A DNA stretch of 55,931 bases from a virus. The position numbers and the translations under genes are program-made. The DNA lies in the IMG/VR virus record IMGVR_UViG_3300037487_002061, positions 1 to 55,931 of that record, one strand, 5' to 3'. The notes beneath the pieces were generated by a model. The model was not told the DNA's origin. It saw nothing but the letters and a program-made list of their open reading frames with translations, and searched no databases. Shown here piece after piece: positions 1 through 55,931 of the stretch. Numbering within the stretch: position 1 is the first letter of the stretch; each line of letters begins with the position of its first letter.

Positions 1-104
1 CGCTTGTGAGAGATGAGCAACCGCTAAACATACTGCTCATATTTGTAACAGCGGCTGTATTGAATAGAGGTACGCTTGTGAGAGATGTGCAACCGCCAAA
101 CATA
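1..104 (-). repeat. 72-bp tandem DUF285 repeat unit
   Basis: Bases 1-32 recur at 73-104 with 30 of 32 positions identical (differences at 16/88 and 25/97). The 72-bp period is 24 codons, one DUF285 repeat. The array runs off the window edge. Confidence 0.85.
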
Positions 105-769
105 TTAAATGTATTGGATATACTATTGAGAACATCAAAAGATACATTTTCTAATGAAGCCAAGAGCATAAATAAAGTAGAAAACGAAACAATTTGCCCC
201 ATGTTTACGCCACTAAAACTAACTAAGCTCTTGCAAAAAACAAATGAAGAGATAATATGACCTAATGCGATACTTGTTAAATTTGGACAAGAAAGTATTA
301 TTTCTAATATTGGCGAAGAATCAGGAAAAACAGATCCTGTTAATGCGTATTTTTGATTGAAATTTACACTTGTTATGTCTTGACCTGCTTGTGGAGTAAC
401 TACTACAATTGCCATTTTATAACCATCACTTGTAACAGTAGTATTTAAACCCGCATCTGCGTATGAATATTCGTGTTGAGCTTTTATTCCTGTCGCAACA
501 TGTTCTATATCACCGTCACCCCAATCTACGGTATATGCTCCAGCAACTGTAAATGCCAGAAAATTAGAACCTTGCTCAAAAACAGGCATGAGTATAGCTA
601 TTTTTTGCTCTGAAGATGTTATAGTCGGCATCGTCAACCAATCAGTTGGACGAATCCACATATTTGAAGATGTATTTTTTATACGCGAACTATCAAATCG
701 GTCTTTTTTAAAAAAAGAAGATTTGCGCGAAACTAATGGTGCAACTTTATTTCCATAACGAGCGCTCAT
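1..769 (-). CDS. PKD-like / DUF285 (BspA-like) repeat surface protein, 3' end off the left edge
   Basis: This frame is open from an ATG at 769 to the window edge, so about 256 residues are visible and the C-terminus is missing. Residues around 68-95 hold a PKD-like stretch (AYTVDWGDGDIEH followed by QHEYSYADAG). The rest is built of short repeats of the DUF285/BspA type, with units such as NTAAVTNMSSMFSGCSSLTS. In known proteins this repeat builds surface-exposed, leucine-rich-like solenoids used in adhesion. The start lies one base after the stop of the preceding gene (771), so it is translationally coupled to the small virion genes upstream. A role as a fibre or decoration protein is inference. 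The repeat class is well supported by the sequence. Confidence 0.72.
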   Translation of the reverse strand, partial: MSARYGNKVAPLVSRKSSFFKKDRFDSSRIKNTSSNMWIRPTDWLTMPTITSSEQKIAILMPVFEQGSNFLAFTVAGAYTVDWGDGDIEHVATGIKAQHEYSYADAGLNTTVTSDGYKMAIVVVTPQAGQDITSVNFNQKYALTGSVFPDSSPILEIILSCPNLTSIALGHIISSFVFCKSLVSFSGVNMGQIVSFSTLFMLLASLENVSFDVLNSISNTFNMFGGCTSLTSVPLFNTAAVTNMSSMFSGCSSLTS

Positions 770-770
770 A

Positions 771-1136
771 TTAACTTATTCTGTTTACATAACCAAAAAC
801 ATTGACACCGCTTGACACGCTTGAATTTCCATATATTGATAATCCTGTCGTGTCGTTTCCTTTAGCTATTAAAGCAGGACATATTAACACACTGCCAGCA
901 TACGCCTCGATAACTCCTTCAAATAAAATATCAGTTGTGAAATTTGTACCACCATACAATAAATTAAACATTATATCTGATGATGTAGGATTGGTGGCAT
1001 ATAACCAAACTTCATCAATTACACTCGATGAAGTTAGCGTTGTGTGTATAGTTGTTGTGGCACTACCAGATGCAGTAATATTAATTGATTTACCATTTGC
1101 ACTTTGTGATAAGAATTGTTTTGAGTATGTGGCCAT
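771..1136 (-). CDS. small putative virion protein
   Basis: 121 residues, rich in Ser, Thr, Gly and Asn, with alternating hydrophobic beta-strand-like segments (SVIDEVWLYATNPTSSDIMF, then SVLICPALIAKG). No transmembrane segment or catalytic motif is seen. It resembles the short all-beta proteins found near neck, tail or fibre genes of environmental phages. It is followed one base later by the DUF285 protein and preceded 9 bp upstream by another small gene, so it belongs to a structural mini-operon. The plus strand here is also open over a similar length, but the minus-strand frame has the beta-protein composition and fits the operon. Function is not recognised. Confidence 0.55.
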   Translation of the reverse strand: MATYSKQFLSQSANGKSINITASGSATTTIHTTLTSSSVIDEVWLYATNPTSSDIMFNLLYGGTNFTTDILFEGVIEAYAGSVLICPALIAKGNDTTGLSIYGNSSVSSGVNVFGYVNRIS

Positions 1137-1145
1137 AAATTTATT

Positions 1146-1337
1146 TTATAAAAAGATTGAATGACATATAATATTGTTTGAATTGTCTGCGGCATATCCT
1201 GAAAGGTCTTGGACATTAGTATCTGTTAAAACATTTATATTGTTTGCATCTTGAGTGATTATATTGATTTGATTATCAATACTATCTGAAATATTAATAA
1301 TATTTTGTCCCGTGCTAGGATTTACAATTATTGACAT
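1146..1337 (-). CDS. small hypothetical protein, Ile/Asn-rich
   Basis: 63 residues, beginning MSIIVNPSTGQNIINISDSI. It is strongly enriched in Ile, Asn and Asp, with a regular hydrophobic-polar alternation that could be a short beta-helix or fibre linker. Its first 10 bases overlap the end of the next gene upstream, and its stop lies 9 bp before the start of the 121-residue virion protein. The reality of the gene rests on this tight packing. No function is recognised. Confidence 0.45.
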   Translation of the reverse strand: MSIIVNPSTGQNIINISDSIDNQINIITQDANNINVLTDTNVQDLSGYAADNSNNIICHSIFL

Positions 1338-1675
1338 GAAATATTTTGCGTCGAAGCTTCATCAGCCGTTATTATCCCCTTAACTAATCTTTCTGTTGTC
1401 CCACTTGTATTTAAAACTACGTCATAATAACACTCTCCAAAAGGCAAAATACTTGTTCCTTGTTCATTTAAACTAAGAATAATTCCACTAGGAAGTACTT
1501 CCGTAACTAAAAATCCAGTTATTGGAGGAAGCCCATAAAATTCAACAATCTCTGATTTAACGCAAACATCAGCATCCGTTAAATTAATATAACTTCCATT
1601 TTGCCTTTGGAGAGTCATAGAAATTGAAAAATCTACTCCTTTTTCAATAGTAAAATTATATTGTGCTGCTGACAT
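1328..1675 (-). CDS. BppU-N-like / Ig-like baseplate or fibre accessory protein
   Basis: 115 residues. The opening (YNFTIEKGVDFSISMTLQRQ, then INLTDADVCVKSEI) matches the pattern of small phage beta-sandwich proteins related to the N-terminal domain of baseplate upper protein BppU, in which 'F-x-x-x-G-x-x-F-x-x-x-x-x-L' is followed by 'x-L-T-x-A'. The end (GECYYDVVLNTSGTTERLVK, then GIITADEA) completes the expected strand order. In other phages such proteins attach receptor-binding proteins to the virion. Here it is followed by two short genes and the DUF285 protein, which fits that role. A GTGTAA box lies 9 bp upstream of its ATG. Confidence 0.5.
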   Translation of the reverse strand: MSAAQYNFTIEKGVDFSISMTLQRQNGSYINLTDADVCVKSEIVEFYGLPPITGFLVTEVLPSGIILSLNEQGTSILPFGECYYDVVLNTSGTTERLVKGIITADEASTQNISCQ

Positions 1676-1684
1676 TTTTAATCT

Positions 1685-1690
1685 TTACAC
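1685..1690 (-). promoter_or_regulatory. GTGTAA box upstream of the BppU-like gene
   Basis: GTGTAA on the minus strand, 9 nt before the ATG at 1675. It is one of six identical boxes at the same distance from minus-strand starts in this window. Confidence 0.5.
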
Positions 1691-1698
1691 TTTTTTTC

Positions 1699-2319
1699 TT
1701 ATATTGAGTAAAACCATTTATTGCTATCTTCAGTAACCCATTTTTCATGAGATTCGCAATTCCAAACTTTTGAATTTCCTTTATAATCGGGTTTTTCTGG
1801 AAATTGTTTTGTTATAAAGTTTGGTTCTTTCCATTTTAAACGATTGTTTGGTTGCAAAACAAAGCATCCATTATTTAATTTAATAAAATGAGAAGATCTA
1901 TGCTCAAATGGATCTGTCGCCAAAGTAAAATCAATGCCATGAGTATTGTCGCTTCCCCATTGAAAAGTCCATAAATATTCTCCGCTTTCCCATTTTCCAT
2001 TTTTAAATTTTACGTCTACTTTTAATCCATTTAAATAATTAATACATATTACTGAAAAATTTGCAGAGGAACAATTCCATAATTGTAAATAATGAAATGG
2101 AATATTTGGAGCTTTTTGATTTAAAACAAAAGAGTGAATTGGAAGTTTATCTCTTAAAACCCCGTTTTCCATTAAAATTTGGAAAAGCATTGCGGAACCA
2201 GCAACAGATCTTGCGCTAACTAAAACTCCTTTTTCAAATTCGCCAAATCCTTTTTCCAAATCATAAAGAAATTCTTTTTTGATCCAAACTTTTAATGGAG
2301 GGATACTGGCCTCATGCAT
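1699..2319 (-). CDS. conserved phage protein of unknown function (206 aa)
   Basis: 206 residues, rich in Trp, Phe and Lys, with no signal peptide or membrane segment. Recognisable blocks are VWIKKEFLYD, then GFGEFEKGVLVSARSVAGSA, and a C-terminal WNCESHEKWVTED. The overall look is that of a widespread but uncharacterised protein of large environmental phages. The gene stands as its own unit: a rho-independent terminator lies immediately upstream (2334-2361) and a GTGTAA box is 8 bp before the ATG, so it probably has its own promoter. Function is unknown. A virion-associated role is suggested only by the neighbours. Confidence 0.6.
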   Translation of the reverse strand: MHEASIPPLKVWIKKEFLYDLEKGFGEFEKGVLVSARSVAGSAMLFQILMENGVLRDKLPIHSFVLNQKAPNIPFHYLQLWNCSSANFSVICINYLNGLKVDVKFKNGKWESGEYLWTFQWGSDNTHGIDFTLATDPFEHRSSHFIKLNNGCFVLQPNNRLKWKEPNFITKQFPEKPDYKGNSKVWNCESHEKWVTEDSNKWFYSI

Positions 2320-2327
2320 AATAAAAA

Positions 2328-2333
2328 TTACAC
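2328..2333 (-). promoter_or_regulatory. GTGTAA box upstream of the 206-aa gene
   Basis: GTGTAA on the minus strand, 8 nt before the ATG at 2319, directly downstream of the T tract of the terminator at 2334-2361. A message made after that terminator must start here or later. Confidence 0.55.
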
Positions 2334-2361
2334 AAAAAACCCCCTTGTTCCCAAGGGGGTT
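2334..2361 (-). terminator. rho-independent terminator after the holin-like gene
   Basis: A 9-bp perfect stem (2338-2346 with 2353-2361) containing CCCCCTT/AAGGGGG, with a 6-nt loop. On the minus strand it is followed by six T residues (2334-2339). It ends transcription coming from the gene at 2378-2584. Confidence 0.85.
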
Positions 2362-2377
2362 AAATTAAAATGGCATA

Positions 2378-2584
2378 TTACTTGCCAGTTTGCTTTGCCT
2401 TGCCAATGTTTAAAGCAAGAATATCTATGATTTTATAAGCTTTCGCTAAAGCCGTCCCAGATTTTGGAGTTGGGGTAACGGCAGCAATTGCTGACGCGCT
2501 TGAAATAATTGCTCCTATAAGTGCAAACCAAGGGTATTGGTTAACTAACCCGATTGCTGTTTGAATTACGAATGTTTTATCCAT
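2378..2584 (-). CDS. small membrane protein, holin-like
   Basis: 68 residues. A hydrophobic stretch (YPWFALIGAIISSASAIAAV, residues about 17-36) makes one transmembrane helix. A second, weaker hydrophobic segment (IIDILALNI) precedes a basic tail ending GKAKQTGK. The size, topology and charged C-terminus suit a small class II-like or class III-like holin. No endolysin is visible next to it, so the holin call is inference. The gene is a single-gene transcription unit with a GTGTAA box 8 bp upstream and a strong terminator 17 bp after the stop. Confidence 0.5.
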   Translation of the reverse strand: MDKTFVIQTAIGLVNQYPWFALIGAIISSASAIAAVTPTPKSGTALAKAYKIIDILALNIGKAKQTGK

Positions 2585-2592
2585 GTCGGATA

Positions 2593-2598
2593 TTACAC
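2593..2598 (-). promoter_or_regulatory. GTGTAA box upstream of the holin-like gene
   Basis: GTGTAA on the minus strand, 8 nt before the ATG at 2584. It coincides with the last Val codon and TAA stop of the preceding small gene. Confidence 0.45.
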
Positions 2599-2778
2599 AT
2601 TTTTTTTGAAAAGATCATTTTTTTTAACTAAGGCTTCATATGCGCCAAGTTTAATGATGTTTTCTCTTTCTTTCATTGCTTTGTCTAAATTATTTAAGTT
2701 TTCCTTAATAAATAGTAATTGACCGTTCTTTTCCAAACGATATTCAATGTAATATTCGCTATAAAATTTAGACTTCAT
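2593..2778 (-). CDS. small hypothetical protein (61 aa)
   Basis: 61 residues, basic, with YYIEYRLEKNGQLLFIKENL followed by a predicted amphipathic helix (NLDKAMKERENIIKLGAYEA). It could be a small cytosolic regulatory protein, but no family is recognised. It sits 7 bp after the epimerase gene and its stop codon forms part of the GTGTAA box of the next gene. Confidence 0.45.
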   Translation of the reverse strand: MKSKFYSEYYIEYRLEKNGQLLFIKENLNNLDKAMKERENIIKLGAYEALVKKNDLFKKNV

Positions 2779-2785
2779 AAGTCAA

Positions 2786-3595
2786 TTATATCCAATCTTT
2801 AACGGTTTTCCATTTATAATCACCTATATCTTTATTTAATTTTGTTAAATCGGCGCGAGTAAACTCTTGATATTGGTTTTTTAATTCTTCTGGAAAATCT
2901 ATTTCAGTAATTTTGCAATTAGTTTTCTTCTGGATAATTTGAGCAACGTCTAAAAATGAAATCGGTCTCCCAGTACCTATGTTCCAAACCCCAGTTAAAT
3001 CTGGGCGTTTTAAAAATTTTAGATGCATTTCACAAATATCTTCGACACAAACAAAATCTCGTAAATATTTTTGGCTATTTTTAAATACTTTGATTTCTTT
3101 GTTTTGATCGGCTTGTTTAGTAAATTTATGTATTGGGCTAGATTGATTTCCTTTTTCGTCTTCTCCATTGCCATAAACATTAAAGTATCTAAAACCCTGA
3201 TATTGTTTCGCGCCCAAAGACAAGAAGCAATCGAACATGTATTTGCTAAACGCATAAGGACTAACTGGTTTGCAGAATTCATCTTCAATAAAATTTGAAT
3301 CTAATCCATAAACAGATGCACTACTTGCATATTGAAATTTTACATCGTGTTTGACACATTGCTCATAAAGTTTAGCGGAGAATTCAAAATTCTCTTTTAA
3401 AATTTTATTTATATTCCTCTCTGTCGTGCTTGAGTTTGCGCCTAAATGAATAATCCAATCATAGTTATAAACTGCTGGGAAATGATTTGGGTTTGTTGCT
3501 AAATCATAACCATCAACTAGATAACCTTTCTTGGAGAGAAAGGAAAATAAATTTTTTCCTATGAAACCAAGATGCCCTGTAATTAAAATTTTAAT
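2786..3595 (-). CDS. hldD: NAD-dependent sugar epimerase, HldD/RfaD-like, lacking a standard start codon
   Basis: Short-chain dehydrogenase-fold epimerase of about 269 residues. The N-terminus reads IKILITGHLGFIGKN, with the GxxGxxG NAD-binding loop. The catalytic Ser is in SSASVYG and the Tyr/Lys pair in YAFSK. The C-terminal half (VYGNGEDEKGNQSSP, LRDFVCVEDICEMHLKFL, NQYQEFTRADLTKL) matches ADP-L-glycero-D-manno-heptose 6-epimerase. The whole frame is open from an in-frame TAA upstream, but no ATG, GTG or TTG occurs before residue 120. The codon where family members have Met is ATT at 3595-3593. Either ATT is used as a rare start, the gene is inactivated at its start, or there is a base error. 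A heptose-linked role fits the GT9 genes at 33.5-36.4 kb. Confidence 0.7.
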   Translation of the reverse strand: MKILITGHLGFIGKNLFSFLSKKGYLVDGYDLATNPNHFPAVYNYDWIIHLGANSSTTERNINKILKENFEFSAKLYEQCVKHDVKFQYASSASVYGLDSNFIEDEFCKPVSPYAFSKYMFDCFLSLGAKQYQGFRYFNVYGNGEDEKGNQSSPIHKFTKQADQNKEIKVFKNSQKYLRDFVCVEDICEMHLKFLKRPDLTGVWNIGTGRPISFLDVAQIIQKKTNCKITEIDFPEELKNQYQEFTRADLTKLNKDIGDYKWKTVKDWI

Positions 3596-3625
3596 CTTAG
3601 AAAGAAGTTTTTTGTTTAAAAAAAA

Positions 3626-3808
3626 TTAAGGTTCGAATAATTCATTATGAATCTTCTCCTTTTCTTCTTCACTCATATTTTCGAAGATCTTTTCGGACTC
3701 TGCCTCTGCAATTTTCGCAATAATATTAATTGCTTCTGCGAGAGTGACTGATAATCCAAGTCTTTCGGCAATTTCCTTCTTGATTTTTTGTTGTGCTTCT
3801 TCGGTCAT
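3626..3808 (-). CDS. small acidic hypothetical protein
   Basis: 60 residues, highly helical and acidic (IAKIAEAESEKIFENMSEEE), beginning MTEEAQQKIKKEIAERLGLS. It overlaps the preceding gene by 4 bp (ATGA arrangement), which supports translation. No family is recognised. Confidence 0.5.
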   Translation of the reverse strand: MTEEAQQKIKKEIAERLGLSVTLAEAINIIAKIAEAESEKIFENMSEEEKEKIHNELFEP

Positions 3809-4020
3809 TGGCTGTTGCTTTCGTTACCTTCGTTACTTTCGTAAATTCTAAGATCTGGTTGATTTGATGATTTATCCTTCTTATCGTTCACAAAGATAAC
3901 GATTTTCTTCTTTTGACCAGAAGCTTTATCAAGGATCTCTCCAGAGTAGAAGGATTGTTTGCTTCCATTGACCCGCCATAATGCGCCGACTTCCCGTTCT
4001 TTCCAATTGTTATTTTGCAT
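3805..4020 (-). CDS. DUF736-like small phage protein
   Basis: 71 residues with the pattern KEREVGALWRVNG, SFYSGEILD, KKKIVIFVNDKKD, then QPDLRIYES. This layout (an aromatic start, a short beta meander, then 'PDxRIY') resembles DUF736-type small proteins often found near replication genes of phages and mobile elements. Their function is unknown. The stop overlaps the next start by 4 bp and its own start overlaps the upstream gene, so three small genes form one unit. Confidence 0.55.
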   Translation of the reverse strand: MQNNNWKEREVGALWRVNGSKQSFYSGEILDKASGQKKKIVIFVNDKKDKSSNQPDLRIYESNEGNESNSQ

Positions 4021-4183
4021 TGAATTGTAATTTTAGATTGCTCACGAAATTTAACTTATCTTCGTGAGATAACTTACTATAAGCCTTCTTCAATCTTTTG
4101 TAAAGTCTTTTTTGAATGGGATTTGCTATTTTCAAATCTAAATTAATTGCTTCTTTAATTTCTTTTGCTTTTGTCGATCTCAT
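4010..4183 (-). CDS. small basic hypothetical protein (57 aa)
   Basis: 57 residues from the ATG at 4183 (MRSTKAKEIKEAINLDLKIA). A longer in-frame extension to 4273 adds a hydrophobic, atypical stretch and is rejected. The protein is basic and helical (KRLYKRLKKAYSKLSHEDKL). The first gene of the small minus-strand unit, it overlaps the next by 11 bp. A TTGACA occurs upstream, but the spacing to the nearest -10 candidate is only 12 bp, so no promoter is claimed. Function unknown. Confidence 0.45.
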   Translation of the reverse strand: MRSTKAKEIKEAINLDLKIANPIQKRLYKRLKKAYSKLSHEDKLNFVSNLKLQFNAK

Positions 4184-4238
4184 ACAAATATAATGAATTA
4201 AATTTGTCAAAATTCTATAAATAATTTTAATAATTTGT

Positions 4239-4266
4239 TTGACTTTAAAGAAATTAATGTTAATAT
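4239..4266 (+). promoter_or_regulatory. sigma70-like promoter, TTGACT-16-TAATAT
   Basis: Minus 35 TTGACT at 4239-4244 and minus 10 TAATAT at 4261-4266, spaced 16 bp. Only 7 bp separate the minus 10 from the ATG at 4274, so the message may be leaderless. Confidence 0.55.
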
Positions 4267-4273
4267 ATGGCAC

Positions 4274-4483
4274 ATGAAGAAACTAAATAAAAACCAAATT
4301 GGCGCACTAAATGCGATTCGTAATTCAAAGGGTCGTTTTTTTGGCCTTTACACTACTCAAGGGTCTGTAATTAACGCTCAGTTCCTTGGGGAAACAGACG
4401 AATATATTCGCATTTTTGATAGAAATCAACGTATTGATCGTAAGCTTGCAAAGTCGAGTGTTGATCGCGTTACTATTCGATAA
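4274..4483 (+). CDS. conserved small phage protein (69 aa)
   Basis: 69 residues from the ATG at 4274 (MKKLNKNQIGALNAIRNSKG). A TTG start at 4235 is possible but would overlap the promoter. The core RFFGLYTTQGSVINAQFLGE followed by KLAKSSVDRVTIR has an SH3- or OB-like small beta-barrel look and suggests a nucleic-acid-binding accessory protein. This is inference. It is the only plus-strand gene in the first 28 kb, transcribed alone from its own promoter and closed by the terminator at 4498-4533. Confidence 0.6.
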   Translation: MKKLNKNQIGALNAIRNSKGRFFGLYTTQGSVINAQFLGETDEYIRIFDRNQRIDRKLAKSSVDRVTIR

Positions 4484-4497
4484 TAATTAAGCCAATG

Positions 4498-4533
4498 AAA
4501 AAGGGTCAATCCAAATGGATTGACCCTTTTTTT
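4498..4533. terminator. bidirectional rho-independent terminator
   Basis: A perfect 10-bp stem GGGTCAATCC/GGATTGACCC (4503-4512 with 4517-4526) and a 4-nt loop, with seven T after it on the plus strand and five A before it. It separates the convergent genes ending at 4483 and 4543. Confidence 0.92.
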
Positions 4534-4542
4534 ATGTAAAAA

Positions 4543-6873
4543 TCAAGACAACTCAATTTTGGTTTTTTGAGTTGCGACACCATTAGATATTTGAGAAATA
4601 ATTTTTAGTTCGATTGTATTATTGAGATCTTCAATAGCATTGACTTCAAAACAATTTTTATCAACAAATTCTTTTATGAATTTAAAATCAAACTTTAAAT
4701 TAATATCATTAATTTTTAGGTTCACTTGAATTTTTCTCAGCCTATTGAAAAGAATTCTTCTTAAATCTTTTTTATTTAATTGATCAAAGATAATCTTTTC
4801 CGTAACAAGGTCAAGAACTTGTTTCTCTATAATAGGAAGTGGATCAGAATTATCTGATAGATTGAACCCCATTGCTTTAGTTGATTGAATATTGCAAGTA
4901 ATGATAATTTTGCAATTAGAGAAATCCGCGATATCTCCATTATTCATTTGGAGTCTTCCCTCTTTAAGAATTTGTGAAAATAATCCGAAACAAGATGGAT
5001 CGACTTTTTCGAAATCATCAATTAAAATAATGCTATTGGGGTGAATGCAAATTTTCTCAGCAAGCGAAGTGTTTCTGTTTAAATCTGAAATAATTTTATA
5101 GGGAGCAAAGCGATCAGAAAATTCAACGCCATTGTAACTGATTGTATTGCATCCAGTTTTTTGCAGTTCTTCTTTAAGGAGTTTGCAAAATAATGTCTTG
5201 CCTGATGATTTCTTTCCGTAAAAAAGAAAGCAATCTGGTCTATAAAAACTATTTTTTTCCGCTAATCCTAAATTAGCTATATTTAAAGCAGAGAAGAATT
5301 TATTCAGTGATATGTTTTGACCTACGAAAGATTTCTTCAGTGAATGAAATATTTTTAAATTAATTTCTGTTTTATTCATTGGATTTTTTTTCTTTTCAAA
5401 AAAATCTTTTAAGTGACTCAATTTAACATGCGCCTCTGTTTTCATTATCTTTTCCTCCCAGTCTTGCAGTTTAGCATTGACCTCATCAATTAGAGATTTA
5501 TCTGCTTTCCCAGTTTGATCAATAGAATCAAAAATTTCTCTTTGTTTTAATTTAATGGAATCATCAACCTCCCAAAAATTAACCTTTGCTTGAGCGCCAC
5601 AATGATCAATAACGTCAATTGCTTTATCTGGATAAAATTTATTTGGAGTGAATCTTTCGCAATAATCAATAATATTATTGATGAATTCGTCTTGATATTT
5701 TACTCCGTGAAACTCTTCGTAATAATTTACGATTTGAGGGAGGATCTCTTTCATTTGAAATGAAGACGGTTCTTTGACAATGACTTTTTCAAAGCGACGA
5801 TCTAAAGCAGAGTCTTTCTTGATCGTGTTCGTGTATTCAATAATTGTGCTTGCTCCGATACAACTAATTGTTCCGCGAGCTAATTCTGGTTTAAGAATAT
5901 TCGAAGCTTCAAGTGAGTGATTTTGTCCTCCACCCGCCCCCACTAAAGTATGAATTTCATCAATAAATAAAATAAGGTTGCTATACTTCTTTGCTTCTTC
6001 AACAAAGTCTTGAAGGCGTTTCTCAAATTGTCCGCGATATTCAGTCCCAGCAACCATGCTTGCTAAATTAACAGAGTAAATAACTTTATTAGATAAAAGC
6101 TCTGGAGCTTCTCCTTTGACAATTTTAATGGCGAGTCCTTCTACTAAAGAAGTCTTCCCTGTTCCTGCTGGGCCAACCAAAATTGCGTTTGGTTTCTTCT
6201 TTCTGCAAAGAATTGTTGTTAATTCATCAATTTTATTATCGAAATCAACAATCTTGTCGAATTTACCTTGCGCGGCTTTTAAGTTTAAGTTCTCAGCAAA
6301 TTTCGAAAGAATCGGATTTTCAGAAAACATATCAATCCAATCTTCTTCCTCTGCTGCTTCTTCGTTTAAATTTTCATTTTCTTCAAACAAGAATGCCTCT
6401 GCACCTTTGCAGAATACCAAGGCTTGGGATATGATATTTGATACATCGTCGTTAATTAAAATTTCTTCATATTTTTTAAGTCCAACATACTTTTCGATAC
6501 AAGATGGTATTAATTTATCGGAAAAAAATGAAATCAATATTACTTCTGGGGAAATGTAATCCATTTCTAATGGATTATTGCAAAGACTTTCTGCAATAAA
6601 AAATATTTTCTTTACTTCTGGAAGCAGGTGATCAGACTGAATTTTGCATTTTCTCTTTTTAATTTGATTTAACGAAAGATCAAAGAGTATCTGTAAATCA
6701 ATATTGGTTTTTTTAAAAATATTTGAACAGGAGAAATCCAAATCTGACATAAAAGCATGAAAGAATAAGTCTACGTCTATACCATTTTTATGGTGTTCAA
6801 TTGATAATACCTGTGCTTTTTTAATTATTCCCTGCAAGTGAGGGGAGATTGGTAGTTTAGTCATTTTTTGCAT
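4543..6873 (-). CDS. ClpA/ClpC-like AAA+ unfoldase
   Basis: 776 residues, a two-ring Hsp100 layout. An N-terminal Clp-N-like helical domain covers about residues 1-150. D1 has Walker A GPAGTGKT at 234-241 and Walker B LILFIDEIHTLVGAGGG near 300. D2 has Walker A GKKSSGKT near 553 and Walker B SIILIDDFEK near 615. The middle segment between D1 and D2 (about 440-500) is short and so resembles ClpA/ClpC more than ClpB. An M668-G-F670 tripeptide lies in the D2 loop where ClpA carries IGL and ClpX IGF for docking ClpP. No ClpP gene is in the window, so it may use the host protease. It is the last gene of the replication operon and overlaps the DnaE C part by 17 bp. In phages such ATPases could remodel replication or host regulatory proteins; the target is unknown. 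Confidence 0.88.
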   Translation of the reverse strand: MQKMTKLPISPHLQGIIKKAQVLSIEHHKNGIDVDLFFHAFMSDLDFSCSNIFKKTNIDLQILFDLSLNQIKKRKCKIQSDHLLPEVKKIFFIAESLCNNPLEMDYISPEVILISFFSDKLIPSCIEKYVGLKKYEEILINDDVSNIISQALVFCKGAEAFLFEENENLNEEAAEEEDWIDMFSENPILSKFAENLNLKAAQGKFDKIVDFDNKIDELTTILCRKKKPNAILVGPAGTGKTSLVEGLAIKIVKGEAPELLSNKVIYSVNLASMVAGTEYRGQFEKRLQDFVEEAKKYSNLILFIDEIHTLVGAGGGQNHSLEASNILKPELARGTISCIGASTIIEYTNTIKKDSALDRRFEKVIVKEPSSFQMKEILPQIVNYYEEFHGVKYQDEFINNIIDYCERFTPNKFYPDKAIDVIDHCGAQAKVNFWEVDDSIKLKQREIFDSIDQTGKADKSLIDEVNAKLQDWEEKIMKTEAHVKLSHLKDFFEKKKNPMNKTEINLKIFHSLKKSFVGQNISLNKFFSALNIANLGLAEKNSFYRPDCFLFYGKKSSGKTLFCKLLKEELQKTGCNTISYNGVEFSDRFAPYKIISDLNRNTSLAEKICIHPNSIILIDDFEKVDPSCFGLFSQILKEGRLQMNNGDIADFSNCKIIITCNIQSTKAMGFNLSDNSDPLPIIEKQVLDLVTEKIIFDQLNKKDLRRILFNRLRKIQVNLKINDINLKFDFKFIKEFVDKNCFEVNAIEDLNNTIELKIISQISNGVATQKTKIELS

Positions 6874-9199
6874 CTCTTAGTTTCATGTAAATTTTGCTAT
6901 CGACAACTTTAATTGTATCTACAAATAAAGTATCAGAGCTTTTGGTTCCAGACAAGACTAAAATATCTTGTTTTTGTATTTTATTCTTTTGTAAGAAATT
7001 TGTTAGCTTCTCTTCTCTCCTATTATCCATAAATAAGAATTTTTGAGATGCTTGATTATCTGAAAGCATAATCATCATATACTTGTTTCCATTAGAGCTT
7101 GTGCGAGTAAAATGATCATTTACCTGACCAACAACTTTAAACTCTTGCCTATCGTGGAATTCTTCAATTTCTTTAATACCATTTAAAGATCCAAACTCAT
7201 CTTGAAAACATTCTTTTAATTCGTGCGAATAACTATATCCCAACAAACTATTTTCATACCACCATTTAGAAAATTTATTATGTTTTTTATTGTGAGAATA
7301 AATGTCTTTGTATTTTGAGAAGTTTCTTTTGAAAGTCTCAAATCTTTTCTCTGATATTACTTGCTTATTATCATCTGCAAGAATTTTCTTTCCAACCACT
7401 TCTGCAATTGAATTAAGAATGTCAAATCCAAAGCGTTCTCCAATTTTAACAAAGTTTCGTTTTTCTCTATCGGTAAGAAGATTAAAAGCTTGGGCTTCTA
7501 AAACAAGTCTGCTTCTGTCTGAAGTGGTGTCTGCCATAGTTCCAGCTTGAATGAGTGCAGCTAAAACAGAGATGCTGATACCTGCATTCTTTGCCGCGAC
7601 AAATACTTCGTATTTATTATTGAATGATTTACCTCTGAAATCAATCAAAGCCTCTAATGCTTTGGTAGAGATTCCCTTGATGCTATTTAATCCATAACGA
7701 ATATCAGAACCCTCAATGGTAAAATTCATACTTGAATGCTCAAGTGAGGGAGGAAGCAATTTGATTCCAAAATCAACTAACTCTTTGCTGATTCCAGAAA
7801 TATTCTCTAATGGATCTGGTTCAAATTCAGCAGACTCAAGCAATGCAATGAAGAACTGCTGCGGATACTTATATTTTAGGTACACTGTTTTCGCCGCCAA
7901 GGTCGCGTAAGCAAAGCTGTGGGACTTGTTGAAGGAATAATCTGCGGAGGCTTGTAGCGCATTCCAATAGAAGTCGCTGATCTTCTCTTCGATGCCTTGT
8001 TTTTCTCCTGCCTCATAGATCTTGTTTTTCCAAGCTGGCATCTCATCAGCCTTTTTCTTGCCCACAATTCTTCTGAGAGTCTCCGCTTCTTCAAGAGACA
8101 ATCCAAAAACCTTGTTGGCGATTTGCATTAACTGCTCTTGATAAAGAATAACGTTCTTCGACCAAGAAAGAATTTCATCTAATTCTTTATGCAGATTTAA
8201 ATGTGTTGGTGCGTTTTTTTGATCCTTATAAACAGAAACAAATTGAAGCGCTCCTGGCCTCGCTAATGCAATAACATCAGATAATTCATCTAATGTCTCT
8301 GGTTTGATGTCTTGGCAGACCTTAAAGTTTGTTTCGGCTGAGATTTGGAATAATCCCATAGGGTGTTTAAAGTTCTGTAATCTATCATAGATGAATGGAT
8401 CATTGGCATCGATGTCGTCAATATTGATGTTTACTTTCCCACAAGTCTTATGAGCAACAGTAAGAGTTCTAAGACCAAGAATATCAAACTTGACCATTAG
8501 ATCGCTGACATCATTCATATCGTATCCAGTGATTAAATCACCATCCTTGGTTTTTTGTAATGGAACAACGTTGCCAATTGCTTGAGAACAAATTGCAATT
8601 CCAGATGGATGAACGCCTATATTTTTATTTAAATTTTCTATCTTGCAAGCATTCTCAAATGTTCTTTTGTGTTTCTTGACCCATTGGTCGAACTTTTCAT
8701 TTTCTGTTCTTGAGTCCGTAAGACTAAAGACTTTGCCGTGAATCTTTGGAATCATGTCGCTAACTTCATTGGCCTCATCTTCTTTAGCTTCGTCAAAATA
8801 TTTAGTTGCCTCACGAATACAAAGTTTAGAACTGAATGTATTGAATGTAAGAATCTTTGCGGTTCTTCCTAAATGCTTCTGCTCGATGTATTCAATAACT
8901 CTTTGGCGCTGATCATATGAAATATCAGAGTCAACATCAGGAAGTAAACTTCCAACTAGATACTCTTTACCCGCTTTATCATAAACTTTTTGAGCGCGAG
9001 ATTTAGAAACGAATCTCTCAAAGAAAAGATTATGCGGAATAGGATCAATGTTTGTGACTCCAAGCAAATAAAGAATTAAACTTCCAGCGGCGGAATTATG
9101 AACCGCAGCTCCATTTATATTATATGATCTAGAATTTGCGACTGATAAGTCGTAAACCTTGCCTTTAAATTGCTTGAATTGCTTTGATTGAATTTTCAT
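6857..9199 (-). CDS. dnaE: C-intein fused to C-terminal part of DNA polymerase III alpha
   Basis: 780 residues. Residues 1-35 are a C-intein ending with the typical blocks F and G (KGKVYDLSVANSRSYNING, then AAVHN) before the extein Ser36 of SAAGSLILYLLG. The extein supplies the polymerase core. Catalytic Asp are in PDVDSD (D88, D90) and VKFDILGLRTL (D239), followed by the fingers domain, a helix-hairpin-helix region and a C-terminal OB fold (FKVVGQVNDHFTRTSSNGNK). The protein should be joined in trans to the product of 9302-9904 to rebuild the core. The ATG at 9199 is the natural start of the C-intein, whose 35 residues match known split C-inteins in length. A nicked intein with a usual free start is the best reading. 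A frameshift artefact is unlikely because 102 bp lie between the halves. Confidence 0.93.
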   Translation of the reverse strand: MKIQSKQFKQFKGKVYDLSVANSRSYNINGAAVHNSAAGSLILYLLGVTNIDPIPHNLFFERFVSKSRAQKVYDKAGKEYLVGSLLPDVDSDISYDQRQRVIEYIEQKHLGRTAKILTFNTFSSKLCIREATKYFDEAKEDEANEVSDMIPKIHGKVFSLTDSRTENEKFDQWVKKHKRTFENACKIENLNKNIGVHPSGIAICSQAIGNVVPLQKTKDGDLITGYDMNDVSDLMVKFDILGLRTLTVAHKTCGKVNINIDDIDANDPFIYDRLQNFKHPMGLFQISAETNFKVCQDIKPETLDELSDVIALARPGALQFVSVYKDQKNAPTHLNLHKELDEILSWSKNVILYQEQLMQIANKVFGLSLEEAETLRRIVGKKKADEMPAWKNKIYEAGEKQGIEEKISDFYWNALQASADYSFNKSHSFAYATLAAKTVYLKYKYPQQFFIALLESAEFEPDPLENISGISKELVDFGIKLLPPSLEHSSMNFTIEGSDIRYGLNSIKGISTKALEALIDFRGKSFNNKYEVFVAAKNAGISISVLAALIQAGTMADTTSDRSRLVLEAQAFNLLTDREKRNFVKIGERFGFDILNSIAEVVGKKILADDNKQVISEKRFETFKRNFSKYKDIYSHNKKHNKFSKWWYENSLLGYSYSHELKECFQDEFGSLNGIKEIEEFHDRQEFKVVGQVNDHFTRTSSNGNKYMMIMLSDNQASQKFLFMDNRREEKLTNFLQKNKIQKQDILVLSGTKSSDTLFVDTIKVVDSKIYMKLRDAKND

Positions 9200-9311
9200 G
9201 AATTGTCTTTGAGACTCTTTCGTTTTTCTTTAGGAAGTCGGAGCGGAAGAATACTCTAAATTTTAAATTATGGCAAGAACAAAATTTCTTAGCCGCTTCG
9301 CTTAAATTTCT
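9165..9311 (-). pseudogene. remnant C-terminus of a PD-(D/E)XK / Vsr-like endonuclease between intein halves
   Basis: The gap between the intein halves is open in the third minus-strand frame for 48 codons and has no start codon. It reads NLSEAAKKFCSCHNLKFRVF and then FRSDFLKKNERVSKT. Aligned without gaps to the end of the intact endonuclease at 15908-16315 (EKKEYFCDINNIKLVRILES, then DKL), 8 of 23 positions are identical, including E, F-C, N, K and S-D-x-L. Free-standing Vsr-like endonucleases between split-intein halves are known from phage 'fractured genes'. The reading that this is the relic of one is inference. Confidence 0.5.
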
Positions 9312-9904
9312 CTAATATCGTCAAATTCATTTAAATCAACAGCCTTTACCCAGCCTCTATTTTCTGTATAGAATTCATGATCTTGAGTGCATTTAACTTG
9401 GCTCCCATTTTCAAACTGAATAATAATTACTTCTTCATCAACATCGTAATTCAGGGTCATTTCGACAAGTTGAGGCATAGAATTGTGGTCCAAAACTGTA
9501 TCTCCAATTAAAACATCTTCAATATTTTTAATATCTCCATTATAAAGCTTAACAGACTGACCAGAGACGAAACAACCTCTCCCCGCGCCTGTAGGAATTT
9601 TATTTTGATGACAGAAGTTAAGAATATCCCAATTCAAAAGAATATAATCAGTGAAGCCAAGTTCGTCAAATGTATCTAACTCTTGTTTCGCTCTTTCATA
9701 ATATTTATTCTTATCAGCTTTTTTATTAATGCCTTTAGAAATAATTGCGTTTCTAGAAAGAGCCTTTAATAAATCGAAACTTGAACTATTCTTGTCTAGA
9801 GATGGATCAATGCTCTTAAGCACAGACTCTTCGACAAAAATCTTTGGGAGTTCTACGCCAGCAGGTTCGCAATTATCATAAATAGAAAACTCTTTAAAAT
9901 TCAT
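9302..9904 (-). CDS. dnaE: DNA polymerase III alpha middle part fused to N-intein
   Basis: 200 residues. Residues 1-110 are polymerase extein, from the PHP/palm junction to the glycine-rich palm motif IPTGAGRG (LDTFDELGFTDYILLNWDIL just before it is the usual alpha-subunit sequence). Residues 111-200 are an N-intein: Cys111 opens block A (CFVSGQSVKLYNGD, IEDVLIGDTVLD) and block B carries T-x-x-H (CTQDHEF). The 90-residue N-intein and 35-residue C-intein form a complete splicing domain with Ser as the first C-extein residue, so GRG/SAAGS is restored. The gene starts with an ATGA overlap after the exonuclease. The part before it in normal DnaE, the PHP domain, is a separate gene at 11347-12057. 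Confidence 0.92.
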   Translation of the reverse strand: MNFKEFSIYDNCEPAGVELPKIFVEESVLKSIDPSLDKNSSSFDLLKALSRNAIISKGINKKADKNKYYERAKQELDTFDELGFTDYILLNWDILNFCHQNKIPTGAGRGCFVSGQSVKLYNGDIKNIEDVLIGDTVLDHNSMPQLVEMTLNYDVDEEVIIIQFENGSQVKCTQDHEFYTENRGWVKAVDLNEFDDIREI

Positions 9905-10518
9905 AGTCCCATATTCTTTTTGATTTCGAGAAACACTTTAAAACACATTTGACAATCGTAGACGGCTTCATGCAATCTTTTTTCATCAAAATCGATGCCA
10001 AAAAACTTTAATTGTTGTATTTGAGATACTTTCGCTTTTAAAGATCTATCATGCATAATTTTATATTGCCATGCAAGTAGATCTCCTTTTGGCTTGTCAA
10101 GCTTTTCTCTATACGCTTTGCCGAAACATCTTGTATCATAAATACGATTAGTATAAGAGTAATCAATTTTTTCTCCAGCTAATCTCTGAAGAATCGCAAT
10201 CATATAAACATCAAACCCCAAAAGGTTTTGCCCAATAATAATATATTCTGGATCATTAAGGTATTTCTTAAACTTATCCCAAACTTCTTTTGCTGGTTTC
10301 TTTTTCTTGTTATAAGTATTCCAATTAAATCCAGTTAGCTTAACGATTACATCATTGACCGATAAGTCTTTATGATCAATATACTCATCATGAGTCTCTA
10401 CAATCTTATTTCCTTCTGCAACAACCCATGCAAGCTGCCAAGGTCTAGAAGAATAAAGATTTAAGCCTTCTGTTTCGCAATCCATGCATATGTATTTTTG
10501 ATTAAATGGCAAGCTCAT
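9901..10518 (-). CDS. DnaQ-like DEDDh 3'-5' exonuclease
   Basis: 205 residues. Exo I MDCETEG (D13, E15), Exo II GQNLLGFD (D103) and Exo III HEAVYD (H183, D188) give a complete DEDDh active site. It probably proofreads for the polymerase encoded around it. Start and stop overlap both neighbours by 4 bp (ATGA), so it is firmly in the operon. Its place between the PHP piece and the polymerase core recalls PolC, where an exonuclease domain is inserted in PHP, though here the pieces are separate proteins. A RNase T-like or other DEDD role is less likely given this context. Confidence 0.9.
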   Translation of the reverse strand: MSLPFNQKYICMDCETEGLNLYSSRPWQLAWVVAEGNKIVETHDEYIDHKDLSVNDVIVKLTGFNWNTYNKKKKPAKEVWDKFKKYLNDPEYIIIGQNLLGFDVYMIAILQRLAGEKIDYSYTNRIYDTRCFGKAYREKLDKPKGDLLAWQYKIMHDRSLKAKVSQIQQLKFFGIDFDEKRLHEAVYDCQMCFKVFLEIKKNMGL

Positions 10519-11309
10519 GGGTATATTGTATATAATTTTTTCTTCTTTCTGTCAAGAAAATCTTTTGATGAAAAATTATTATTATAAAAAATTGCTTTAA
10601 ATTTTTCCGCTTTGTCTTTTGTTATTCTTGTATAAATAAAATATGTTTGTTTCGTTCTTTTATCTTTTTTAATTTCAGAACATTCTATATTATTTTCTTT
10701 TAGAAAATTTTTAAAAAATTGTAAAAATTCTAAATTTCCAAGTAATGAAAAAGTTAAATATTTTTTTTGAGTTATGCTAAAACATCCGTCTCCATCAAAA
10801 TAACCATGCAACGCTGATGATAAAAATTCTTTTGGAATCAAATTAAAAATTTCATTATTTATTTTAAGAGTTTTGTTTTCTATTAATCCTAAAGATTTAA
10901 GATCTTCTGTAATTTTTTTTCTGCAAATCATTAATCTTTTTTGATTTCTGTCATCGTAAATGGGTCCATTATAATTAATTCTTTTACAAAATTTATTAAG
11001 ATGTGTTCCGTCTTTTTTATTTAAACTTATTTGGAGTTTCCCATTATAAATATTACCGTCTGCGGCTATAAAACCAAACCAATAGGCTTTTTCATGACTA
11101 TTTATTTTTTCAAAAAAAGACTCATCACATAAATATTTATTATTTTCATATTCAATTCTAGTTCTGCCTCCAGAACCAAATTCTTTTAAAATTTTAATTA
11201 CTGTTGATTTTCCTATGGAATATTTAATCTTGATATCTTTTATTAATAATTTATTAATATAATAATCTTTTAAAATTTCTGGAATTTTTATAAGTGTATT
11301 TTTATTCAT
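10515..11309 (-). CDS. free-standing LAGLIDADG homing endonuclease
   Basis: 264 residues. The two LAGLIDADG helices are at about 77-85 (WFGFIAADG) and 167-175 (LHGYFDGDG). The N-terminal 45 residues form a helix-turn-helix-like segment (IKDIKIKYSIGKSTVIKILK), which such enzymes often use to add DNA contacts. It makes a site-specific double-strand break that drives copying of its own gene into related phages. It lies between the PHP piece of dnaE and the exonuclease and overlaps the latter by 4 bp. The base composition is more AT-rich than its neighbours, as expected for a mobile gene. No intron or intein surrounds it. A GTGTAT element 8 bp upstream of the ATG may give it a late promoter of its own. 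Confidence 0.9.
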   Translation of the reverse strand: MNKNTLIKIPEILKDYYINKLLIKDIKIKYSIGKSTVIKILKEFGSGGRTRIEYENNKYLCDESFFEKINSHEKAYWFGFIAADGNIYNGKLQISLNKKDGTHLNKFCKRINYNGPIYDDRNQKRLMICRKKITEDLKSLGLIENKTLKINNEIFNLIPKEFLSSALHGYFDGDGCFSITQKKYLTFSLLGNLEFLQFFKNFLKENNIECSEIKKDKRTKQTYFIYTRITKDKAEKFKAIFYNNNFSSKDFLDRKKKKLYTIYP

Positions 11310-11317
11310 AATATTTT

Positions 11318-11323
11318 ATACAC
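11318..11323 (-). promoter_or_regulatory. GTGTAT element upstream of the homing endonuclease
   Basis: GTGTAT on the minus strand, 8 nt before the ATG at 11309. It is a one-base variant of the GTGTAA boxes at the same distance. Late promoters are common before phage homing endonuclease genes. Confidence 0.35.
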
Positions 11324-11346
11324 TCAATACGAGACAAAGGGACTGA

Positions 11347-12057
11347 TTATACGGTAGCATTTTCTAGAAAGGATTGCCAACAAAATTCATTTGAACAAAA
11401 ATGATTGAGATTGGGATTAGTAAACATTGGGCTTTTACCATTTGCCCGACCACAGATTGATTTGTACATTTGGAATGCGTCGAAATCATCTTTGTTTTTA
11501 TGATAGATTGATTTGGTTAAAATGGGTTCTTTGTTTTGGAGTTTAGAGAATGAAAAAACCTGTTCTCTTATTAGATCATCAAATGGATGATTATTTTGTT
11601 CGATGAAAAAATCAAAATTAAATTTAGAGACATCAATGTGACAAAGGCCGAAATGAAATAAATTATTGTAAATAAAAGAATCGTAAAAAGGTATAGAGAT
11701 TTTAATATTTTCGAATTCATCTTCATTGAAGTCTTTTAAGATTAAAACATTTTCTTTGTTTTCGAAAGACAAAGAATAAAGTTCTTTTATCTTCTTCATT
11801 CCTTCATTATTTTTGGCGAAGAATATTAATTTGCTTGGCAATTCATTAACAGAAGTTTGAACCACAGATAGTCTAATGCCAAAAATCAATTTTACATTAT
11901 TTTTAATTGCTTCCTTGTTTAAGGAACGGAAGCCATAAAATGAATCCTCGACAACTACGATTTCTTTTAGATCGTGTTGTTTCTGGATATCGAAAATGTC
12001 TTCTATATTAAGTATCGACTTGCCGATACTGTAATGAGTCTTGAAAAGAGGAATCAC
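11347..12057 (-). CDS. dnaE: PHP-domain piece of DNA polymerase III alpha
   Basis: 236 residues corresponding to the N-terminal PHP domain of DnaE: FKTHYSIGKSILNIEDIFD aligns with the family's HSxYSLLDG region, VVEDSFYGFRS with the TDHGNMYG region, and KLIFGIRL with the KPIIGxE strand. The metal-binding His and Asp residues of active PHP domains are replaced, so phosphatase or exonuclease activity is unlikely. The protein ends with SFLENATV. The next polymerase piece (at 9904) starts with NFKEFSIYDN, so little sequence is lost between them. About 1.4 kb holding two genes separates them, and no intein is present at this break, so the PHP domain must associate without covalent joining. Confidence 0.8.
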   Translation of the reverse strand: MIPLFKTHYSIGKSILNIEDIFDIQKQHDLKEIVVVEDSFYGFRSLNKEAIKNNVKLIFGIRLSVVQTSVNELPSKLIFFAKNNEGMKKIKELYSLSFENKENVLILKDFNEDEFENIKISIPFYDSFIYNNLFHFGLCHIDVSKFNFDFFIEQNNHPFDDLIREQVFSFSKLQNKEPILTKSIYHKNKDDFDAFQMYKSICGRANGKSPMFTNPNLNHFCSNEFCWQSFLENATV

Positions 12058-12066
12058 GAATACATC

Positions 12067-13113
12067 TTATAGCAACTCATCAACTTTGTCAAACTTAAAG
12101 GCAGGACATCCAGCATATTCTCTTTTTTCTACAATAAAACCAATTCCGTTTTTTCTTTTTCTGTCCATATCGTTTTTATTATATGATGATGAAATGATAT
12201 TTTTTTCTTCATCAAGCAAAACAAAATAATTTGTTGGAAATTTAAATGGGCAATGCCACATTGTAGTGCCGTCTTTTTTTAATTGACCTTTGAATTCAGC
12301 TCTTCCACAAACCACTTTTCCACTGAATCCTTCTTCTTTACTTGGGTAGCCCTTATTAAAGGCTAAACCTCCAATTGCAGATTTTTCATTAAAATTATTA
12401 ATAATAGATTGAATTTGAGTTAGGAAATGCTCAAAACCTTCTAATTCGTCCTCTGCGATTTCTTTCATTTCTAATAGTCCTTTGTCTTTGCAATCGAACT
12501 TTAAAAATAAAAATTCCATGTCTCTTTTGAGGAATTCTGGATACAAGTATTTTACAGCGAGACAATACATTAAATTTTGCATATTGTCTTCAATTTCTGA
12601 GCCAGTAAACACTTGTTTAGAAGTTTTGAAATCTCTAATTAATGCAATTTTCTTTTTCTTGAACAAGAATAATTTGTCAATAAACCCTAAGATGCGATAG
12701 TTTTTGCCATCCGATATTGTTTGAATATCGAAATCTTTTTCGCTAATGGACTCATTTGGTTTCCCGTATTTATTTCCAAAGAAATCATAATTTAATCCCT
12801 CCATAATCATTTGATTAACTAAATCAAGATTTGCGAAATCATCTATCTTGTTTTTCTTAGCAAATGCTTTTACCATTCTTTCAATTGGTGGAGAAGCATT
12901 AATATTTTGTTCCTTGGTTAATTTAACATAGTGATGCTTATGCTTTGGGTTTCCCAGTGCTTCGAAAACAGCATGACAAATACTTCCCCTTAAACTACCT
13001 TCGTTTGTAGTGTCTGGTAGCTTTAAATGATATTTGCACCAATATTGCCATGAACAAGTTTGGAGGGTCTTAATTCTTGAAGCTGATAGTGGTTTGTTTA
13101 CGATTTTATCCAT
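12067..13113 (-). CDS. Cas4/RecB-like PD-(D/E)XK nuclease
   Basis: 348 residues. LSASRIKTLQTCSWQYWCKY at the N-terminus is the usual PDDEXK_1 (RecB/Cas4) opening, followed by RGSICHAVFEAL, GFIDKLFLF and the catalytic IRDFKTSK. Cys20 together with Cys269, Cys288 and Cys336 could hold an iron-sulfur cluster as in Cas4 and AddB, but the spacing is looser than usual. It is likely a replication or recombination nuclease, encoded between the primase (8-bp overlap) and the PHP piece of polymerase. No Cas1, Cas2 or CRISPR array is present, so it is a phage-type enzyme and not part of an adaptation module. Confidence 0.8.
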   Translation of the reverse strand: MDKIVNKPLSASRIKTLQTCSWQYWCKYHLKLPDTTNEGSLRGSICHAVFEALGNPKHKHHYVKLTKEQNINASPPIERMVKAFAKKNKIDDFANLDLVNQMIMEGLNYDFFGNKYGKPNESISEKDFDIQTISDGKNYRILGFIDKLFLFKKKKIALIRDFKTSKQVFTGSEIEDNMQNLMYCLAVKYLYPEFLKRDMEFLFLKFDCKDKGLLEMKEIAEDELEGFEHFLTQIQSIINNFNEKSAIGGLAFNKGYPSKEEGFSGKVVCGRAEFKGQLKKDGTTMWHCPFKFPTNYFVLLDEEKNIISSSYNKNDMDRKRKNGIGFIVEKREYAGCPAFKFDKVDELL

Positions 13114-14152
13114 AATTAAATTTGTAAAGTTTGTTTAACTTTTTAAGCGAATCATCAAAGGATTTGTTTGTTTTTCCTGATTTTTGCATGTTCTCTGCTG
13201 TAGAGATGACAAATTTAATAGATTCTTGGTGAGTCATATTGTCGGCCTTGAGCATGTAATTTTCTAAATCATTTTTATTCATATCTCCAAAATCATTTTG
13301 ATCAGGAGGAATAAAATAAATATTTTTAAAATCAATCGTATCAATCAATTTAAAGATTGATTTAATTGCCCCTTCGAATCCGCGATTCTTTTCAGAATTA
13401 TAATCATTATTGAAACAAACAATAATTTTCTTTGAAGATAGATTACTCAATTTAGAAATGAATTTGGGGGAAATGTTTAATCCAAATGAAACTAAAACAT
13501 TTTTAACTCCGTTTTCAAATAATGAAAGACAGTCTCCAATTGACTCAACAATAAAAATAATTTCCTTAGAGAGAATTGCATTGCGGCATTCTTCTACAGA
13601 GTGAAACGGATAAAACCAATCGGCAACTCTGCCAACATGAAGCCACTTTGGTTTATTATCGTCGCCATCTACTTTTCTACCAGAAAATCCATGAATGCGA
13701 CCATCTTGCCTAAAGATTGGAAAAATGGTTCTTTGATACATCTTTCCAGATGTTGATAAGCCACACTTGAATTTCTTGAGAACCTCTACAGAAATATTCT
13801 TATTCAAATAAAAATCATAATGAGGTAAAAGTCTTTGTAGCGATAGAATTGGATATGTCTTTTCTTCTTTCAAAAAGTTTTTTTCTTTTATTACACCTAT
13901 TCCATTTTTCAAATCCTTTACATAGCTTCTTATAATGCTGGGGTCATTCGTGTTAAGGGTTTTCGATACAAGGGCTTCGAACGGCATGAAGGTACTATCT
14001 TCAACAAAATCCTTCCAAACGCCTGTATCCTTATATATCTGCAAAGCACTGCCATTGTCTCCTGCTCTATAAACAGCATTAGTTCTCCAGTATTGGCCAT
14101 GATCTTTTAATCTATAGCCAAGATTCTCTAAAATTTCTCTGTAATCGGTCAT
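13106..14152 (-). CDS. DnaG-type primase with TOPRIM domain
   Basis: 348 residues. Toprim motifs are FIVESIGDCLSLFENGVKNV and IIVCFNNDYNSEKNRGFEGA. The catalytic-core lead-in (CGLSTSGKMYQRTIFPIFRQ, then GRIHGFSGR) is typical of DnaG-like primases. The N-terminal zinc finger of DnaG is not evident. Instead, residues 1-70 (GYRLKDHGQYWRTNAVYRAG) resemble a degenerate zinc-binding domain without Cys. It makes RNA primers for the phage fork with the adjacent DnaB-like helicase (4-bp overlap upstream). The coupling of primase and helicase genes supports the assignment. Confidence 0.85.
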   Translation of the reverse strand: MTDYREILENLGYRLKDHGQYWRTNAVYRAGDNGSALQIYKDTGVWKDFVEDSTFMPFEALVSKTLNTNDPSIIRSYVKDLKNGIGVIKEKNFLKEEKTYPILSLQRLLPHYDFYLNKNISVEVLKKFKCGLSTSGKMYQRTIFPIFRQDGRIHGFSGRKVDGDDNKPKWLHVGRVADWFYPFHSVEECRNAILSKEIIFIVESIGDCLSLFENGVKNVLVSFGLNISPKFISKLSNLSSKKIIVCFNNDYNSEKNRGFEGAIKSIFKLIDTIDFKNIYFIPPDQNDFGDMNKNDLENYMLKADNMTHQESIKFVISTAENMQKSGKTNKSFDDSLKKLNKLYKFNYG

Positions 14153-15690
14153 TGAGTTAAAATACTAGGAATTGAATTATCGGGTTCATCCTCTTCCAAG
14201 TCAACGTCATTATTGTTCATAGACCTAACGATATCGTGTAAGTCTCCTTTTTCAGTGATATTAAAATTCTCAAACTGTAGATTAATAAAGTTTGGTTTAT
14301 TGCTTCCATCTGGCATTTCAACTGGGTTGATCGCCCGAAGTGGATCTTTGCCCAAATGTCTCGCTTTTAAATTAATGAATTTATGACTTCCAAAACGATC
14401 ACCTTCTGAATGAATTTCTTCGGCAACTTTCTTTCTAAGTAAAAAGAGATGCGAACAGAAATGTGTAATTCCATCAGATAAAGAAACTACGCTTTCGTCA
14501 TCAACAATATTATCTGCGCTTCTATTAGAAGTAATGCCAAGTCTATTTGATTGAACCGAAGTAATCATGGATACACACGGTTTATTATCGAAGCAAAGAT
14601 CTCTATGAATTGTTTGCTTAAATTTATGAACCATATATGAAACTTGTTGCCAACCATCAACCTTGCCCATACTCCCAAAATCACTTTTAATATAGTCGAA
14701 GCTAAATATAAGTGGATTACCTCTGCCGATTTTTGAATAGTAAAATCTTTTTAAGATAGAACACATTTCGTCTGGACTCATGCCAGCAACGTTTTCATAA
14801 TAAAACTTCATGTTCTTTATCTTTCCCCAAGCAGATCTTACTCTATTAACAACTTGTTCTTGAGTAAGGTTTTTATATGTAGATGTTCTCCATTTGCCAG
14901 TTTGTAAAAGCCAAACAGGAACTCCTGTCATTGCAGAGCATTGACGGAAGATAAGTTCTTCTTCGCTCATTTCTCCGTTATCAAAATGCAGCACGGGGAC
15001 ATCATGCATTGCTGATATCTTGGTTGTATAGTCCATGCAGAATTGAGTCTTGCCAACTCCAGAACGAGCAACGACAACCGTAATGTTCCCTGCCATAAGC
15101 AAAGATCCATACATATCATTGATCTTTTCATGTGGCCCCATTAGTCCAAATGTTTCGATTGGATTATTGCCTCTCTCTTCAATGACCTCTTCCATAATCT
15201 CAAATAGATTAATAGAGCCAGAATCGCTCATCTCAAAATTTTTGAGATTATTATTATAGAGCTTGTCTGCTTGATCAAGTATTTCGCTGTACTTTAAACT
15301 AGGGTCTGCGCCTTTAACAAAGGCGGCAACGTCTTTGCAAGTTTTATAAATCTCTCTTCGTGCAGTAAATTTTTTGAGTTCTTTTACTGAAGACTCAAAT
15401 ACTTCTTCACTAATTCTAAAGAAAGCCAAAGAGTAAATATATTCTGGAATATCAATGCTGTCAGGAAAACTAACTTTTAATTGATTGATTCTTTGAATCA
15501 AAATTGTTTCATCGATTGTTTCTGCATTGTCTAAAGCGTGTCTTAGCAGTTTAAAGATTGAAATATTTACTTTCGAGTCTTCTGAATTGAAATCATTTTC
15601 TTTCAAAAAACTAGATACTTCAGCCCATTTCTTTTGGTGCTGAATAATTCCGCTTAATACTTTTTTTTCTAATTCGTATGAAAAAATCAT
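14149..15690 (-). CDS. dnaB: DnaB-like replicative helicase
   Basis: 513 residues. An N-terminal DnaB-like helical domain (ELEKKVLSGIIQHQKKWAEV) covers about 1-120. The RecA-fold motor follows, with Walker A ARSGVGKT (208-215), a motif 1a-like LHFDNGEMS and Walker B LIFSFDYIKSD. An Arg-finger-type region (HLFLLRKK, LKARHLGKDP) is near the C-terminus. The acidic tail may contact other fork proteins. It unwinds the template ahead of the polymerase. It overlaps the primase by 4 bp and the small gene upstream by 4 bp. Confidence 0.9.
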   Translation of the reverse strand: MIFSYELEKKVLSGIIQHQKKWAEVSSFLKENDFNSEDSKVNISIFKLLRHALDNAETIDETILIQRINQLKVSFPDSIDIPEYIYSLAFFRISEEVFESSVKELKKFTARREIYKTCKDVAAFVKGADPSLKYSEILDQADKLYNNNLKNFEMSDSGSINLFEIMEEVIEERGNNPIETFGLMGPHEKINDMYGSLLMAGNITVVVARSGVGKTQFCMDYTTKISAMHDVPVLHFDNGEMSEEELIFRQCSAMTGVPVWLLQTGKWRTSTYKNLTQEQVVNRVRSAWGKIKNMKFYYENVAGMSPDEMCSILKRFYYSKIGRGNPLIFSFDYIKSDFGSMGKVDGWQQVSYMVHKFKQTIHRDLCFDNKPCVSMITSVQSNRLGITSNRSADNIVDDESVVSLSDGITHFCSHLFLLRKKVAEEIHSEGDRFGSHKFINLKARHLGKDPLRAINPVEMPDGSNKPNFINLQFENFNITEKGDLHDIVRSMNNNDVDLEEDEPDNSIPSILTQ

Positions 15691-15911
15691 TGTTGTGTTT
15701 CGTCTTGATAGTTGTCAATAAAAAGTTCCATTGTTTTTCTCAAAGCCATACTAACGCAAAGATTTTCGAATTTGTTAACAATTGCGGGTTCTCCATCTGA
15801 GTTGACATAAAATAAAATAAATCCTTTTGTCCCGCCACTTGATGTCCCAGTTAAATCATAAAGTTTTGTTGTAATTGATTCTGGTAATTTGAATGAATCT
15901 TCTCTTGTCAT
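15687..15911 (-). CDS. small hypothetical protein in the replication operon
   Basis: 74 residues (MTREDSFKLPESITTKLYDL, GGTKGFILFYVNSDGEPAIV). The middle part looks like a short beta hairpin and the end like a helix (CVSMALRKTMELFIDNY). Both ends overlap neighbours by 4 bp, which strongly supports translation. Between endonuclease and helicase, it could be a helicase accessory protein, but no family is recognised. Confidence 0.6.
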   Translation of the reverse strand: MTREDSFKLPESITTKLYDLTGTSSGGTKGFILFYVNSDGEPAIVNKFENLCVSMALRKTMELFIDNYQDETQQ

Positions 15912-16315
15912 ATTAATTCTAATTTTTTTAAAAGTTCTTCGTCTAGCTTATCTGATTCTAGGATTCTTACAAGCTTAATGTTATTGATGTCGCAAAAATA
16001 TTCTTTTTTTTCATCACGTTGTAATTGAGACAAAAAATTCTGTCTTGAATTTCCATGAAAAAATTTATTAAATTTATAATGTTGATTGCCGTCTACTTCT
16101 AAAGCAATTTTTTTATTGGCATTATAAAAATCAATAGTTAATCTAGTTCCTACAACTGGTATTTCTTCAAAAACAATATCAGCAATCCAATATTGCCTTA
16201 GTAAATCCTTAACTCTTTTTTGAATCTTGCTTCTACATTTTTTGTCCCATTTAATTAAATATTTTGTAGAGTTTTTAAGTTTTATAGAACGTCCTCCTGT
16301 TGAAAGAAAGATCAT
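15908..16315 (-). CDS. Vsr/DUF559-like endonuclease, probable homing endonuclease
   Basis: 135 residues with a PD-(D/E)XK/Vsr-type core: LTIDFYNANKKIALEVDGNQ then HY (D62, E73, D75, H79), and a C-terminal YFCDINNIKLVRILES strand. It is a single small catalytic domain with a basic N-terminus (KWDKKCRSKIQKRVKDLLRQ). Such proteins act as repair or mobile endonucleases. Vsr-like forms have been described as free-standing homing endonucleases beside fractured phage replication genes. It sits between recA and a small gene with 4-bp overlaps on both sides. Its C-terminus matches the relic between the DnaE intein halves (9165-9311), so it may be the mobile relative. Confidence 0.7.
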   Translation of the reverse strand: MIFLSTGGRSIKLKNSTKYLIKWDKKCRSKIQKRVKDLLRQYWIADIVFEEIPVVGTRLTIDFYNANKKIALEVDGNQHYKFNKFFHGNSRQNFLSQLQRDEKKEYFCDINNIKLVRILESDKLDEELLKKLELI

Positions 16316-17424
16316 TTTGATAGAAAGTTTTCCTTGACAAAATTCGCTAGGATTTTTGTCATCTCCTCATCTTCTTCTAAGAATTCATAAATAGATTGTG
16401 TCCCTTGAAATTTATCTTTAATAGTTAAACCCTTGCTTTCAACATAGGCTTTGACTTCTGGATCAATCGTAAACCAAGATCCCGCTTTCTCAATGAGACC
16501 CCACATCATTAACATTTCAACAACTTCGCGCTCGATCCAAATAGATTTACCATTTAGTCTTCCATGTTTAATTGGATATTTTACAGTTTGACCACTTGAT
16601 TCGTTTGTCGATTTACAGATCAAGATTTTAGCCATATGTCCATAAATTTTATTTTCTGGAGTAATTTGTTGATTAGGCTTCTCAAGAATTTTATCTGATT
16701 TGTTTTGTTTTTGAAACTCTAAAATCCAATCTGGATAATGCAATAGCGCGTTTCCTCCACTAGAGTTTGTTTGATTATTTGCTTCAGCCTTGGCGTAAGG
16801 GTTAATATCAACTTTCGCTCTAACTTGAGAGATCATAATACACATATGCCCAAACTTAGACATCCCTAAACTCACTCTCTTTAAGAAGTCGGAACTCATT
16901 AAGGCTCCTGCGGCAACTTTTGCTGCATCGCTTGTTGATTTTTCTAATTCTGCTTTTGGCAGAAGTCCATCCATACTATCTACAACAATGCAGAATTTTT
17001 CTTTGTCAGAGTTGTTCTTCAATAATCCGCGCAAAAAATCGAATACAACATCATAAATATTACATTCAAAAACTAAACAGGTTCCACATACCCATTCTTC
17101 TGCACTAAATACAAAGTTCAGACCAGCTCTTGCTCTTATATCTTTCGATAATCTTCCTTCTGCCTTAATATATAAACCCTTGCTATTACTAATAGTGTTT
17201 AACATATTAAACATAACATGTAGAGCCTCATTTGTTTTGCCCCCCTCATTTGCACCAATGAATCGGTGCATTCCGCTTGCAAATCCTCCACCTAAATAAG
17301 AATCTAAAATCATGCTTCCGCTTGAAACAAGATAATCTTCTGCCGTAGTTTCTAAATTGTAATGGAATTCCTTGTTACTTTTTAAGAATTCCTTTGTATA
17401 ATCAATTGTATTTGTTTTACTCAT
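16312..17424 (-). CDS. RecA/UvsX-like recombinase
   Basis: 370 residues. Walker A is GANEGGKT (57-64), with Gly at the position where RecA has Ser. Walker B is FCIVVDSMDGLLP. The L2 region with NQTNSSGGNALLHYPDWILE and the C-terminal extension fit the UvsX/RecA group. It should form a filament on single-stranded DNA for strand exchange and recombination-dependent replication with the SSB at 32963-33541. It overlaps the first gene of the operon by 8 bp and the endonuclease gene by 4 bp. The C-terminus (residues 300-370) is helical and acidic, as in phage recombinases. Confidence 0.88.
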   Translation of the reverse strand: MSKTNTIDYTKEFLKSNKEFHYNLETTAEDYLVSSGSMILDSYLGGGFASGMHRFIGANEGGKTNEALHVMFNMLNTISNSKGLYIKAEGRLSKDIRARAGLNFVFSAEEWVCGTCLVFECNIYDVVFDFLRGLLKNNSDKEKFCIVVDSMDGLLPKAELEKSTSDAAKVAAGALMSSDFLKRVSLGMSKFGHMCIMISQVRAKVDINPYAKAEANNQTNSSGGNALLHYPDWILEFQKQNKSDKILEKPNQQITPENKIYGHMAKILICKSTNESSGQTVKYPIKHGRLNGKSIWIEREVVEMLMMWGLIEKAGSWFTIDPEVKAYVESKGLTIKDKFQGTQSIYEFLEEDEEMTKILANFVKENFLSK

Positions 17425-17797
17425 TGTCTAAAAATTGGCGTATTGTTCTTGGCCTTGGTTTCACTATATCATCACCGAATTTCTCGCCTGAGTCAATAAG
17501 TATTTCTGATTTTTTAGGCTTGTATTTAAATTCTTTATATTTCAAATCAAGAAATTTAATTCCATCAGCAGTAAGAAGCCACTTTATAGTCCCAGATAAT
17601 TTAAATAATGGCTTGACCTTGGACAAGAAATCTAGATCATTATTAAATTTTTCAAAGACCTTTGTCGCGGTCATCATGTCTAAAGCAAAATTAGACGATT
17701 TACTTCCATCGAGTAATCGTTTTATAAATTCTTTTCTTTCTTTGAAAAAAGATTTAACCTGTTTCTTGGGTGCAGAAACTTTTTTAGGACGAGGCAT
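17417..17797 (-). CDS. first gene of the replication operon, unknown function
   Basis: 126 residues with a very basic N-terminus (MPRPKKVSAPKKQVKSFFKE) and a mixed helical body, ending KPRPRTIRQFLDNE. The basic tail suggests nucleic-acid binding. It precedes recA with an 8-bp overlap and follows a strong sigma70-like promoter, so it is an early gene. An antisense frame of similar length exists on the other strand but has no promoter or operon context. Function is not recognised. Confidence 0.6.
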   Translation of the reverse strand: MPRPKKVSAPKKQVKSFFKERKEFIKRLLDGSKSSNFALDMMTATKVFEKFNNDLDFLSKVKPLFKLSGTIKWLLTADGIKFLDLKYKEFKYKPKKSEILIDSGEKFGDDIVKPRPRTIRQFLDNE

Positions 17798-17803
17798 TAT
17801 GCT

Positions 17804-17832
17804 AATATAATGCAGATTTATATTATTGTCAA
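17804..17832 (-). promoter_or_regulatory. strong sigma70-like promoter of the replication operon
   Basis: On the minus strand: TTGACA (plus coordinates 17827-17832), a 17-bp spacer, and TATATT (17804-17809). Only 6 bp remain to the ATG at 17797, so transcription should begin at or next to the start codon. Confidence 0.75.
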
Positions 17833-17928
17833 CTGTTTTGCAGACGAGACTTTAGAATCAACTAAATAAATTCAAAAATCTAGAGAACAGAGATGTGTTT
17901 GTAGAAGAGGTATAACCATTTTGTTTAA

Positions 17929-18117
17929 TTAAATTTCCTTTAGAAACTTAGCTTTTGCTTTCGCTCCGAAAACTAAACGCACTTCTTCTTTGGCGTATTT
18001 GTCGGCCTCGTCTCTAGTGTCTGCCCGAAAAGAAATAGTTAATCCTTCGGTACATTCGTGACTACTTTTAATAGAGTATATGTATTTTTTGGCTTTTGGT
18101 TGTGTTTTTGTTTGCAT
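17929..18117 (-). CDS. small hypothetical protein (62 aa)
   Basis: 62 residues (MQTKTQPKAKKYIYSIKSSH, then ISFRADTRDEADKYAKEEVR). A short beta strand is followed by a helix, in the style of small phage 'ferredoxin-like' accessory proteins. It starts 7 bp after the Gmd gene ends. Between it and the replication operon (17798-17928) lie only the operon's promoter and AT-rich sequence, with no terminator. Function unknown. Confidence 0.5.
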   Translation of the reverse strand: MQTKTQPKAKKYIYSIKSSHECTEGLTISFRADTRDEADKYAKEEVRLVFGAKAKAKFLKEI

Positions 18118-18124
18118 AAATTAT

Positions 18125-19174
18125 TTATAATATAATGTCATTTTTAACCATCTTCTTTACAAGATCGGCAAAAGTTGATTTAGGAATCCACCCTAGTTCT
18201 TCGCGAGCTTTGCTTGAATCTCCCAAAAGAAGCTCGACTTCTGCTGGGCGATAAAATTTAGGATTAATTTTTACTAGTTGAGTATTATGTAATTCACTAA
18301 AATCGCTAAGATAATTAGGGAGCTGATACATTTCATTTAATTTTTCTCCTGCCCATATGCCGTCAATACCTGCCGCCTTAAATGCTAATTCTACAAATTC
18401 GCGGATAGTGTGAGTTTCGTCAGACGAAAGCACATATTCTTTTGGGCTATCTTGATTAAGCATTAGCCATACTCCTTCGATAAAATCTTCGGCATCACTC
18501 CAATCTCTTTTTGCGTCTAAATTGCCAAGTTCAAGAGGTTCGAATTTTTCTTTGTTTTTTATTGCTTGAGCTATTCTTGCAACGTTTTTTGTAATTTTGC
18601 GAGTTACAAATTCTTCGCCACGACGAGTTCCTTCGTGATTAAATAACCAGCCTTGAATAGCGTAAAGATTATAGGAGTCCCTATAGACCTTAACAAGATG
18701 TCTAGCGGAGGCTTTGGACGCGCCATAGGGACTTCTTGGTCTAAGAGGATGATTCTCGTCTTGTGGAGAATATGCAACATCGCCAAATTCCTCTGAAGAC
18801 CCAGCATTATAATAACGACATTGTGGCGCGAATTTTCTAATGGCTTCTAACTGATAAAGAACTGCCATACAATTAGTATTCATATGATTAACTGGCATAG
18901 TCCAACTATTACCAACAAAAGAATTTGCCGCAAAATTAATAAAATAATCTGGTTTTTCTGTACGGATTACTTCTTCGACATTGTTCGAATCAGTAATATC
19001 TAAATCAATTAATTTAAATCTAGGATTATCTTTTAAATGATCTATGTTTTGATGATTGGTTACGCTAAGTCTACGAACGCCAGCAATAATTGCGTGTTCT
19101 GTATTCTTGAGAAGAAAGTCTGCCATAAAACTACCGTCTTGACCTGTAACTCCTGTTATAATGATTTTTTTCAT
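18125..19174 (-). CDS. gmd: GDP-mannose 4,6-dehydratase
   Basis: 349 residues from the ATG at 19174. This start is preferred to an upstream TTG because GGAAG lies 6-10 bp before it and the protein then begins MKKIIITGVTGQDGSFMADF, as the family does. Other hallmarks are the GSSEEFGDVAYSPQDENHPL region, RSPYGASK with the catalytic Tyr/Lys, WLFNHEGTRRGEEFVTRKIT, and LGNLDAKRDW. It converts GDP-mannose to GDP-4-keto-6-deoxymannose, the precursor of fucose, rhamnose or perosamine sugars. It ends the glycan cassette. The sugar made could decorate virions or alter host surface glycans. Confidence 0.93.
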   Translation of the reverse strand: MKKIIITGVTGQDGSFMADFLLKNTEHAIIAGVRRLSVTNHQNIDHLKDNPRFKLIDLDITDSNNVEEVIRTEKPDYFINFAANSFVGNSWTMPVNHMNTNCMAVLYQLEAIRKFAPQCRYYNAGSSEEFGDVAYSPQDENHPLRPRSPYGASKASARHLVKVYRDSYNLYAIQGWLFNHEGTRRGEEFVTRKITKNVARIAQAIKNKEKFEPLELGNLDAKRDWSDAEDFIEGVWLMLNQDSPKEYVLSSDETHTIREFVELAFKAAGIDGIWAGEKLNEMYQLPNYLSDFSELHNTQLVKINPKFYRPAEVELLLGDSSKAREELGWIPKSTFADLVKKMVKNDIIL

Positions 19175-19176
19175 AA

Positions 19177-20163
19177 TTACTTCCAAAAAGAATATATATT
19201 TTTCTCTACTTCGTAAAGCATTTTTTTAACATTTCTTTTTGGTTGATCCTTCGCCCATAAAAACATTTTATCAATTAAATTTTCTAATGAGGTGTTGTCT
19301 TGAAATTCTAATAATAATTTAGCTTTTGCATGATCACAAAAAGCATGTTTTACTTCGCGTCTATTTTCTTTATGTTCAATAGTTGGACTATATCCATATT
19401 TTAAACCAACTTTTTTAACAATTTCGGCAACTTGGCTTATTGACCAATATTTATCGGCCCCAATATTAAAAATTTCTCCATCAAAATTATTAATTAATTT
19501 TTCAAAAGGTTCCATGTAATATTTAATATCAGAAAAAGCTCTTGTTTGTTCTCCATCTCCATATATAAACATTGGTTGATTTGTAATTGTTTTATATATA
19601 AAAATACCAATTACATTTCTATATCTATCCCATATATTTTGATAAATCCCTAAAACATTATGAGGTCTAACTATATTATATTTTAATCCAAATTGTTCAT
19701 AACAAGTTTTTAAGTCCATTTCAACGGCATATTTAGCAATTCCATATGGATCTATTGGTTGAGGAATCATATTTTCTTTGAATGGAGCTTCTTGATTTCC
19801 ATAAACGGCCATTGAAGAAGTAAATATTAATTTACAATCATGTTTTATGCATTCATTAATAACAGAAGAAGAAGCTATTACATTATTTTTATAATTAAAA
19901 CATCGAATAAATGGAGATAATCCTTCTGCGGCATAAGCTGCAAAATGAAAAACTACATCTGGTTTATGTAGAGTAAAAATATCAGAGACATCTTCCTCTC
20001 CTAGAATTTTATTGTAAAATATAAAATTTTTATTTTCTGGAAGTAAATCTTTATAGCCTCCAGAAAAATCATCTATTCCTATTATTTGATAGCCTTTATT
20101 TAGTAAATATCTACAAAAATTATTTCCTAAAAGACCTGCTACTCCAGTAATTAAAATTTTCAT
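19177..20163 (-). CDS. GalE-like NAD-dependent sugar epimerase/dehydratase
   Basis: 328 residues. The NAD-binding loop is GVAGLLGNN, the catalytic Ser region TSSMAVYGNQ and the active site YGIAK. The extended SDR fold and the C-terminal part (IFNIGADKYWSISQVAEIVK) resemble UDP-glucose/UDP-GlcNAc 4-epimerases. The exact substrate cannot be read. It abuts gmd with 2 bp between the stop and its ATG and overlaps the methyltransferase upstream by 4 bp, so it is co-transcribed in the sugar cassette. Confidence 0.85.
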   Translation of the reverse strand: MKILITGVAGLLGNNFCRYLLNKGYQIIGIDDFSGGYKDLLPENKNFIFYNKILGEEDVSDIFTLHKPDVVFHFAAYAAEGLSPFIRCFNYKNNVIASSSVINECIKHDCKLIFTSSMAVYGNQEAPFKENMIPQPIDPYGIAKYAVEMDLKTCYEQFGLKYNIVRPHNVLGIYQNIWDRYRNVIGIFIYKTITNQPMFIYGDGEQTRAFSDIKYYMEPFEKLINNFDGEIFNIGADKYWSISQVAEIVKKVGLKYGYSPTIEHKENRREVKHAFCDHAKAKLLLEFQDNTSLENLIDKMFLWAKDQPKRNVKKMLYEVEKNIYSFWK

Positions 20164-20726
20164 TGTTTTTTAAATGAACCCCATAAATTATTTTTTGCCT
20201 CATTAAATAAATATGGTTGTAAATTCAATTTATCAACGGCCCCTTTAATCGCAAACATATAGCTTTCTGCAATAGAAGGCCAATTAATTTCTGATTGAAT
20301 TCTATTATATGTTTCTGAATCATCCATAAAATCATGACACATGATAATATCTCCAGATTTTAAGCTTTCACTAAATACATTAAATTCGTGATTTTTATTA
20401 CCTCCATCACATAATAGTAATGTTTGTCCTTCAGATGAGATTAAATCATGAATCTCTTGAGAAGCTTCAGAAAAAACATTTTTTTGAATAAAATTAATAT
20501 TTTCTTTTTGTGGGTCAATCATTAAATATTCATCCGTTATATCAAATGAATAAATATCACATTTTTCAGGTCTATTATCGCTTAACCATAATGTTAAGCC
20601 GCCTCTATTAGTTCCAATTTCTATAATTCTAGAAAAAGAATTTTCTAGAATTACTTTTTTGAAAAAAATGTCAATAGTATTTGTTTGAGCTAAACAAATA
20701 TTTTTATAAAAGTAAAATGGTTCCAT
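20160..20726 (-). CDS. class I SAM methyltransferase-like protein (CmcI-like)
   Basis: 188 residues. Motif I is RIIEIGTNRGGLTLWLSDNR, followed by an acidic strand end DIYSFDITDE and later LLLCDGGNKNHEF, the pattern of CmcI-type cephalosporin hydroxylase/methyltransferases common in glycan clusters. It probably methylates a sugar or peptide moiety. It overlaps the epimerase by 4 bp. Confidence 0.7.
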   Translation of the reverse strand: MEPFYFYKNICLAQTNTIDIFFKKVILENSFSRIIEIGTNRGGLTLWLSDNRPEKCDIYSFDITDEYLMIDPQKENINFIQKNVFSEASQEIHDLISSEGQTLLLCDGGNKNHEFNVFSESLKSGDIIMCHDFMDDSETYNRIQSEINWPSIAESYMFAIKGAVDKLNLQPYLFNEAKNNLWGSFKKQ

Positions 20727-20768
20727 ATTAAAAATTAATGTTGTTGTATTATTTGTAAATTTAAATTA

Positions 20769-21308
20769 TTAATCATCTTTTTCTATTAAAATCATAACAT
20801 TATCTGATAAAGGTCTTTCATGTCTTAAATCTATTATTTTAACATTTTTATATAAATTTAAAAAATAATTTTTGTCTTTATCAATATTTTGAATATCTTC
20901 AATAATATATTTTCCTTTATTTTTTAATTTTTTAAATAAAAATTCAAATGATATTAATTGATCATCAAGTCTATGACTTCCATCATCAATAATATAATCA
21001 AAATATTCATCATTGAAAATATCACTAAATTCTTTTTTACATGCATTATTCTGTATAAATTTCCATCCTGTTTCTGGATAAATATAGTTTTTATGAATAT
21101 CAACTGCTATTATTTCGCTATTATCAAAATAATCAGCCCACATCATAGCACTGTCTCCCCTTGCACAACCAATTTCTAGTAGTTTAATATTAGATGTTTT
21201 TTCTAGAATTTTCTCGTAAGAATCTATATAAGAATGTAAACCACCCTTATCACCACTTCCTCCGTTTGGATTTTCATATTTTTTAAAGCTGTTAAATAAT
21301 TTTTTCAT
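20769..21308 (-). CDS. class I SAM methyltransferase (macrocin O-methyltransferase-like)
   Basis: 179 residues. KLLEIGCARGDSAMMWADYF is motif I, IIAVDIHKNY the acidic strand end, and YFDYIIDDGSHRLDDQL the metal-binding Asp region typical of sugar O-methyltransferases of the MycE/TylF type. The next gene lies 42 bp downstream. The region is extremely AT-rich, unlike the replication genes. The likely substrate is a sugar built by the neighbouring enzymes, which is inference. Confidence 0.7.
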   Translation of the reverse strand: MKKLFNSFKKYENPNGGSGDKGGLHSYIDSYEKILEKTSNIKLLEIGCARGDSAMMWADYFDNSEIIAVDIHKNYIYPETGWKFIQNNACKKEFSDIFNDEYFDYIIDDGSHRLDDQLISFEFLFKKLKNKGKYIIEDIQNIDKDKNYFLNLYKNVKIIDLRHERPLSDNVMILIEKDD

Positions 21309-21350
21309 AAATTTATATTTATTTTATGTTTTTAATATACATTTTTCTAA

Positions 21351-22109
21351 TCATACTTCAATGAATGAATAATTATGTATAAAATCTTTTCCATTAAATG
21401 GTCTACTAAATTCTTCTTCTATAATTTGATTCCAGTTTTTATCATTTGAATGACCCCAAGAAGAAACTTTTCTCAATAATTTAATTTTACATTCTTCTTC
21501 TGAATTTCCTTTTGCCCAACTATAATGATGTATAAGTGGCAAATTTATTAAAGATTTAACGTTTCTATGGCAAGGGTCTTTTAATAAATTCCATCTTTCA
21601 TGAGTTGACATAAAATCTTCATAAAATAAAATATTTTTTTTGCATAAAACTGGACCCTCTTCCCAAGTTGTTGCTTGATATTTTTTATTTCTAAAATACC
21701 AATAAACATTAAATATGTAAGAATTATATTGATTTAAATCTATTGACTCAATCCATTTTTTCATCTCGTCTCCATCAATTATTTCATCACCATCTAAAAA
21801 TAAAATATAATCATATTTAGCTTTAATATTATTATTAAAGCGAGTTATATTGTGCCAATATTTGAAACACATAGTTTGATTTTCAGATTTTTCTTCTACA
21901 ATTGGATTGTATGAAATTTTATTAAAATTAGCTTTATTTTTTAACAGATTTTTTGTTTTTTCTATTAAGTTTTTATTTTCATCTTCTCCGTTGAAAAATT
22001 TATCAACATATGATATTTGAATATCATCAGTAACTTTTAGAGCTTCTGTTATAGCTTTTTCCAAAAATTCAAAATCATTTGAGGAATAGTTATAAGAAAT
22101 TGTTATCAT
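21351..22109 (-). CDS. family 2-like glycosyltransferase
   Basis: 252 residues. A GT-A-like core is seen with KYDYILFLDGDEIIDGDE, a D-x-D type metal site, followed by THERWNLLKDPCHRN and a C-terminal His-rich part. The N-terminus lacks the canonical 'SIIIPxYN' but begins with a strand (MITISYNYSS). It transfers a sugar from a nucleotide donor; specificity cannot be read. A neighbour of other transferases in the same direction, with 5 bp to the next gene. Confidence 0.7.
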   Translation of the reverse strand: MITISYNYSSNDFEFLEKAITEALKVTDDIQISYVDKFFNGEDENKNLIEKTKNLLKNKANFNKISYNPIVEEKSENQTMCFKYWHNITRFNNNIKAKYDYILFLDGDEIIDGDEMKKWIESIDLNQYNSYIFNVYWYFRNKKYQATTWEEGPVLCKKNILFYEDFMSTHERWNLLKDPCHRNVKSLINLPLIHHYSWAKGNSEEECKIKLLRKVSSWGHSNDKNWNQIIEEEFSRPFNGKDFIHNYSFIEV

Positions 22110-22114
22110 AAATT

Positions 22115-22909
22115 TTAAATTTTTGACTTTATATAATTTATTAAAGAATTTTCGCTATAGTAATTCTTCCAAGCATTATATGAATTGGTGCATGAATTTT
22201 CTAATTTTTCTTTATTATTTAAAAGATCTACTATTAGATCAACAATTGATACTTCATCATTCCAATTTACTTTATAATAAAATTCTTTATCATAAAGCCA
22301 ATTTTTTGGTAAATTTTCACTTGCAATAATAGTACATCCAAAAATACAAGATTCAAAAAATCTAAAATTTTCTGGAGTTATTTGTCCATCTAAACATAGA
22401 GATATTTTTGAATTACATAAATTTTCAGAATATTCTAACATATTAGAGCTTTGTTTAAAACATGCTGATATAGATAAATTTCTTTTTTGTAATTCTTGTA
22501 TAATTGAATTTACTATAGAATATCTTGTTGTATGAAAGTTTCCTTGAAATGAAATATCGTATGATCTTTCATTAATATTTTTAAAAGGAAGTTTAACTAA
22601 TGATTTGTTATAGCCTTGTGGTATAGGAAATATTTTTAATTCTTCTTGTTCGGGAAATACATAATTTTTAAAAACAACTTTAATATTATTTATATAAGAA
22701 GGCGCTGTGTATTTTTCATCTGAAATTAAAAAAATAATACAATCTTTTTTATCATTGATTGGAAGTGTTTCTAAATTATCTGTAAAAATTATAGTTTCAT
22801 TTTCAAAAAAAATATCTTCTTGCATTAGCCTAAAGATATTAGAATAATATCTCCATTCCCATGACTCTTCATTTTTAAGTCTATTTGATTTATCTATTAT
22901 AAGTTTCAT
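22115..22909 (-). CDS. exostosin/GT47-like or GT-B glycosyltransferase
   Basis: 264 residues. The C-terminal signature NSKISLCLDGQITPENFRFF followed by ESCIFGCTIIASENLPKNWL is the pattern of GT-B transferases with the donor-binding 'E-x-x-R-x-x-E-x-x-x-x-G' element (exostosin-like family). YDISFQGNFHTTRYSIVNSI is the inter-domain block also typical. The protein is shorter than eukaryotic exostosins and consists of the catalytic core only. It lies 0-1 bp after the DUF5672 gene. Confidence 0.65.
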   Translation of the reverse strand: MKLIIDKSNRLKNEESWEWRYYSNIFRLMQEDIFFENETIIFTDNLETLPINDKKDCIIFLISDEKYTAPSYINNIKVVFKNYVFPEQEELKIFPIPQGYNKSLVKLPFKNINERSYDISFQGNFHTTRYSIVNSIIQELQKRNLSISACFKQSSNMLEYSENLCNSKISLCLDGQITPENFRFFESCIFGCTIIASENLPKNWLYDKEFYYKVNWNDEVSIVDLIVDLLNNKEKLENSCTNSYNAWKNYYSENSLINYIKSKI

Positions 22910-23503
22910 TTAATTAAGTTTTTCATGAAATCCAAATGTTTCCTTACTTAAATGTGCATTATTATTTTCTTTTGAAAATAAATCACATATATTAGATTCA
23001 CCAAATTTAATGTTATTATCTAAAAAATATTTTCTATTTTTAGAACAAAGAAACCAATCTTCTGGAGTTATATCATAAAAAGGGCTACATTGACTATACT
23101 TTAATTTAGAGCTTAATTCTAGAAATTTTTTACTTCTAAGGCAAAAACCACCATTTCCACAAATATTTTCATTTGGCCACATAGCTCCAATATAATCATA
23201 TTTTAAAAAATTTTCATTCCATAATTCTGGATTTATAATATATCCATCTTCTTGTACTATTAAAGTAAAATCAGTAAAAATATAATTATTTAAATCTTCT
23301 ACAATAAATCTATTATATTCTTGATAGGAAGGAACATTTACTTTTTTTATTTCTATGTCATTTATTGTATGGTTTTCATTTGCAAATAAAATACATTTAT
23401 CAAAATAAGGAAATATATTTTTGCAATGATTTAAAATTTCTAAAGATCTTATTGGTTTATCTGTTGATAAACAGATTATTGAAATTGATTTTTTATTAAT
23501 CAT
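22910..23503 (-). CDS. DUF5672 family glycan-related protein
   Basis: 197 residues. Blocks TLIVQEDGYIINPELWNENF, YDYIGAMWPNE, GNGGFCLRSKKFLEL and PEDWFLC match DUF5672, a GT-A-like family found in sugar clusters of bacteria and phages. The acidic pair in QEDG and the PED are probable metal or donor ligands. Catalytic activity is not established for the family. It is co-transcribed with the flanking transferases. Confidence 0.75.
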   Translation of the reverse strand: MINKKSISIICLSTDKPIRSLEILNHCKNIFPYFDKCILFANENHTINDIEIKKVNVPSYQEYNRFIVEDLNNYIFTDFTLIVQEDGYIINPELWNENFLKYDYIGAMWPNENICGNGGFCLRSKKFLELSSKLKYSQCSPFYDITPEDWFLCSKNRKYFLDNNIKFGESNICDLFSKENNNAHLSKETFGFHEKLN

Positions 23504-23517
23504 ATAATTATAATTAA

Positions 23518-24070
23518 TTATTTTTTTGTAAGTCTTAAATGAACTTGATCGTCTGTAATTACCTCTATATTAAATAAATCTCTATATTTATTTTTTACAT
23601 AATTAATCATATCATCTTTAAAGTAATGAAGTTCAATAACAATTTCTTTATATTCTCTTTCGTCAAAATTTATACTATCTAAAATATCAATATCTGCCCC
23701 TTCAACATCAATACTAAAAAAATCTATAACATTAATATTGTTATCTTCTAAAAGTTTATTTATATTAGCTGTTGGTACTTCAATTTTTTGACCAAGAGGT
23801 TCTGATCCAATAAAATATTTTTCAATTCTACCTCCAGCACCAAAAAGATCATAATCAAAAAAAGTAATAGTATCTTTTTTATAATCCCTTGGAACTAAAC
23901 ATTTATTTACAAATATATTTGTATCATTATTTCTATTGGAAACACATTGATTAAACAAATATGGATTTGGCTCTATTAACATTCCATTCCCCACTTTCTT
24001 CTAAAGATTTAGTTTGAGATTGAAAAATACCATCATGCGCTCCGACTTCTATATAGAATTTTTTATTCAT
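23518..24070 (-). pseudogene. FkbM-family methyltransferase, frameshifted
   Basis: The gene starts at the ATG at 24070, which overlaps the upstream stop by 4 bp (ATGA). It reads MNKKFYIEVGAHDGIFQSQT then KSLEESGEWN, the expected FkbM N-terminus. The frame then runs into VNRAKSIFV and a stop. In another frame the family sequence resumes at once: GMLIEPNPYLFNQC, VIDFFSIDVEGADIDIL, and IVIELHY, to a stop at 23518. The break is at 23980-23992, where the minus strand has two GGAAT units followed by G. Three units would restore EWNGMLIEP exactly. So a 5-bp repeat loss explains the shift. A separately translated C-terminal part from a GTG at 23994 is possible but would lack the SAM-binding start. 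Confidence 0.75.
23980..23992 (-). repeat. short GGAAT tandem repeat at the fkbM frameshift
   Basis: On the minus strand the sequence reads GGGGAATGGAATG, two GGAAT units. One more unit would put the two halves of the methyltransferase in frame. Confidence 0.6.
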
Positions 24071-24843
24071 ATTTTTAATTTGTGTTCTTGATAATTTTCT
24101 TGAAAATCTTCTAAGGATTTATGCACTTTATGCTGTGGCTCTTGTCCACCAGATTCTATTTTCCAATGATCTTCCCAGAAATTTTTATTTCTTAGCAATC
24201 TATTATTTAAATCTAGATAGCCATTATGAATAACAAATGGATAATCTTTAGTTCTTAAAGAATCAATATCAAATGGTGTAACTTGAGAATATTTAACTAA
24301 ATTACCATTTTCGTCAATTAATTCACATGTATCGCTTTTAGAGGTATCTACTGTACCATTATCTTTTTTAGCAAAATTTACTGCTCCACGATATAAATTT
24401 GATTTATGTAAATACCATTTTGGAGTAATTGAAAAATAATTATTTATATTTTTGTATAGGTTAATTGATGGAATCATATAACAATCACTATTGTAATCAA
24501 ATTTTAAATTAAAAGCTAGTTTTTTCCAAATTAACTTTTGCCATAATGGTATATATTCATCCATGTCAAGACCGATTTTAATTTCATTTGTTGTAGCTTG
24601 TAACGCTTTATTTTTTATTTTGCCATCTAACAAAGGATCTTCGTAAGAAAAATTAGATTCAATAATTATTAAGTTGCTGTAATAACTTTTTAATTTATTT
24701 AATTCTTCAAAAGTATCATCATCACTACTATTTACGCAAATAACTATCTCTTCTGCAAATAAACAAAAATTATTAATTGCTTCAATAAAATTGAATTTAT
24801 TTTTTAATAAATTAAACGCGCTACTATAAATTGAAATATCCAT
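24067..24843 (-). CDS. family 2-like glycosyltransferase, first gene of the glycan cassette
   Basis: 258 residues. An N-terminal Rossmann-like part (FAEEIVICVNSSDDDTFEEL) is followed by NEIKIGLDMDEYIPLWQKLI with a D-x-D site, then a C-terminal region rich in His, Trp and Asn (HNGYLDLNNRLLRNKNFWED). It is a GT-A type enzyme, donor unknown. It overlaps the frameshifted fkbM by 4 bp. Its start lies 18 bp after the terminator at 24861-24896, so it should be transcribed from a promoter within that short stretch or by read-through. No clear promoter is seen. Confidence 0.68.
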   Translation of the reverse strand: MDISIYSSAFNLLKNKFNFIEAINNFCLFAEEIVICVNSSDDDTFEELNKLKSYYSNLIIIESNFSYEDPLLDGKIKNKALQATTNEIKIGLDMDEYIPLWQKLIWKKLAFNLKFDYNSDCYMIPSINLYKNINNYFSITPKWYLHKSNLYRGAVNFAKKDNGTVDTSKSDTCELIDENGNLVKYSQVTPFDIDSLRTKDYPFVIHNGYLDLNNRLLRNKNFWEDHWKIESGGQEPQHKVHKSLEDFQENYQEHKLKI

Positions 24844-24860
24844 TTGTATTAATCTTTTTT

Positions 24861-24896
24861 AAAATAAAAAACCTCTGAGTTAAAAACTCAGAGGTT
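24861..24896 (-). terminator. rho-independent terminator after the DUF5872-like gene
   Basis: A perfect 11-bp stem AACCTCTGAGT/ACTCAGAGGTT (24870-24880 with 24886-24896), a 5-nt loop, followed on the minus strand by a T-rich tract (24861-24870). It closes the unit 24969-25946 and separates it from the glycan cassette. Confidence 0.88.
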
Positions 24897-24968
24897 CAAA
24901 TTTATTGAACAATGGTTACTTAACTTTTGTAAGTATACCTTATGTTTATTTTATTTCAAGAAAAACTT

Positions 24969-25946
24969 TTACAATTCTTCTTCTTCAATGAATGTTTTTA
25001 CATCTTGGAGATCTGGATTTTCTAAGAATAATTCTTCTTGAGAAGCAAAAGTAGAATCGTCCCAATCCCACTCTAATCCATCATCATCGCTCAACAAAAA
25101 CTCTTCAGCAGATGCTAAAGAAGATACTGGTTTAGAACTCCAGAATTTACAGGACCAATAACGAGCTTTATACTTTGGGCCGACATTAGTATCACACTGA
25201 TGTCTAGCTCTAAAATTTTTGCGCCTTGCTGGATCATCACGTTTGATTTCCATATTTGGATCACCAAATTTTACCATTACTACATTACCTTTGTCATTTT
25301 TAACATAAACGCCAAATTTTTTATTTGATCCAGAAGGTAGTCTAAAAGGTTTATTAAGCGTTTTCTTCTCAGCATCAGAGAATTCTAGATCTTCGGCTTC
25401 TTGATCTTGTTCGCAGACTTTAATTTCTGCTGTGATTAAATCTAATTTGGCCAAATAAAATTCAATATCTTCAAAATCCCAAAATGCTTCTCCATCTCTC
25501 TCTATATAATAAAGATCATGTCCTTGAGCGACATCTTGATCGGCTTTTCTATAAGAATCTTTGACGGCTCCACCACGGATCATCTTTAGAAACATATTGA
25601 CTCTAGCCATTGCCCATCCTCCCCTTGTCATTCCGACTCTATGACTAGATGAGAATGCTCCAGCACCACGACGATAAATCTTTTTTAACTGAGAAAGAGT
25701 TACTTTTTTGTCGTATTTTTCGTTATGTTCTTTTGCTTTGTTTTGTAAAGCTTTAGTTACTTTGTCAGAAAATGTAATAGATGATTCTTCACTAGAAGAG
25801 GCTGAGTCTTTTGCGTTTTTAGAAGAACCCTTCTTTCTTTCACTTGGTTTAGCTGGTGTTTGAGCGCCACTTTTTGGCCCAGAACGGGCAGCTTCTGAGT
25901 TATTAGAAAAATATTCTTTTATTTTATCTGAAAAATCAAGTTCCAT
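24969..25946 (-). CDS. conserved phage protein with DUF5824-like and DUF5872-like regions
   Basis: 325 residues. Residues 15-55 are Ser/Lys-rich and disordered. Residues about 80-125 (VTLSQLKKIYRRGAGAFSSS, then GGWAMARVNMFLKM) resemble DUF5824. Residues about 205-270 (PFRLPSGSNKKFGVYVKNDK, FGDPNMEIKRDDPARRKNFR, ARHQCD, YWSCKFW) resemble DUF5872, with paired Cys and aromatic residues. The C-terminus is strongly acidic. Both regions recur in large phages, often near prohead or structural genes, but the role is not known. It is a single-gene unit: GTGTAA box 9 bp upstream, terminator 73 bp downstream. That suggests high and late expression. A role in head assembly is inference. Confidence 0.6.
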   Translation of the reverse strand: MELDFSDKIKEYFSNNSEAARSGPKSGAQTPAKPSERKKGSSKNAKDSASSSEESSITFSDKVTKALQNKAKEHNEKYDKKVTLSQLKKIYRRGAGAFSSSHRVGMTRGGWAMARVNMFLKMIRGGAVKDSYRKADQDVAQGHDLYYIERDGEAFWDFEDIEFYLAKLDLITAEIKVCEQDQEAEDLEFSDAEKKTLNKPFRLPSGSNKKFGVYVKNDKGNVVMVKFGDPNMEIKRDDPARRKNFRARHQCDTNVGPKYKARYWSCKFWSSKPVSSLASAEEFLLSDDDGLEWDWDDSTFASQEELFLENPDLQDVKTFIEEEEL

Positions 25947-25955
25947 ATATTATCG

Positions 25956-25961
25956 TTACAC
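25956..25961 (-). promoter_or_regulatory. GTGTAA box upstream of the DUF5872-like gene
   Basis: GTGTAA on the minus strand, 9 nt before the ATG at 25946, in the 22-bp gap after nrdA. Confidence 0.55.
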
Positions 25962-25968
25962 TTTTTTA

Positions 25969-27618
25969 TTAAGATTCGCATGTAGAACATGCATTAATTG
26001 ATCTGGCTAGTTCTTGTGATGGATTGCTTGAGCGCTGATAATACAAACTTTTAACTCCCTGTTCCCAAGCAAAAATCATAAGTTCATTGATATCTTTGGG
26101 CTTGGTATTTGCTGGAACCATGATATTAAGGCTTTGTCCTTGATCAATATATTTTTGTCTTTGCGCTGCTTGAATAACAATTTCTTTTTGAGAAATTTCT
26201 CCAAAGTTCTTGAATACGTCTTTTTCTTCTTGAGTAAAGAAAGAAAGGTGTTGAACAGATCCTCCATGTGAAAGAATATCTCTCCATGTTTCTGGAGTAT
26301 TCATGTTTTTTTCTTTAAGTAATGTATAAAGATATGGATTTTTATATGTAAATTTTCCTTTAGCTAAATCTTTTGTGAAGTAATTACTGTTAAGCGGTTC
26401 AATAGATGGCGATACTTGTCCCAAAATAAATGAGCTAGAAGTTGTTGGCGCTACGGCAAGAGTAGTCGAATTTCGACGGCCATATCCTTTGAGCAAATCT
26501 GGTTCGCCAAAGAGTTCTGCTAATTCTTGTGTTGCTTTATCCGCCTTTTCGCGAATTGTTTTCCAGATATTAATATTAAGAATTTTTGCGTCCATTGATT
26601 CAAAAGCAATAAGCTTAGATTGAAGTAACGAGTGCCATCCAAGAACTCCTACGCCTAATGCTCTTTGGTTGATTGCAAATTTTCTTGGCGCTTCCATAAA
26701 TTGGACTCCTTCTGTTTTTTCAATAAATTCAGACATGACTGCATCTAAGAAATAAATAAGAATCTCTACTGCATCAGTATTAGCTATAGAATCCCATTGC
26801 TCTAAGTTTAGAGATGAAAGATTACAAACAAATGATTCATCTTCTTGATTAGAAAGAAAAATTTCTGAGCAAAGATTGCTATTATTAATTTTTAATCCTT
26901 TATCTTTGTAGACTTGCGGAGCTTGATCATTTGCATTATCAGAAAAGAAGATATAAGGATATCCTGTTTCAAATCTTTTCTTGATGACAAGACCCCAGAT
27001 TTTTCTGTGATCTTTATTACCATCAATCATCTTTTGCATCCATTCGTTAGACACGCAAACTCCAATTGACATATCTTGGATCTCATGTCCATCTCCTTTA
27101 ATTTTTAAGAATTCTTCGATATCTGGATGATCAATAGGAAGATAACCAGCAAAAGATCCACGGCGAACATTGCCTTGCGATACCACGCCCATAAGTTTGT
27201 CATAAAGCTCCATGAAGTGAACTGAGCCAGTAGACTCTCCACCAGAATTGATGGAAGCTCCCCTACCGCGAAGTGCGCCAAAATAAGCAGAAGTTCCTCC
27301 TCCCATTTTCGTCATAATTCCAACCTCAGAAAGCTTACCAAGAATACCAGACATTGTGTCTGGAATGTAAGAACCAAAACAAGAAATAGGGAGGCCTCTT
27401 TTGCGTCCAAAATTTGACCAGATTGGACTCGATAAAGAGTAGAAACCCTTTGCCATATATCCTTCAAACTTTTTAGCAAATCCATCAATACCTAAATATT
27501 TTTCGGCAGTGTTTGCAATATCCAGAATTCTTTGTTCTGGGGTTTCTCCTTCAGTGAGGTATCCTCTTTCCAGAAACTTTCTGGAATCTTTGTTTAGCCA
27601 ATAATATTCAGTAGTCAT
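25969..27618 (-). CDS. nrdA: class I ribonucleotide reductase large subunit
   Basis: 549 residues. Active-site residues are Cys80 (LPISCFG), N248-L-C250-S-E252 and Cys265 (CNLSSLNL). The paired radical-transfer tyrosines are in SLYYQRSS, and the C-terminal CSTCES gives the thiol pair re-reduced by thioredoxin or glutaredoxin. The N-terminal ATP-cone of the bacterial enzyme is absent, as in many phage forms, so dATP feedback inhibition is probably lost. It makes deoxynucleotides for phage replication together with NrdB, from which it is separated by 2 bp. Confidence 0.95.
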   Translation of the reverse strand: MTTEYYWLNKDSRKFLERGYLTEGETPEQRILDIANTAEKYLGIDGFAKKFEGYMAKGFYSLSSPIWSNFGRKRGLPISCFGSYIPDTMSGILGKLSEVGIMTKMGGGTSAYFGALRGRGASINSGGESTGSVHFMELYDKLMGVVSQGNVRRGSFAGYLPIDHPDIEEFLKIKGDGHEIQDMSIGVCVSNEWMQKMIDGNKDHRKIWGLVIKKRFETGYPYIFFSDNANDQAPQVYKDKGLKINNSNLCSEIFLSNQEDESFVCNLSSLNLEQWDSIANTDAVEILIYFLDAVMSEFIEKTEGVQFMEAPRKFAINQRALGVGVLGWHSLLQSKLIAFESMDAKILNINIWKTIREKADKATQELAELFGEPDLLKGYGRRNSTTLAVAPTTSSSFILGQVSPSIEPLNSNYFTKDLAKGKFTYKNPYLYTLLKEKNMNTPETWRDILSHGGSVQHLSFFTQEEKDVFKNFGEISQKEIVIQAAQRQKYIDQGQSLNIMVPANTKPKDINELMIFAWEQGVKSLYYQRSSNPSQELARSINACSTCES

Positions 27619-27620
27619 AA

Positions 27621-28592
27621 TTAAAATAGATCGTCTTCACCAAACGATTGGTTCTTCTTGGAATATTCTGTTGGGCGACTGTGGAAAAAGTCAGTCATAT
27701 TATTCCCCAGAAGTTCTTCGTCAAACCAAGTAGTTAATGATAACACATCTTCATCTATTTTAAAGACTTTTTTGAAACCAATTTGCGTTAATGATTCGTT
27801 AATGCGATTTTTAATAAATTCTTTTAAGATTGGAGCAGAAAGAGACTTTTCTTCAATACCATTAATCATCCAATCAACAATTTTGCTTTCTGATTCAAAC
27901 GCTTGTTCTGCTTCGTGAGCAATTCTGCTTTCTAGATCTTCATCAAACAATTCTGGATATTCTTCACGAATAGTATTAATAATTTTAATTCCAACAAGAG
28001 CGTGAATATTTTCTTCGTTCCTAGTATACTTAACTTGCTGATCGGTATCCTTCATAACGTTCTTGAAACGCGCAAAATGATTGATAATATAAAATTGAGA
28101 AAACAAAGAAACATTCTCAACAAACAGAGTAAAAAGAATCAAAGCATAAAGATATTGCTTTTTGGAGTCTTTGTAAAACCTATGCGTATATTTTCTCAAA
28201 TACTTTACTCGCCCCTGAATCCATTCTAATTTGAGGTTCTCCTCAAATATGTCTTCAATATCCAAAGCGTTGAGAAGACGCTCGTAAGCATTGTTATGAA
28301 TAACCTCTGTGTTCGCCATAACATAACCCAGATCCTGCAAAGATGGATGAGGCAAATTGTCACCAAGTTTTGCCCAAAAAGACTTTACCGCAACCTCGAT
28401 TTGCCCAATAGCAGATAAAGTTCTAACAAGAATCTCTTTTTCTTGCTCAGTCAGATTAACCTTGAATTGCTGGACATCAGATTTAAATGAAAACTCTTTA
28501 TCTGTCCAAAATCCATTGTGCATAGCCTCAATAAATTGTTCAGTCCACGGATATTTATTAGGCTTGCGGGATATTTGTTCTTCGAAGATCAT
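27621..28592 (-). CDS. nrdB: class I ribonucleotide reductase small subunit
   Basis: 323 residues. The di-metal site is E66 (QIEVAVKSFW), E96 and H99 (EVIHNNAY), E in LFVENVSLF, and E/H in RNEENIHALVG. Tyr103 falls exactly four residues after His99, where the radical tyrosine lies in class Ia enzymes, so a tyrosyl-radical type is expected. The C-terminus (NQSFGEDDLF) is the flexible tail that binds NrdA. First gene of a two-gene unit. Both a sigma70-like promoter (28607-28635) and a GTGTAA box (28601-28606) precede it. Confidence 0.95.
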   Translation of the reverse strand: MIFEEQISRKPNKYPWTEQFIEAMHNGFWTDKEFSFKSDVQQFKVNLTEQEKEILVRTLSAIGQIEVAVKSFWAKLGDNLPHPSLQDLGYVMANTEVIHNNAYERLLNALDIEDIFEENLKLEWIQGRVKYLRKYTHRFYKDSKKQYLYALILFTLFVENVSLFSQFYIINHFARFKNVMKDTDQQVKYTRNEENIHALVGIKIINTIREEYPELFDEDLESRIAHEAEQAFESESKIVDWMINGIEEKSLSAPILKEFIKNRINESLTQIGFKKVFKIDEDVLSLTTWFDEELLGNNMTDFFHSRPTEYSKKNQSFGEDDLF

Positions 28593-28600
28593 AGTTATTT

Positions 28601-28606
28601 TTACAC
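28601..28606 (-). promoter_or_regulatory. GTGTAA box upstream of nrdB
   Basis: GTGTAA on the minus strand, 8 nt before the ATG at 28592. It lies immediately downstream of the sigma70-like minus 10, so here it overlaps the expected transcription start. Confidence 0.5.
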
Positions 28607-28635
28607 ACTTTAGCAGTTGATTTTTATTTTGGCAA
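28607..28635 (-). promoter_or_regulatory. sigma70-like promoter of nrdBA, TTGCCA-17-TAAAGT
   Basis: On the minus strand: TTGCCA (28630-28635), a 17-bp spacer, and TAAAGT (28607-28612). It would start transcription about 8-10 bp before the nrdB ATG. Confidence 0.45.
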
Positions 28636-28800
28636 GAAGTTTTTGTAAAATAAAAACTTTCCCTATATTATTACGAACGTAGTGAGTAATAATATACGCA
28701 ACCTTTACATTTAATCTTAAATTAAAATTAATTTAAATTAAACGCGAACCCTTTACATATTATATAAAGCTTTTTTTGTTTGTCAATAAGAAAATTTAAC
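28636..28800. other. AT-rich divergent intergenic region between nrdB and the dNMP kinase gene
   Basis: This is the longest spacer of the window (28593-28848 as a whole). It has no open frame worth calling. It holds an 11-bp inverted repeat (28664-28696), two CCTTTACAT copies (28702-28710 and 28750-28758, 48 bp apart), and a run of almost pure A/T between them. It could be an operator or replication-related site; neither is proven. Confidence 0.4.
28664..28696. repeat. 11-bp perfect inverted repeat
   Basis: TATATTATTAC at 28664-28674 and GTAATAATATA at 28686-28696, separated by 11 nt. There is no T tract beside it, so it is not a normal terminator. The symmetric arms and divergent setting suit a repressor operator. 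Confidence 0.6.
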
Positions 28801-28828
28801 TTGAAAAGAAAAAGAACTTATGTAAAAT
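28801..28828 (+). promoter_or_regulatory. sigma70-like promoter, TTGAAA-16-TAAAAT
   Basis: Minus 35 TTGAAA at 28801-28806, minus 10 TAAAAT at 28823-28828. It drives the plus-strand unit starting at 28849, with a leader of about 14 nt that contains TTGAG but no strong Shine-Dalgarno. Confidence 0.6.
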
Positions 28829-28848
28829 GATTTTGTGATTGAGAAATT

Positions 28849-29463
28849 ATGAAAATTATAGCTGTATCAGGTTTAGCTCGTTCTGGAAAAGATACTATTG
28901 CAAATAAATTGCAACAAGTAATCATTGAGAATAACCCAAATCTAAAAGTTTCAAGAGAAAGCTTTGCTTCATTTCTTAAAGACGAAATGAACGAATTTGT
29001 TCTATCTAAGTTCAATAAAAATATCTATGAGTTAGACGGCGAAGATAAAGAAATGTTACGTCCACTTTTAGTTTCTTATGGTTTTGCCAAAAGACAACAA
29101 ACAGAAGGAAGATATTTTGTAGAACTTCTTTCTAGAAAAATGAAAAACGAGAATAACGATGTTTGCATTATTTCTGACATAAGATACGCAGACAAAGAAA
29201 ACGATGAACTTTATTGGTTAAAAAACGAAGTCGAGGGAAAACTAATTCATGTTGAACGTTATTCTTTTGAAGACTTGCTTGAAACAAAGAAAATTTTTAT
29301 AAAACCGCCAAATGAAGATGAGGAAAGAAATGACCCAATTTTAAAATCAACTGCGAATTTTAAAATTTCTTGGCCATCAGCAAAAAATAATGAAGAACTT
29401 GATAGTATGGCTAGAAAATACTGCGAAGACTTTTACTATGATAACATATCATGCTTTATATAG
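28849..29463 (+). CDS. deoxynucleoside monophosphate kinase-like protein
   Basis: 204 residues. The P-loop is GLARSGKDT (G8-K14), with a helical lid region (RESFASFLKDEMNEFVLSKF) and the strand-Asp VCIISDIRYADKENDELYWL, as in T4 gene 1-type dNMP kinases. It phosphorylates dNMPs to dNDPs and so complements the ribonucleotide reductase in supplying dNTPs. First gene of a plus-strand early-type unit. It overlaps the sigma-like gene by 13 bp. Confidence 0.82.
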   Translation: MKIIAVSGLARSGKDTIANKLQQVIIENNPNLKVSRESFASFLKDEMNEFVLSKFNKNIYELDGEDKEMLRPLLVSYGFAKRQQTEGRYFVELLSRKMKNENNDVCIISDIRYADKENDELYWLKNEVEGKLIHVERYSFEDLLETKKIFIKPPNEDEERNDPILKSTANFKISWPSAKNNEELDSMARKYCEDFYYDNISCFI

Positions 29464-30053
29464 ATCAAGCAACAGATACTTTATTAGTTAATAAAGTAAA
29501 AGAAGACAACGACGAGAAGGCTTTGGAAGAATTAATCGTTCGGCATTCTGGAATTTATGTCCATATGATTAAAAGATTTGGAGGCAAATCTTTGAATAAC
29601 ATTCAAATTAACGACATGCTTGATGACAAAAATTATCAAATTTATAAAGCAGCATTGGAATTTGATGACACCAAAAGCAAATTCTCCACATATTTAGCAA
29701 TCAAAACTAAATATTTGTGCTTGACTCACAAAACAAATAACAAGAAAAACTCTAATATATTTAATTTTGATGATTTTGAATTTAGCTTGGAAGATAAGGG
29801 TTACAATCCTAGCGAGACATTATCAAGAAATGAATTTCTATCAAAAATATTTAGCTTAATTGAGAACCATCAAGATTTACGAGTCAAAACAATCTTTAAA
29901 GAAAGATATTTTTCCAATACAAATGGGAAACTAAAAGCTTGGAAAGATATAGCTCAAAAAGTTGATTTATCAATTCAGGGTTGTATAAACATACATAACA
30001 AAACAGTCAAAGAATTTCAGGAAAAAATAACAGATGAACAGTTTACATTTTGA
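29451..30053 (+). CDS. phage RNA polymerase sigma factor (sigma70 family, late-type)
   Basis: 200 residues. Residues about 20-100 resemble sigma region 2 (EKALEELIVRHSGIYVHMIK, then FDDTKSKFSTYLAIKTKYLC). Residues about 160-195 look like a region 4 helix-turn-helix (LKAWKDIAQKVDLSIQGCIN). Regions 1 and most of 3 are missing. Size and layout resemble small phage sigma factors such as T4 gp55, which recognise only a minus 10-type element. It is the natural candidate to read the GTGTAA boxes of this window, which is inference. It overlaps the kinase and the following glycosyltransferase. Confidence 0.75.
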   Translation: MLYIDQATDTLLVNKVKEDNDEKALEELIVRHSGIYVHMIKRFGGKSLNNIQINDMLDDKNYQIYKAALEFDDTKSKFSTYLAIKTKYLCLTHKTNNKKNSNIFNFDDFEFSLEDKGYNPSETLSRNEFLSKIFSLIENHQDLRVKTIFKERYFSNTNGKLKAWKDIAQKVDLSIQGCINIHNKTVKEFQEKITDEQFTF

Positions 30054-31122
30054 AGGACCAATTAACCCCCTTAGTTTGGGTAATGTTTCGTATAATTTTT
30101 TAAGAGAATTATATAATAAAAATATTGATACAGCCATCTTCCCAGTTGGCAACCAAGCTAATTTCGAATCATACGATAAAGCAAAACCTGAATTTTTAGA
30201 ATGGATTAAAAAAAATGCATTTGATAGATTTAAGAAATTAAATAAAAATAACCCAACTTTAAAAGTTTGGCATATTAATGGTTCTGAATTAAGAATAGCT
30301 CCCGAACAATATCTTTATACTTTTTATGAAGTCGATTCTCCCACACAAGAAGAAATTGCCATTGTAAATAGTCAAGAACATGTTTTCTTTTCTTCTTCAG
30401 AATCTCATAAATTCTTTAAAGAAAAAGGATGCGAAAACACATCTTTTGTGCCTCTTGGATTTGATGAGGATTTTTTCGTAACAAATAAAAAATATTTAGG
30501 AGATGACGTTATTCATTTTGGCCTTATAGGAAAATTTGAAAAGCGAAAAAATACACAGGGGATAATTCAACTTTGGTTACAAAAATATGGAAACAACCCA
30601 AAATACCAATTAACTTGTTTAATTAATAATCCATTCTTTAAAGAAGAAGATTTTGTTGAAATAATGAAACAAACTACCTATGGCGCAAAATGGAAAAACT
30701 TAAATATTCTCCCATACTTAAAAACTAATTCCGAAGTAAACGAACTTTTAAACGCAATAGACATTGACTTATCGGGACTTTCAAATGGCGAGGGGTGGAA
30801 CCTGCCATCATTTAATGCTACGGCCTTGGGCAAATGGTCTATTGTTTCAAATTGCTCGTCCCATAAAGATTGGGCAACACAAGAAAATTCTGTTTTAATT
30901 AATCCCATTGAAAAACAGTCGTGTTATGATAACTTCTTCTTCAAAGAAGGAATGCCATTTAACCAAGGAAATTATTACAAGCTAGATAGCGAATCCATTA
31001 TTAATGGGTTTGAAAAAGCAGAAGTCTTAGCTAAAACAGTTAATGTCAACGGATTAAAACTCCAATCAGAATTTACATATTCCCATTCTATTAACAAAAT
31101 TCTTTCAACAATGTTTCAATAA
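30034..31122 (+). CDS. GT4-like (GT-B) glycosyltransferase
   Basis: 362 residues. Blocks are HFGLIGKFEKRKNTQGIIQL (the hinge strand and loop of GT-B enzymes), then IDIDLSGLSNGEGWNLPSFN with the E-G-W-N/P donor-binding motif of GT4, followed by TALGKWSIVSNCSSHKDW. It uses a nucleotide sugar; acceptor unknown. It overlaps the sigma-factor gene by 20 bp. A similar layout is found at 33528-35261, so the phage has several related transferases on this strand, apart from the minus-strand cassette. Confidence 0.82.
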   Translation: MNSLHFEGPINPLSLGNVSYNFLRELYNKNIDTAIFPVGNQANFESYDKAKPEFLEWIKKNAFDRFKKLNKNNPTLKVWHINGSELRIAPEQYLYTFYEVDSPTQEEIAIVNSQEHVFFSSSESHKFFKEKGCENTSFVPLGFDEDFFVTNKKYLGDDVIHFGLIGKFEKRKNTQGIIQLWLQKYGNNPKYQLTCLINNPFFKEEDFVEIMKQTTYGAKWKNLNILPYLKTNSEVNELLNAIDIDLSGLSNGEGWNLPSFNATALGKWSIVSNCSSHKDWATQENSVLINPIEKQSCYDNFFFKEGMPFNQGNYYKLDSESIINGFEKAEVLAKTVNVNGLKLQSEFTYSHSINKILSTMFQ

Positions 31123-31499
31123 TGCCTATTTATATTTATAAGCACCCAGAAGAAGAAACCTATAAGGAAATCCTTCAAACAATGAATGATGCCCATATTT
31201 ATTCTGAAGATGGAGTTGAGTGGAAAAGAGTATTCACTGTTCCACAAGCATCAATTGATACTAAAATTAATCCATTTTCATCAAAAGAATTTGTTCAAAA
31301 GACAGGAAACAAAAAGGGTACATTTGGAGACATGATGGATTACTCTGCCGAAATGTCAAGAAAAAGGGAAGAAAAAGTTGGAACTGACGATCCAGTTAAA
31401 AGAAAATTCTTTGACGACTATACAAAGAAAAATAAAGTTAAACATGTTCAAGATAAACCAAAGGTTATTGAAAATAAAAACTTTAAAATTGAACTGTAA
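31122..31499 (+). CDS. conserved phage protein, possible FmdB-like remnant
   Basis: 125 residues, beginning MPIYIYKHPEEETYKEILQT and EDGVEWKRVFTVPQAS, ending with a Lys-rich tail. The first 45 residues recall FmdB-type regulatory zinc ribbons but lack the four Cys. The protein is known in many environmental phages without a function. Its ATG overlaps the GT4 stop by one base and its own stop abuts the stop of the convergent fibre-like gene with no spacer. Confidence 0.55.
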   Translation: MPIYIYKHPEEETYKEILQTMNDAHIYSEDGVEWKRVFTVPQASIDTKINPFSSKEFVQKTGNKKGTFGDMMDYSAEMSRKREEKVGTDDPVKRKFFDDYTKKNKVKHVQDKPKVIENKNFKIEL

Positions 31500-32921
31500 T
31501 TAGTAAATATCTGCTATTTTAATAACGCACAAATTACTTGATGGAGTTGAACTATTTTGAAATACTGCGGTAAAACTACCCGTTGAAGAAATTCCTGACA
31601 AATTAAATTGAGTTCCTACATATCCAGTTGCAATTGTAGAAAAATTTTGAGAAATCATTCCAGTATTGCCCAAACCTATAATTATTCTTTGAGAATATAG
31701 TTTTTGATTTCCAGTGTAAAGAAATAAATCGCAATATCTTGGATCGAGTAAATCATCGTTGTTATGGCTTAAATTAATTGTCGCATTAATTAAATACATT
31801 CCAGAATCTGGAAGGGCATCACTTGAGATTAGTAATGTTGAACCCGTAAGAATTGCAGTATTAGCAGTTAAAAATTTATTTTGATAAATACTTCCAGTTT
31901 GAATCTTTGCGCCATTAACAGTTGGTGTAGAGGTAAATCTTTTACTTCCTCCAACAGTTTGGCTTCCAGTAGTCATTAAAAATTCACAATTTCCGCTCAT
32001 CTCTGGAACATTGTAAATCCTATTTGAGCTAGGAATAGAATTTGTTATTGAAATTGTATTGGAACCCGTGTTTCCCAAAAATATACCATTAGCAATTGGG
32101 GGCGATGTAAATGTTTTAATTCCACCAACAGTTTGGCTTCCAGTAGTCATTAAAAATTGACAATTTCCGCCAACATCTGGGATATTGTAAATCTTGTTTG
32201 AAGTTGGAGCAGAGTTAGTTATTGTAACTGTATTAGAAGCTCCACTTCCTAAAATTATTTTATCGAGACCAGCATTTAAAATACTTATAGAATTATTAAA
32301 ACTTGAAATTCCACTTACATCTCCTAAAAACGTTGCGTCCCCAGAAAAAATAGCCGAAGCATTTGAATGTAAAAGTAAATTTGAACTAGCATTTAATAAT
32401 AAATTATTATTTACTTCAACATTTCCTTTAAAATCTGTTCCGTTTGTAAAAGACACATAAAATTTATTATTTGTAGTAGCTATAGTCGAAGTATTTGAAA
32501 AATCAGATATAATCGCCGAACCAGAAATATTGGCATTTGTAGAATTCCCTTTCCCAGCCAAAACCGTACAAAATTTAGAAGTAGAATTAAATATACTTGA
32601 AAGAGAATTTAAATCTAAATTGTTTTTTCCATTTACAATAGAACCAGTAGAATTAATAATAGCATTACCTGTCCCAGCGGAAATCGTATTGGATTTACCT
32701 CCTAGAATTACATTATTCGTTGCAGTATAAGAATTTGTATTATCTGTTAAATATAAATTTGAACCATTTATAATTAAACTACCAGTAATATTAAAATTCC
32801 CAGTAAGGTTATTGCTCAAATTCCCATAAATATAGTTTGATCCTTTGGTGAAGGAGATACTTCCGCTTGGGCTAGAAAAAGTATGAATTTCAATTTGTTC
32901 TGGTTGAATTTTATTGTACAT
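31500..32921 (-). CDS. fibre-like virion protein with repeated modules
   Basis: 473 residues rich in Asn, Ser, Thr and Gly with many short beta strands. The middle has head-domain-like repeats (NNVILGGKSNTISAGTGNAI), as in trimeric autotransporter-like phage fibres. Residues about 240-325 contain two copies of a 58-residue unit (NCQFLMTTGSQTVGGIKTFT and NCEFLMTTGSQTVGGSKRFT). The C-terminal 130 residues look like a compact beta sandwich (SGMYLINATINLSHNNDDLL), suitable for receptor contact. It is a lone minus-strand gene between two plus-strand units. A tail fibre or spike role is inference. Confidence 0.62.
   Translation of the reverse strand: MYNKIQPEQIEIHTFSSPSGSISFTKGSNYIYGNLSNNLTGNFNITGSLIINGSNLYLTDNTNSYTATNNVILGGKSNTISAGTGNAIINSTGSIVNGKNNLDLNSLSSIFNSTSKFCTVLAGKGNSTNANISGSAIISDFSNTSTIATTNNKFYVSFTNGTDFKGNVEVNNNLLLNASSNLLLHSNASAIFSGDATFLGDVSGISSFNNSISILNAGLDKIILGSGASNTVTITNSAPTSNKIYNIPDVGGNCQFLMTTGSQTVGGIKTFTSPPIANGIFLGNTGSNTISITNSIPSSNRIYNVPEMSGNCEFLMTTGSQTVGGSKRFTSTPTVNGAKIQTGSIYQNKFLTANTAILTGSTLLISSDALPDSGMYLINATINLSHNNDDLLDPRYCDLFLYTGNQKLYSQRIIIGLGNTGMISQNFSTIATGYVGTQFNLSGISSTGSFTAVFQNSSTPSSNLCVIKIADIY
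31951..32210 (-). repeat. 174-bp direct repeat inside the fibre-like gene
   Basis: Sequence beginning at 31951 recurs at 32125 (offset 174 bp, 58 codons). The first 32 bases (CCAACAGTTTGGCTTCCAGT and so on) are identical or nearly so, and similarity continues. Confidence 0.65.
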
Positions 32922-32962
32922 TCTTTACTATAGGTTATCAATTAAAAATTACACTATTTCAA

Positions 32963-33541
32963 ATGAAATTCACTCTATATAAACCAAATTCAAAAAATAC
33001 AGGAGCAGCATTTAGTTTCGAAGCTGGAAAATCTAAAAACGGAGACATAGCCCTTTATGTTTCAATGATCCAACAATATGGTTGGAATGATGTCACAAAA
33101 AACGGCTCCTTTAAAGAAAACGCCAAAAATCCAGAAAAATCCGCTTCTATTAAGCTATCAGTAATTGAAGCAGGAGAGTTCCTATCTTCTTTTAAGACAA
33201 GAATTCCATATGTGGCTTTCCACAAGTCTAAAGACGATACTACTATCATTAAATTGACTCCGTGGGACAAGGTGAAGAAGGTAAAAGAACAAGATGGAGA
33301 AAAATCATACACAACTCCAGCATTTGGACTTAATGTTTCTAGAAATTCAAATCAAACATTCCGCATTCCCTTGGAAGCTGGAGAAACAGAGGTTCTTGCT
33401 CAATTTTTAGAAAATTATATCAAGTCTTCTTTTGATTTTGTCAAACGAGAACAAGAATCGATGTATTCTGGAAATAATACTCCTAAAAAAGAATATGTTA
33501 AAAAGCCTCAAGCTGAATCCGAAGAAGATGCCCCATTCTAA
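32963..33541 (+). CDS. single-stranded DNA-binding protein
   Basis: 192 residues. A beta-rich N-terminal domain (MKFTLYKPNSKNTGAAFSFE, SIKLSVIEAGEFLSSFK, FGLNVSRNSNQTFRIPLEAG) is followed by a disordered, charged linker and the acidic tip EEDAPF, the tail that bacterial SSBs use to bind partner proteins. It should coat single strands for the recombinase and polymerase. The fold is not the standard OB-type E. coli SSB and may be of the PC4/whirly type seen in other phages. First gene of a plus-strand unit. The last 14 bp overlap the next gene. Confidence 0.72.
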   Translation: MKFTLYKPNSKNTGAAFSFEAGKSKNGDIALYVSMIQQYGWNDVTKNGSFKENAKNPEKSASIKLSVIEAGEFLSSFKTRIPYVAFHKSKDDTTIIKLTPWDKVKKVKEQDGEKSYTTPAFGLNVSRNSNQTFRIPLEAGETEVLAQFLENYIKSSFDFVKREQESMYSGNNTPKKEYVKKPQAESEEDAPF

Positions 33542-35261
33542 AATAAAAGTTTTATTTCATTCTAATTACAGTAGAATGATTACTGGTTTTGGAAAAAATG
33601 TAAAGAATCTTTTGTTAGCTCTTCATAATGATCCAGATATTGAGGTAATCGAAGCTGCAAACGGGATTCCATATGGAGTAGATGCTAAAACTCCTTGGAA
33701 GTGTTATGGAACAGCTCCATCAGACCAAAACACAATTAACGAAATTGGTGGAGATGGATATAAACAAAGAATGGCTTCTTATGGAGAATATACTATTGAT
33801 AAAATTATTGAAGATTGTCAACCAGATATCTATCTAGGAATAGAAGATATTTGGGCGTTCAAAGATTTTGACAAAAAGCCTTGGTGGAATAAATTAAAAA
33901 CTATAATTTGGACAACGCTTGACAGCGTACCTATTTTAGAAGATGCATTCGAAATAGCCCCGAAATGCGATAAGTTTCTTGTATGGGCTTCTTTTGCAGA
34001 AGAAGAAATGAAAAAAGCTGGTTTTGAAAACGTGGAAACAATTCACGGAGCAATTGATTATTCAAATTTTAACCCTTTGAATAATAGACATGAAATAAGA
34101 AAAAAATTCAATCTTGAAGATAGTTTCGTTACTGGTTTTGTTTTTAAAAATCAGTTAAGAAAATCGGTTCCAAATCTTTTGGAAGGGTTTAAAATCTTTA
34201 AACAAAAAAATCCTAATTCAAATTTAAAGTTATTGCTTCATACAGATTGGTCTGAAATTAATCAAGGTTGGGATATACCAAGATATATAAAAGAAAAACA
34301 AATAAATGAAGATGATATTTTAGCTTCATATATTTGTCATCAATGTGGAGATTACTTTATTCATAAATATATTGGAGAAAAAAAAGATTGTATCTCTTGT
34401 GGAGCTAAAGAAAAAGTCCATACTAAAAACAGTGGTGTTGGAGTCTCTGAAATTCAACTGAATGAAATCTATTCATGTATGGATGTATATTGTCATCCAT
34501 TTACAAGCGGTGGACAAGAACTCCCAATTCAAGAAGCAAAAGCCGCTGGGCTAATTACATTAGTTACAGAGTATTCATGTGGAACTGATTCTTGTTACGA
34601 GTATCAAGGAGGAATTCCTCTCAAATGGAATGAATATAGGGAACCACAAACTCAATTTATTAAAGCAACAACTTGTGTCAAAGATATTGCCGACAAACTT
34701 AATTTTGTTTTCAATATGAACGTATCGGAAAAACAATCATTAATTAAAAATGGTAAAAACTGGGTAGAAAAAGAATTCTCTGTTCAAAAAATCAAAAGTA
34801 ACTTAAAAGAAATTTTTATTGATTTAAAAAATAAAAACAAAGAGGCTGACATCAATGATGAGAAAAAAAATGAAAAAACAATTTCATTTGAAAGTCTTTT
34901 AGATAAAAATCAAGAAGATAGAATTTTAATTGTTATTCCAGAATCTGCTGGAGATGTATTTATGTTAACTTCATTATTGCCCTCCATAAAAGAAGCTTAT
35001 CCAGAAAAAGACCTTTACTTCGCAACCAAAAAAGAGTTTTTTCCTATTTTAGATTTAAATGAATTTATATACAAAGTCATAGAATACGATCCATTTATGG
35101 AAAACCTCGTAATGATGGAAGGAAGATCTGATCATCAAGGATATTTTGAAATATGTTTTCTACCACATATTGGCACTCAAAGACAATTAGATTATTTACA
35201 TCACGGAAATAAAGACAAAATCATGTTTGAAATTCATTCAAATAACTATAATAAATATTAA
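33528..35261 (+). CDS. GT4-type glycosyltransferase with zinc ribbon and N-terminal half of a GT9 domain
   Basis: 577 residues from the ATG at 33528. A longer in-frame start at 33432 would overlap the SSB gene by 110 bp and is unlikely. The GT4 core has IKVLFHSNYSRMITGFGKNV at the start, FVTGFVFKNQLRKSVPNLLE at the hinge, and the donor motif HPFTSGGQELPIQEAKAAGL. Between them sits a zinc ribbon (CHQCG ... CISCG, about residues 295-325). Residues about 490-577 are a second domain with RILIVIPESAGDVFMLTSLL, the N-terminal signature of GT9 heptosyltransferases. The remaining GT9 half is encoded by the next gene. Confidence 0.78.
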   Translation: MPHSKIKVLFHSNYSRMITGFGKNVKNLLLALHNDPDIEVIEAANGIPYGVDAKTPWKCYGTAPSDQNTINEIGGDGYKQRMASYGEYTIDKIIEDCQPDIYLGIEDIWAFKDFDKKPWWNKLKTIIWTTLDSVPILEDAFEIAPKCDKFLVWASFAEEEMKKAGFENVETIHGAIDYSNFNPLNNRHEIRKKFNLEDSFVTGFVFKNQLRKSVPNLLEGFKIFKQKNPNSNLKLLLHTDWSEINQGWDIPRYIKEKQINEDDILASYICHQCGDYFIHKYIGEKKDCISCGAKEKVHTKNSGVGVSEIQLNEIYSCMDVYCHPFTSGGQELPIQEAKAAGLITLVTEYSCGTDSCYEYQGGIPLKWNEYREPQTQFIKATTCVKDIADKLNFVFNMNVSEKQSLIKNGKNWVEKEFSVQKIKSNLKEIFIDLKNKNKEADINDEKKNEKTISFESLLDKNQEDRILIVIPESAGDVFMLTSLLPSIKEAYPEKDLYFATKKEFFPILDLNEFIYKVIEYDPFMENLVMMEGRSDHQGYFEICFLPHIGTQRQLDYLHHGNKDKIMFEIHSNNYNKY

Positions 35262-35262
35262 A

Positions 35263-36399
35263 ATGCATTTAATACAAAGATATTCATTATCAACTGGATT
35301 AAAAATTAATAATCCATCAATTTCAGAACAATTTTTTCCAATCTCTGCTGATAAATTTGTATGTTTTCACACATCAGCAAAAGATAATTTAAGAGATTAT
35401 GATTATTGGAACGAAGTTAAATTTATTCTAGATCCCATTTTAAATAAATATGGATATAAAACAATTCAGATTGGGTTTGGAAAAGATCCAACTGCAAATT
35501 GCGACATAGATTTAAGGGACAAAACTTCTATTCGTCAAATGGCTTACATTGTAAAAAAATGTAATTTATTTCTTGGGGTAGATTCATTCCCAGCTCATTT
35601 GGCTGGATTCTTTAAAAGAAAAATGGTTTCAATTTACTCTAATTCTTTTATGGAATGTGTCAGACCTTATTGGGGAGAAAGAGAAGATCAAATTTTAATA
35701 GAAACTCATAGAGCAGACAAAGAAAAACCATCTTTTTCATTTAATGAAAATCCAAAAACTGTTAATAGAATAAAACCAGAAGAAATTGCAATTGCTGCAT
35801 TGAAATTACTTAATCTTCCTAGTGAAAAAATTAATTTTAAAACAATAAATATTGGCGCAAGATATAAGCAAGAGTGCATAGAAGTAATTTTGTCCAATGA
35901 AAAATGCAACTTAATATCTAATTTTATGAATGTAAGAATGGATATTAATCATGACGAGCAAGCACTATATCATATTCTTGTAAACAATAATGCCGAAGTA
36001 ACATTAACAAAACCAATTGACGATGAACTTTTATTTTCAAAAAAAATCACAGCTATTAATTATGTTACCGAAGAATTTGATATAGAATTTGTTAAAAAAA
36101 TTAAAAAATCTGGAGTTAATCACACATTGCTTTGCACTTCAAAAGAAAAACTTGCTCAACAAAGATTTAATTTATTTGATTTTACAATTCATTTATTTGA
36201 AATAAATGAAATAATCAAAACAAACAAAGAAAAACTACCTAATCTTGATTTAGAAAAAACAAAAGTTCAATCAAATAAAAAAATAATTTGCGGTAATAAA
36301 GTCTACGAGACATGCTATGATTTCAATAACAGGAGAAATGAAGATGATTTTTTTCTTGACTTAGATTGGTATTATTTGTATAATAACCAACATGAATAA
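35263..36399 (+). CDS. C-terminal half of a GT9-like heptosyltransferase plus extra domain
   Basis: 378 residues from the ATG at 35263, one base after the previous stop. An upstream start at 35227 is rejected because it lies in the preceding gene. The N-terminal part has DKFVCFHTSAKDNLRDYDYW and LFLGVDSFPAHLAGFFKRKM then VSIYSNSFMECVRPYWG, the donor-binding half of GT9 enzymes. Residues about 210-378 form an extra domain that is not recognised. The preceding gene ends with the complementary GT9 half, so the two probably form one functional enzyme. This may be a fission of a single ancestral gene. Confidence 0.75.
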   Translation: MHLIQRYSLSTGLKINNPSISEQFFPISADKFVCFHTSAKDNLRDYDYWNEVKFILDPILNKYGYKTIQIGFGKDPTANCDIDLRDKTSIRQMAYIVKKCNLFLGVDSFPAHLAGFFKRKMVSIYSNSFMECVRPYWGEREDQILIETHRADKEKPSFSFNENPKTVNRIKPEEIAIAALKLLNLPSEKINFKTINIGARYKQECIEVILSNEKCNLISNFMNVRMDINHDEQALYHILVNNNAEVTLTKPIDDELLFSKKITAINYVTEEFDIEFVKKIKKSGVNHTLLCTSKEKLAQQRFNLFDFTIHLFEINEIIKTNKEKLPNLDLEKTKVQSNKKIICGNKVYETCYDFNNRRNEDDFFLDLDWYYLYNNQHE

Positions 36400-37171
36400 A
36401 CAAGACTCTTCAATTCCTCCATTAGAAAAATATGCTCGCAATGAGCATGGGCTTATTAAATCTGTAGAGTATACATATTCTGAAGATGGCTCTATTGACT
36501 GGAGAGCAATGATTAAACCAGAATTCCTTTACGCAAATAAAGGATGGTTTGAATCTCGTAATAAACCAGTGCCAACTTCAATTGAAGGACTAACTGATAA
36601 GCAATTATTAATTATGCTTGGAGGCATCAAAGAACTTGCGAAACTTCGTGGATTTCATTCTGTTACTTATGACATTAAACATGTTAACGAAAATTATGTC
36701 ATAGCTAAGTGCAAAATTTCTTGGATTAATAATTATGAAAGTGCTAACAATTATGATTATCATACCGTAGTTTACGAAGATGTAGCTAATGCTACACTCG
36801 CTAATACAGATGATTTCTGCGTTAAATTCCTTGAGACGATTGCATGTAATCGGGCATTTGTTCGTTGCGTAAGAAACTTTTTAGGAATTCATATTGTCGG
36901 GGCAGACGAAATTGATAGATCAAACAATAATTCATTCTCCTTTGAATCGCCAGAAGACACAGATGATCTTTCTGTCTTAAAGCCAAGTGGTCTTTTAGAA
37001 AAAATTGTTTCTGAGAAAGGGATAAAATCTTTTGATGATTTTAAGACTTGGTTAAGAGATCAATGGTTAACCAATACATATAGGAACGAAGAGGCTAAAA
37101 ATTGGAACAACTACAAAGATGTCCCAGCTAAAGATTGCCGCAAATTAATTACTATTCTTAAAAAGAATTAA
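36392..37171 (+). CDS. conserved phage protein, possible Rad52/ERF-like annealing protein
   Basis: 259 residues. The middle (LLIMLGGIKELAKLRGFHSV, VIAKCKISWI, then ACNRAFVRCVRNFLGIHIVG) has a beta-beta-alpha run and a basic helix near its end, a pattern seen in Rad52/ERF-type phage annealing proteins, whose helix often contains several Arg. The C-terminal part is helical (LLEKIVSEKGIKSFDDFKTW). The gene is in the same plus-strand unit as the SSB. The resemblance is weak and the assignment low-confidence. It converges on the hub gene; the two stop codons overlap in TTAA. Confidence 0.45.
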   Translation: MNKQDSSIPPLEKYARNEHGLIKSVEYTYSEDGSIDWRAMIKPEFLYANKGWFESRNKPVPTSIEGLTDKQLLIMLGGIKELAKLRGFHSVTYDIKHVNENYVIAKCKISWINNYESANNYDYHTVVYEDVANATLANTDDFCVKFLETIACNRAFVRCVRNFLGIHIVGADEIDRSNNNSFSFESPEDTDDLSVLKPSGLLEKIVSEKGIKSFDDFKTWLRDQWLTNTYRNEEAKNWNNYKDVPAKDCRKLITILKKN

Positions 37172-39444
37172 TTTAACTTAAGGAAATTTTTAACTCCAGC
37201 GGTCATTTTCTTAGAATTAATTGTAGCATTAATTGACATGCCTTCAGACAATATTATAGATTGATCTGGAGGCAGAAAAGCTTTATTACTCTTTGTAATA
37301 GTTGTCGATACACCGTCACTACCAACAGATATCGAAACTGAATCAATTGAAATGTCCAACTTAGGTATTCTGAAATCATAATAAGTAACAGAAGACGACT
37401 TTAACGCCAAAGTAGATGACGTTAAACTAGCAGAATTCGAAAGAATTTCCGCCTCCGCTGCATTTCCAGAAAATGATTTTACTTCACTTTTAGAAAAGTC
37501 GTCTACACTTTGACTTTTTACAGCAAAAAATGTTTGTTCATAAGCTGGGTTCTCTTGATCTTCTTCATTGTCTGGGGCGTTTTCATTGTCTTCTCCATAT
37601 TTTCTAATTGCCGAAACTAATATTTTATTTACAAGATTGTTTTTAGCTATTTTATATTGGCCTTGAGAATTTCTTATTATCTTTGCAATGGAACTTGCTG
37701 TAGTTGGTGGGGATTTTATTGCCATATATGATTGGGCTTTATCATTAGTAAATCCTAAGACACATGAGTCTAAAAAAGAAAAATCTTCTTCATTTTCGGG
37801 AACTATCTCGCTAGCTTTTTGGGCCACCCAATAAATATCGCCAGCCCTAGTTCCAGCTTTTACTGCAAGCTGAGACATAGTTGGAAGAGTAAGGCCACAG
37901 GCGGCTATAAATTTAGCTAAATCAGAAAATAAATCTACCTCTTTTATTGACTTATTTCCGTCGAATGGTCCAGCAACAGTCACGGCACTATCCACAAATG
38001 TTAAAACATTTTTATAAGATTTTGCATATCCATTTGAAATAAAAGTTGATGACACATATTTAAAATAAAGAGATATAATAGAATAAATAAGATTTTCAGA
38101 GGGTTTTTGAGTTATACTAGTATTATCCTCGTTCATCATTGACAAATACCTTGAGCCTGTTTCAATATTACTTTTTTTAGTTGCTTTTTCATAATCTGAT
38201 AATAAATTTGCAGAAACTATATCTTTTAATGCTTTGGAAGTACCAGCCTCAAATACCTCATCGCTATAAACTGGAGATAAATCTAAGGAAGTAGCGTGTA
38301 AAAATAAATAAACTAACTTGTCAAAGTTATCCGCACTGTTTGCATAGTTCGTTGAAAAAAATGTGAAAAATCCAGACAATTCGTTTTCAGTTAAAGACTT
38401 ATTACCTGCTGCGGTAAAAAGATCGCCCAATAAAAGTCTTTTAAAAACTTTTCTATTAGCTTGAGGACCTATTTCCATTGAAGACCCTTTACCACTATTA
38501 TTATTTTCTGGATTAGTCGTTCCAATAAAAGAACAGACCATTCTTGGACTGCTTCCACCATTAGTAAAAGTTGCTGATAAAATAGCAGTATCTGTAGATT
38601 TAGTTTCATCAACGATTTGAATTGAATTAGCTATTTGAGAACTAACTAATATTATTGATTTGCCTTCCACATACCAATAATATCCATAAAAAGAAAGAAT
38701 AGAGGAAAGACAAGATCTCACCGTGCCAGAAACATCAAATAAATTATCTTTAAAAGCTGGAATACCTTTAACATTTAAACCAATTGAAGCAACAGCGCTA
38801 AAAAATTCTTTTGCCGTATATCCATATTTTATTGTTGCATCGCTATAAACTGCTTTCCACTCGCCCCCCATTGAAAGTGTCGGTATTTTTACGCCATTTT
38901 TATAAACATGAAATATTTTTTCATTTTGCAATGTATTTTGATTTTTTATAGTAGAAACTGCGGAATAAGTAGTACCCAAAACAATAATACGTTTACTACT
39001 GTCTGAATACGAGCCTTCCGCAGTTTTATTCATATCGTTTGGGCGCTGATCTCTATAAAAAGCTGAATTTGGAAATTCTGTAGATTGATATAGTTTTCCT
39101 TTATAGTTATAAGCATTAACTCCATCTCCAACTGGAGAAGCGGAAGAACCCCTAGTTAAAACAACCCAACTATCTAATGATTGAGACAATTTATCAATAT
39201 ATTTATATTGTTTTTTTATTCCATAAGCATCTTTTGTTGTAGACTCCTCTTGTAAAACAAAATCTTGTAAGAGTGCATCAATTTGAGCTTTAGTAAAAGT
39301 AGATCTTTTGCCAATTTTTCCACTTACAGAACCAAGCCCTCCATCTCCGCAAACTCCTTGGGTCTCAGATGTTGATACAGTGGCAACATGTGATCCTCCA
39401 CTTGTTGAAAAATTTACCTCTACTCCCGTAACTACTTCGCTCAT
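37168..39444 (-). CDS. putative tail/baseplate hub protein
   Basis: 758 residues. Residues about 215-270 (FSAVASIGLNVKGIPAFKDN, then LSSILSFYGYYWYVEGKSII) are the pattern of phage hub proteins of the gp27/Tal type, in which a small domain binds the tail tube. The C-terminal quarter has repeated Ser-rich beta strands. No peptidase or lysozyme motif is visible. Position five genes after the tape measure protein is the usual one for the hub in siphovirus-type tails. The stop overlaps that of the convergent plus-strand gene. Confidence 0.55.
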   Translation of the reverse strand: MSEVVTGVEVNFSTSGGSHVATVSTSETQGVCGDGGLGSVSGKIGKRSTFTKAQIDALLQDFVLQEESTTKDAYGIKKQYKYIDKLSQSLDSWVVLTRGSSASPVGDGVNAYNYKGKLYQSTEFPNSAFYRDQRPNDMNKTAEGSYSDSSKRIIVLGTTYSAVSTIKNQNTLQNEKIFHVYKNGVKIPTLSMGGEWKAVYSDATIKYGYTAKEFFSAVASIGLNVKGIPAFKDNLFDVSGTVRSCLSSILSFYGYYWYVEGKSIILVSSQIANSIQIVDETKSTDTAILSATFTNGGSSPRMVCSFIGTTNPENNNSGKGSSMEIGPQANRKVFKRLLLGDLFTAAGNKSLTENELSGFFTFFSTNYANSADNFDKLVYLFLHATSLDLSPVYSDEVFEAGTSKALKDIVSANLLSDYEKATKKSNIETGSRYLSMMNEDNTSITQKPSENLIYSIISLYFKYVSSTFISNGYAKSYKNVLTFVDSAVTVAGPFDGNKSIKEVDLFSDLAKFIAACGLTLPTMSQLAVKAGTRAGDIYWVAQKASEIVPENEEDFSFLDSCVLGFTNDKAQSYMAIKSPPTTASSIAKIIRNSQGQYKIAKNNLVNKILVSAIRKYGEDNENAPDNEEDQENPAYEQTFFAVKSQSVDDFSKSEVKSFSGNAAEAEILSNSASLTSSTLALKSSSVTYYDFRIPKLDISIDSVSISVGSDGVSTTITKSNKAFLPPDQSIILSEGMSINATINSKKMTAGVKNFLKLN

Positions 39445-40208
39445 AAATTAATAACTTGAGTTGAATTAACTTCTTCAAAAATTTGACAAACAACTCCTGT
39501 CCTAATAAGTGTTACACCTGTAGTCATTTCGATCCATGAATTTTTATTTTGTTCCATTCCATTAATATATAAATTAACTTCATTCTCAATGAAATCTTGA
39601 CCATATACATCTTGTTTTAACCCAGTAAAATTTAAAGTATTCTTTTTTTGTGGAATTGCAAAAACCTTTCCAGTTGCAACGCCACTATACAGAAATCCAG
39701 TATTATTTACTATGCTATAAGAACCAGAACCGCTATATAATTTTTGACCGTTTAAAAAATAATCCAGTTGATTTAAATTTCCACTATAACCAGTCAAATT
39801 TAATCTTATATCCGAAACCAAAGAATTAGAAATTTGAGTATTGTTAACCCCAGTCCCTAAAGCTATTTTATTAAATGGCCTTAAATCGAAAAGAAGATTT
39901 CTTTGTAGTAATGGAACAGCGTCAAAATTTTCAAAAAACATTTTTGAAATAGATTCTCCAGTTATAAAATAAAAGTCACCACTTGTTGAATAAATTTTTC
40001 CAAATTGTGAATCTTGAGACGTTGGGTCTCTTTCAATTAAAGTTTGAGAATTAAGAGAAACAATTAGATTATTTGTTCCTGTTCTATTTAATATTGGTAT
40101 ATAAAAAGAATCCAAAATAAAACTTGCTTGTTGATTATTATCAACATCAGTAGAAACGCTACCAGTAATAGTAGAGGTTCCAGTATTTAACATGTAATTA
40201 TAAATCAT
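39441..40208 (-). CDS. tail protein of unknown role (255 aa)
   Basis: 255 residues, rich in Ser, Thr, Asn and Gly (SVSTDVDNNQQASFILDSFY, GVNNTQISNSLVSDIRLNLT). It is all-beta in style with no catalytic motif. It overlaps its neighbours by 4 bp on both sides and so belongs to the tail operon. GGAGAAAG precedes the start, but it is part of the coding sequence of the gene upstream and may be accidental. Confidence 0.55.
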   Translation of the reverse strand: MIYNYMLNTGTSTITGSVSTDVDNNQQASFILDSFYIPILNRTGTNNLIVSLNSQTLIERDPTSQDSQFGKIYSTSGDFYFITGESISKMFFENFDAVPLLQRNLLFDLRPFNKIALGTGVNNTQISNSLVSDIRLNLTGYSGNLNQLDYFLNGQKLYSGSGSYSIVNNTGFLYSGVATGKVFAIPQKKNTLNFTGLKQDVYGQDFIENEVNLYINGMEQNKNSWIEMTTGVTLIRTGVVCQIFEEVNSTQVINL

Positions 40209-41569
40209 GGTCTTTCTCCTAAATAGTAAATATAATTTTTCTTAAAATCTTTGGACGAAGTTTCGACAAAGGAAACTCCCGAAGTAGCAGCCCCCGTTTC
40301 ATAAATTTTTCCTGTTAGCGCGACTTGAAGATATCCAGTTATTTCTGTCGTGTAACCAGTTAACGCTGTTACTCCATAAAGCGGGACATTAACATATGTA
40401 TTTAATACTCCGCTTTGCTCATTAAATATATTAATATTCTGACTTACGTCTTGTAAACCAAAAGTATCAAAGGCATTTAACCCAGTAGGATTATAAGTTC
40501 CAGAATATCCAGAATGCAAAAGCCCAATTTCTTCTTTATATGAAATGCCGTCTCCACTGTAATAATTAAATATTCTTGACCCTTCTTTTCTAGAAGAAGT
40601 GCCGCTTAATGAAAATCCACCAGTTAAATAGCCCCCAGATCCAGTTATAACGCTTCTATATCCAGTTACCCCAGTGAAATAACCAGTTACACCTGTCGCG
40701 TATAATGTCGTTGTTGTGTAGCCTGTTATTGTAGCATACTCAGTAACCGCACCAGCGTTAAAATTATAACTTGATATTAAACCAGAACCAAAATCATATA
40801 GAAGTTCGCTTGTTAAATTTCCAGAGAACATAGCTATATTACTTATATATCCGCTAAATGTTTTTTGAATTGGCGTTTTAATCGAATAATAATTTGGAGA
40901 TGATCCAATATATAATAATTCAGAATTCTTAATATAATCCGTGTTTACATAAAATGATTCTGTTTGAATATCATTATTTAAATAATCAAAACGAGAAATT
41001 TCAATTTCATTTGACCCAACAGATAAACCAACAATATTTCTTTTGCTTAATTCAATATTATTCGCCGTGAAAACATATTCTCCAATATTAGATAACGATT
41101 GAAAAAATAATTTTCCTCTGTCGTTAATTCCAAAATTAAAACCCTTAGATCCTTTGTATATAACATTATTTATGGTCTCTTCTGTTTTTCGAAATGATCC
41201 AAATAAAATTCCATTTGAATATTTTTCATTTGAGAAATCAAAAACCATAGAACAATTATTAAAATTAAAATCTGGCTGACCACTAATAATAAGATTACTA
41301 TATGGAAAATAACCAGATCCATTTTGAGCCAAAAAAATACCTGTTGCCCTGTAAAGAGTGCCAGTAGCGGTAAAAGTAACACCAGTTTGGATAAACGCAT
41401 GAAATTTACCAGTATTAAAAGACGGACTAGAATTTTTTAAGTAGGCTCTATGAAGAACACCACTTTGAACAGTAAATACTGAACCAGTATCAAAATCATA
41501 AAAAACCTTTAACTTCTCATTTGAAAGAAGGTTAGTCGAAAGAATATATGACAATGCTTGTGCGCTCAT
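40205..41569 (-). CDS. LamG/concanavalin-like tail protein with GY repeats
   Basis: 454 residues. Residues about 80-270 resemble a LamG-type jelly roll (NCSMVFDFSNEKYSNGILFG, KGFNFGINDRGKLFFQSLSN, FSGYISNIAMFSGNLTSELL), a fold used for binding sugars. After it come repeated T-G-Y/V-T-G units (TGVTGYFTGVTGYRSVITGS). The protein may sit at the tail tip and bind a surface glycan, which is inference. It is in the middle of the tail operon with one-base or 4-bp overlaps. Confidence 0.6.
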   Translation of the reverse strand: MSAQALSYILSTNLLSNEKLKVFYDFDTGSVFTVQSGVLHRAYLKNSSPSFNTGKFHAFIQTGVTFTATGTLYRATGIFLAQNGSGYFPYSNLIISGQPDFNFNNCSMVFDFSNEKYSNGILFGSFRKTEETINNVIYKGSKGFNFGINDRGKLFFQSLSNIGEYVFTANNIELSKRNIVGLSVGSNEIEISRFDYLNNDIQTESFYVNTDYIKNSELLYIGSSPNYYSIKTPIQKTFSGYISNIAMFSGNLTSELLYDFGSGLISSYNFNAGAVTEYATITGYTTTTLYATGVTGYFTGVTGYRSVITGSGGYLTGGFSLSGTSSRKEGSRIFNYYSGDGISYKEEIGLLHSGYSGTYNPTGLNAFDTFGLQDVSQNINIFNEQSGVLNTYVNVPLYGVTALTGYTTEITGYLQVALTGKIYETGAATSGVSFVETSSKDFKKNYIYYLGERP

Positions 41570-43128
41570 TAGTAAAGTGAACTTATAGAATAAGTTATAT
41601 TGTCCTCTCCAATATTAGAAGATTCGTTTGTTATTTTACAATTTTTTGTTAAATATTTATTTGCTACCGATTTTAGAGTAGGCAAAGAACCTGATAAATT
41701 TTGAGAAGAAGCCTGAACATTGTATTCTCCAAGCATTCTATTCGCAACAAGTTGATTAACCAATCCGTTCATTCCTTCTTTAATTATTGTCGAAGCAATT
41801 GGCCTCGTATCAGTTATGCTTATTTCACAATTATTTAATGCGCCACTTGAAGGATCAATATTGTTGTTATAACTATAAGAATAAGAAATCGAATTTTCAA
41901 ATGGATTTTTAGTAATAGATTCTTCGTTTGCTATTGGATTTAAATAAGAAGAAGTTTCATAAATATTATTTGATAAAGAAATAAATGAAGAATAATGTTC
42001 TAACGCTAATTTATATGGATCTATTCCACTCAAAGCGGCATTTACTTTTATAAATCTGGCGCTATTTTCAATAGACGTTCCTGTTATGTATAAATCTCCA
42101 ATACCATTATATGTTAATTCTCCATTGACTGTGGAGGTAATTTTATTAGAGTCTTTTGATGCGGCAATTTGAACAGTATAGTTATTAAGCACATCTCCTC
42201 TTAAATCAGAGGGATCTTTAAATTGAAAAGAAAAATTAATACTATTAGAGGTAGCATTAGTTTCGTAATTTGAAGAAACTGGACCCCTTCCCACAAAACC
42301 ATAAACACCCGTTTCAAAATTTGATTTTGATTTAATCAATGCCTCAGAAGCGATTGTTTTTGCATCATTCGCAGTAAAATAACTTTCAGTAACAGGCGTT
42401 CCACCCATAGCACCAACTATTGTTCCATTTACAGTAACTTGCAAACGAGCTTCTTTACTATAATTAATTTGCGTTGTCGTGGATATAATTGAATCTGTTC
42501 TAATTGGATTAGAACTTGTGTTTAAGGTATAATTTTTTGTTAGTCCATAAAAACCTTTAAATTCATCAATGTCTTCAGTTGTGGATCTTAAAACAAAATT
42601 TGTCCCAGTATGAAAAAAACTATAATTTTTAGAATCATTGTGTTGTCCTGTTACCCAAGAATAAGCTTTGGATAATATGTCTCCACTGTCAGTTTTTGCT
42701 CCAATAGCGGAAACAGTATGAACGACATTAATAATTCTTCCATCTTGTTCCGTGTAAGAACGAGTATTTACTGGATCTTTAATCCCGAAATATTCAGAAA
42801 AACTTCCACTTTGATATCCTTCGAAATCTACAGAATAAGGTAAAATTGTAGTTAAATTAGAATCTTGAAAAGATACGGATACTGGTTTTACATAAGTAAA
42901 CGTTTTATCCGCCAATACTAAATTTTGATATCCAGACGACAAAGCTTTTAACATTGCCTGTTTAGTCAAATAAATTCCAGAAAGATTCGCGCCAGTAATA
43001 TTCCCAACTAAAGATATTTTTTTGGTAAAATGGTCTACAGAACCCTTCACATAAACTGCATTATCATCTACTGCAAAAAACGGAGAAGGAGTCGGAAAAA
43101 TATAAGAGCCATATTGTACGTTAATCAT
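41569..43128 (-). CDS. distal tail protein (519 aa)
   Basis: 519 residues with many beta strands and repeated short blocks such as SFQDSNLTTILPYSVDFEGY and GRIINVVHTVSAIGAKTDSG. It looks related in style to the product upstream (505 residues), and the two may be distant paralogues, each with several beta domains. A role as a distal tail or tube-associated protein is inferred from the position between tape measure and hub. It overlaps the neighbouring genes by 1 and 4 bp. Confidence 0.55.
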   Translation of the reverse strand: MINVQYGSYIFPTPSPFFAVDDNAVYVKGSVDHFTKKISLVGNITGANLSGIYLTKQAMLKALSSGYQNLVLADKTFTYVKPVSVSFQDSNLTTILPYSVDFEGYQSGSFSEYFGIKDPVNTRSYTEQDGRIINVVHTVSAIGAKTDSGDILSKAYSWVTGQHNDSKNYSFFHTGTNFVLRSTTEDIDEFKGFYGLTKNYTLNTSSNPIRTDSIISTTTQINYSKEARLQVTVNGTIVGAMGGTPVTESYFTANDAKTIASEALIKSKSNFETGVYGFVGRGPVSSNYETNATSNSINFSFQFKDPSDLRGDVLNNYTVQIAASKDSNKITSTVNGELTYNGIGDLYITGTSIENSARFIKVNAALSGIDPYKLALEHYSSFISLSNNIYETSSYLNPIANEESITKNPFENSISYSYSYNNNIDPSSGALNNCEISITDTRPIASTIIKEGMNGLVNQLVANRMLGEYNVQASSQNLSGSLPTLKSVANKYLTKNCKITNESSNIGEDNITYSISSLY

Positions 43129-44642
43129 GAATCAGTTGTGTAATTAATTACACGGGTTGTCGTTCCATTTGCAGAATCTATTGATATTTGGTGAGAAGTT
43201 ACATACCCAGCAACACTCTCTGGGAGACTATCTAAATAATTTGCCCCGAACATTAATCCCTTTGATTTAAATGGCACAACAATTGCTGTTATTGATCCAG
43301 CTCCAAGACCCTTGTTACCATTAAAGACTACCCTTTCATTTAAATCTGAGATATCTATAACTCTTTGAATCAAGTCTGGTCTTTCTGTTTTAGATATTGT
43401 TTTTTTAAATTTCAATATTCCCCCACTTGTGTTATAAGCGGTATCAGTAGAATAACTTAAGTTTTCTGTTATTTTGCCCTCATGCTTAACAAATGAGGTT
43501 GACCTAGATTTTTCATAAATAGATCCGACAGAAGAGAAAACAGAGGAAATTTTTGTAGAATAAGTCGATTGATTTGAAGAGTATAATGATTTTACATTAG
43601 TAAATCTTTGTTCAAAATCTTTTCCGTCTGAAGAGTAATTTACAGTTAATTGATATTCAAAAAACGTCCCAACTTTATTTTTAACAACAGAATAAGAAAC
43701 AAAATTTGTTTGATTTTTACTTGGGTCATTTGTAAATGATATTTTTAAATTTACAATGCCGCCATCTTTATTTATTCCTTTTTCAATTAAAATCGGACGA
43801 CCATATAAAGAACTATTTGAAGAAACGTATTCATCAATAATTGTTTTGGTATAATTTAATGCATTTTCTTCTAATGGTTCTATTAAAGCTTTAATTTCTA
43901 CATTAAAATCTAAATTTGTAAATCCTTTTTCATCAATATTTTTTGATGAAGTAACTTTTTTAGAATAGGGCGAGCCACTTTCAATTTGAGAAGATTGGAA
44001 ACTTTCAGAAAGAGAAACACTTAAATTAATTAAATCAATACTTTCTGCTTTATTTGTTTTTAAATTTCTGGAATATCTTGCGTTCTCTGAAAGACCATCA
44101 TTTAACTTTCCATAACTTGGCCTTCTTAAAAAATAAAAATTTCTTAAAAAATATTTAGCGTTATTTAAAAATTGATCACCCGCATCTTGTTTATATTTTA
44201 TAGATACATTTCGCGTGAAAGAATAAGAATCATCTGATCTGGAGAAACTAAATGTTTCTTGAAAAGATTCTATCCACTGAGGACTCGCAAGATGTTTTGT
44301 GAAATCATCATTTGCATAAGAATCAAGTCTTTTTGATTCAGCAATAACTATTTTTGCTTCAGTCTCTCCTGTTAAAGAAGTGGAACTAATCGATAAAGAT
44401 TGAAATCTTCCATTAATGAATTCATCGCCGCCGATTCTAGCAATAATGTTCTTTCTGCCATACGCAGTATTTAATGCTTCTATCCCAGTTAATAATACCC
44501 CTGATCCATTGTCAAAAGCAATGTCAGCAACATCTATAGTATAATTTGCTACAATTTCATAACCAAATAAGTGAGTAGAATCAAGATAATTGTAATTTAT
44601 CTGACTTGATGCGCTGATTACTTTATTGACGATTAAACTCAT
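43125..44642 (-). CDS. distal tail protein (505 aa)
   Basis: 505 residues. It is the first gene after the tape measure protein (6 bp), the usual site of distal tail proteins. Blocks include VISASSQINYNYLDSTHLFG, LLTGIEALNTAYGRKNIIAR and FSFSRSDDSYSFTRNVSIKY, with long Ser/Asn-rich beta regions. No enzyme motif is visible. The family is not recognised with certainty. Confidence 0.55.
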   Translation of the reverse strand: MSLIVNKVISASSQINYNYLDSTHLFGYEIVANYTIDVADIAFDNGSGVLLTGIEALNTAYGRKNIIARIGGDEFINGRFQSLSISSTSLTGETEAKIVIAESKRLDSYANDDFTKHLASPQWIESFQETFSFSRSDDSYSFTRNVSIKYKQDAGDQFLNNAKYFLRNFYFLRRPSYGKLNDGLSENARYSRNLKTNKAESIDLINLSVSLSESFQSSQIESGSPYSKKVTSSKNIDEKGFTNLDFNVEIKALIEPLEENALNYTKTIIDEYVSSNSSLYGRPILIEKGINKDGGIVNLKISFTNDPSKNQTNFVSYSVVKNKVGTFFEYQLTVNYSSDGKDFEQRFTNVKSLYSSNQSTYSTKISSVFSSVGSIYEKSRSTSFVKHEGKITENLSYSTDTAYNTSGGILKFKKTISKTERPDLIQRVIDISDLNERVVFNGNKGLGAGSITAIVVPFKSKGLMFGANYLDSLPESVAGYVTSHQISIDSANGTTTRVINYTTDS

Positions 44643-44648
44643 TATTAT

Positions 44649-47600
44649 TTATTTCCCCGCCTGACCTAATTGTTTTTCTATATCAAGCAATCTTCCATTT
44701 ACTTGATTACTCAAAGAACTTAAGTTTTTGGTGAAATCAGTAAACCCAGCCAAATTATTCGCTGCATCTTTTACACTTTTAGTTAAAGATTCTACTGCTT
44801 TTGGTATTCCTGTGTCTCCAAACAAACTATTCAATTCGGAAATTTTTGTTTTTAATGTTTCTAGTTCTACATTTAGAGCTTTTTGTTGGTTTTGTAAAGC
44901 TTTTGATTCGGGGTCTTCTGTAGCAGTTGCTTGCTCAGATTCCTTTTTTGCTCTTTCACGAAGTTTTTCAGCTCGTTCTGGCGTAATTTGTTTTTTGGCT
45001 AAAGCCGCTGCAATCTCTTTCTCAGTTGATCCCGTTTTACCTAAACCAGTTAATGAATTAACAATATCTGAACCTCTCTCTGCTTTCTTTTCAGAACCAG
45101 TCACAGCATTTTTTTTCACTGTATCGATGAAATTTTGAATTTTTGTTGGATCACCTTGCGCGGCTTTAAGAGCCTTCATTGTTTCCATTAATTCCCCGCC
45201 AGCGAAAGTCTCTCTAATTGCCTTTTCCACTCCGCTTAAATCTGTAGCCGCCATGCTTGCTGACCCGATTGCCAACCCCGTGTCTTTAGCGGTTAATCCA
45301 GCGTCAGTTTGCATTTGAACTAATTTTTCTTCACCATATCTTTTTGCAAATTCCTTTTGATCTCCATCAGTTTGCCTTAAAATATCTCTTCCCTTTTCTA
45401 CATCTCCTTTTTTCCCAGACTTCAAAAGCCTACCTGCTTCTTCAATCTTATCTTGTAAGGATAACACATCTAATTTCGGACCAGACATTAATTCATTAAT
45501 TTTTCCAGACCCTCCCGCCATAAATTTCGTTCCAGCTTCTTTTATTTTTCCTATTAGTTCAGATAAATTGTTCTGGACTTCGGTTTCTCTATTTAGAGCC
45601 GCTTGCATAGATTCAGCGACATTATTTTTAAATGTTGCTGCTGATGAAATTATATTATCTTTAAATGTTTTCGCGTCTTCTGGTTTTAAATTTGTTTTTA
45701 AATATCCATCCAAAGCTTTTCCAGCTCCGATAGCTCCATCTTTCATATATGCAGAAAACACATCTTTAGAAATAGCTCCACTTATTTCTGCCCCGCTTTT
45801 ACCCTTTAACTTGTCCATTTTAATAGAGTCCATGTTAAGATTTTTTTGGAAATCTTCCCCTGTAAACTCTTTCATGAAGCCAACTTTTGATTCGGTGGCT
45901 AATGTTTTTTTCTGTTCTATTCCTATTGCAGCTTTTGTCGCCTCTGCATATGGTGCGTTTGCTGGCATTGTTACATTTGAGGCAATTCCTTCTGCAAATT
46001 TTTGTTGATCCAATGTGACGGCTTTCTTTTCAAGAGCCGCAGAGAATTTTGAAAGTGCGGAACTTAATGCTTGGAAATTTAATAGTTTTTGAGCTTCCTC
46101 CGCTCTGTTATTTATTATCTGAGACAATTTTGTCATTGCGTTGCCCAAAATAGCTGTATATTCGCCCTCAGCTTGAGTTTTTTCTTCTTCAGATGAGGTT
46201 GAACTTTGAAGAACAGCTTTTGCTTTTTGTTGTGCGTCAGTTATTTCTTTTGAAGAAACTCCACTTGATTTATAGGTTGAGATTATGCTGTTGTACCCAT
46301 TTCTAAGAGCATCAGCGCTCTCTTGTGTTTGATTTCCATTATCGTCAAAAACTTTAGATAACCCAAGTGCCGAACGAGTTAAATCTTTCATACGGTCCAA
46401 GCCTTTCATTTTAGCGTTTACGACTATTGTTGATTCAGCTAAATCTTTTTGCGCTTTTGCTGCTGCGTCTGAAGCCTCTTTGAATGCATTATAACCGCCC
46501 ATTGCCACACCAGCAATAGCACCTAATGCCGCTCCTACTGGACCAAATGACGCGCCCATAGCGGTGTATTGAGCGGTGGTAGAGATCGTGTTTATTGCAG
46601 CAGACTTAAGGGCGCTATCTTCTTCTTTTATTGCAGGAAGCAACGAAGGAAGCGCACTAAGACCCATTTGCAGAGCAATAGATTTCATTCCACCCATTCC
46701 ACCCATTCCACCTCCCGTTCCACCCATTTTAGATCCAGCTTCACCCGCAGTTTTTGCTACATTATTAGCTTTCGTAGTTCCTCCGAACTCAAAGAGATCT
46801 TTCAACGATGGCTTCGACTGGCGATTTCTTTGTTTACTAGACATTGTTGTCTCGTCTATTTTCAAAGGTTTTGCTTGGGGAGACATAGTTCCTGCGGGTA
46901 ACATAGAAAATGTTCCTTTCATAGCAGCTTTTTCTGCTCTTCCTCTTAGAAGTGCTGCATTACCCGCTCCTACGGGCATCATCCTTCCACCAATATTCAC
47001 TTTCGCATCGCCTCCTCCCTTTTCAGGAGGCCCAAGATCGGTAATGCCAAAGTCTTGAGGCTTTGGAGTTGCGCCAATATCTGGGGGTTTTATTGTACTT
47101 AAAGCTTTTCCCGCCTCTGTTGCACCTTTGTTAAGTGGCGCTATTGTTGCTCCCAATTCTTCCATTCTTTTTCTAAAAGCCGCAAGTGTCGCATCTGTAT
47201 CTGACATGCCTTTACTAGCAGGACCTCCTCCCTTCTGCGACGACACTTTTGAGATAGGATCTATGGGCGGGATTGCTCTGTCGACCATTTCTTCCACTCT
47301 TTTTCTAACCGCAATCATCGGATCTATATCTGGCATGCCCCCACTAGCAGGAGGTTCGGCAAAATTAGGAATAAATCCCCTCGCCATACCATAAGTTTTA
47401 ATGCTAGCCCCCTCTTTCTTCGCCCGATTTATACCTTGGAAGCCTCCTTGCGGTTCGTCGCGACGATTAGCGACCATTAATCCAGCGGGATTCATGGGAT
47501 TTTTTAAAGAATTATTTTGATCTACATAGACCTTACTTGGTTCAACTCCTGCGCCGATCTCTCTTGAAATTGCGTCATTGATCGCGGAAAAATTAGGAAT

Positions 47601-50600
47601 AAATCCTTTTGCATAAAAATCATCACTATCATCATCATTGTCTACGACAACGCCTTTAAATACCGCTGGTTTAGCTTTTGGAATGGACGATACAAGATAC
47701 CTAAGAATATATGGAGCAATATCAAAACCTAACGAAGGATTTGCTGGTTGATAAGAATTAATTGAAGACAGAGTCTTTTTTGAAGGAGCGGGTTTATTTT
47801 CGTAACGATCATTTAAAATTTTCTCTCCCGTTGAATTTAAATCCACATCCCATACATCTTTATAACTAAAGACATTTTTGCCATTTATTGTTTTTTGTTT
47901 TCCAGTAAATCCTCCCATTATTGGACTTTCACCATAAAAGCCACCCTTTTCATCAATCATTCTAGGCTCATTCTCGTTTGACATCCCAGTTTCTCTCGCA
48001 CTATTTGCGCTTTTAATCACCTGAGATGCTTCTGCACTATCCTGATAGAATGCTAAATCCCCGTTTTTCTTTTGAAAAAATTGAGACGGTTTTTTACCGC
48101 CATAATCTTTTATATAATCTTTTAGCGATTTTGTTCCACCTAAAAGCTTGTATTTCAAATATAATTCATCCAATTCAGATATTGAGGTTCCCTCTCCAAT
48201 TGGACGATTAGTTGATTGATTCATCTTGCCGTTTACTACATCAACGTACTTTGACTCACCAGAAGGTCTTTCATCTTTGGTTCCGACAATGACATTTTTA
48301 TTATTATAAAGACCCGTGTTTATTCTTGAAGCGGCAAATTTAGCAAAACGCTCTCTTAATATATCATTTCTTAATATTGTTTGAACAGCCGTCTTCGCAT
48401 CCATTAAATCTTTTTTAGTTTTTATTAATTTTTCTGGATCTTGAACGAATTTTGTCAAATTTGCCCATATTGATTCAATATTTAATTTTTCACCTTTGGG
48501 CATTGAGACTCCAAAAGCTTTAGCGGCTTTTGCAGCAAAAAGTCCAGTCTTAGCTATATTAATAGGATTAGTTGTAGCTACTGTTTTTGCAATGCTTGGA
48601 ATCGTTCCTGATGGAATTTTTTTATAAAGATCATAGGCCGATTTTAAAGAGCCATTCAAAGCAAAATTAGGAACAAAACCTCTAGCTGCATATTGAAAAC
48701 GATCCCCCATTTCTTTTTGAAGGCTTTCTATAAACTCTGGCTGATTTTTTTTAATAAAAGATGTATTCTCTAATTGTTTTTGAGACCTGAGATCATCACT
48801 TCCATTTTCGGCCCTTTTTAATCTTCTTTTTTCTATTTCTTCATCAGGAACATTTAAATATTTCAAAGTGCCACCAGAATCTCTAATTGCATTTAAAACT
48901 CCCTGAAGCTGTCCTGAGATACCAGTAGGAGTTTTTGCTAACTCAGATCCAGAAAGTAATGTAAATGAATCGGCTTTTTTGACATCGTCTAAAGAACGAA
49001 TAAACTTGCCCATTCCCATAGCCAATGTCGATTTTCCAGCACCAGAAGGACCAATTATTCCATCTTTTCTTTTTTTTGTTGGTGTTTCTAATATTTTAGA
49101 AAGAACTTGTTTGCTTAATGTTGGGCCTAGCTTGTCTGAATCATAAATATAATTACCACTTTTGGTAGTAGATCCTTTACCAATTTTGGGAACAGATCCT
49201 TTACCAATTTTGGGAATAGATTCTTTAGCAAAGTTTGGTATAAAACCTTTGGCAGCACCATAAGTCTGAGCATTTACTCCCTCTTTCCTAGCTCTAGCTA
49301 TTCCTTGGAGTCCTCCTTGCGGCTCATCACGGCGATTAGCAACCATCAGACCCATTGGGTTCCCAGAGTTCTTCAGAGAGTTGTTCTGATCAACGTAGAC
49401 TTGACTAGGATTAACTCCTGCGCCGATCTCTCTTGAAATTGCGTCATTAATTGCAGAAAAATTAGGAATATAACCAGAAGCAAATCCTTTTAATCCTTTT
49501 ATTTTTGCCGCTCCTTTTGTAATTAATCCTTTGGGAGCATATATAGGAACATTATTTCTATTTGTTACTTTGCTCTCTTCTCTTTTTTTGATTTCAGCGG
49601 CTAATCCAAATAATCTAGTTGTTGGAATATTAGACCTTAATATATCAGCTTGCCTAAGCCTTATTAATTTATCATCATAATCACTGATGGCATTACTTGG
49701 CAAAACTAATCCTTTACCTTTTGGTTTTCCCTCTCCAAAATTAGAATCATTATATGCTGACTTACCAGATATTTTAGCCTCTCTAACTGCGAAAGACCCA
49801 GAAGTGATATCAGGTCCGACTTTATTTTCAGTCATATTAATAGTCGTCTCGTTTCTCAATAACGCTTCGAATATTCTTCCAGCTAATACATTATTTGATA
49901 AATTTGCATCTAAACCATTTATTGCAAAATTAGGAACAAAACCCTTGCTCTTTACTATATTTCTTAAAGGCGCGGGATTAAGTTTTGTTTGCTTGTTAAA
50001 TTCTTCAAAAACTTTTTCAGTCGATGCTGTTGGTCCAGCAGAAGAATAAGCCTTGTCAATAAAGCCTGATATCCCTATTTCTGAATCAAGCTTATCAAAA
50101 ACTTCCCTTAAAGAAATTTTTGCGCCCTTTGAAGAAGAAACAGGAAGAGATTTCCCCCCTTTGAATTTATTTTTAAATATTTCTTGTTCGTTTTTAGAAA
50201 ATCCACTGTTTCCTTCTTTTATTCTTTTTAAAGTTTCGGAAACGTAATTGGGATTAACGTAATTGGGGATAAAGCCACCAGAAGCTCGACGAGTAGGGCG
50301 TGAAGTTGCAGGGGAGGTTATCCCCTTAGTAATATCTTCTCCACTTACAACTTTATTTTGTTTTTTCTTTTTTTCTAAAGCTTTTTCAAAAGCACCTTTA
50401 ACTAGCCTTCTTCTTTCATTAATTTCTGGATCAATTTTTTCTCTATATTCTTTATAAACTTTACCCGCCATGCTTTGTTTAGTTGAGTCCGCAGAATACT
50501 TAAAATCAGCAACTGGAGCGGGTAAAGAATTATTTCCAAATAAATCTTTTAATTTTTTTTGTTCATCTATTTTCGGATTTCTTACATCAAAGTTGCCTTG

Positions 50601-53012
50601 ATCTTTGTCATTTTTTGCTGTCCCTAATCTCAATGTAGTATTAACCGCCGCTTCAAATAAAGCTCCAGAAGCAGCTCTTATAGCCCCTTTAAACCCTTCT
50701 CCTTTAGTAATTTCATCTACGGTATTTGGTTCTGCTGGTCTCAAACCTAAAGCCTCAGCTATAACTTTCGATTGATCAATAATATGTGTTCTAGCTATTG
50801 CTTCAATTTCATCAGATCCAAAATTTGTTTTAAAATTTTCTGCTAATCCAGCCATATTTGAAGCGGCAAAAGCATCAAATTTATAATTTAAGATAACTCC
50901 ATTCGTCTTATCATATTCTTGATTATAATTAATCCCTCTTGAATTATCATTTGGAGTCAATATTGTCGGCATTTTTTGAACCAAACTATTAACATTAATA
51001 GCTTGGTCAAATTTTCTTTCTTTAAGAACAGCTTTTTTTTCATCATCACTTAAAACAGAAGCGCTTCCTGTTTTTTTCAGAGTTTTTTGGCTTCGTATCT
51101 TTTCATTAAACGCCAATTGATCGTCAGTCAGTTTTTTTTGACCTTTTTCTAGAACAATGTAACCTGTAGTTGTATTTATTTTCCCTTGAGGTATAACAGC
51201 GTCCTCAACAGTGGGTTTGGCCGTTTTCCCAAAATTAGGAATAAAACCTTTTGCATAATGAGGTATAACAGCAGAATCTCCGTTTCTTCCAAAATTTGGA
51301 ATTTCGGTTTCTTGGTTATTCATTATGAACTTCTGTCCACCAATCGTTCCTTTGCCTTGTTTAGCTTTTACAGAAGAAGTCGCCCCAAGCATTCTTGCCG
51401 TAGCCTCTTCTGCCATATATCCATCCGCAAATCTTTTGCCACCTTTTCCAGAAAAACCACCACTTGAACTATAACCAGCAACACCTCTTTGAGCCGCCGC
51501 TGTAGCAATACTTCTTAATAATTGTTCTTGTTGAGTTAACAACGCATTTTCTCTTTGAATTGCGGCGATTATAGCAGCTTGTTTATCCGCTTGTGATATA
51601 GTCGTATTTACAATAGCAGCTCTTAACTGTTGGTCTCTAGATAAAAGACCTACAATGCCTCCTTCGATACTTTTGATTTTCTCTGATTGAGAACCAATAT
51701 CTAAAATTGTTTTAAAACCTTCTTTAGCAAATTTAGCAACAAGAGTAAATATCTTAAGAAACGCAGTTGTAATTAATATAAGTCCTGGACCTGATAGAAA
51801 AGCTCCAATTGTTTTGAGCAATCCTTGGATAAATTTATTCCCTTTTTCTGGATCAAGAGCCTCTTCTAAAAATGTTGAGAATGTATTTGCTAGGCTTAAT
51901 AAATTCTTAATAATAGGTCCGAAAGTAATCGTGCCAATTTTTTCTGACAAATTGACAAGCCCGACAATCAATGAATTAATTTGAGCGCTAATACTTTCAT
52001 TTAATTGAGCGTTCTTTGTAAATGCCTCATTGGTTGCTCCCGCTGCTGTTTTAGCTGCGGCTGCAAAAATTGAAGTATCTGATCCCAAATCTTTTAAAGC
52101 AGCACTAACTACGTTAATTTGGAAAACGCCACCAGCAAGTTCTTTTATTTGGTTGGCTACCGTAGGATCTGCTATCTTTTCTAAGGAGGCAGATAATGCT
52201 TGTAGTTTTTGAATGCCTGTTTGAGAAGAATCTATTTCGACTCCTAGTTCTTTTAAATCATCAATAACTTTTGCGCGACCTAATCTAGCGAAAATAGATT
52301 TTAATGCGTTACCAATAACCGCACCACCACGCGCAGTCTTCTGTTCTACTGCTGTAATAATGCCTAGAAGCTCGTCAAAGCTAACTCCCGCATCTTCTGC
52401 CGTCGAACCAGCTCTAGAGAAGCCATCTGCAAGATCTTGAGCAGAAACAGCAAACTTAGTATCGACTGCAACTAACTTATTCGTAATTTGCTCTGCTGTT
52501 AGTCCTGCGCTAGTAAATCCGTTAATAGCGGAGGTTAAAGCTTTAACAGACTTAACTGAATCAAGTCCAGAAACTCTTGTTAAAATGAGAGCGGCGCTTA
52601 ATCTTTTAGAAGTGTCTTCTGCGCTTAAACCTTGACGAGCAAGTTCTGCCGCAGCATCCGCTACAATTCCAAATGCTTGCCCAGTATCTTTAGCTACGGC
52701 GAATACAGAATCTCTTAATTGATTTAATTGATCGCTAGTCCCACCTAAAATAGAACCAATTTCATTAATTCTTTTCTCTACTTCAATTGTATTAGAAATA
52801 AGAGCAGAGAACGCTTGACTTACTCCGTTTAAAATTGTTGTAGTTGCACCGAAAGCAAAAACACGCGCCGTAGAAGCATCAAGAGATTTCTGGAATTCTG
52901 AAGCTTGACCCGTGATTCTTCCGAGTGCTTGCTGTGCTTGTTTCGAAGCCGCATTTAGACTCTGAGTGTTCAGAGTTAAGTTCGCATTAAGATTAATTGA
53001 GCCAGTAGCCAT
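44649..53012 (-). CDS. tape measure protein with embedded modules
   Basis: 2787 residues. The N-terminal 400 have the usual phage tail tape measure pattern (ARVFAFGATTTILNGVSQAF, GIVADAAAELARQGLSAEDT, ARGGAVIGNALKSIFARLGR) and hydrophobic segments near residue 400 (GLILITTAFLKIFTLVA). Residues 589-1884 are unusual: eight G-[FY]-[IV]-P-N-[FY] motifs (at 589, 913, 1024, 1180, 1256, 1445, 1803, 1879) divide the region into modules. One has Walker A GPSGAGKS (1321-1328). Two have PD-(D/E)XK-like patterns (D836-F-K838; FEALL, GPDI and E1078-A-K1080). Two are near-identical 76-residue units. The C-terminal third has a glycine-rich membrane-like stretch (GPVGAALGAIAGVAMGGYNA) and coiled helices. A GTGTAA box is 9 bp upstream. 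By the usual 1.5 A per residue, a tail of about 400 nm is the upper estimate. Confidence 0.92.
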   Translation of the reverse strand: MATGSINLNANLTLNTQSLNAASKQAQQALGRITGQASEFQKSLDASTARVFAFGATTTILNGVSQAFSALISNTIEVEKRINEIGSILGGTSDQLNQLRDSVFAVAKDTGQAFGIVADAAAELARQGLSAEDTSKRLSAALILTRVSGLDSVKSVKALTSAINGFTSAGLTAEQITNKLVAVDTKFAVSAQDLADGFSRAGSTAEDAGVSFDELLGIITAVEQKTARGGAVIGNALKSIFARLGRAKVIDDLKELGVEIDSSQTGIQKLQALSASLEKIADPTVANQIKELAGGVFQINVVSAALKDLGSDTSIFAAAAKTAAGATNEAFTKNAQLNESISAQINSLIVGLVNLSEKIGTITFGPIIKNLLSLANTFSTFLEEALDPEKGNKFIQGLLKTIGAFLSGPGLILITTAFLKIFTLVAKFAKEGFKTILDIGSQSEKIKSIEGGIVGLLSRDQQLRAAIVNTTISQADKQAAIIAAIQRENALLTQQEQLLRSIATAAAQRGVAGYSSSGGFSGKGGKRFADGYMAEEATARMLGATSSVKAKQGKGTIGGQKFIMNNQETEIPNFGRNGDSAVIPHYAKGFIPNFGKTAKPTVEDAVIPQGKINTTTGYIVLEKGQKKLTDDQLAFNEKIRSQKTLKKTGSASVLSDDEKKAVLKERKFDQAINVNSLVQKMPTILTPNDNSRGINYNQEYDKTNGVILNYKFDAFAASNMAGLAENFKTNFGSDEIEAIARTHIIDQSKVIAEALGLRPAEPNTVDEITKGEGFKGAIRAASGALFEAAVNTTLRLGTAKNDKDQGNFDVRNPKIDEQKKLKDLFGNNSLPAPVADFKYSADSTKQSMAGKVYKEYREKIDPEINERRRLVKGAFEKALEKKKKQNKVVSGEDITKGITSPATSRPTRRASGGFIPNYVNPNYVSETLKRIKEGNSGFSKNEQEIFKNKFKGGKSLPVSSSKGAKISLREVFDKLDSEIGISGFIDKAYSSAGPTASTEKVFEEFNKQTKLNPAPLRNIVKSKGFVPNFAINGLDANLSNNVLAGRIFEALLRNETTINMTENKVGPDITSGSFAVREAKISGKSAYNDSNFGEGKPKGKGLVLPSNAISDYDDKLIRLRQADILRSNIPTTRLFGLAAEIKKREESKVTNRNNVPIYAPKGLITKGAAKIKGLKGFASGYIPNFSAINDAISREIGAGVNPSQVYVDQNNSLKNSGNPMGLMVANRRDEPQGGLQGIARARKEGVNAQTYGAAKGFIPNFAKESIPKIGKGSVPKIGKGSTTKSGNYIYDSDKLGPTLSKQVLSKILETPTKKRKDGIIGPSGAGKSTLAMGMGKFIRSLDDVKKADSFTLLSGSELAKTPTGISGQLQGVLNAIRDSGGTLKYLNVPDEEIEKRRLKRAENGSDDLRSQKQLENTSFIKKNQPEFIESLQKEMGDRFQYAARGFVPNFALNGSLKSAYDLYKKIPSGTIPSIAKTVATTNPINIAKTGLFAAKAAKAFGVSMPKGEKLNIESIWANLTKFVQDPEKLIKTKKDLMDAKTAVQTILRNDILRERFAKFAASRINTGLYNNKNVIVGTKDERPSGESKYVDVVNGKMNQSTNRPIGEGTSISELDELYLKYKLLGGTKSLKDYIKDYGGKKPSQFFQKKNGDLAFYQDSAEASQVIKSANSARETGMSNENEPRMIDEKGGFYGESPIMGGFTGKQKTINGKNVFSYKDVWDVDLNSTGEKILNDRYENKPAPSKKTLSSINSYQPANPSLGFDIAPYILRYLVSSIPKAKPAVFKGVVVDNDDDSDDFYAKGFIPNFSAINDAISREIGAGVEPSKVYVDQNNSLKNPMNPAGLMVANRRDEPQGGFQGINRAKKEGASIKTYGMARGFIPNFAEPPASGGMPDIDPMIAVRKRVEEMVDRAIPPIDPISKVSSQKGGGPASKGMSDTDATLAAFRKRMEELGATIAPLNKGATEAGKALSTIKPPDIGATPKPQDFGITDLGPPEKGGGDAKVNIGGRMMPVGAGNAALLRGRAEKAAMKGTFSMLPAGTMSPQAKPLKIDETTMSSKQRNRQSKPSLKDLFEFGGTTKANNVAKTAGEAGSKMGGTGGGMGGMGGMKSIALQMGLSALPSLLPAIKEEDSALKSAAINTISTTAQYTAMGASFGPVGAALGAIAGVAMGGYNAFKEASDAAAKAQKDLAESTIVVNAKMKGLDRMKDLTRSALGLSKVFDDNGNQTQESADALRNGYNSIISTYKSSGVSSKEITDAQQKAKAVLQSSTSSEEEKTQAEGEYTAILGNAMTKLSQIINNRAEEAQKLLNFQALSSALSKFSAALEKKAVTLDQQKFAEGIASNVTMPANAPYAEATKAAIGIEQKKTLATESKVGFMKEFTGEDFQKNLNMDSIKMDKLKGKSGAEISGAISKDVFSAYMKDGAIGAGKALDGYLKTNLKPEDAKTFKDNIISSAATFKNNVAESMQAALNRETEVQNNLSELIGKIKEAGTKFMAGGSGKINELMSGPKLDVLSLQDKIEEAGRLLKSGKKGDVEKGRDILRQTDGDQKEFAKRYGEEKLVQMQTDAGLTAKDTGLAIGSASMAATDLSGVEKAIRETFAGGELMETMKALKAAQGDPTKIQNFIDTVKKNAVTGSEKKAERGSDIVNSLTGLGKTGSTEKEIAAALAKKQITPERAEKLRERAKKESEQATATEDPESKALQNQQKALNVELETLKTKISELNSLFGDTGIPKAVESLTKSVKDAANNLAGFTDFTKNLSSLSNQVNGRLLDIEKQLGQAGK
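46688..46728 (-). repeat. 9-bp tandem repeat coding Gly-Gly-Met
   Basis: Units of CCACCCATT on the plus strand recur within this stretch of the tape measure gene, giving GGMGGMGG in the protein. Confidence 0.7.
47379..47606 (-). repeat. copy 2 of a 228-bp direct repeat in the tape measure gene
   Basis: It encodes residues 1803-1878, one 76-residue module ending at a GFIPNF motif. It is near-identical in protein and largely in DNA to the copy at 49248-49475, with shared blocks SAINDAISREIGAGV and VYVDQNNSLKN and GLMVANRRDEPQGG. Confidence 0.85.
49171..49216 (-). repeat. 24-bp tandem duplication in the tape measure gene
   Basis: GATCCTTTACCAATTTTGGG occurs at 49171 and again at 49195 (24 bp, 8 codons), giving PKIGKGSV then PKIGKGST. 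Confidence 0.8.
49248..49475 (-). repeat. copy 1 of a 228-bp direct repeat in the tape measure gene
   Basis: It encodes residues 1180-1255, spaced exactly as in the other copy (76 residues from one GFIPNF-type motif to the next). It lies directly before the P-loop module. Confidence 0.85.
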
Positions 53013-53021
53013 TTCTACTAA

Positions 53022-53027
53022 TTACAC
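53022..53027 (-). promoter_or_regulatory. GTGTAA box upstream of the tape measure gene
   Basis: GTGTAA on the minus strand, 9 nt before the ATG at 53012, in the 19-bp gap after the preceding gene. Confidence 0.55.
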
Positions 53028-53031
53028 AATA

Positions 53032-53934
53032 TCATGTTAAAAAGTCTTCGGCTTTTAAAGATCCGCCGTTTGCTGCGCTTTTTTCTCTTAAGTCTTCTAT
53101 TCCATATGTTGTCTTAGAATCAGAGGAACGATCTTTTTCGATATAATCAAATATTTTAACTGGATCATCGAGTATTTCGTCTGGAATAGAAACATTTTTA
53201 AATTTATTAAGCAGGGAATTTGCATATACTAATATATTTTTTTGATATATTGTTAAATTAAATCCAGACTTATCAAATACTATATGTGGTTGCCTATAGT
53301 TCAAAACAAACAATTCAAAAAATGATGTTGAATAAGCGGCATTTAATATATTTTTTTTATCTAGTAATTCTGACATTTTGTCAAATAACTCAGATATGTA
53401 TTCGTATGACTGCATCTCCCCCAATGGCTCTTCGAAATTTTGATCTTTAAAAAATGTCAAGAGCATTAATTCTCTTATTTTTTTATTTTGAGCAAAACTT
53501 TCGGCACTATAACTTGAGATTTTCGCCCTATCTTCTTTTATTTTTTTAAGGGCTAATTCTTTTTCATTGATATTCCCTTTAATTAAATATTTTTGCATGG
53601 GGTCCGACATCTTAATTCTTGCTTGATCCAATTTTTTAATTGACCAATCAAGAGATTTGATTTCTTCTTCTTTATTAATGCTCCAATAATTATTTTTTAT
53701 TGCTAAAGCTATAATTTCGTCTTCTGTTTTAATGCCAGACCTTTGAGCATCATTTATATATTCTTCGTACTTTTCGTCTAGAAAAATATAATCCCTTAAA
53801 GTAAGGTGTTTAAAATAAAATTTTTTACTATTAACATAAATTATGCTATAGCCGCGAACAATATCAATTAGAGCAGAATTTGCTTTTCTAAGAACATCGT
53901 CTTTATCCTTCATCAGCTTGTTGATCTTCGGCAA
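53032..53934 (-). CDS. tail assembly protein upstream of tape measure
   Basis: 300 residues (alternative ATG at 53913, within the preceding gene's last codons). A mostly helical, charged protein (FYFKHLTLRDYIFLDEKYEE, ELALKKIKEDRAKISSYSAE). The position directly before the tape measure gene is that of the second tail assembly chaperone in many phages. The overlap with the gene upstream is 32 bp (or 11 bp from the inner ATG). No slippery heptamer for a programmed frameshift is visible there. Function inferred from context. Confidence 0.55.
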   Translation of the reverse strand: MPKINKLMKDKDDVLRKANSALIDIVRGYSIIYVNSKKFYFKHLTLRDYIFLDEKYEEYINDAQRSGIKTEDEIIALAIKNNYWSINKEEEIKSLDWSIKKLDQARIKMSDPMQKYLIKGNINEKELALKKIKEDRAKISSYSAESFAQNKKIRELMLLTFFKDQNFEEPLGEMQSYEYISELFDKMSELLDKKNILNAAYSTSFFELFVLNYRQPHIVFDKSGFNLTIYQKNILVYANSLLNKFKNVSIPDEILDDPVKIFDYIEKDRSSDSKTTYGIEDLREKSAANGGSLKAEDFLT

Positions 53935-54754
53935 CTACTTCTGTCTTAGAATCAGCTAGATTTTCGGAAGACTCATTAGTTTCCGAAAACATTTCAACCA
54001 AAGACGCTTCAATGTCTTCTTGTTTTTCGGCAATCTTATTGTACCAAATACTGGCGACACGGACAAGAGTCGTGAAGGCCTGATCGAATATTCCCTTTAC
54101 CTTTAAAAGAGATTGGTCAGTGATATCTTCTACTGATTCGCATAAGCCTAAATAAGCTAGACGTTTTTCGTCAAAATTATCGCCTTGGAAAAGTTGAAAT
54201 AATTGCTTTTTACTATCCACTTCTTCTTCGTAGTAAGAAAGGCTGAATACCAACCATTCAATCAATTTCTGTTCTGCTTTTGCATCAGCGGTCTGAGAGA
54301 ATTGAGAGCGCATTGCTTGTTCGTATTCAAGAAGATTATTTTTGGTGATGACAAAAGATTCTTTTGCTTCGACAAGCTTTTCCTTTTGATCATCATTTAG
54401 ATCTTTTGCTCCTCCGTAGAATTCAATAACCCTAGAAGCTTCAAAATTATCAAGAATGGACTTCTGAAGACTTTCAACATTTATTTTAGATGTGATTCCT
54501 CCAATGTCTCCCATTTTTTTGTTTAACATTGCCTTGGTTAGAAATCCAGAATTAATAAATTCATTGAATTTTTGACCATAGAAGAATTCGGCTTCTTCAA
54601 TAGTCGCCATAGACGGCTTAACAAAAACAATACGATTACTGGTTTCCTCTATAATCTTTTTTGTTGATTCAACAGCTTCTCCCTTTACCTTTTTGACATA
54701 TGGGACTGTTTTTTCTATTTTTCTAGTTGCGGAAAAGCTATAAATTTCTTTCAT
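53903..54754 (-). CDS. tail assembly chaperone-like protein
   Basis: 283 residues, helical and acidic at the end (NESSENLADSKTEVVAEDQQ). The order 'chaperone, second protein, tape measure' is typical of long-tailed phages. Blocks are IVFVKPSMATIEEAEFFYGQ and EWLVFSLSYYEEEVDSKKQL. The sequence does not reveal a named family. It starts 4 bp after the next upstream gene. Confidence 0.52.
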   Translation of the reverse strand: MKEIYSFSATRKIEKTVPYVKKVKGEAVESTKKIIEETSNRIVFVKPSMATIEEAEFFYGQKFNEFINSGFLTKAMLNKKMGDIGGITSKINVESLQKSILDNFEASRVIEFYGGAKDLNDDQKEKLVEAKESFVITKNNLLEYEQAMRSQFSQTADAKAEQKLIEWLVFSLSYYEEEVDSKKQLFQLFQGDNFDEKRLAYLGLCESVEDITDQSLLKVKGIFDQAFTTLVRVASIWYNKIAEKQEDIEASLVEMFSETNESSENLADSKTEVVAEDQQADEG

Positions 54755-54758
54755 TTTC

Positions 54759-55223
54759 TTAAAGTGATAAAGTTCTTAGTAACTTATTATCGCTAGAAAC
54801 TAAATAAATTCCATCATAATCTGCAAAAGAATAAAAAATATCTCCTATTTTATCATTAACAGAGACCAAAGCAGTCGAATTATTTATTTTGTCGAATTCA
54901 ATGCAATTAACCAAAGCCAATGAATTTTTAAAGGGTAAATAATTAGACATTAAAACATCATTATAGAAATAACTTATTCTTTGCCCACTGTCGAATAAAT
55001 GGCAATTTAATGTAAATTGAGCGCCGCTACTATAACCGCCAAAAAATGTTCCGCTGTGATCAAATATATATCCGCTATATCCAGAAAATCCAAATCCCGT
55101 TATGAAAGAACTTCCGCTTAAATTGCCTAAATGAAATGAAAATCCAGATTCTGGAGAATTAATAATAAAACTTGTGTTTATTACGCAATCATCAAAAAGA
55201 TCAACTGGAGTATAAATTTTCAT
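54759..55223 (-). CDS. small beta-rich tail protein
   Basis: 154 residues from the ATG at 55223. A longer frame to 55277 is rejected because it reaches into the adhesin gene. The protein is rich in Phe, Ser and Gly (FSFHLGNLSGSSFITGFGFS, SGYIFDHSGTFFGGYSSG), in a jelly-roll style similar to the LamG-like product at 40205-41569. The ATG overlaps the stop of the adhesin by 1 bp (TAATG). It may be a tail protein or an adhesin partner. Confidence 0.55.
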   Translation of the reverse strand: MKIYTPVDLFDDCVINTSFIINSPESGFSFHLGNLSGSSFITGFGFSGYSGYIFDHSGTFFGGYSSGAQFTLNCHLFDSGQRISYFYNDVLMSNYLPFKNSLALVNCIEFDKINNSTALVSVNDKIGDIFYSFADYDGIYLVSSDNKLLRTLSL

Positions 55224-55931
55224 TAGAGTGGAAGATAGTTTAGAGTAACATGCAGGGTTTTTGCAGTTCCAGAACATGGATCACCAAAAGTAATATTATT
55301 CGCAACGATGCTACCAGTGGTTTGACCAACAAATACACCTGCGACAAGAGTACTTGAATTAGATGCATGACAAGTGCCTTGAACAGTGCTAGTGCCGTTT
55401 CCATAACTTGCGTATGCTACTGAAGAGAAATAATATCCAGATGGAGCAGTTAAAGTTAATGTGACATTTTCTGCCGCAGATCCAGAAAGAGTGGAAACCG
55501 CCGAAGCAACGGTAATACTCACCGAAGCGGTCGTTGAACCGCCAGTATTCGTGGCGGTGACGGTGTAGTTGGTGGCGGCAACCACAACTGTCGGTGTGCC
55601 GCTGATCACACCTGTGGTAGTGTTCAGCGAGAGTCCCGCAGGAAGTGGGGGTGAGACCGCGTAGGAAACCACCGCTCCACCGCCGCTGGTTGGCGTGTTG
55701 TTCGTAATCGCCGTGCCATTGGTGTAGGTGGCGGGGTTGGTGGAGTAAGTCAGCGCCGAAGGTGCGACTGCATTGACCCTAATGCTCAACGTAACTGGCG
55801 CTGCACCGCCAGTATTCGTGGCGGTGACGGTGTAGTTGGTGGCGGCAACCACAACTGTCGGTGTGCCGCTGATCACACCTGTGGTAGTGTTCAGCGAGAG
55901 TCCCGCAGGAAGTGGGGGTGAGACCGCGTAG
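55223..55931 (-). CDS. He_PIG Ig-repeat adhesin with C-terminal SUEL-type lectin domain, 5' end off the right edge
   Basis: The frame is open to the window edge; about 235 residues are visible and the N-terminus is missing. The first part is a pair of Ig-like repeats of the He_PIG type (PPLPAGLSLNTTTGVISGTP, TNYTVTATNTGGS), 89 residues each. The last about 85 residues resemble the SUEL/D-galactoside-binding lectin domain: VAYASYGNGTSTVQGTCHAS near the start and NNITFGDPCSGTAKTLHVTL at the end. Such lectins bind galactose or rhamnose. This would make the protein a virion adhesin, which is inference. The Ig part is clearly more GC-rich than the rest of the window. Confidence 0.7.
   Translation of the reverse strand, partial: YAVSPPLPAGLSLNTTTGVISGTPTVVVAATNYTVTATNTGGAAPVTLSIRVNAVAPSALTYSTNPATYTNGTAITNNTPTSGGGAVVSYAVSPPLPAGLSLNTTTGVISGTPTVVVAATNYTVTATNTGGSTTASVSITVASAVSTLSGSAAENVTLTLTAPSGYYFSSVAYASYGNGTSTVQGTCHASNSSTLVAGVFVGQTTGSIVANNITFGDPCSGTAKTLHVTLNYLPL
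55538..55664 (-). repeat. 127-bp perfect direct repeat, copy 1
   Basis: Identical, base for base as read, to 55805-55931 at an offset of 267 bp (89 codons, one Ig-like domain). Confidence 0.95.
55805..55931 (-). repeat. 127-bp perfect direct repeat, copy 2 (reaches the window edge)
   Basis: Identical to 55538-55664 and cut by the window edge, so the true repeat may be longer or present in more copies. Confidence 0.95.

Follow-up and report, generated by a model that had tools for sequence, protein, structure and literature searches.

A GFIPNF-separated array of putative enzyme domains in a phage tape measure protein, probably delivered to the host

Tape measure gene and its motif-bounded modules

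We analyzed a 55,931-nucleotide stretch of viral DNA (IMG/VR record IMGVR_UViG_3300037487_002061; hereafter, the window), in which positions 44649–53012 of the minus strand form one open frame coding for a protein of 2787 aa. The N-terminal part of this protein matches PHROGs tail length tape measure families (E-values down to 2e-40) as well as Pfam PhageMin_Tail (1e-20), and by this part of its sequence the protein is a genuine tape measure protein (TMP). The pattern G[FY][IV]PN[FY] occurs in it eight times, at residues 589, 913, 1024, 1180, 1256, 1445, 1803 and 1879, whereas about 0.0002 copies would be expected from the protein's own composition. At the DNA level, the minus strand of the record contains eight matches to the pattern and the plus strand none; a reversed control pattern gave no matches in the record. 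The first-pass annotation had already read eight copies within residues 589–1884, and these are borne out (51231–51248 down to 47361–47378); the degenerate copy that it placed near 51294 is TEIPNF at residues 569–574 (51291–51308). The P-loop module, the two nuclease-like modules and the duplicated unit (76 aa, 82% identical) that it described between the copies are also all present. The resulting layout is as follows.

44649–53012, minus: tape measure protein gene, 2787 aa (PHROGs, Pfam, single open frame)
51333–53012, minus: conserved TMP N-terminal region, residues 1–560 (63–77% identical in the relatives L139–L147; the part behind it varies)
51291–51308, minus: degenerate motif TEIPNF, residues 569–574, within a small conserved first unit MNNxExxIPNFGxNGDSAVIPxY (a similar small unit, number 8, is present in other TMPs)
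51231–51248, minus: motif copy 1, GFIPNF (589)
50259–51248, minus: module 1, residues 589–918, PD-(D/E)xK-type nuclease signature (33-sequence alignment A1)
50259–50276, minus: motif copy 2, GFIPNY (913)
49926–50276, minus: module 2, residues 913–1029, no relatives found (singleton in clustering)
49926–49943, minus: motif copy 3, GFVPNF (1024)
49458–49943, minus: module 3, residues 1024–1185, second nuclease-like module (GRxFE ... PDI ... EAKxS, by sequence reading)
49458–49475, minus: motif copy 4, GYIPNF (1180)
49230–49475, minus: module 4, residues 1180–1261, first copy of the 76-aa small unit (alignment A4)
49230–49247, minus: motif copy 5, GFIPNF (1256)
48663–49247, minus: module 5, residues 1256–1450, predicted P-loop kinase with GPSGAGKST and a conserved Arg lid (alignment A3, AlphaFold2, structure search)
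48663–48680, minus: motif copy 6, GFVPNF (1445)
47589–48680, minus: module 6, residues 1445–1808, no relatives found (clustering, single-sequence search)
47589–47606, minus: motif copy 7, GFIPNF (1803)
47361–47606, minus: module 7, residues 1803–1884, second copy of the 76-aa small unit, the usual last unit of arrays
47361–47378, minus: motif copy 8, GFIPNF (1879)
44649–47360, minus: C-terminal TMP part, residues 1885–2787, partly conserved in relatives without modules

The C-terminal part is 22–32% identical to its counterparts in L139, L140, L142 and L146.

Several other features of the window deserve mention. At 6857–12057 (minus strand), several genes together encode DNA polymerase III alpha: a PHP part (11347–12057), a LAGLIDADG endonuclease gene (10515–11309), an exonuclease (9901–10518) and two polymerase parts. 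The first of these (9302–9904) ends in an intein N-half and the second (6857–9199) starts with an apparent intein C-half, so that, by sequence, the two halves are probably joined by a split intein. The protein encoded at 4543–6873 (minus strand) has two AAA+ domains and a ClpA/ClpB-like lid, which is unusual in a phage. Several glycosyltransferase genes are identified by Pfam at 28849–36399 (plus strand), and sugar-epimerase-like and methyltransferase-like genes were read from the sequence at 18125–24843 (minus strand).

Distribution of the motif

We searched a viral collection with a degenerate DNA form of the motif, a single match per contig being sufficient to fetch the locus. The search returned 112 matching stretches, against a handful at most expected by chance (as estimated from the information content of the pattern). 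These yielded about 93 TMP sequences, some of them fragments, each with 2–11 motif copies. Motif-bounded modules of different kinds, which the first-pass annotation had suggested looking for in other phage TMPs, are thus present in about 93 sequences, all from uncultured phages known from sequence alone. The motif is essentially confined to TMPs: the related contigs contain 453 copies in their TMP reading frames (230,000 aa) against five in their other frames (202,000 aa), and of these five at least four belong to fragments of such TMPs. Most arrays begin at residue 530–650, after the conserved N-terminal part. The copies share a wider consensus, [AMFYG]-[AS]-x-G-[FYHL]-[IV]-P-N-[FY]-A, in which A/S at position −2 and A at position +6 were no part of the search pattern; when the search was relaxed, few variants appeared at G, P or N.

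Among the cultured phages of the collection, matches in a full-length TMP search were limited to the N-terminal part (<60% identity), and neither the small units nor the modules of a second TMP lineage (see below) had a match. GFIPNF was found in no text searched, and the literature on TMPs as modular effectors provided leads only to contractile injection systems (CIS) and polyvalent proteins.

Two observations stand somewhat apart. A contig from a Paceibacterota metagenome-assembled genome (L135) encodes a 1651-aa fragment with five motif copies; although the genome is cellular, this is probably a binned phage contig. In L021, L092, L098, L101 and L102 a motif-bounded 57-aa unit, or the motif pair itself, is located near the C-terminal end of other large proteins and not in the middle of an array.

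Module families

To define module families, we split the TMPs at the motif and clustered the resulting 285 segments. They fell into 97 clusters, 55 of which are singletons; judged by sequence, most of the modules bear no relation to each other. Modules 2 and 6 of the window TMP (residues 913–1029 and 1445–1808) have no relative among the clustered segments, and single-sequence searches found no close relatives of modules 3 and 6.

The commonest large cluster includes module 1 of the window TMP. In its alignment (A1, 33 sequences, about 20% identity), Gly, Asp and Lys residues are invariant and a Phe-Glu is nearly so. In module numbering, E199 is conserved in >90% of the sequences, D221 and K250 are invariant, and position 248 is D or E in 33 of the 33 rows (by inspection). 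In its conserved residues module 1 thus has the E...D...(D/E)xK pattern of the PD-(D/E)xK nuclease superfamily. Profile comparison linked at least 10 further clusters to this one. The AlphaFold2 model of module 1 has a mean pLDDT of 72.5, and neither Foldseek, VIA-align nor sequence profiles provided a convincing match in the PDB, so the predicted nuclease fold is drawn from residue conservation. Foldseek and VIA-align matches of the model to CorA and Rab were discounted as helical-bundle or weak matches only. The nuclease signature of module 3 is also present in L056, L009 and L033.

Module 5 is better defined. The P-loop residues are invariant in its alignment (A3), and the core of the AlphaFold2 model has a pLDDT of about 85. 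The best structural match of the model is a bacterial polynucleotide kinase (Z = 8.0, 3.7 Å over 118 residues), followed by zeta toxin (Z = 7.7) and adenylate kinases (Z = 7.5). By its model, module 5 is a P-loop kinase of the NMP/PNK type; the Z-scores are moderate and the matches agree on a single superfamily. A profile search of the PDB with the kinase module aligned the Walker A region only. The first-pass annotation had asked for structure predictions of the segments between motifs; of the two modules modeled, module 5 gave a kinase fold and module 1 a model of moderate confidence with no PDB match. The motif ends have pLDDT <50 in both models; this fits flexible linkers, weakly, as they are chain ends in the models.

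The 76-aa small unit, present twice in the window TMP, closes 48 of the 63 arrays; Pfam searches with the small units returned nothing useful. Arrays of other phages contain further enzyme-like modules: putative HAD phosphatases (DxDxT ... TA ... DD) and ADP-ribosyltransferase-like (ART) domains, both read from motifs, a GHKL ATPase with HExxH (Pfam 4e-5 for GHKL) and a ParB-like domain (Pfam 0.006). A Pfam search with twenty diverse modules recovered only the GHKL ATPase and ParB_N, near threshold. The HAD, ART and second-nuclease assignments, being motif readings without Pfam confirmation, should be taken as leads, not proofs.

Two module combinations may be singled out. In L014 (6604–8349) a GHKL-type ATPase and an HExxH peptidase-like motif occur together in a single motif-bounded module of 582 aa, which is weakly similar to rIIA-type families. 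L017, L028 and L057 have polynucleotide-kinase-like and HAD phosphatase modules in the same array, reminiscent of end-healing kinase-phosphatase enzymes.

Exchange of modules at the motif

Comparison of closely related TMPs reveals that arrays differ by whole modules. L017 and L068 have N-domains that are 96.9% identical and arrays of 182-167-233-149-137-157-72 and 182-233-149-137-72 residues, respectively. L058 and L115 (N-domains 98.3% identical) differ by two modules, and L007, L009 and L033 (95–96%; L007/L033 96.3%) also differ in module content. The opposite situation is seen in L139 and L001: their N-domains are only 38% alike, whereas the kinase module is 92% and the small unit 95.5% identical. 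L139, with an N-domain 77% identical to that of the window TMP, has the array kinase-nuclease-small unit; the order in the window is nuclease-unknown-nuclease-small-kinase-unknown-small. The edges of the exchanged segments can be placed precisely. In the DNA alignment of L017 and L068 the first block stops at base 2445, which is the last base of the motif starting at 2428, and in that of L058 and L115 homology restarts at 5533, the first base of a motif. Sequence comparison thus shows whole modules inserted, lost and swapped between phages, with edges in the GFIPNF motif. A different kind of change is suggested by L064 and L104, whose N-domains are 99.6% identical and nuclease modules only 74%; here the nuclease allele may have been replaced or may evolve fast.

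The coincidence of breakpoints with the motif raises the question of whether GFIPNF is a mere recombination joint, a short stretch of DNA homology between modules that are mobile, selfish or decaying and of little function to the phage. Motif copies of one gene are indeed somewhat more alike in codons than expected (0.66 versus 0.54), yet about a third of their codons differ. At orthologous junctions, synonymous change in the motif (86 of 582 codons, 15%) is near the level of the flanks (1338 of 7760, 17%), whereas amino-acid change is lower (27 of 582, 4.6%, versus 731 of 7760, 9.4%). Since the residues are kept while synonymous sites vary, selection acts on the protein, and this variation rules out that the motif is due to a recombination signal in the DNA alone. 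Catalytic residues, moreover, are retained in widely diverged modules. We therefore regard a mere joint as very improbable. Conservation at the protein level indicates instead that the motif most likely works as a short standardized linker.

Relatives without the motif and a second lineage

Nine relatives (L139–L147) were retrieved by the N-domain and not by the motif. Six of them (L141–L145 and L147), with N-domains 63–66% identical to that of the window TMP, have one nuclease module, and in them the motif is either absent in its exact form or present only in degenerate versions. The motif is thus needed for stringing modules together and not for a module itself. Conserved neighboring genes, one of which (in L139) matches a PHROGs tail protein (2.7e-8), are common to the nine relatives, motif-bearing and motif-less alike, and put the TMP among tail genes. 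Within about 9 kb, we found no protease or other gene that distinguishes the two kinds in this comparison, and thus no candidate for a dedicated protease or partner gene nearby. Nor is there a variable small gene or an immunity gene downstream of the TMP, where the genes are conserved in both kinds of relatives.

These data bear on the possibility that GFIPNF is a protease site, at which a phage or host protease would cut the TMP during tail maturation or entry and free the modules as effectors. Such a site might look like GFIPNF, which is short, hardly varies, recurs only between modules and lies in regions of low model confidence, and one related array includes an HExxH module. The lambda tape measure protein gpH is proteolytically processed, which provides a precedent. 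Processing has also been proposed for the multidomain injected polyvalent proteins (PMC5512222). However, comparison of the nine relatives revealed no protease gene that goes along with the motif, and TMPs that have only one nuclease module manage without it. Few of the arrays include an HExxH module, and the window TMP has none. On balance we consider a protease site unlikely. Cleavage at the motif is possible, and no observation here requires it.

With the kinase module as query, we found a second TMP lineage (L153, L154 and L156–L158), which has zero copies of GFIPNF. Between its kinase and nuclease-like modules the separator is [VI]Q[KR]FAxGG, and a GGxVPGxGxxDxVPAMLTPGEFV element flanks the modules; in one of these TMPs a module looks like the staphylococcal nuclease type. 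The existence of cargo arrays with more than one type of separator makes a role in linking or packing more likely than a single, unique site for a protease.

The A-x-G-containing FAxGG around related modules, found beside the GGxVPGxGxxDxVPAMLTPGEFV elements, could also be taken to mean that the separator is an uncleaved docking or packing element derived from a general TMP repeat (A-x-G-G type) that anchors the modules to the wall of the tube, to a chaperone or to the core of the TMP. The modules would then serve mainly tail assembly or DNA ejection and not attack on the host. Protein-level selection on the motif and the small unit that usually closes the array (48/63) are in line with such a role. 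On the other hand, the C-terminal part of the TMP has almost none of these motifs, module content varies while neighboring tail genes stay constant, and catalytic signatures, which padding would not need, are kept in many module families. This makes a docking element, in our estimate, quite improbable.

Proposed role of the array

Our preferred reading, to which we assign a probability of roughly 0.6, is that small enzyme domains form an interchangeable array within the TMP, set between the N-terminal part used in assembly and the C-terminal part, and that this array is probably delivered to the host. In other phages, the TMP lies inside the tail tube and is expelled at infection, and CIS effectors have arisen from TMP-like proteins (PMC13277306). 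If the present TMPs behave likewise, the modules would accompany the TMP into the host envelope or through it. Delivery into the host together with the DNA is what we infer purely from TMP biology. Once delivered, the modules might act early against host DNA, RNA or defenses, or protect the incoming DNA. GFIPNF would be a short, flexible, standardized linker, possibly recognized by a partner common to all copies, and would allow domains of very different kinds to line up in one chain inside the narrow tube. It serves at the same time as a recombination seam at which modules can be added or removed without breaking a fold. Folded domains of 15–35 kDa in a tube of about 40 Å pose a packing problem, which counts against the modules being cargo.

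The first-pass annotation had gone further, proposing that the motif marks cleavage or hinge sites and that the TMP carries effectors released on injection. The carrier idea is well supported by the distinct, folded-looking, enzyme-type modules that, by sequence, are exchanged as cassettes; obligatory cleavage is disfavored by the motif-less relatives with a single module and by the lack, within about 9 kb, of a gene that sets motif-bearing relatives apart. That the motif is also the seam of module exchange had not been considered in that annotation. In its boldest form, which we rate at somewhat less than even odds, the idea would extend to TMPs of a broad group of uncultured phages as standardized cargo racks, in which a universal short separator allows interchangeable enzyme cassettes to be fitted into the tail tube and delivered ahead of the DNA as an early counter-defense or host-attack kit, possibly cut at the separators.

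If this is true, the TMP would be more than a ruler and would also serve as a rack on which enzymes are loaded for injection; the nine-residue motif would be a simple sequence handle for finding cargo in metagenomes. The arrays would represent a large source of unannotated nucleases, kinases and phosphatases, probably counter-defense or host-takeover factors delivered before phage gene expression. The packing and threading of folded cargo through the tail, as well as the TMP origin of contractile-injection effectors, would become testable.

Comparison with known systems

Enzyme activity within a TMP has a precedent in mycobacteriophage TM4, whose TMP has a peptidoglycan hydrolase motif used at entry (PMC1796659); that is one cell-wall enzyme motif and not a swappable array of nucleases, kinases and phosphatases. 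The TMP-derived CIS effectors Sle1 and Tme (PMC13277306) are similar in being TMP-related ejected cargo with exchangeable functional domains. Sle1, in contrast, belongs to a bacterial nanomachine and has one C-terminal functional domain, and no internal array or separator motif is described for it in the text consulted. MuF and other polymorphic toxins (PMC5576092, PMC3482391) are likewise phage-associated proteins with variable toxin-like domains swapped as cassettes. However, in MuF toxins it is the C-terminal end that varies, and an immunity gene may accompany them, whereas here the modules are internal and multiple, with the C-terminal part of the TMP behind them and no variable gene downstream. 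Module 5 is predicted to share the fold of polynucleotide kinase and zeta-toxin kinases (PDB 4gp7, 6eph), with the difference that it is built into a TMP between motifs.

Together with the CIS effectors, the closest parallel is provided by the polyvalent proteins that phages and conjugative elements encode (Iyer, Burroughs, Anand, de Souza and Aravind 2017, PMC5512222), which combine several disparate enzymatic domains in one chain and are predicted to be coinjected with DNA. Disparate domains in one chain are found here too: nuclease-type and kinase modules in the window TMP, and HAD, ART, GHKL and ParB-like domains in its relatives. ParB-like, ART and zincin metallopeptidase domains are named for polyvalent proteins, and similar-looking domains occur in the present arrays. 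A zincin metallopeptidase is frequent, if not obligatory, in polyvalent proteins; the window TMP has no HExxH, which is seen in L014-type arrays, and this lowers the case for its membership. The dominant modules here differ as well, being PD-(D/E)xK-like nucleases and the P-loop kinase, and the chain is the TMP itself with a dedicated repeated separator, whereas the word 'tape' is absent from PMC5512222. Multidomain injected proteins are already known and common in phages (PMC5512222); their placement in the TMP, with a separator motif of its own, would be the new part.
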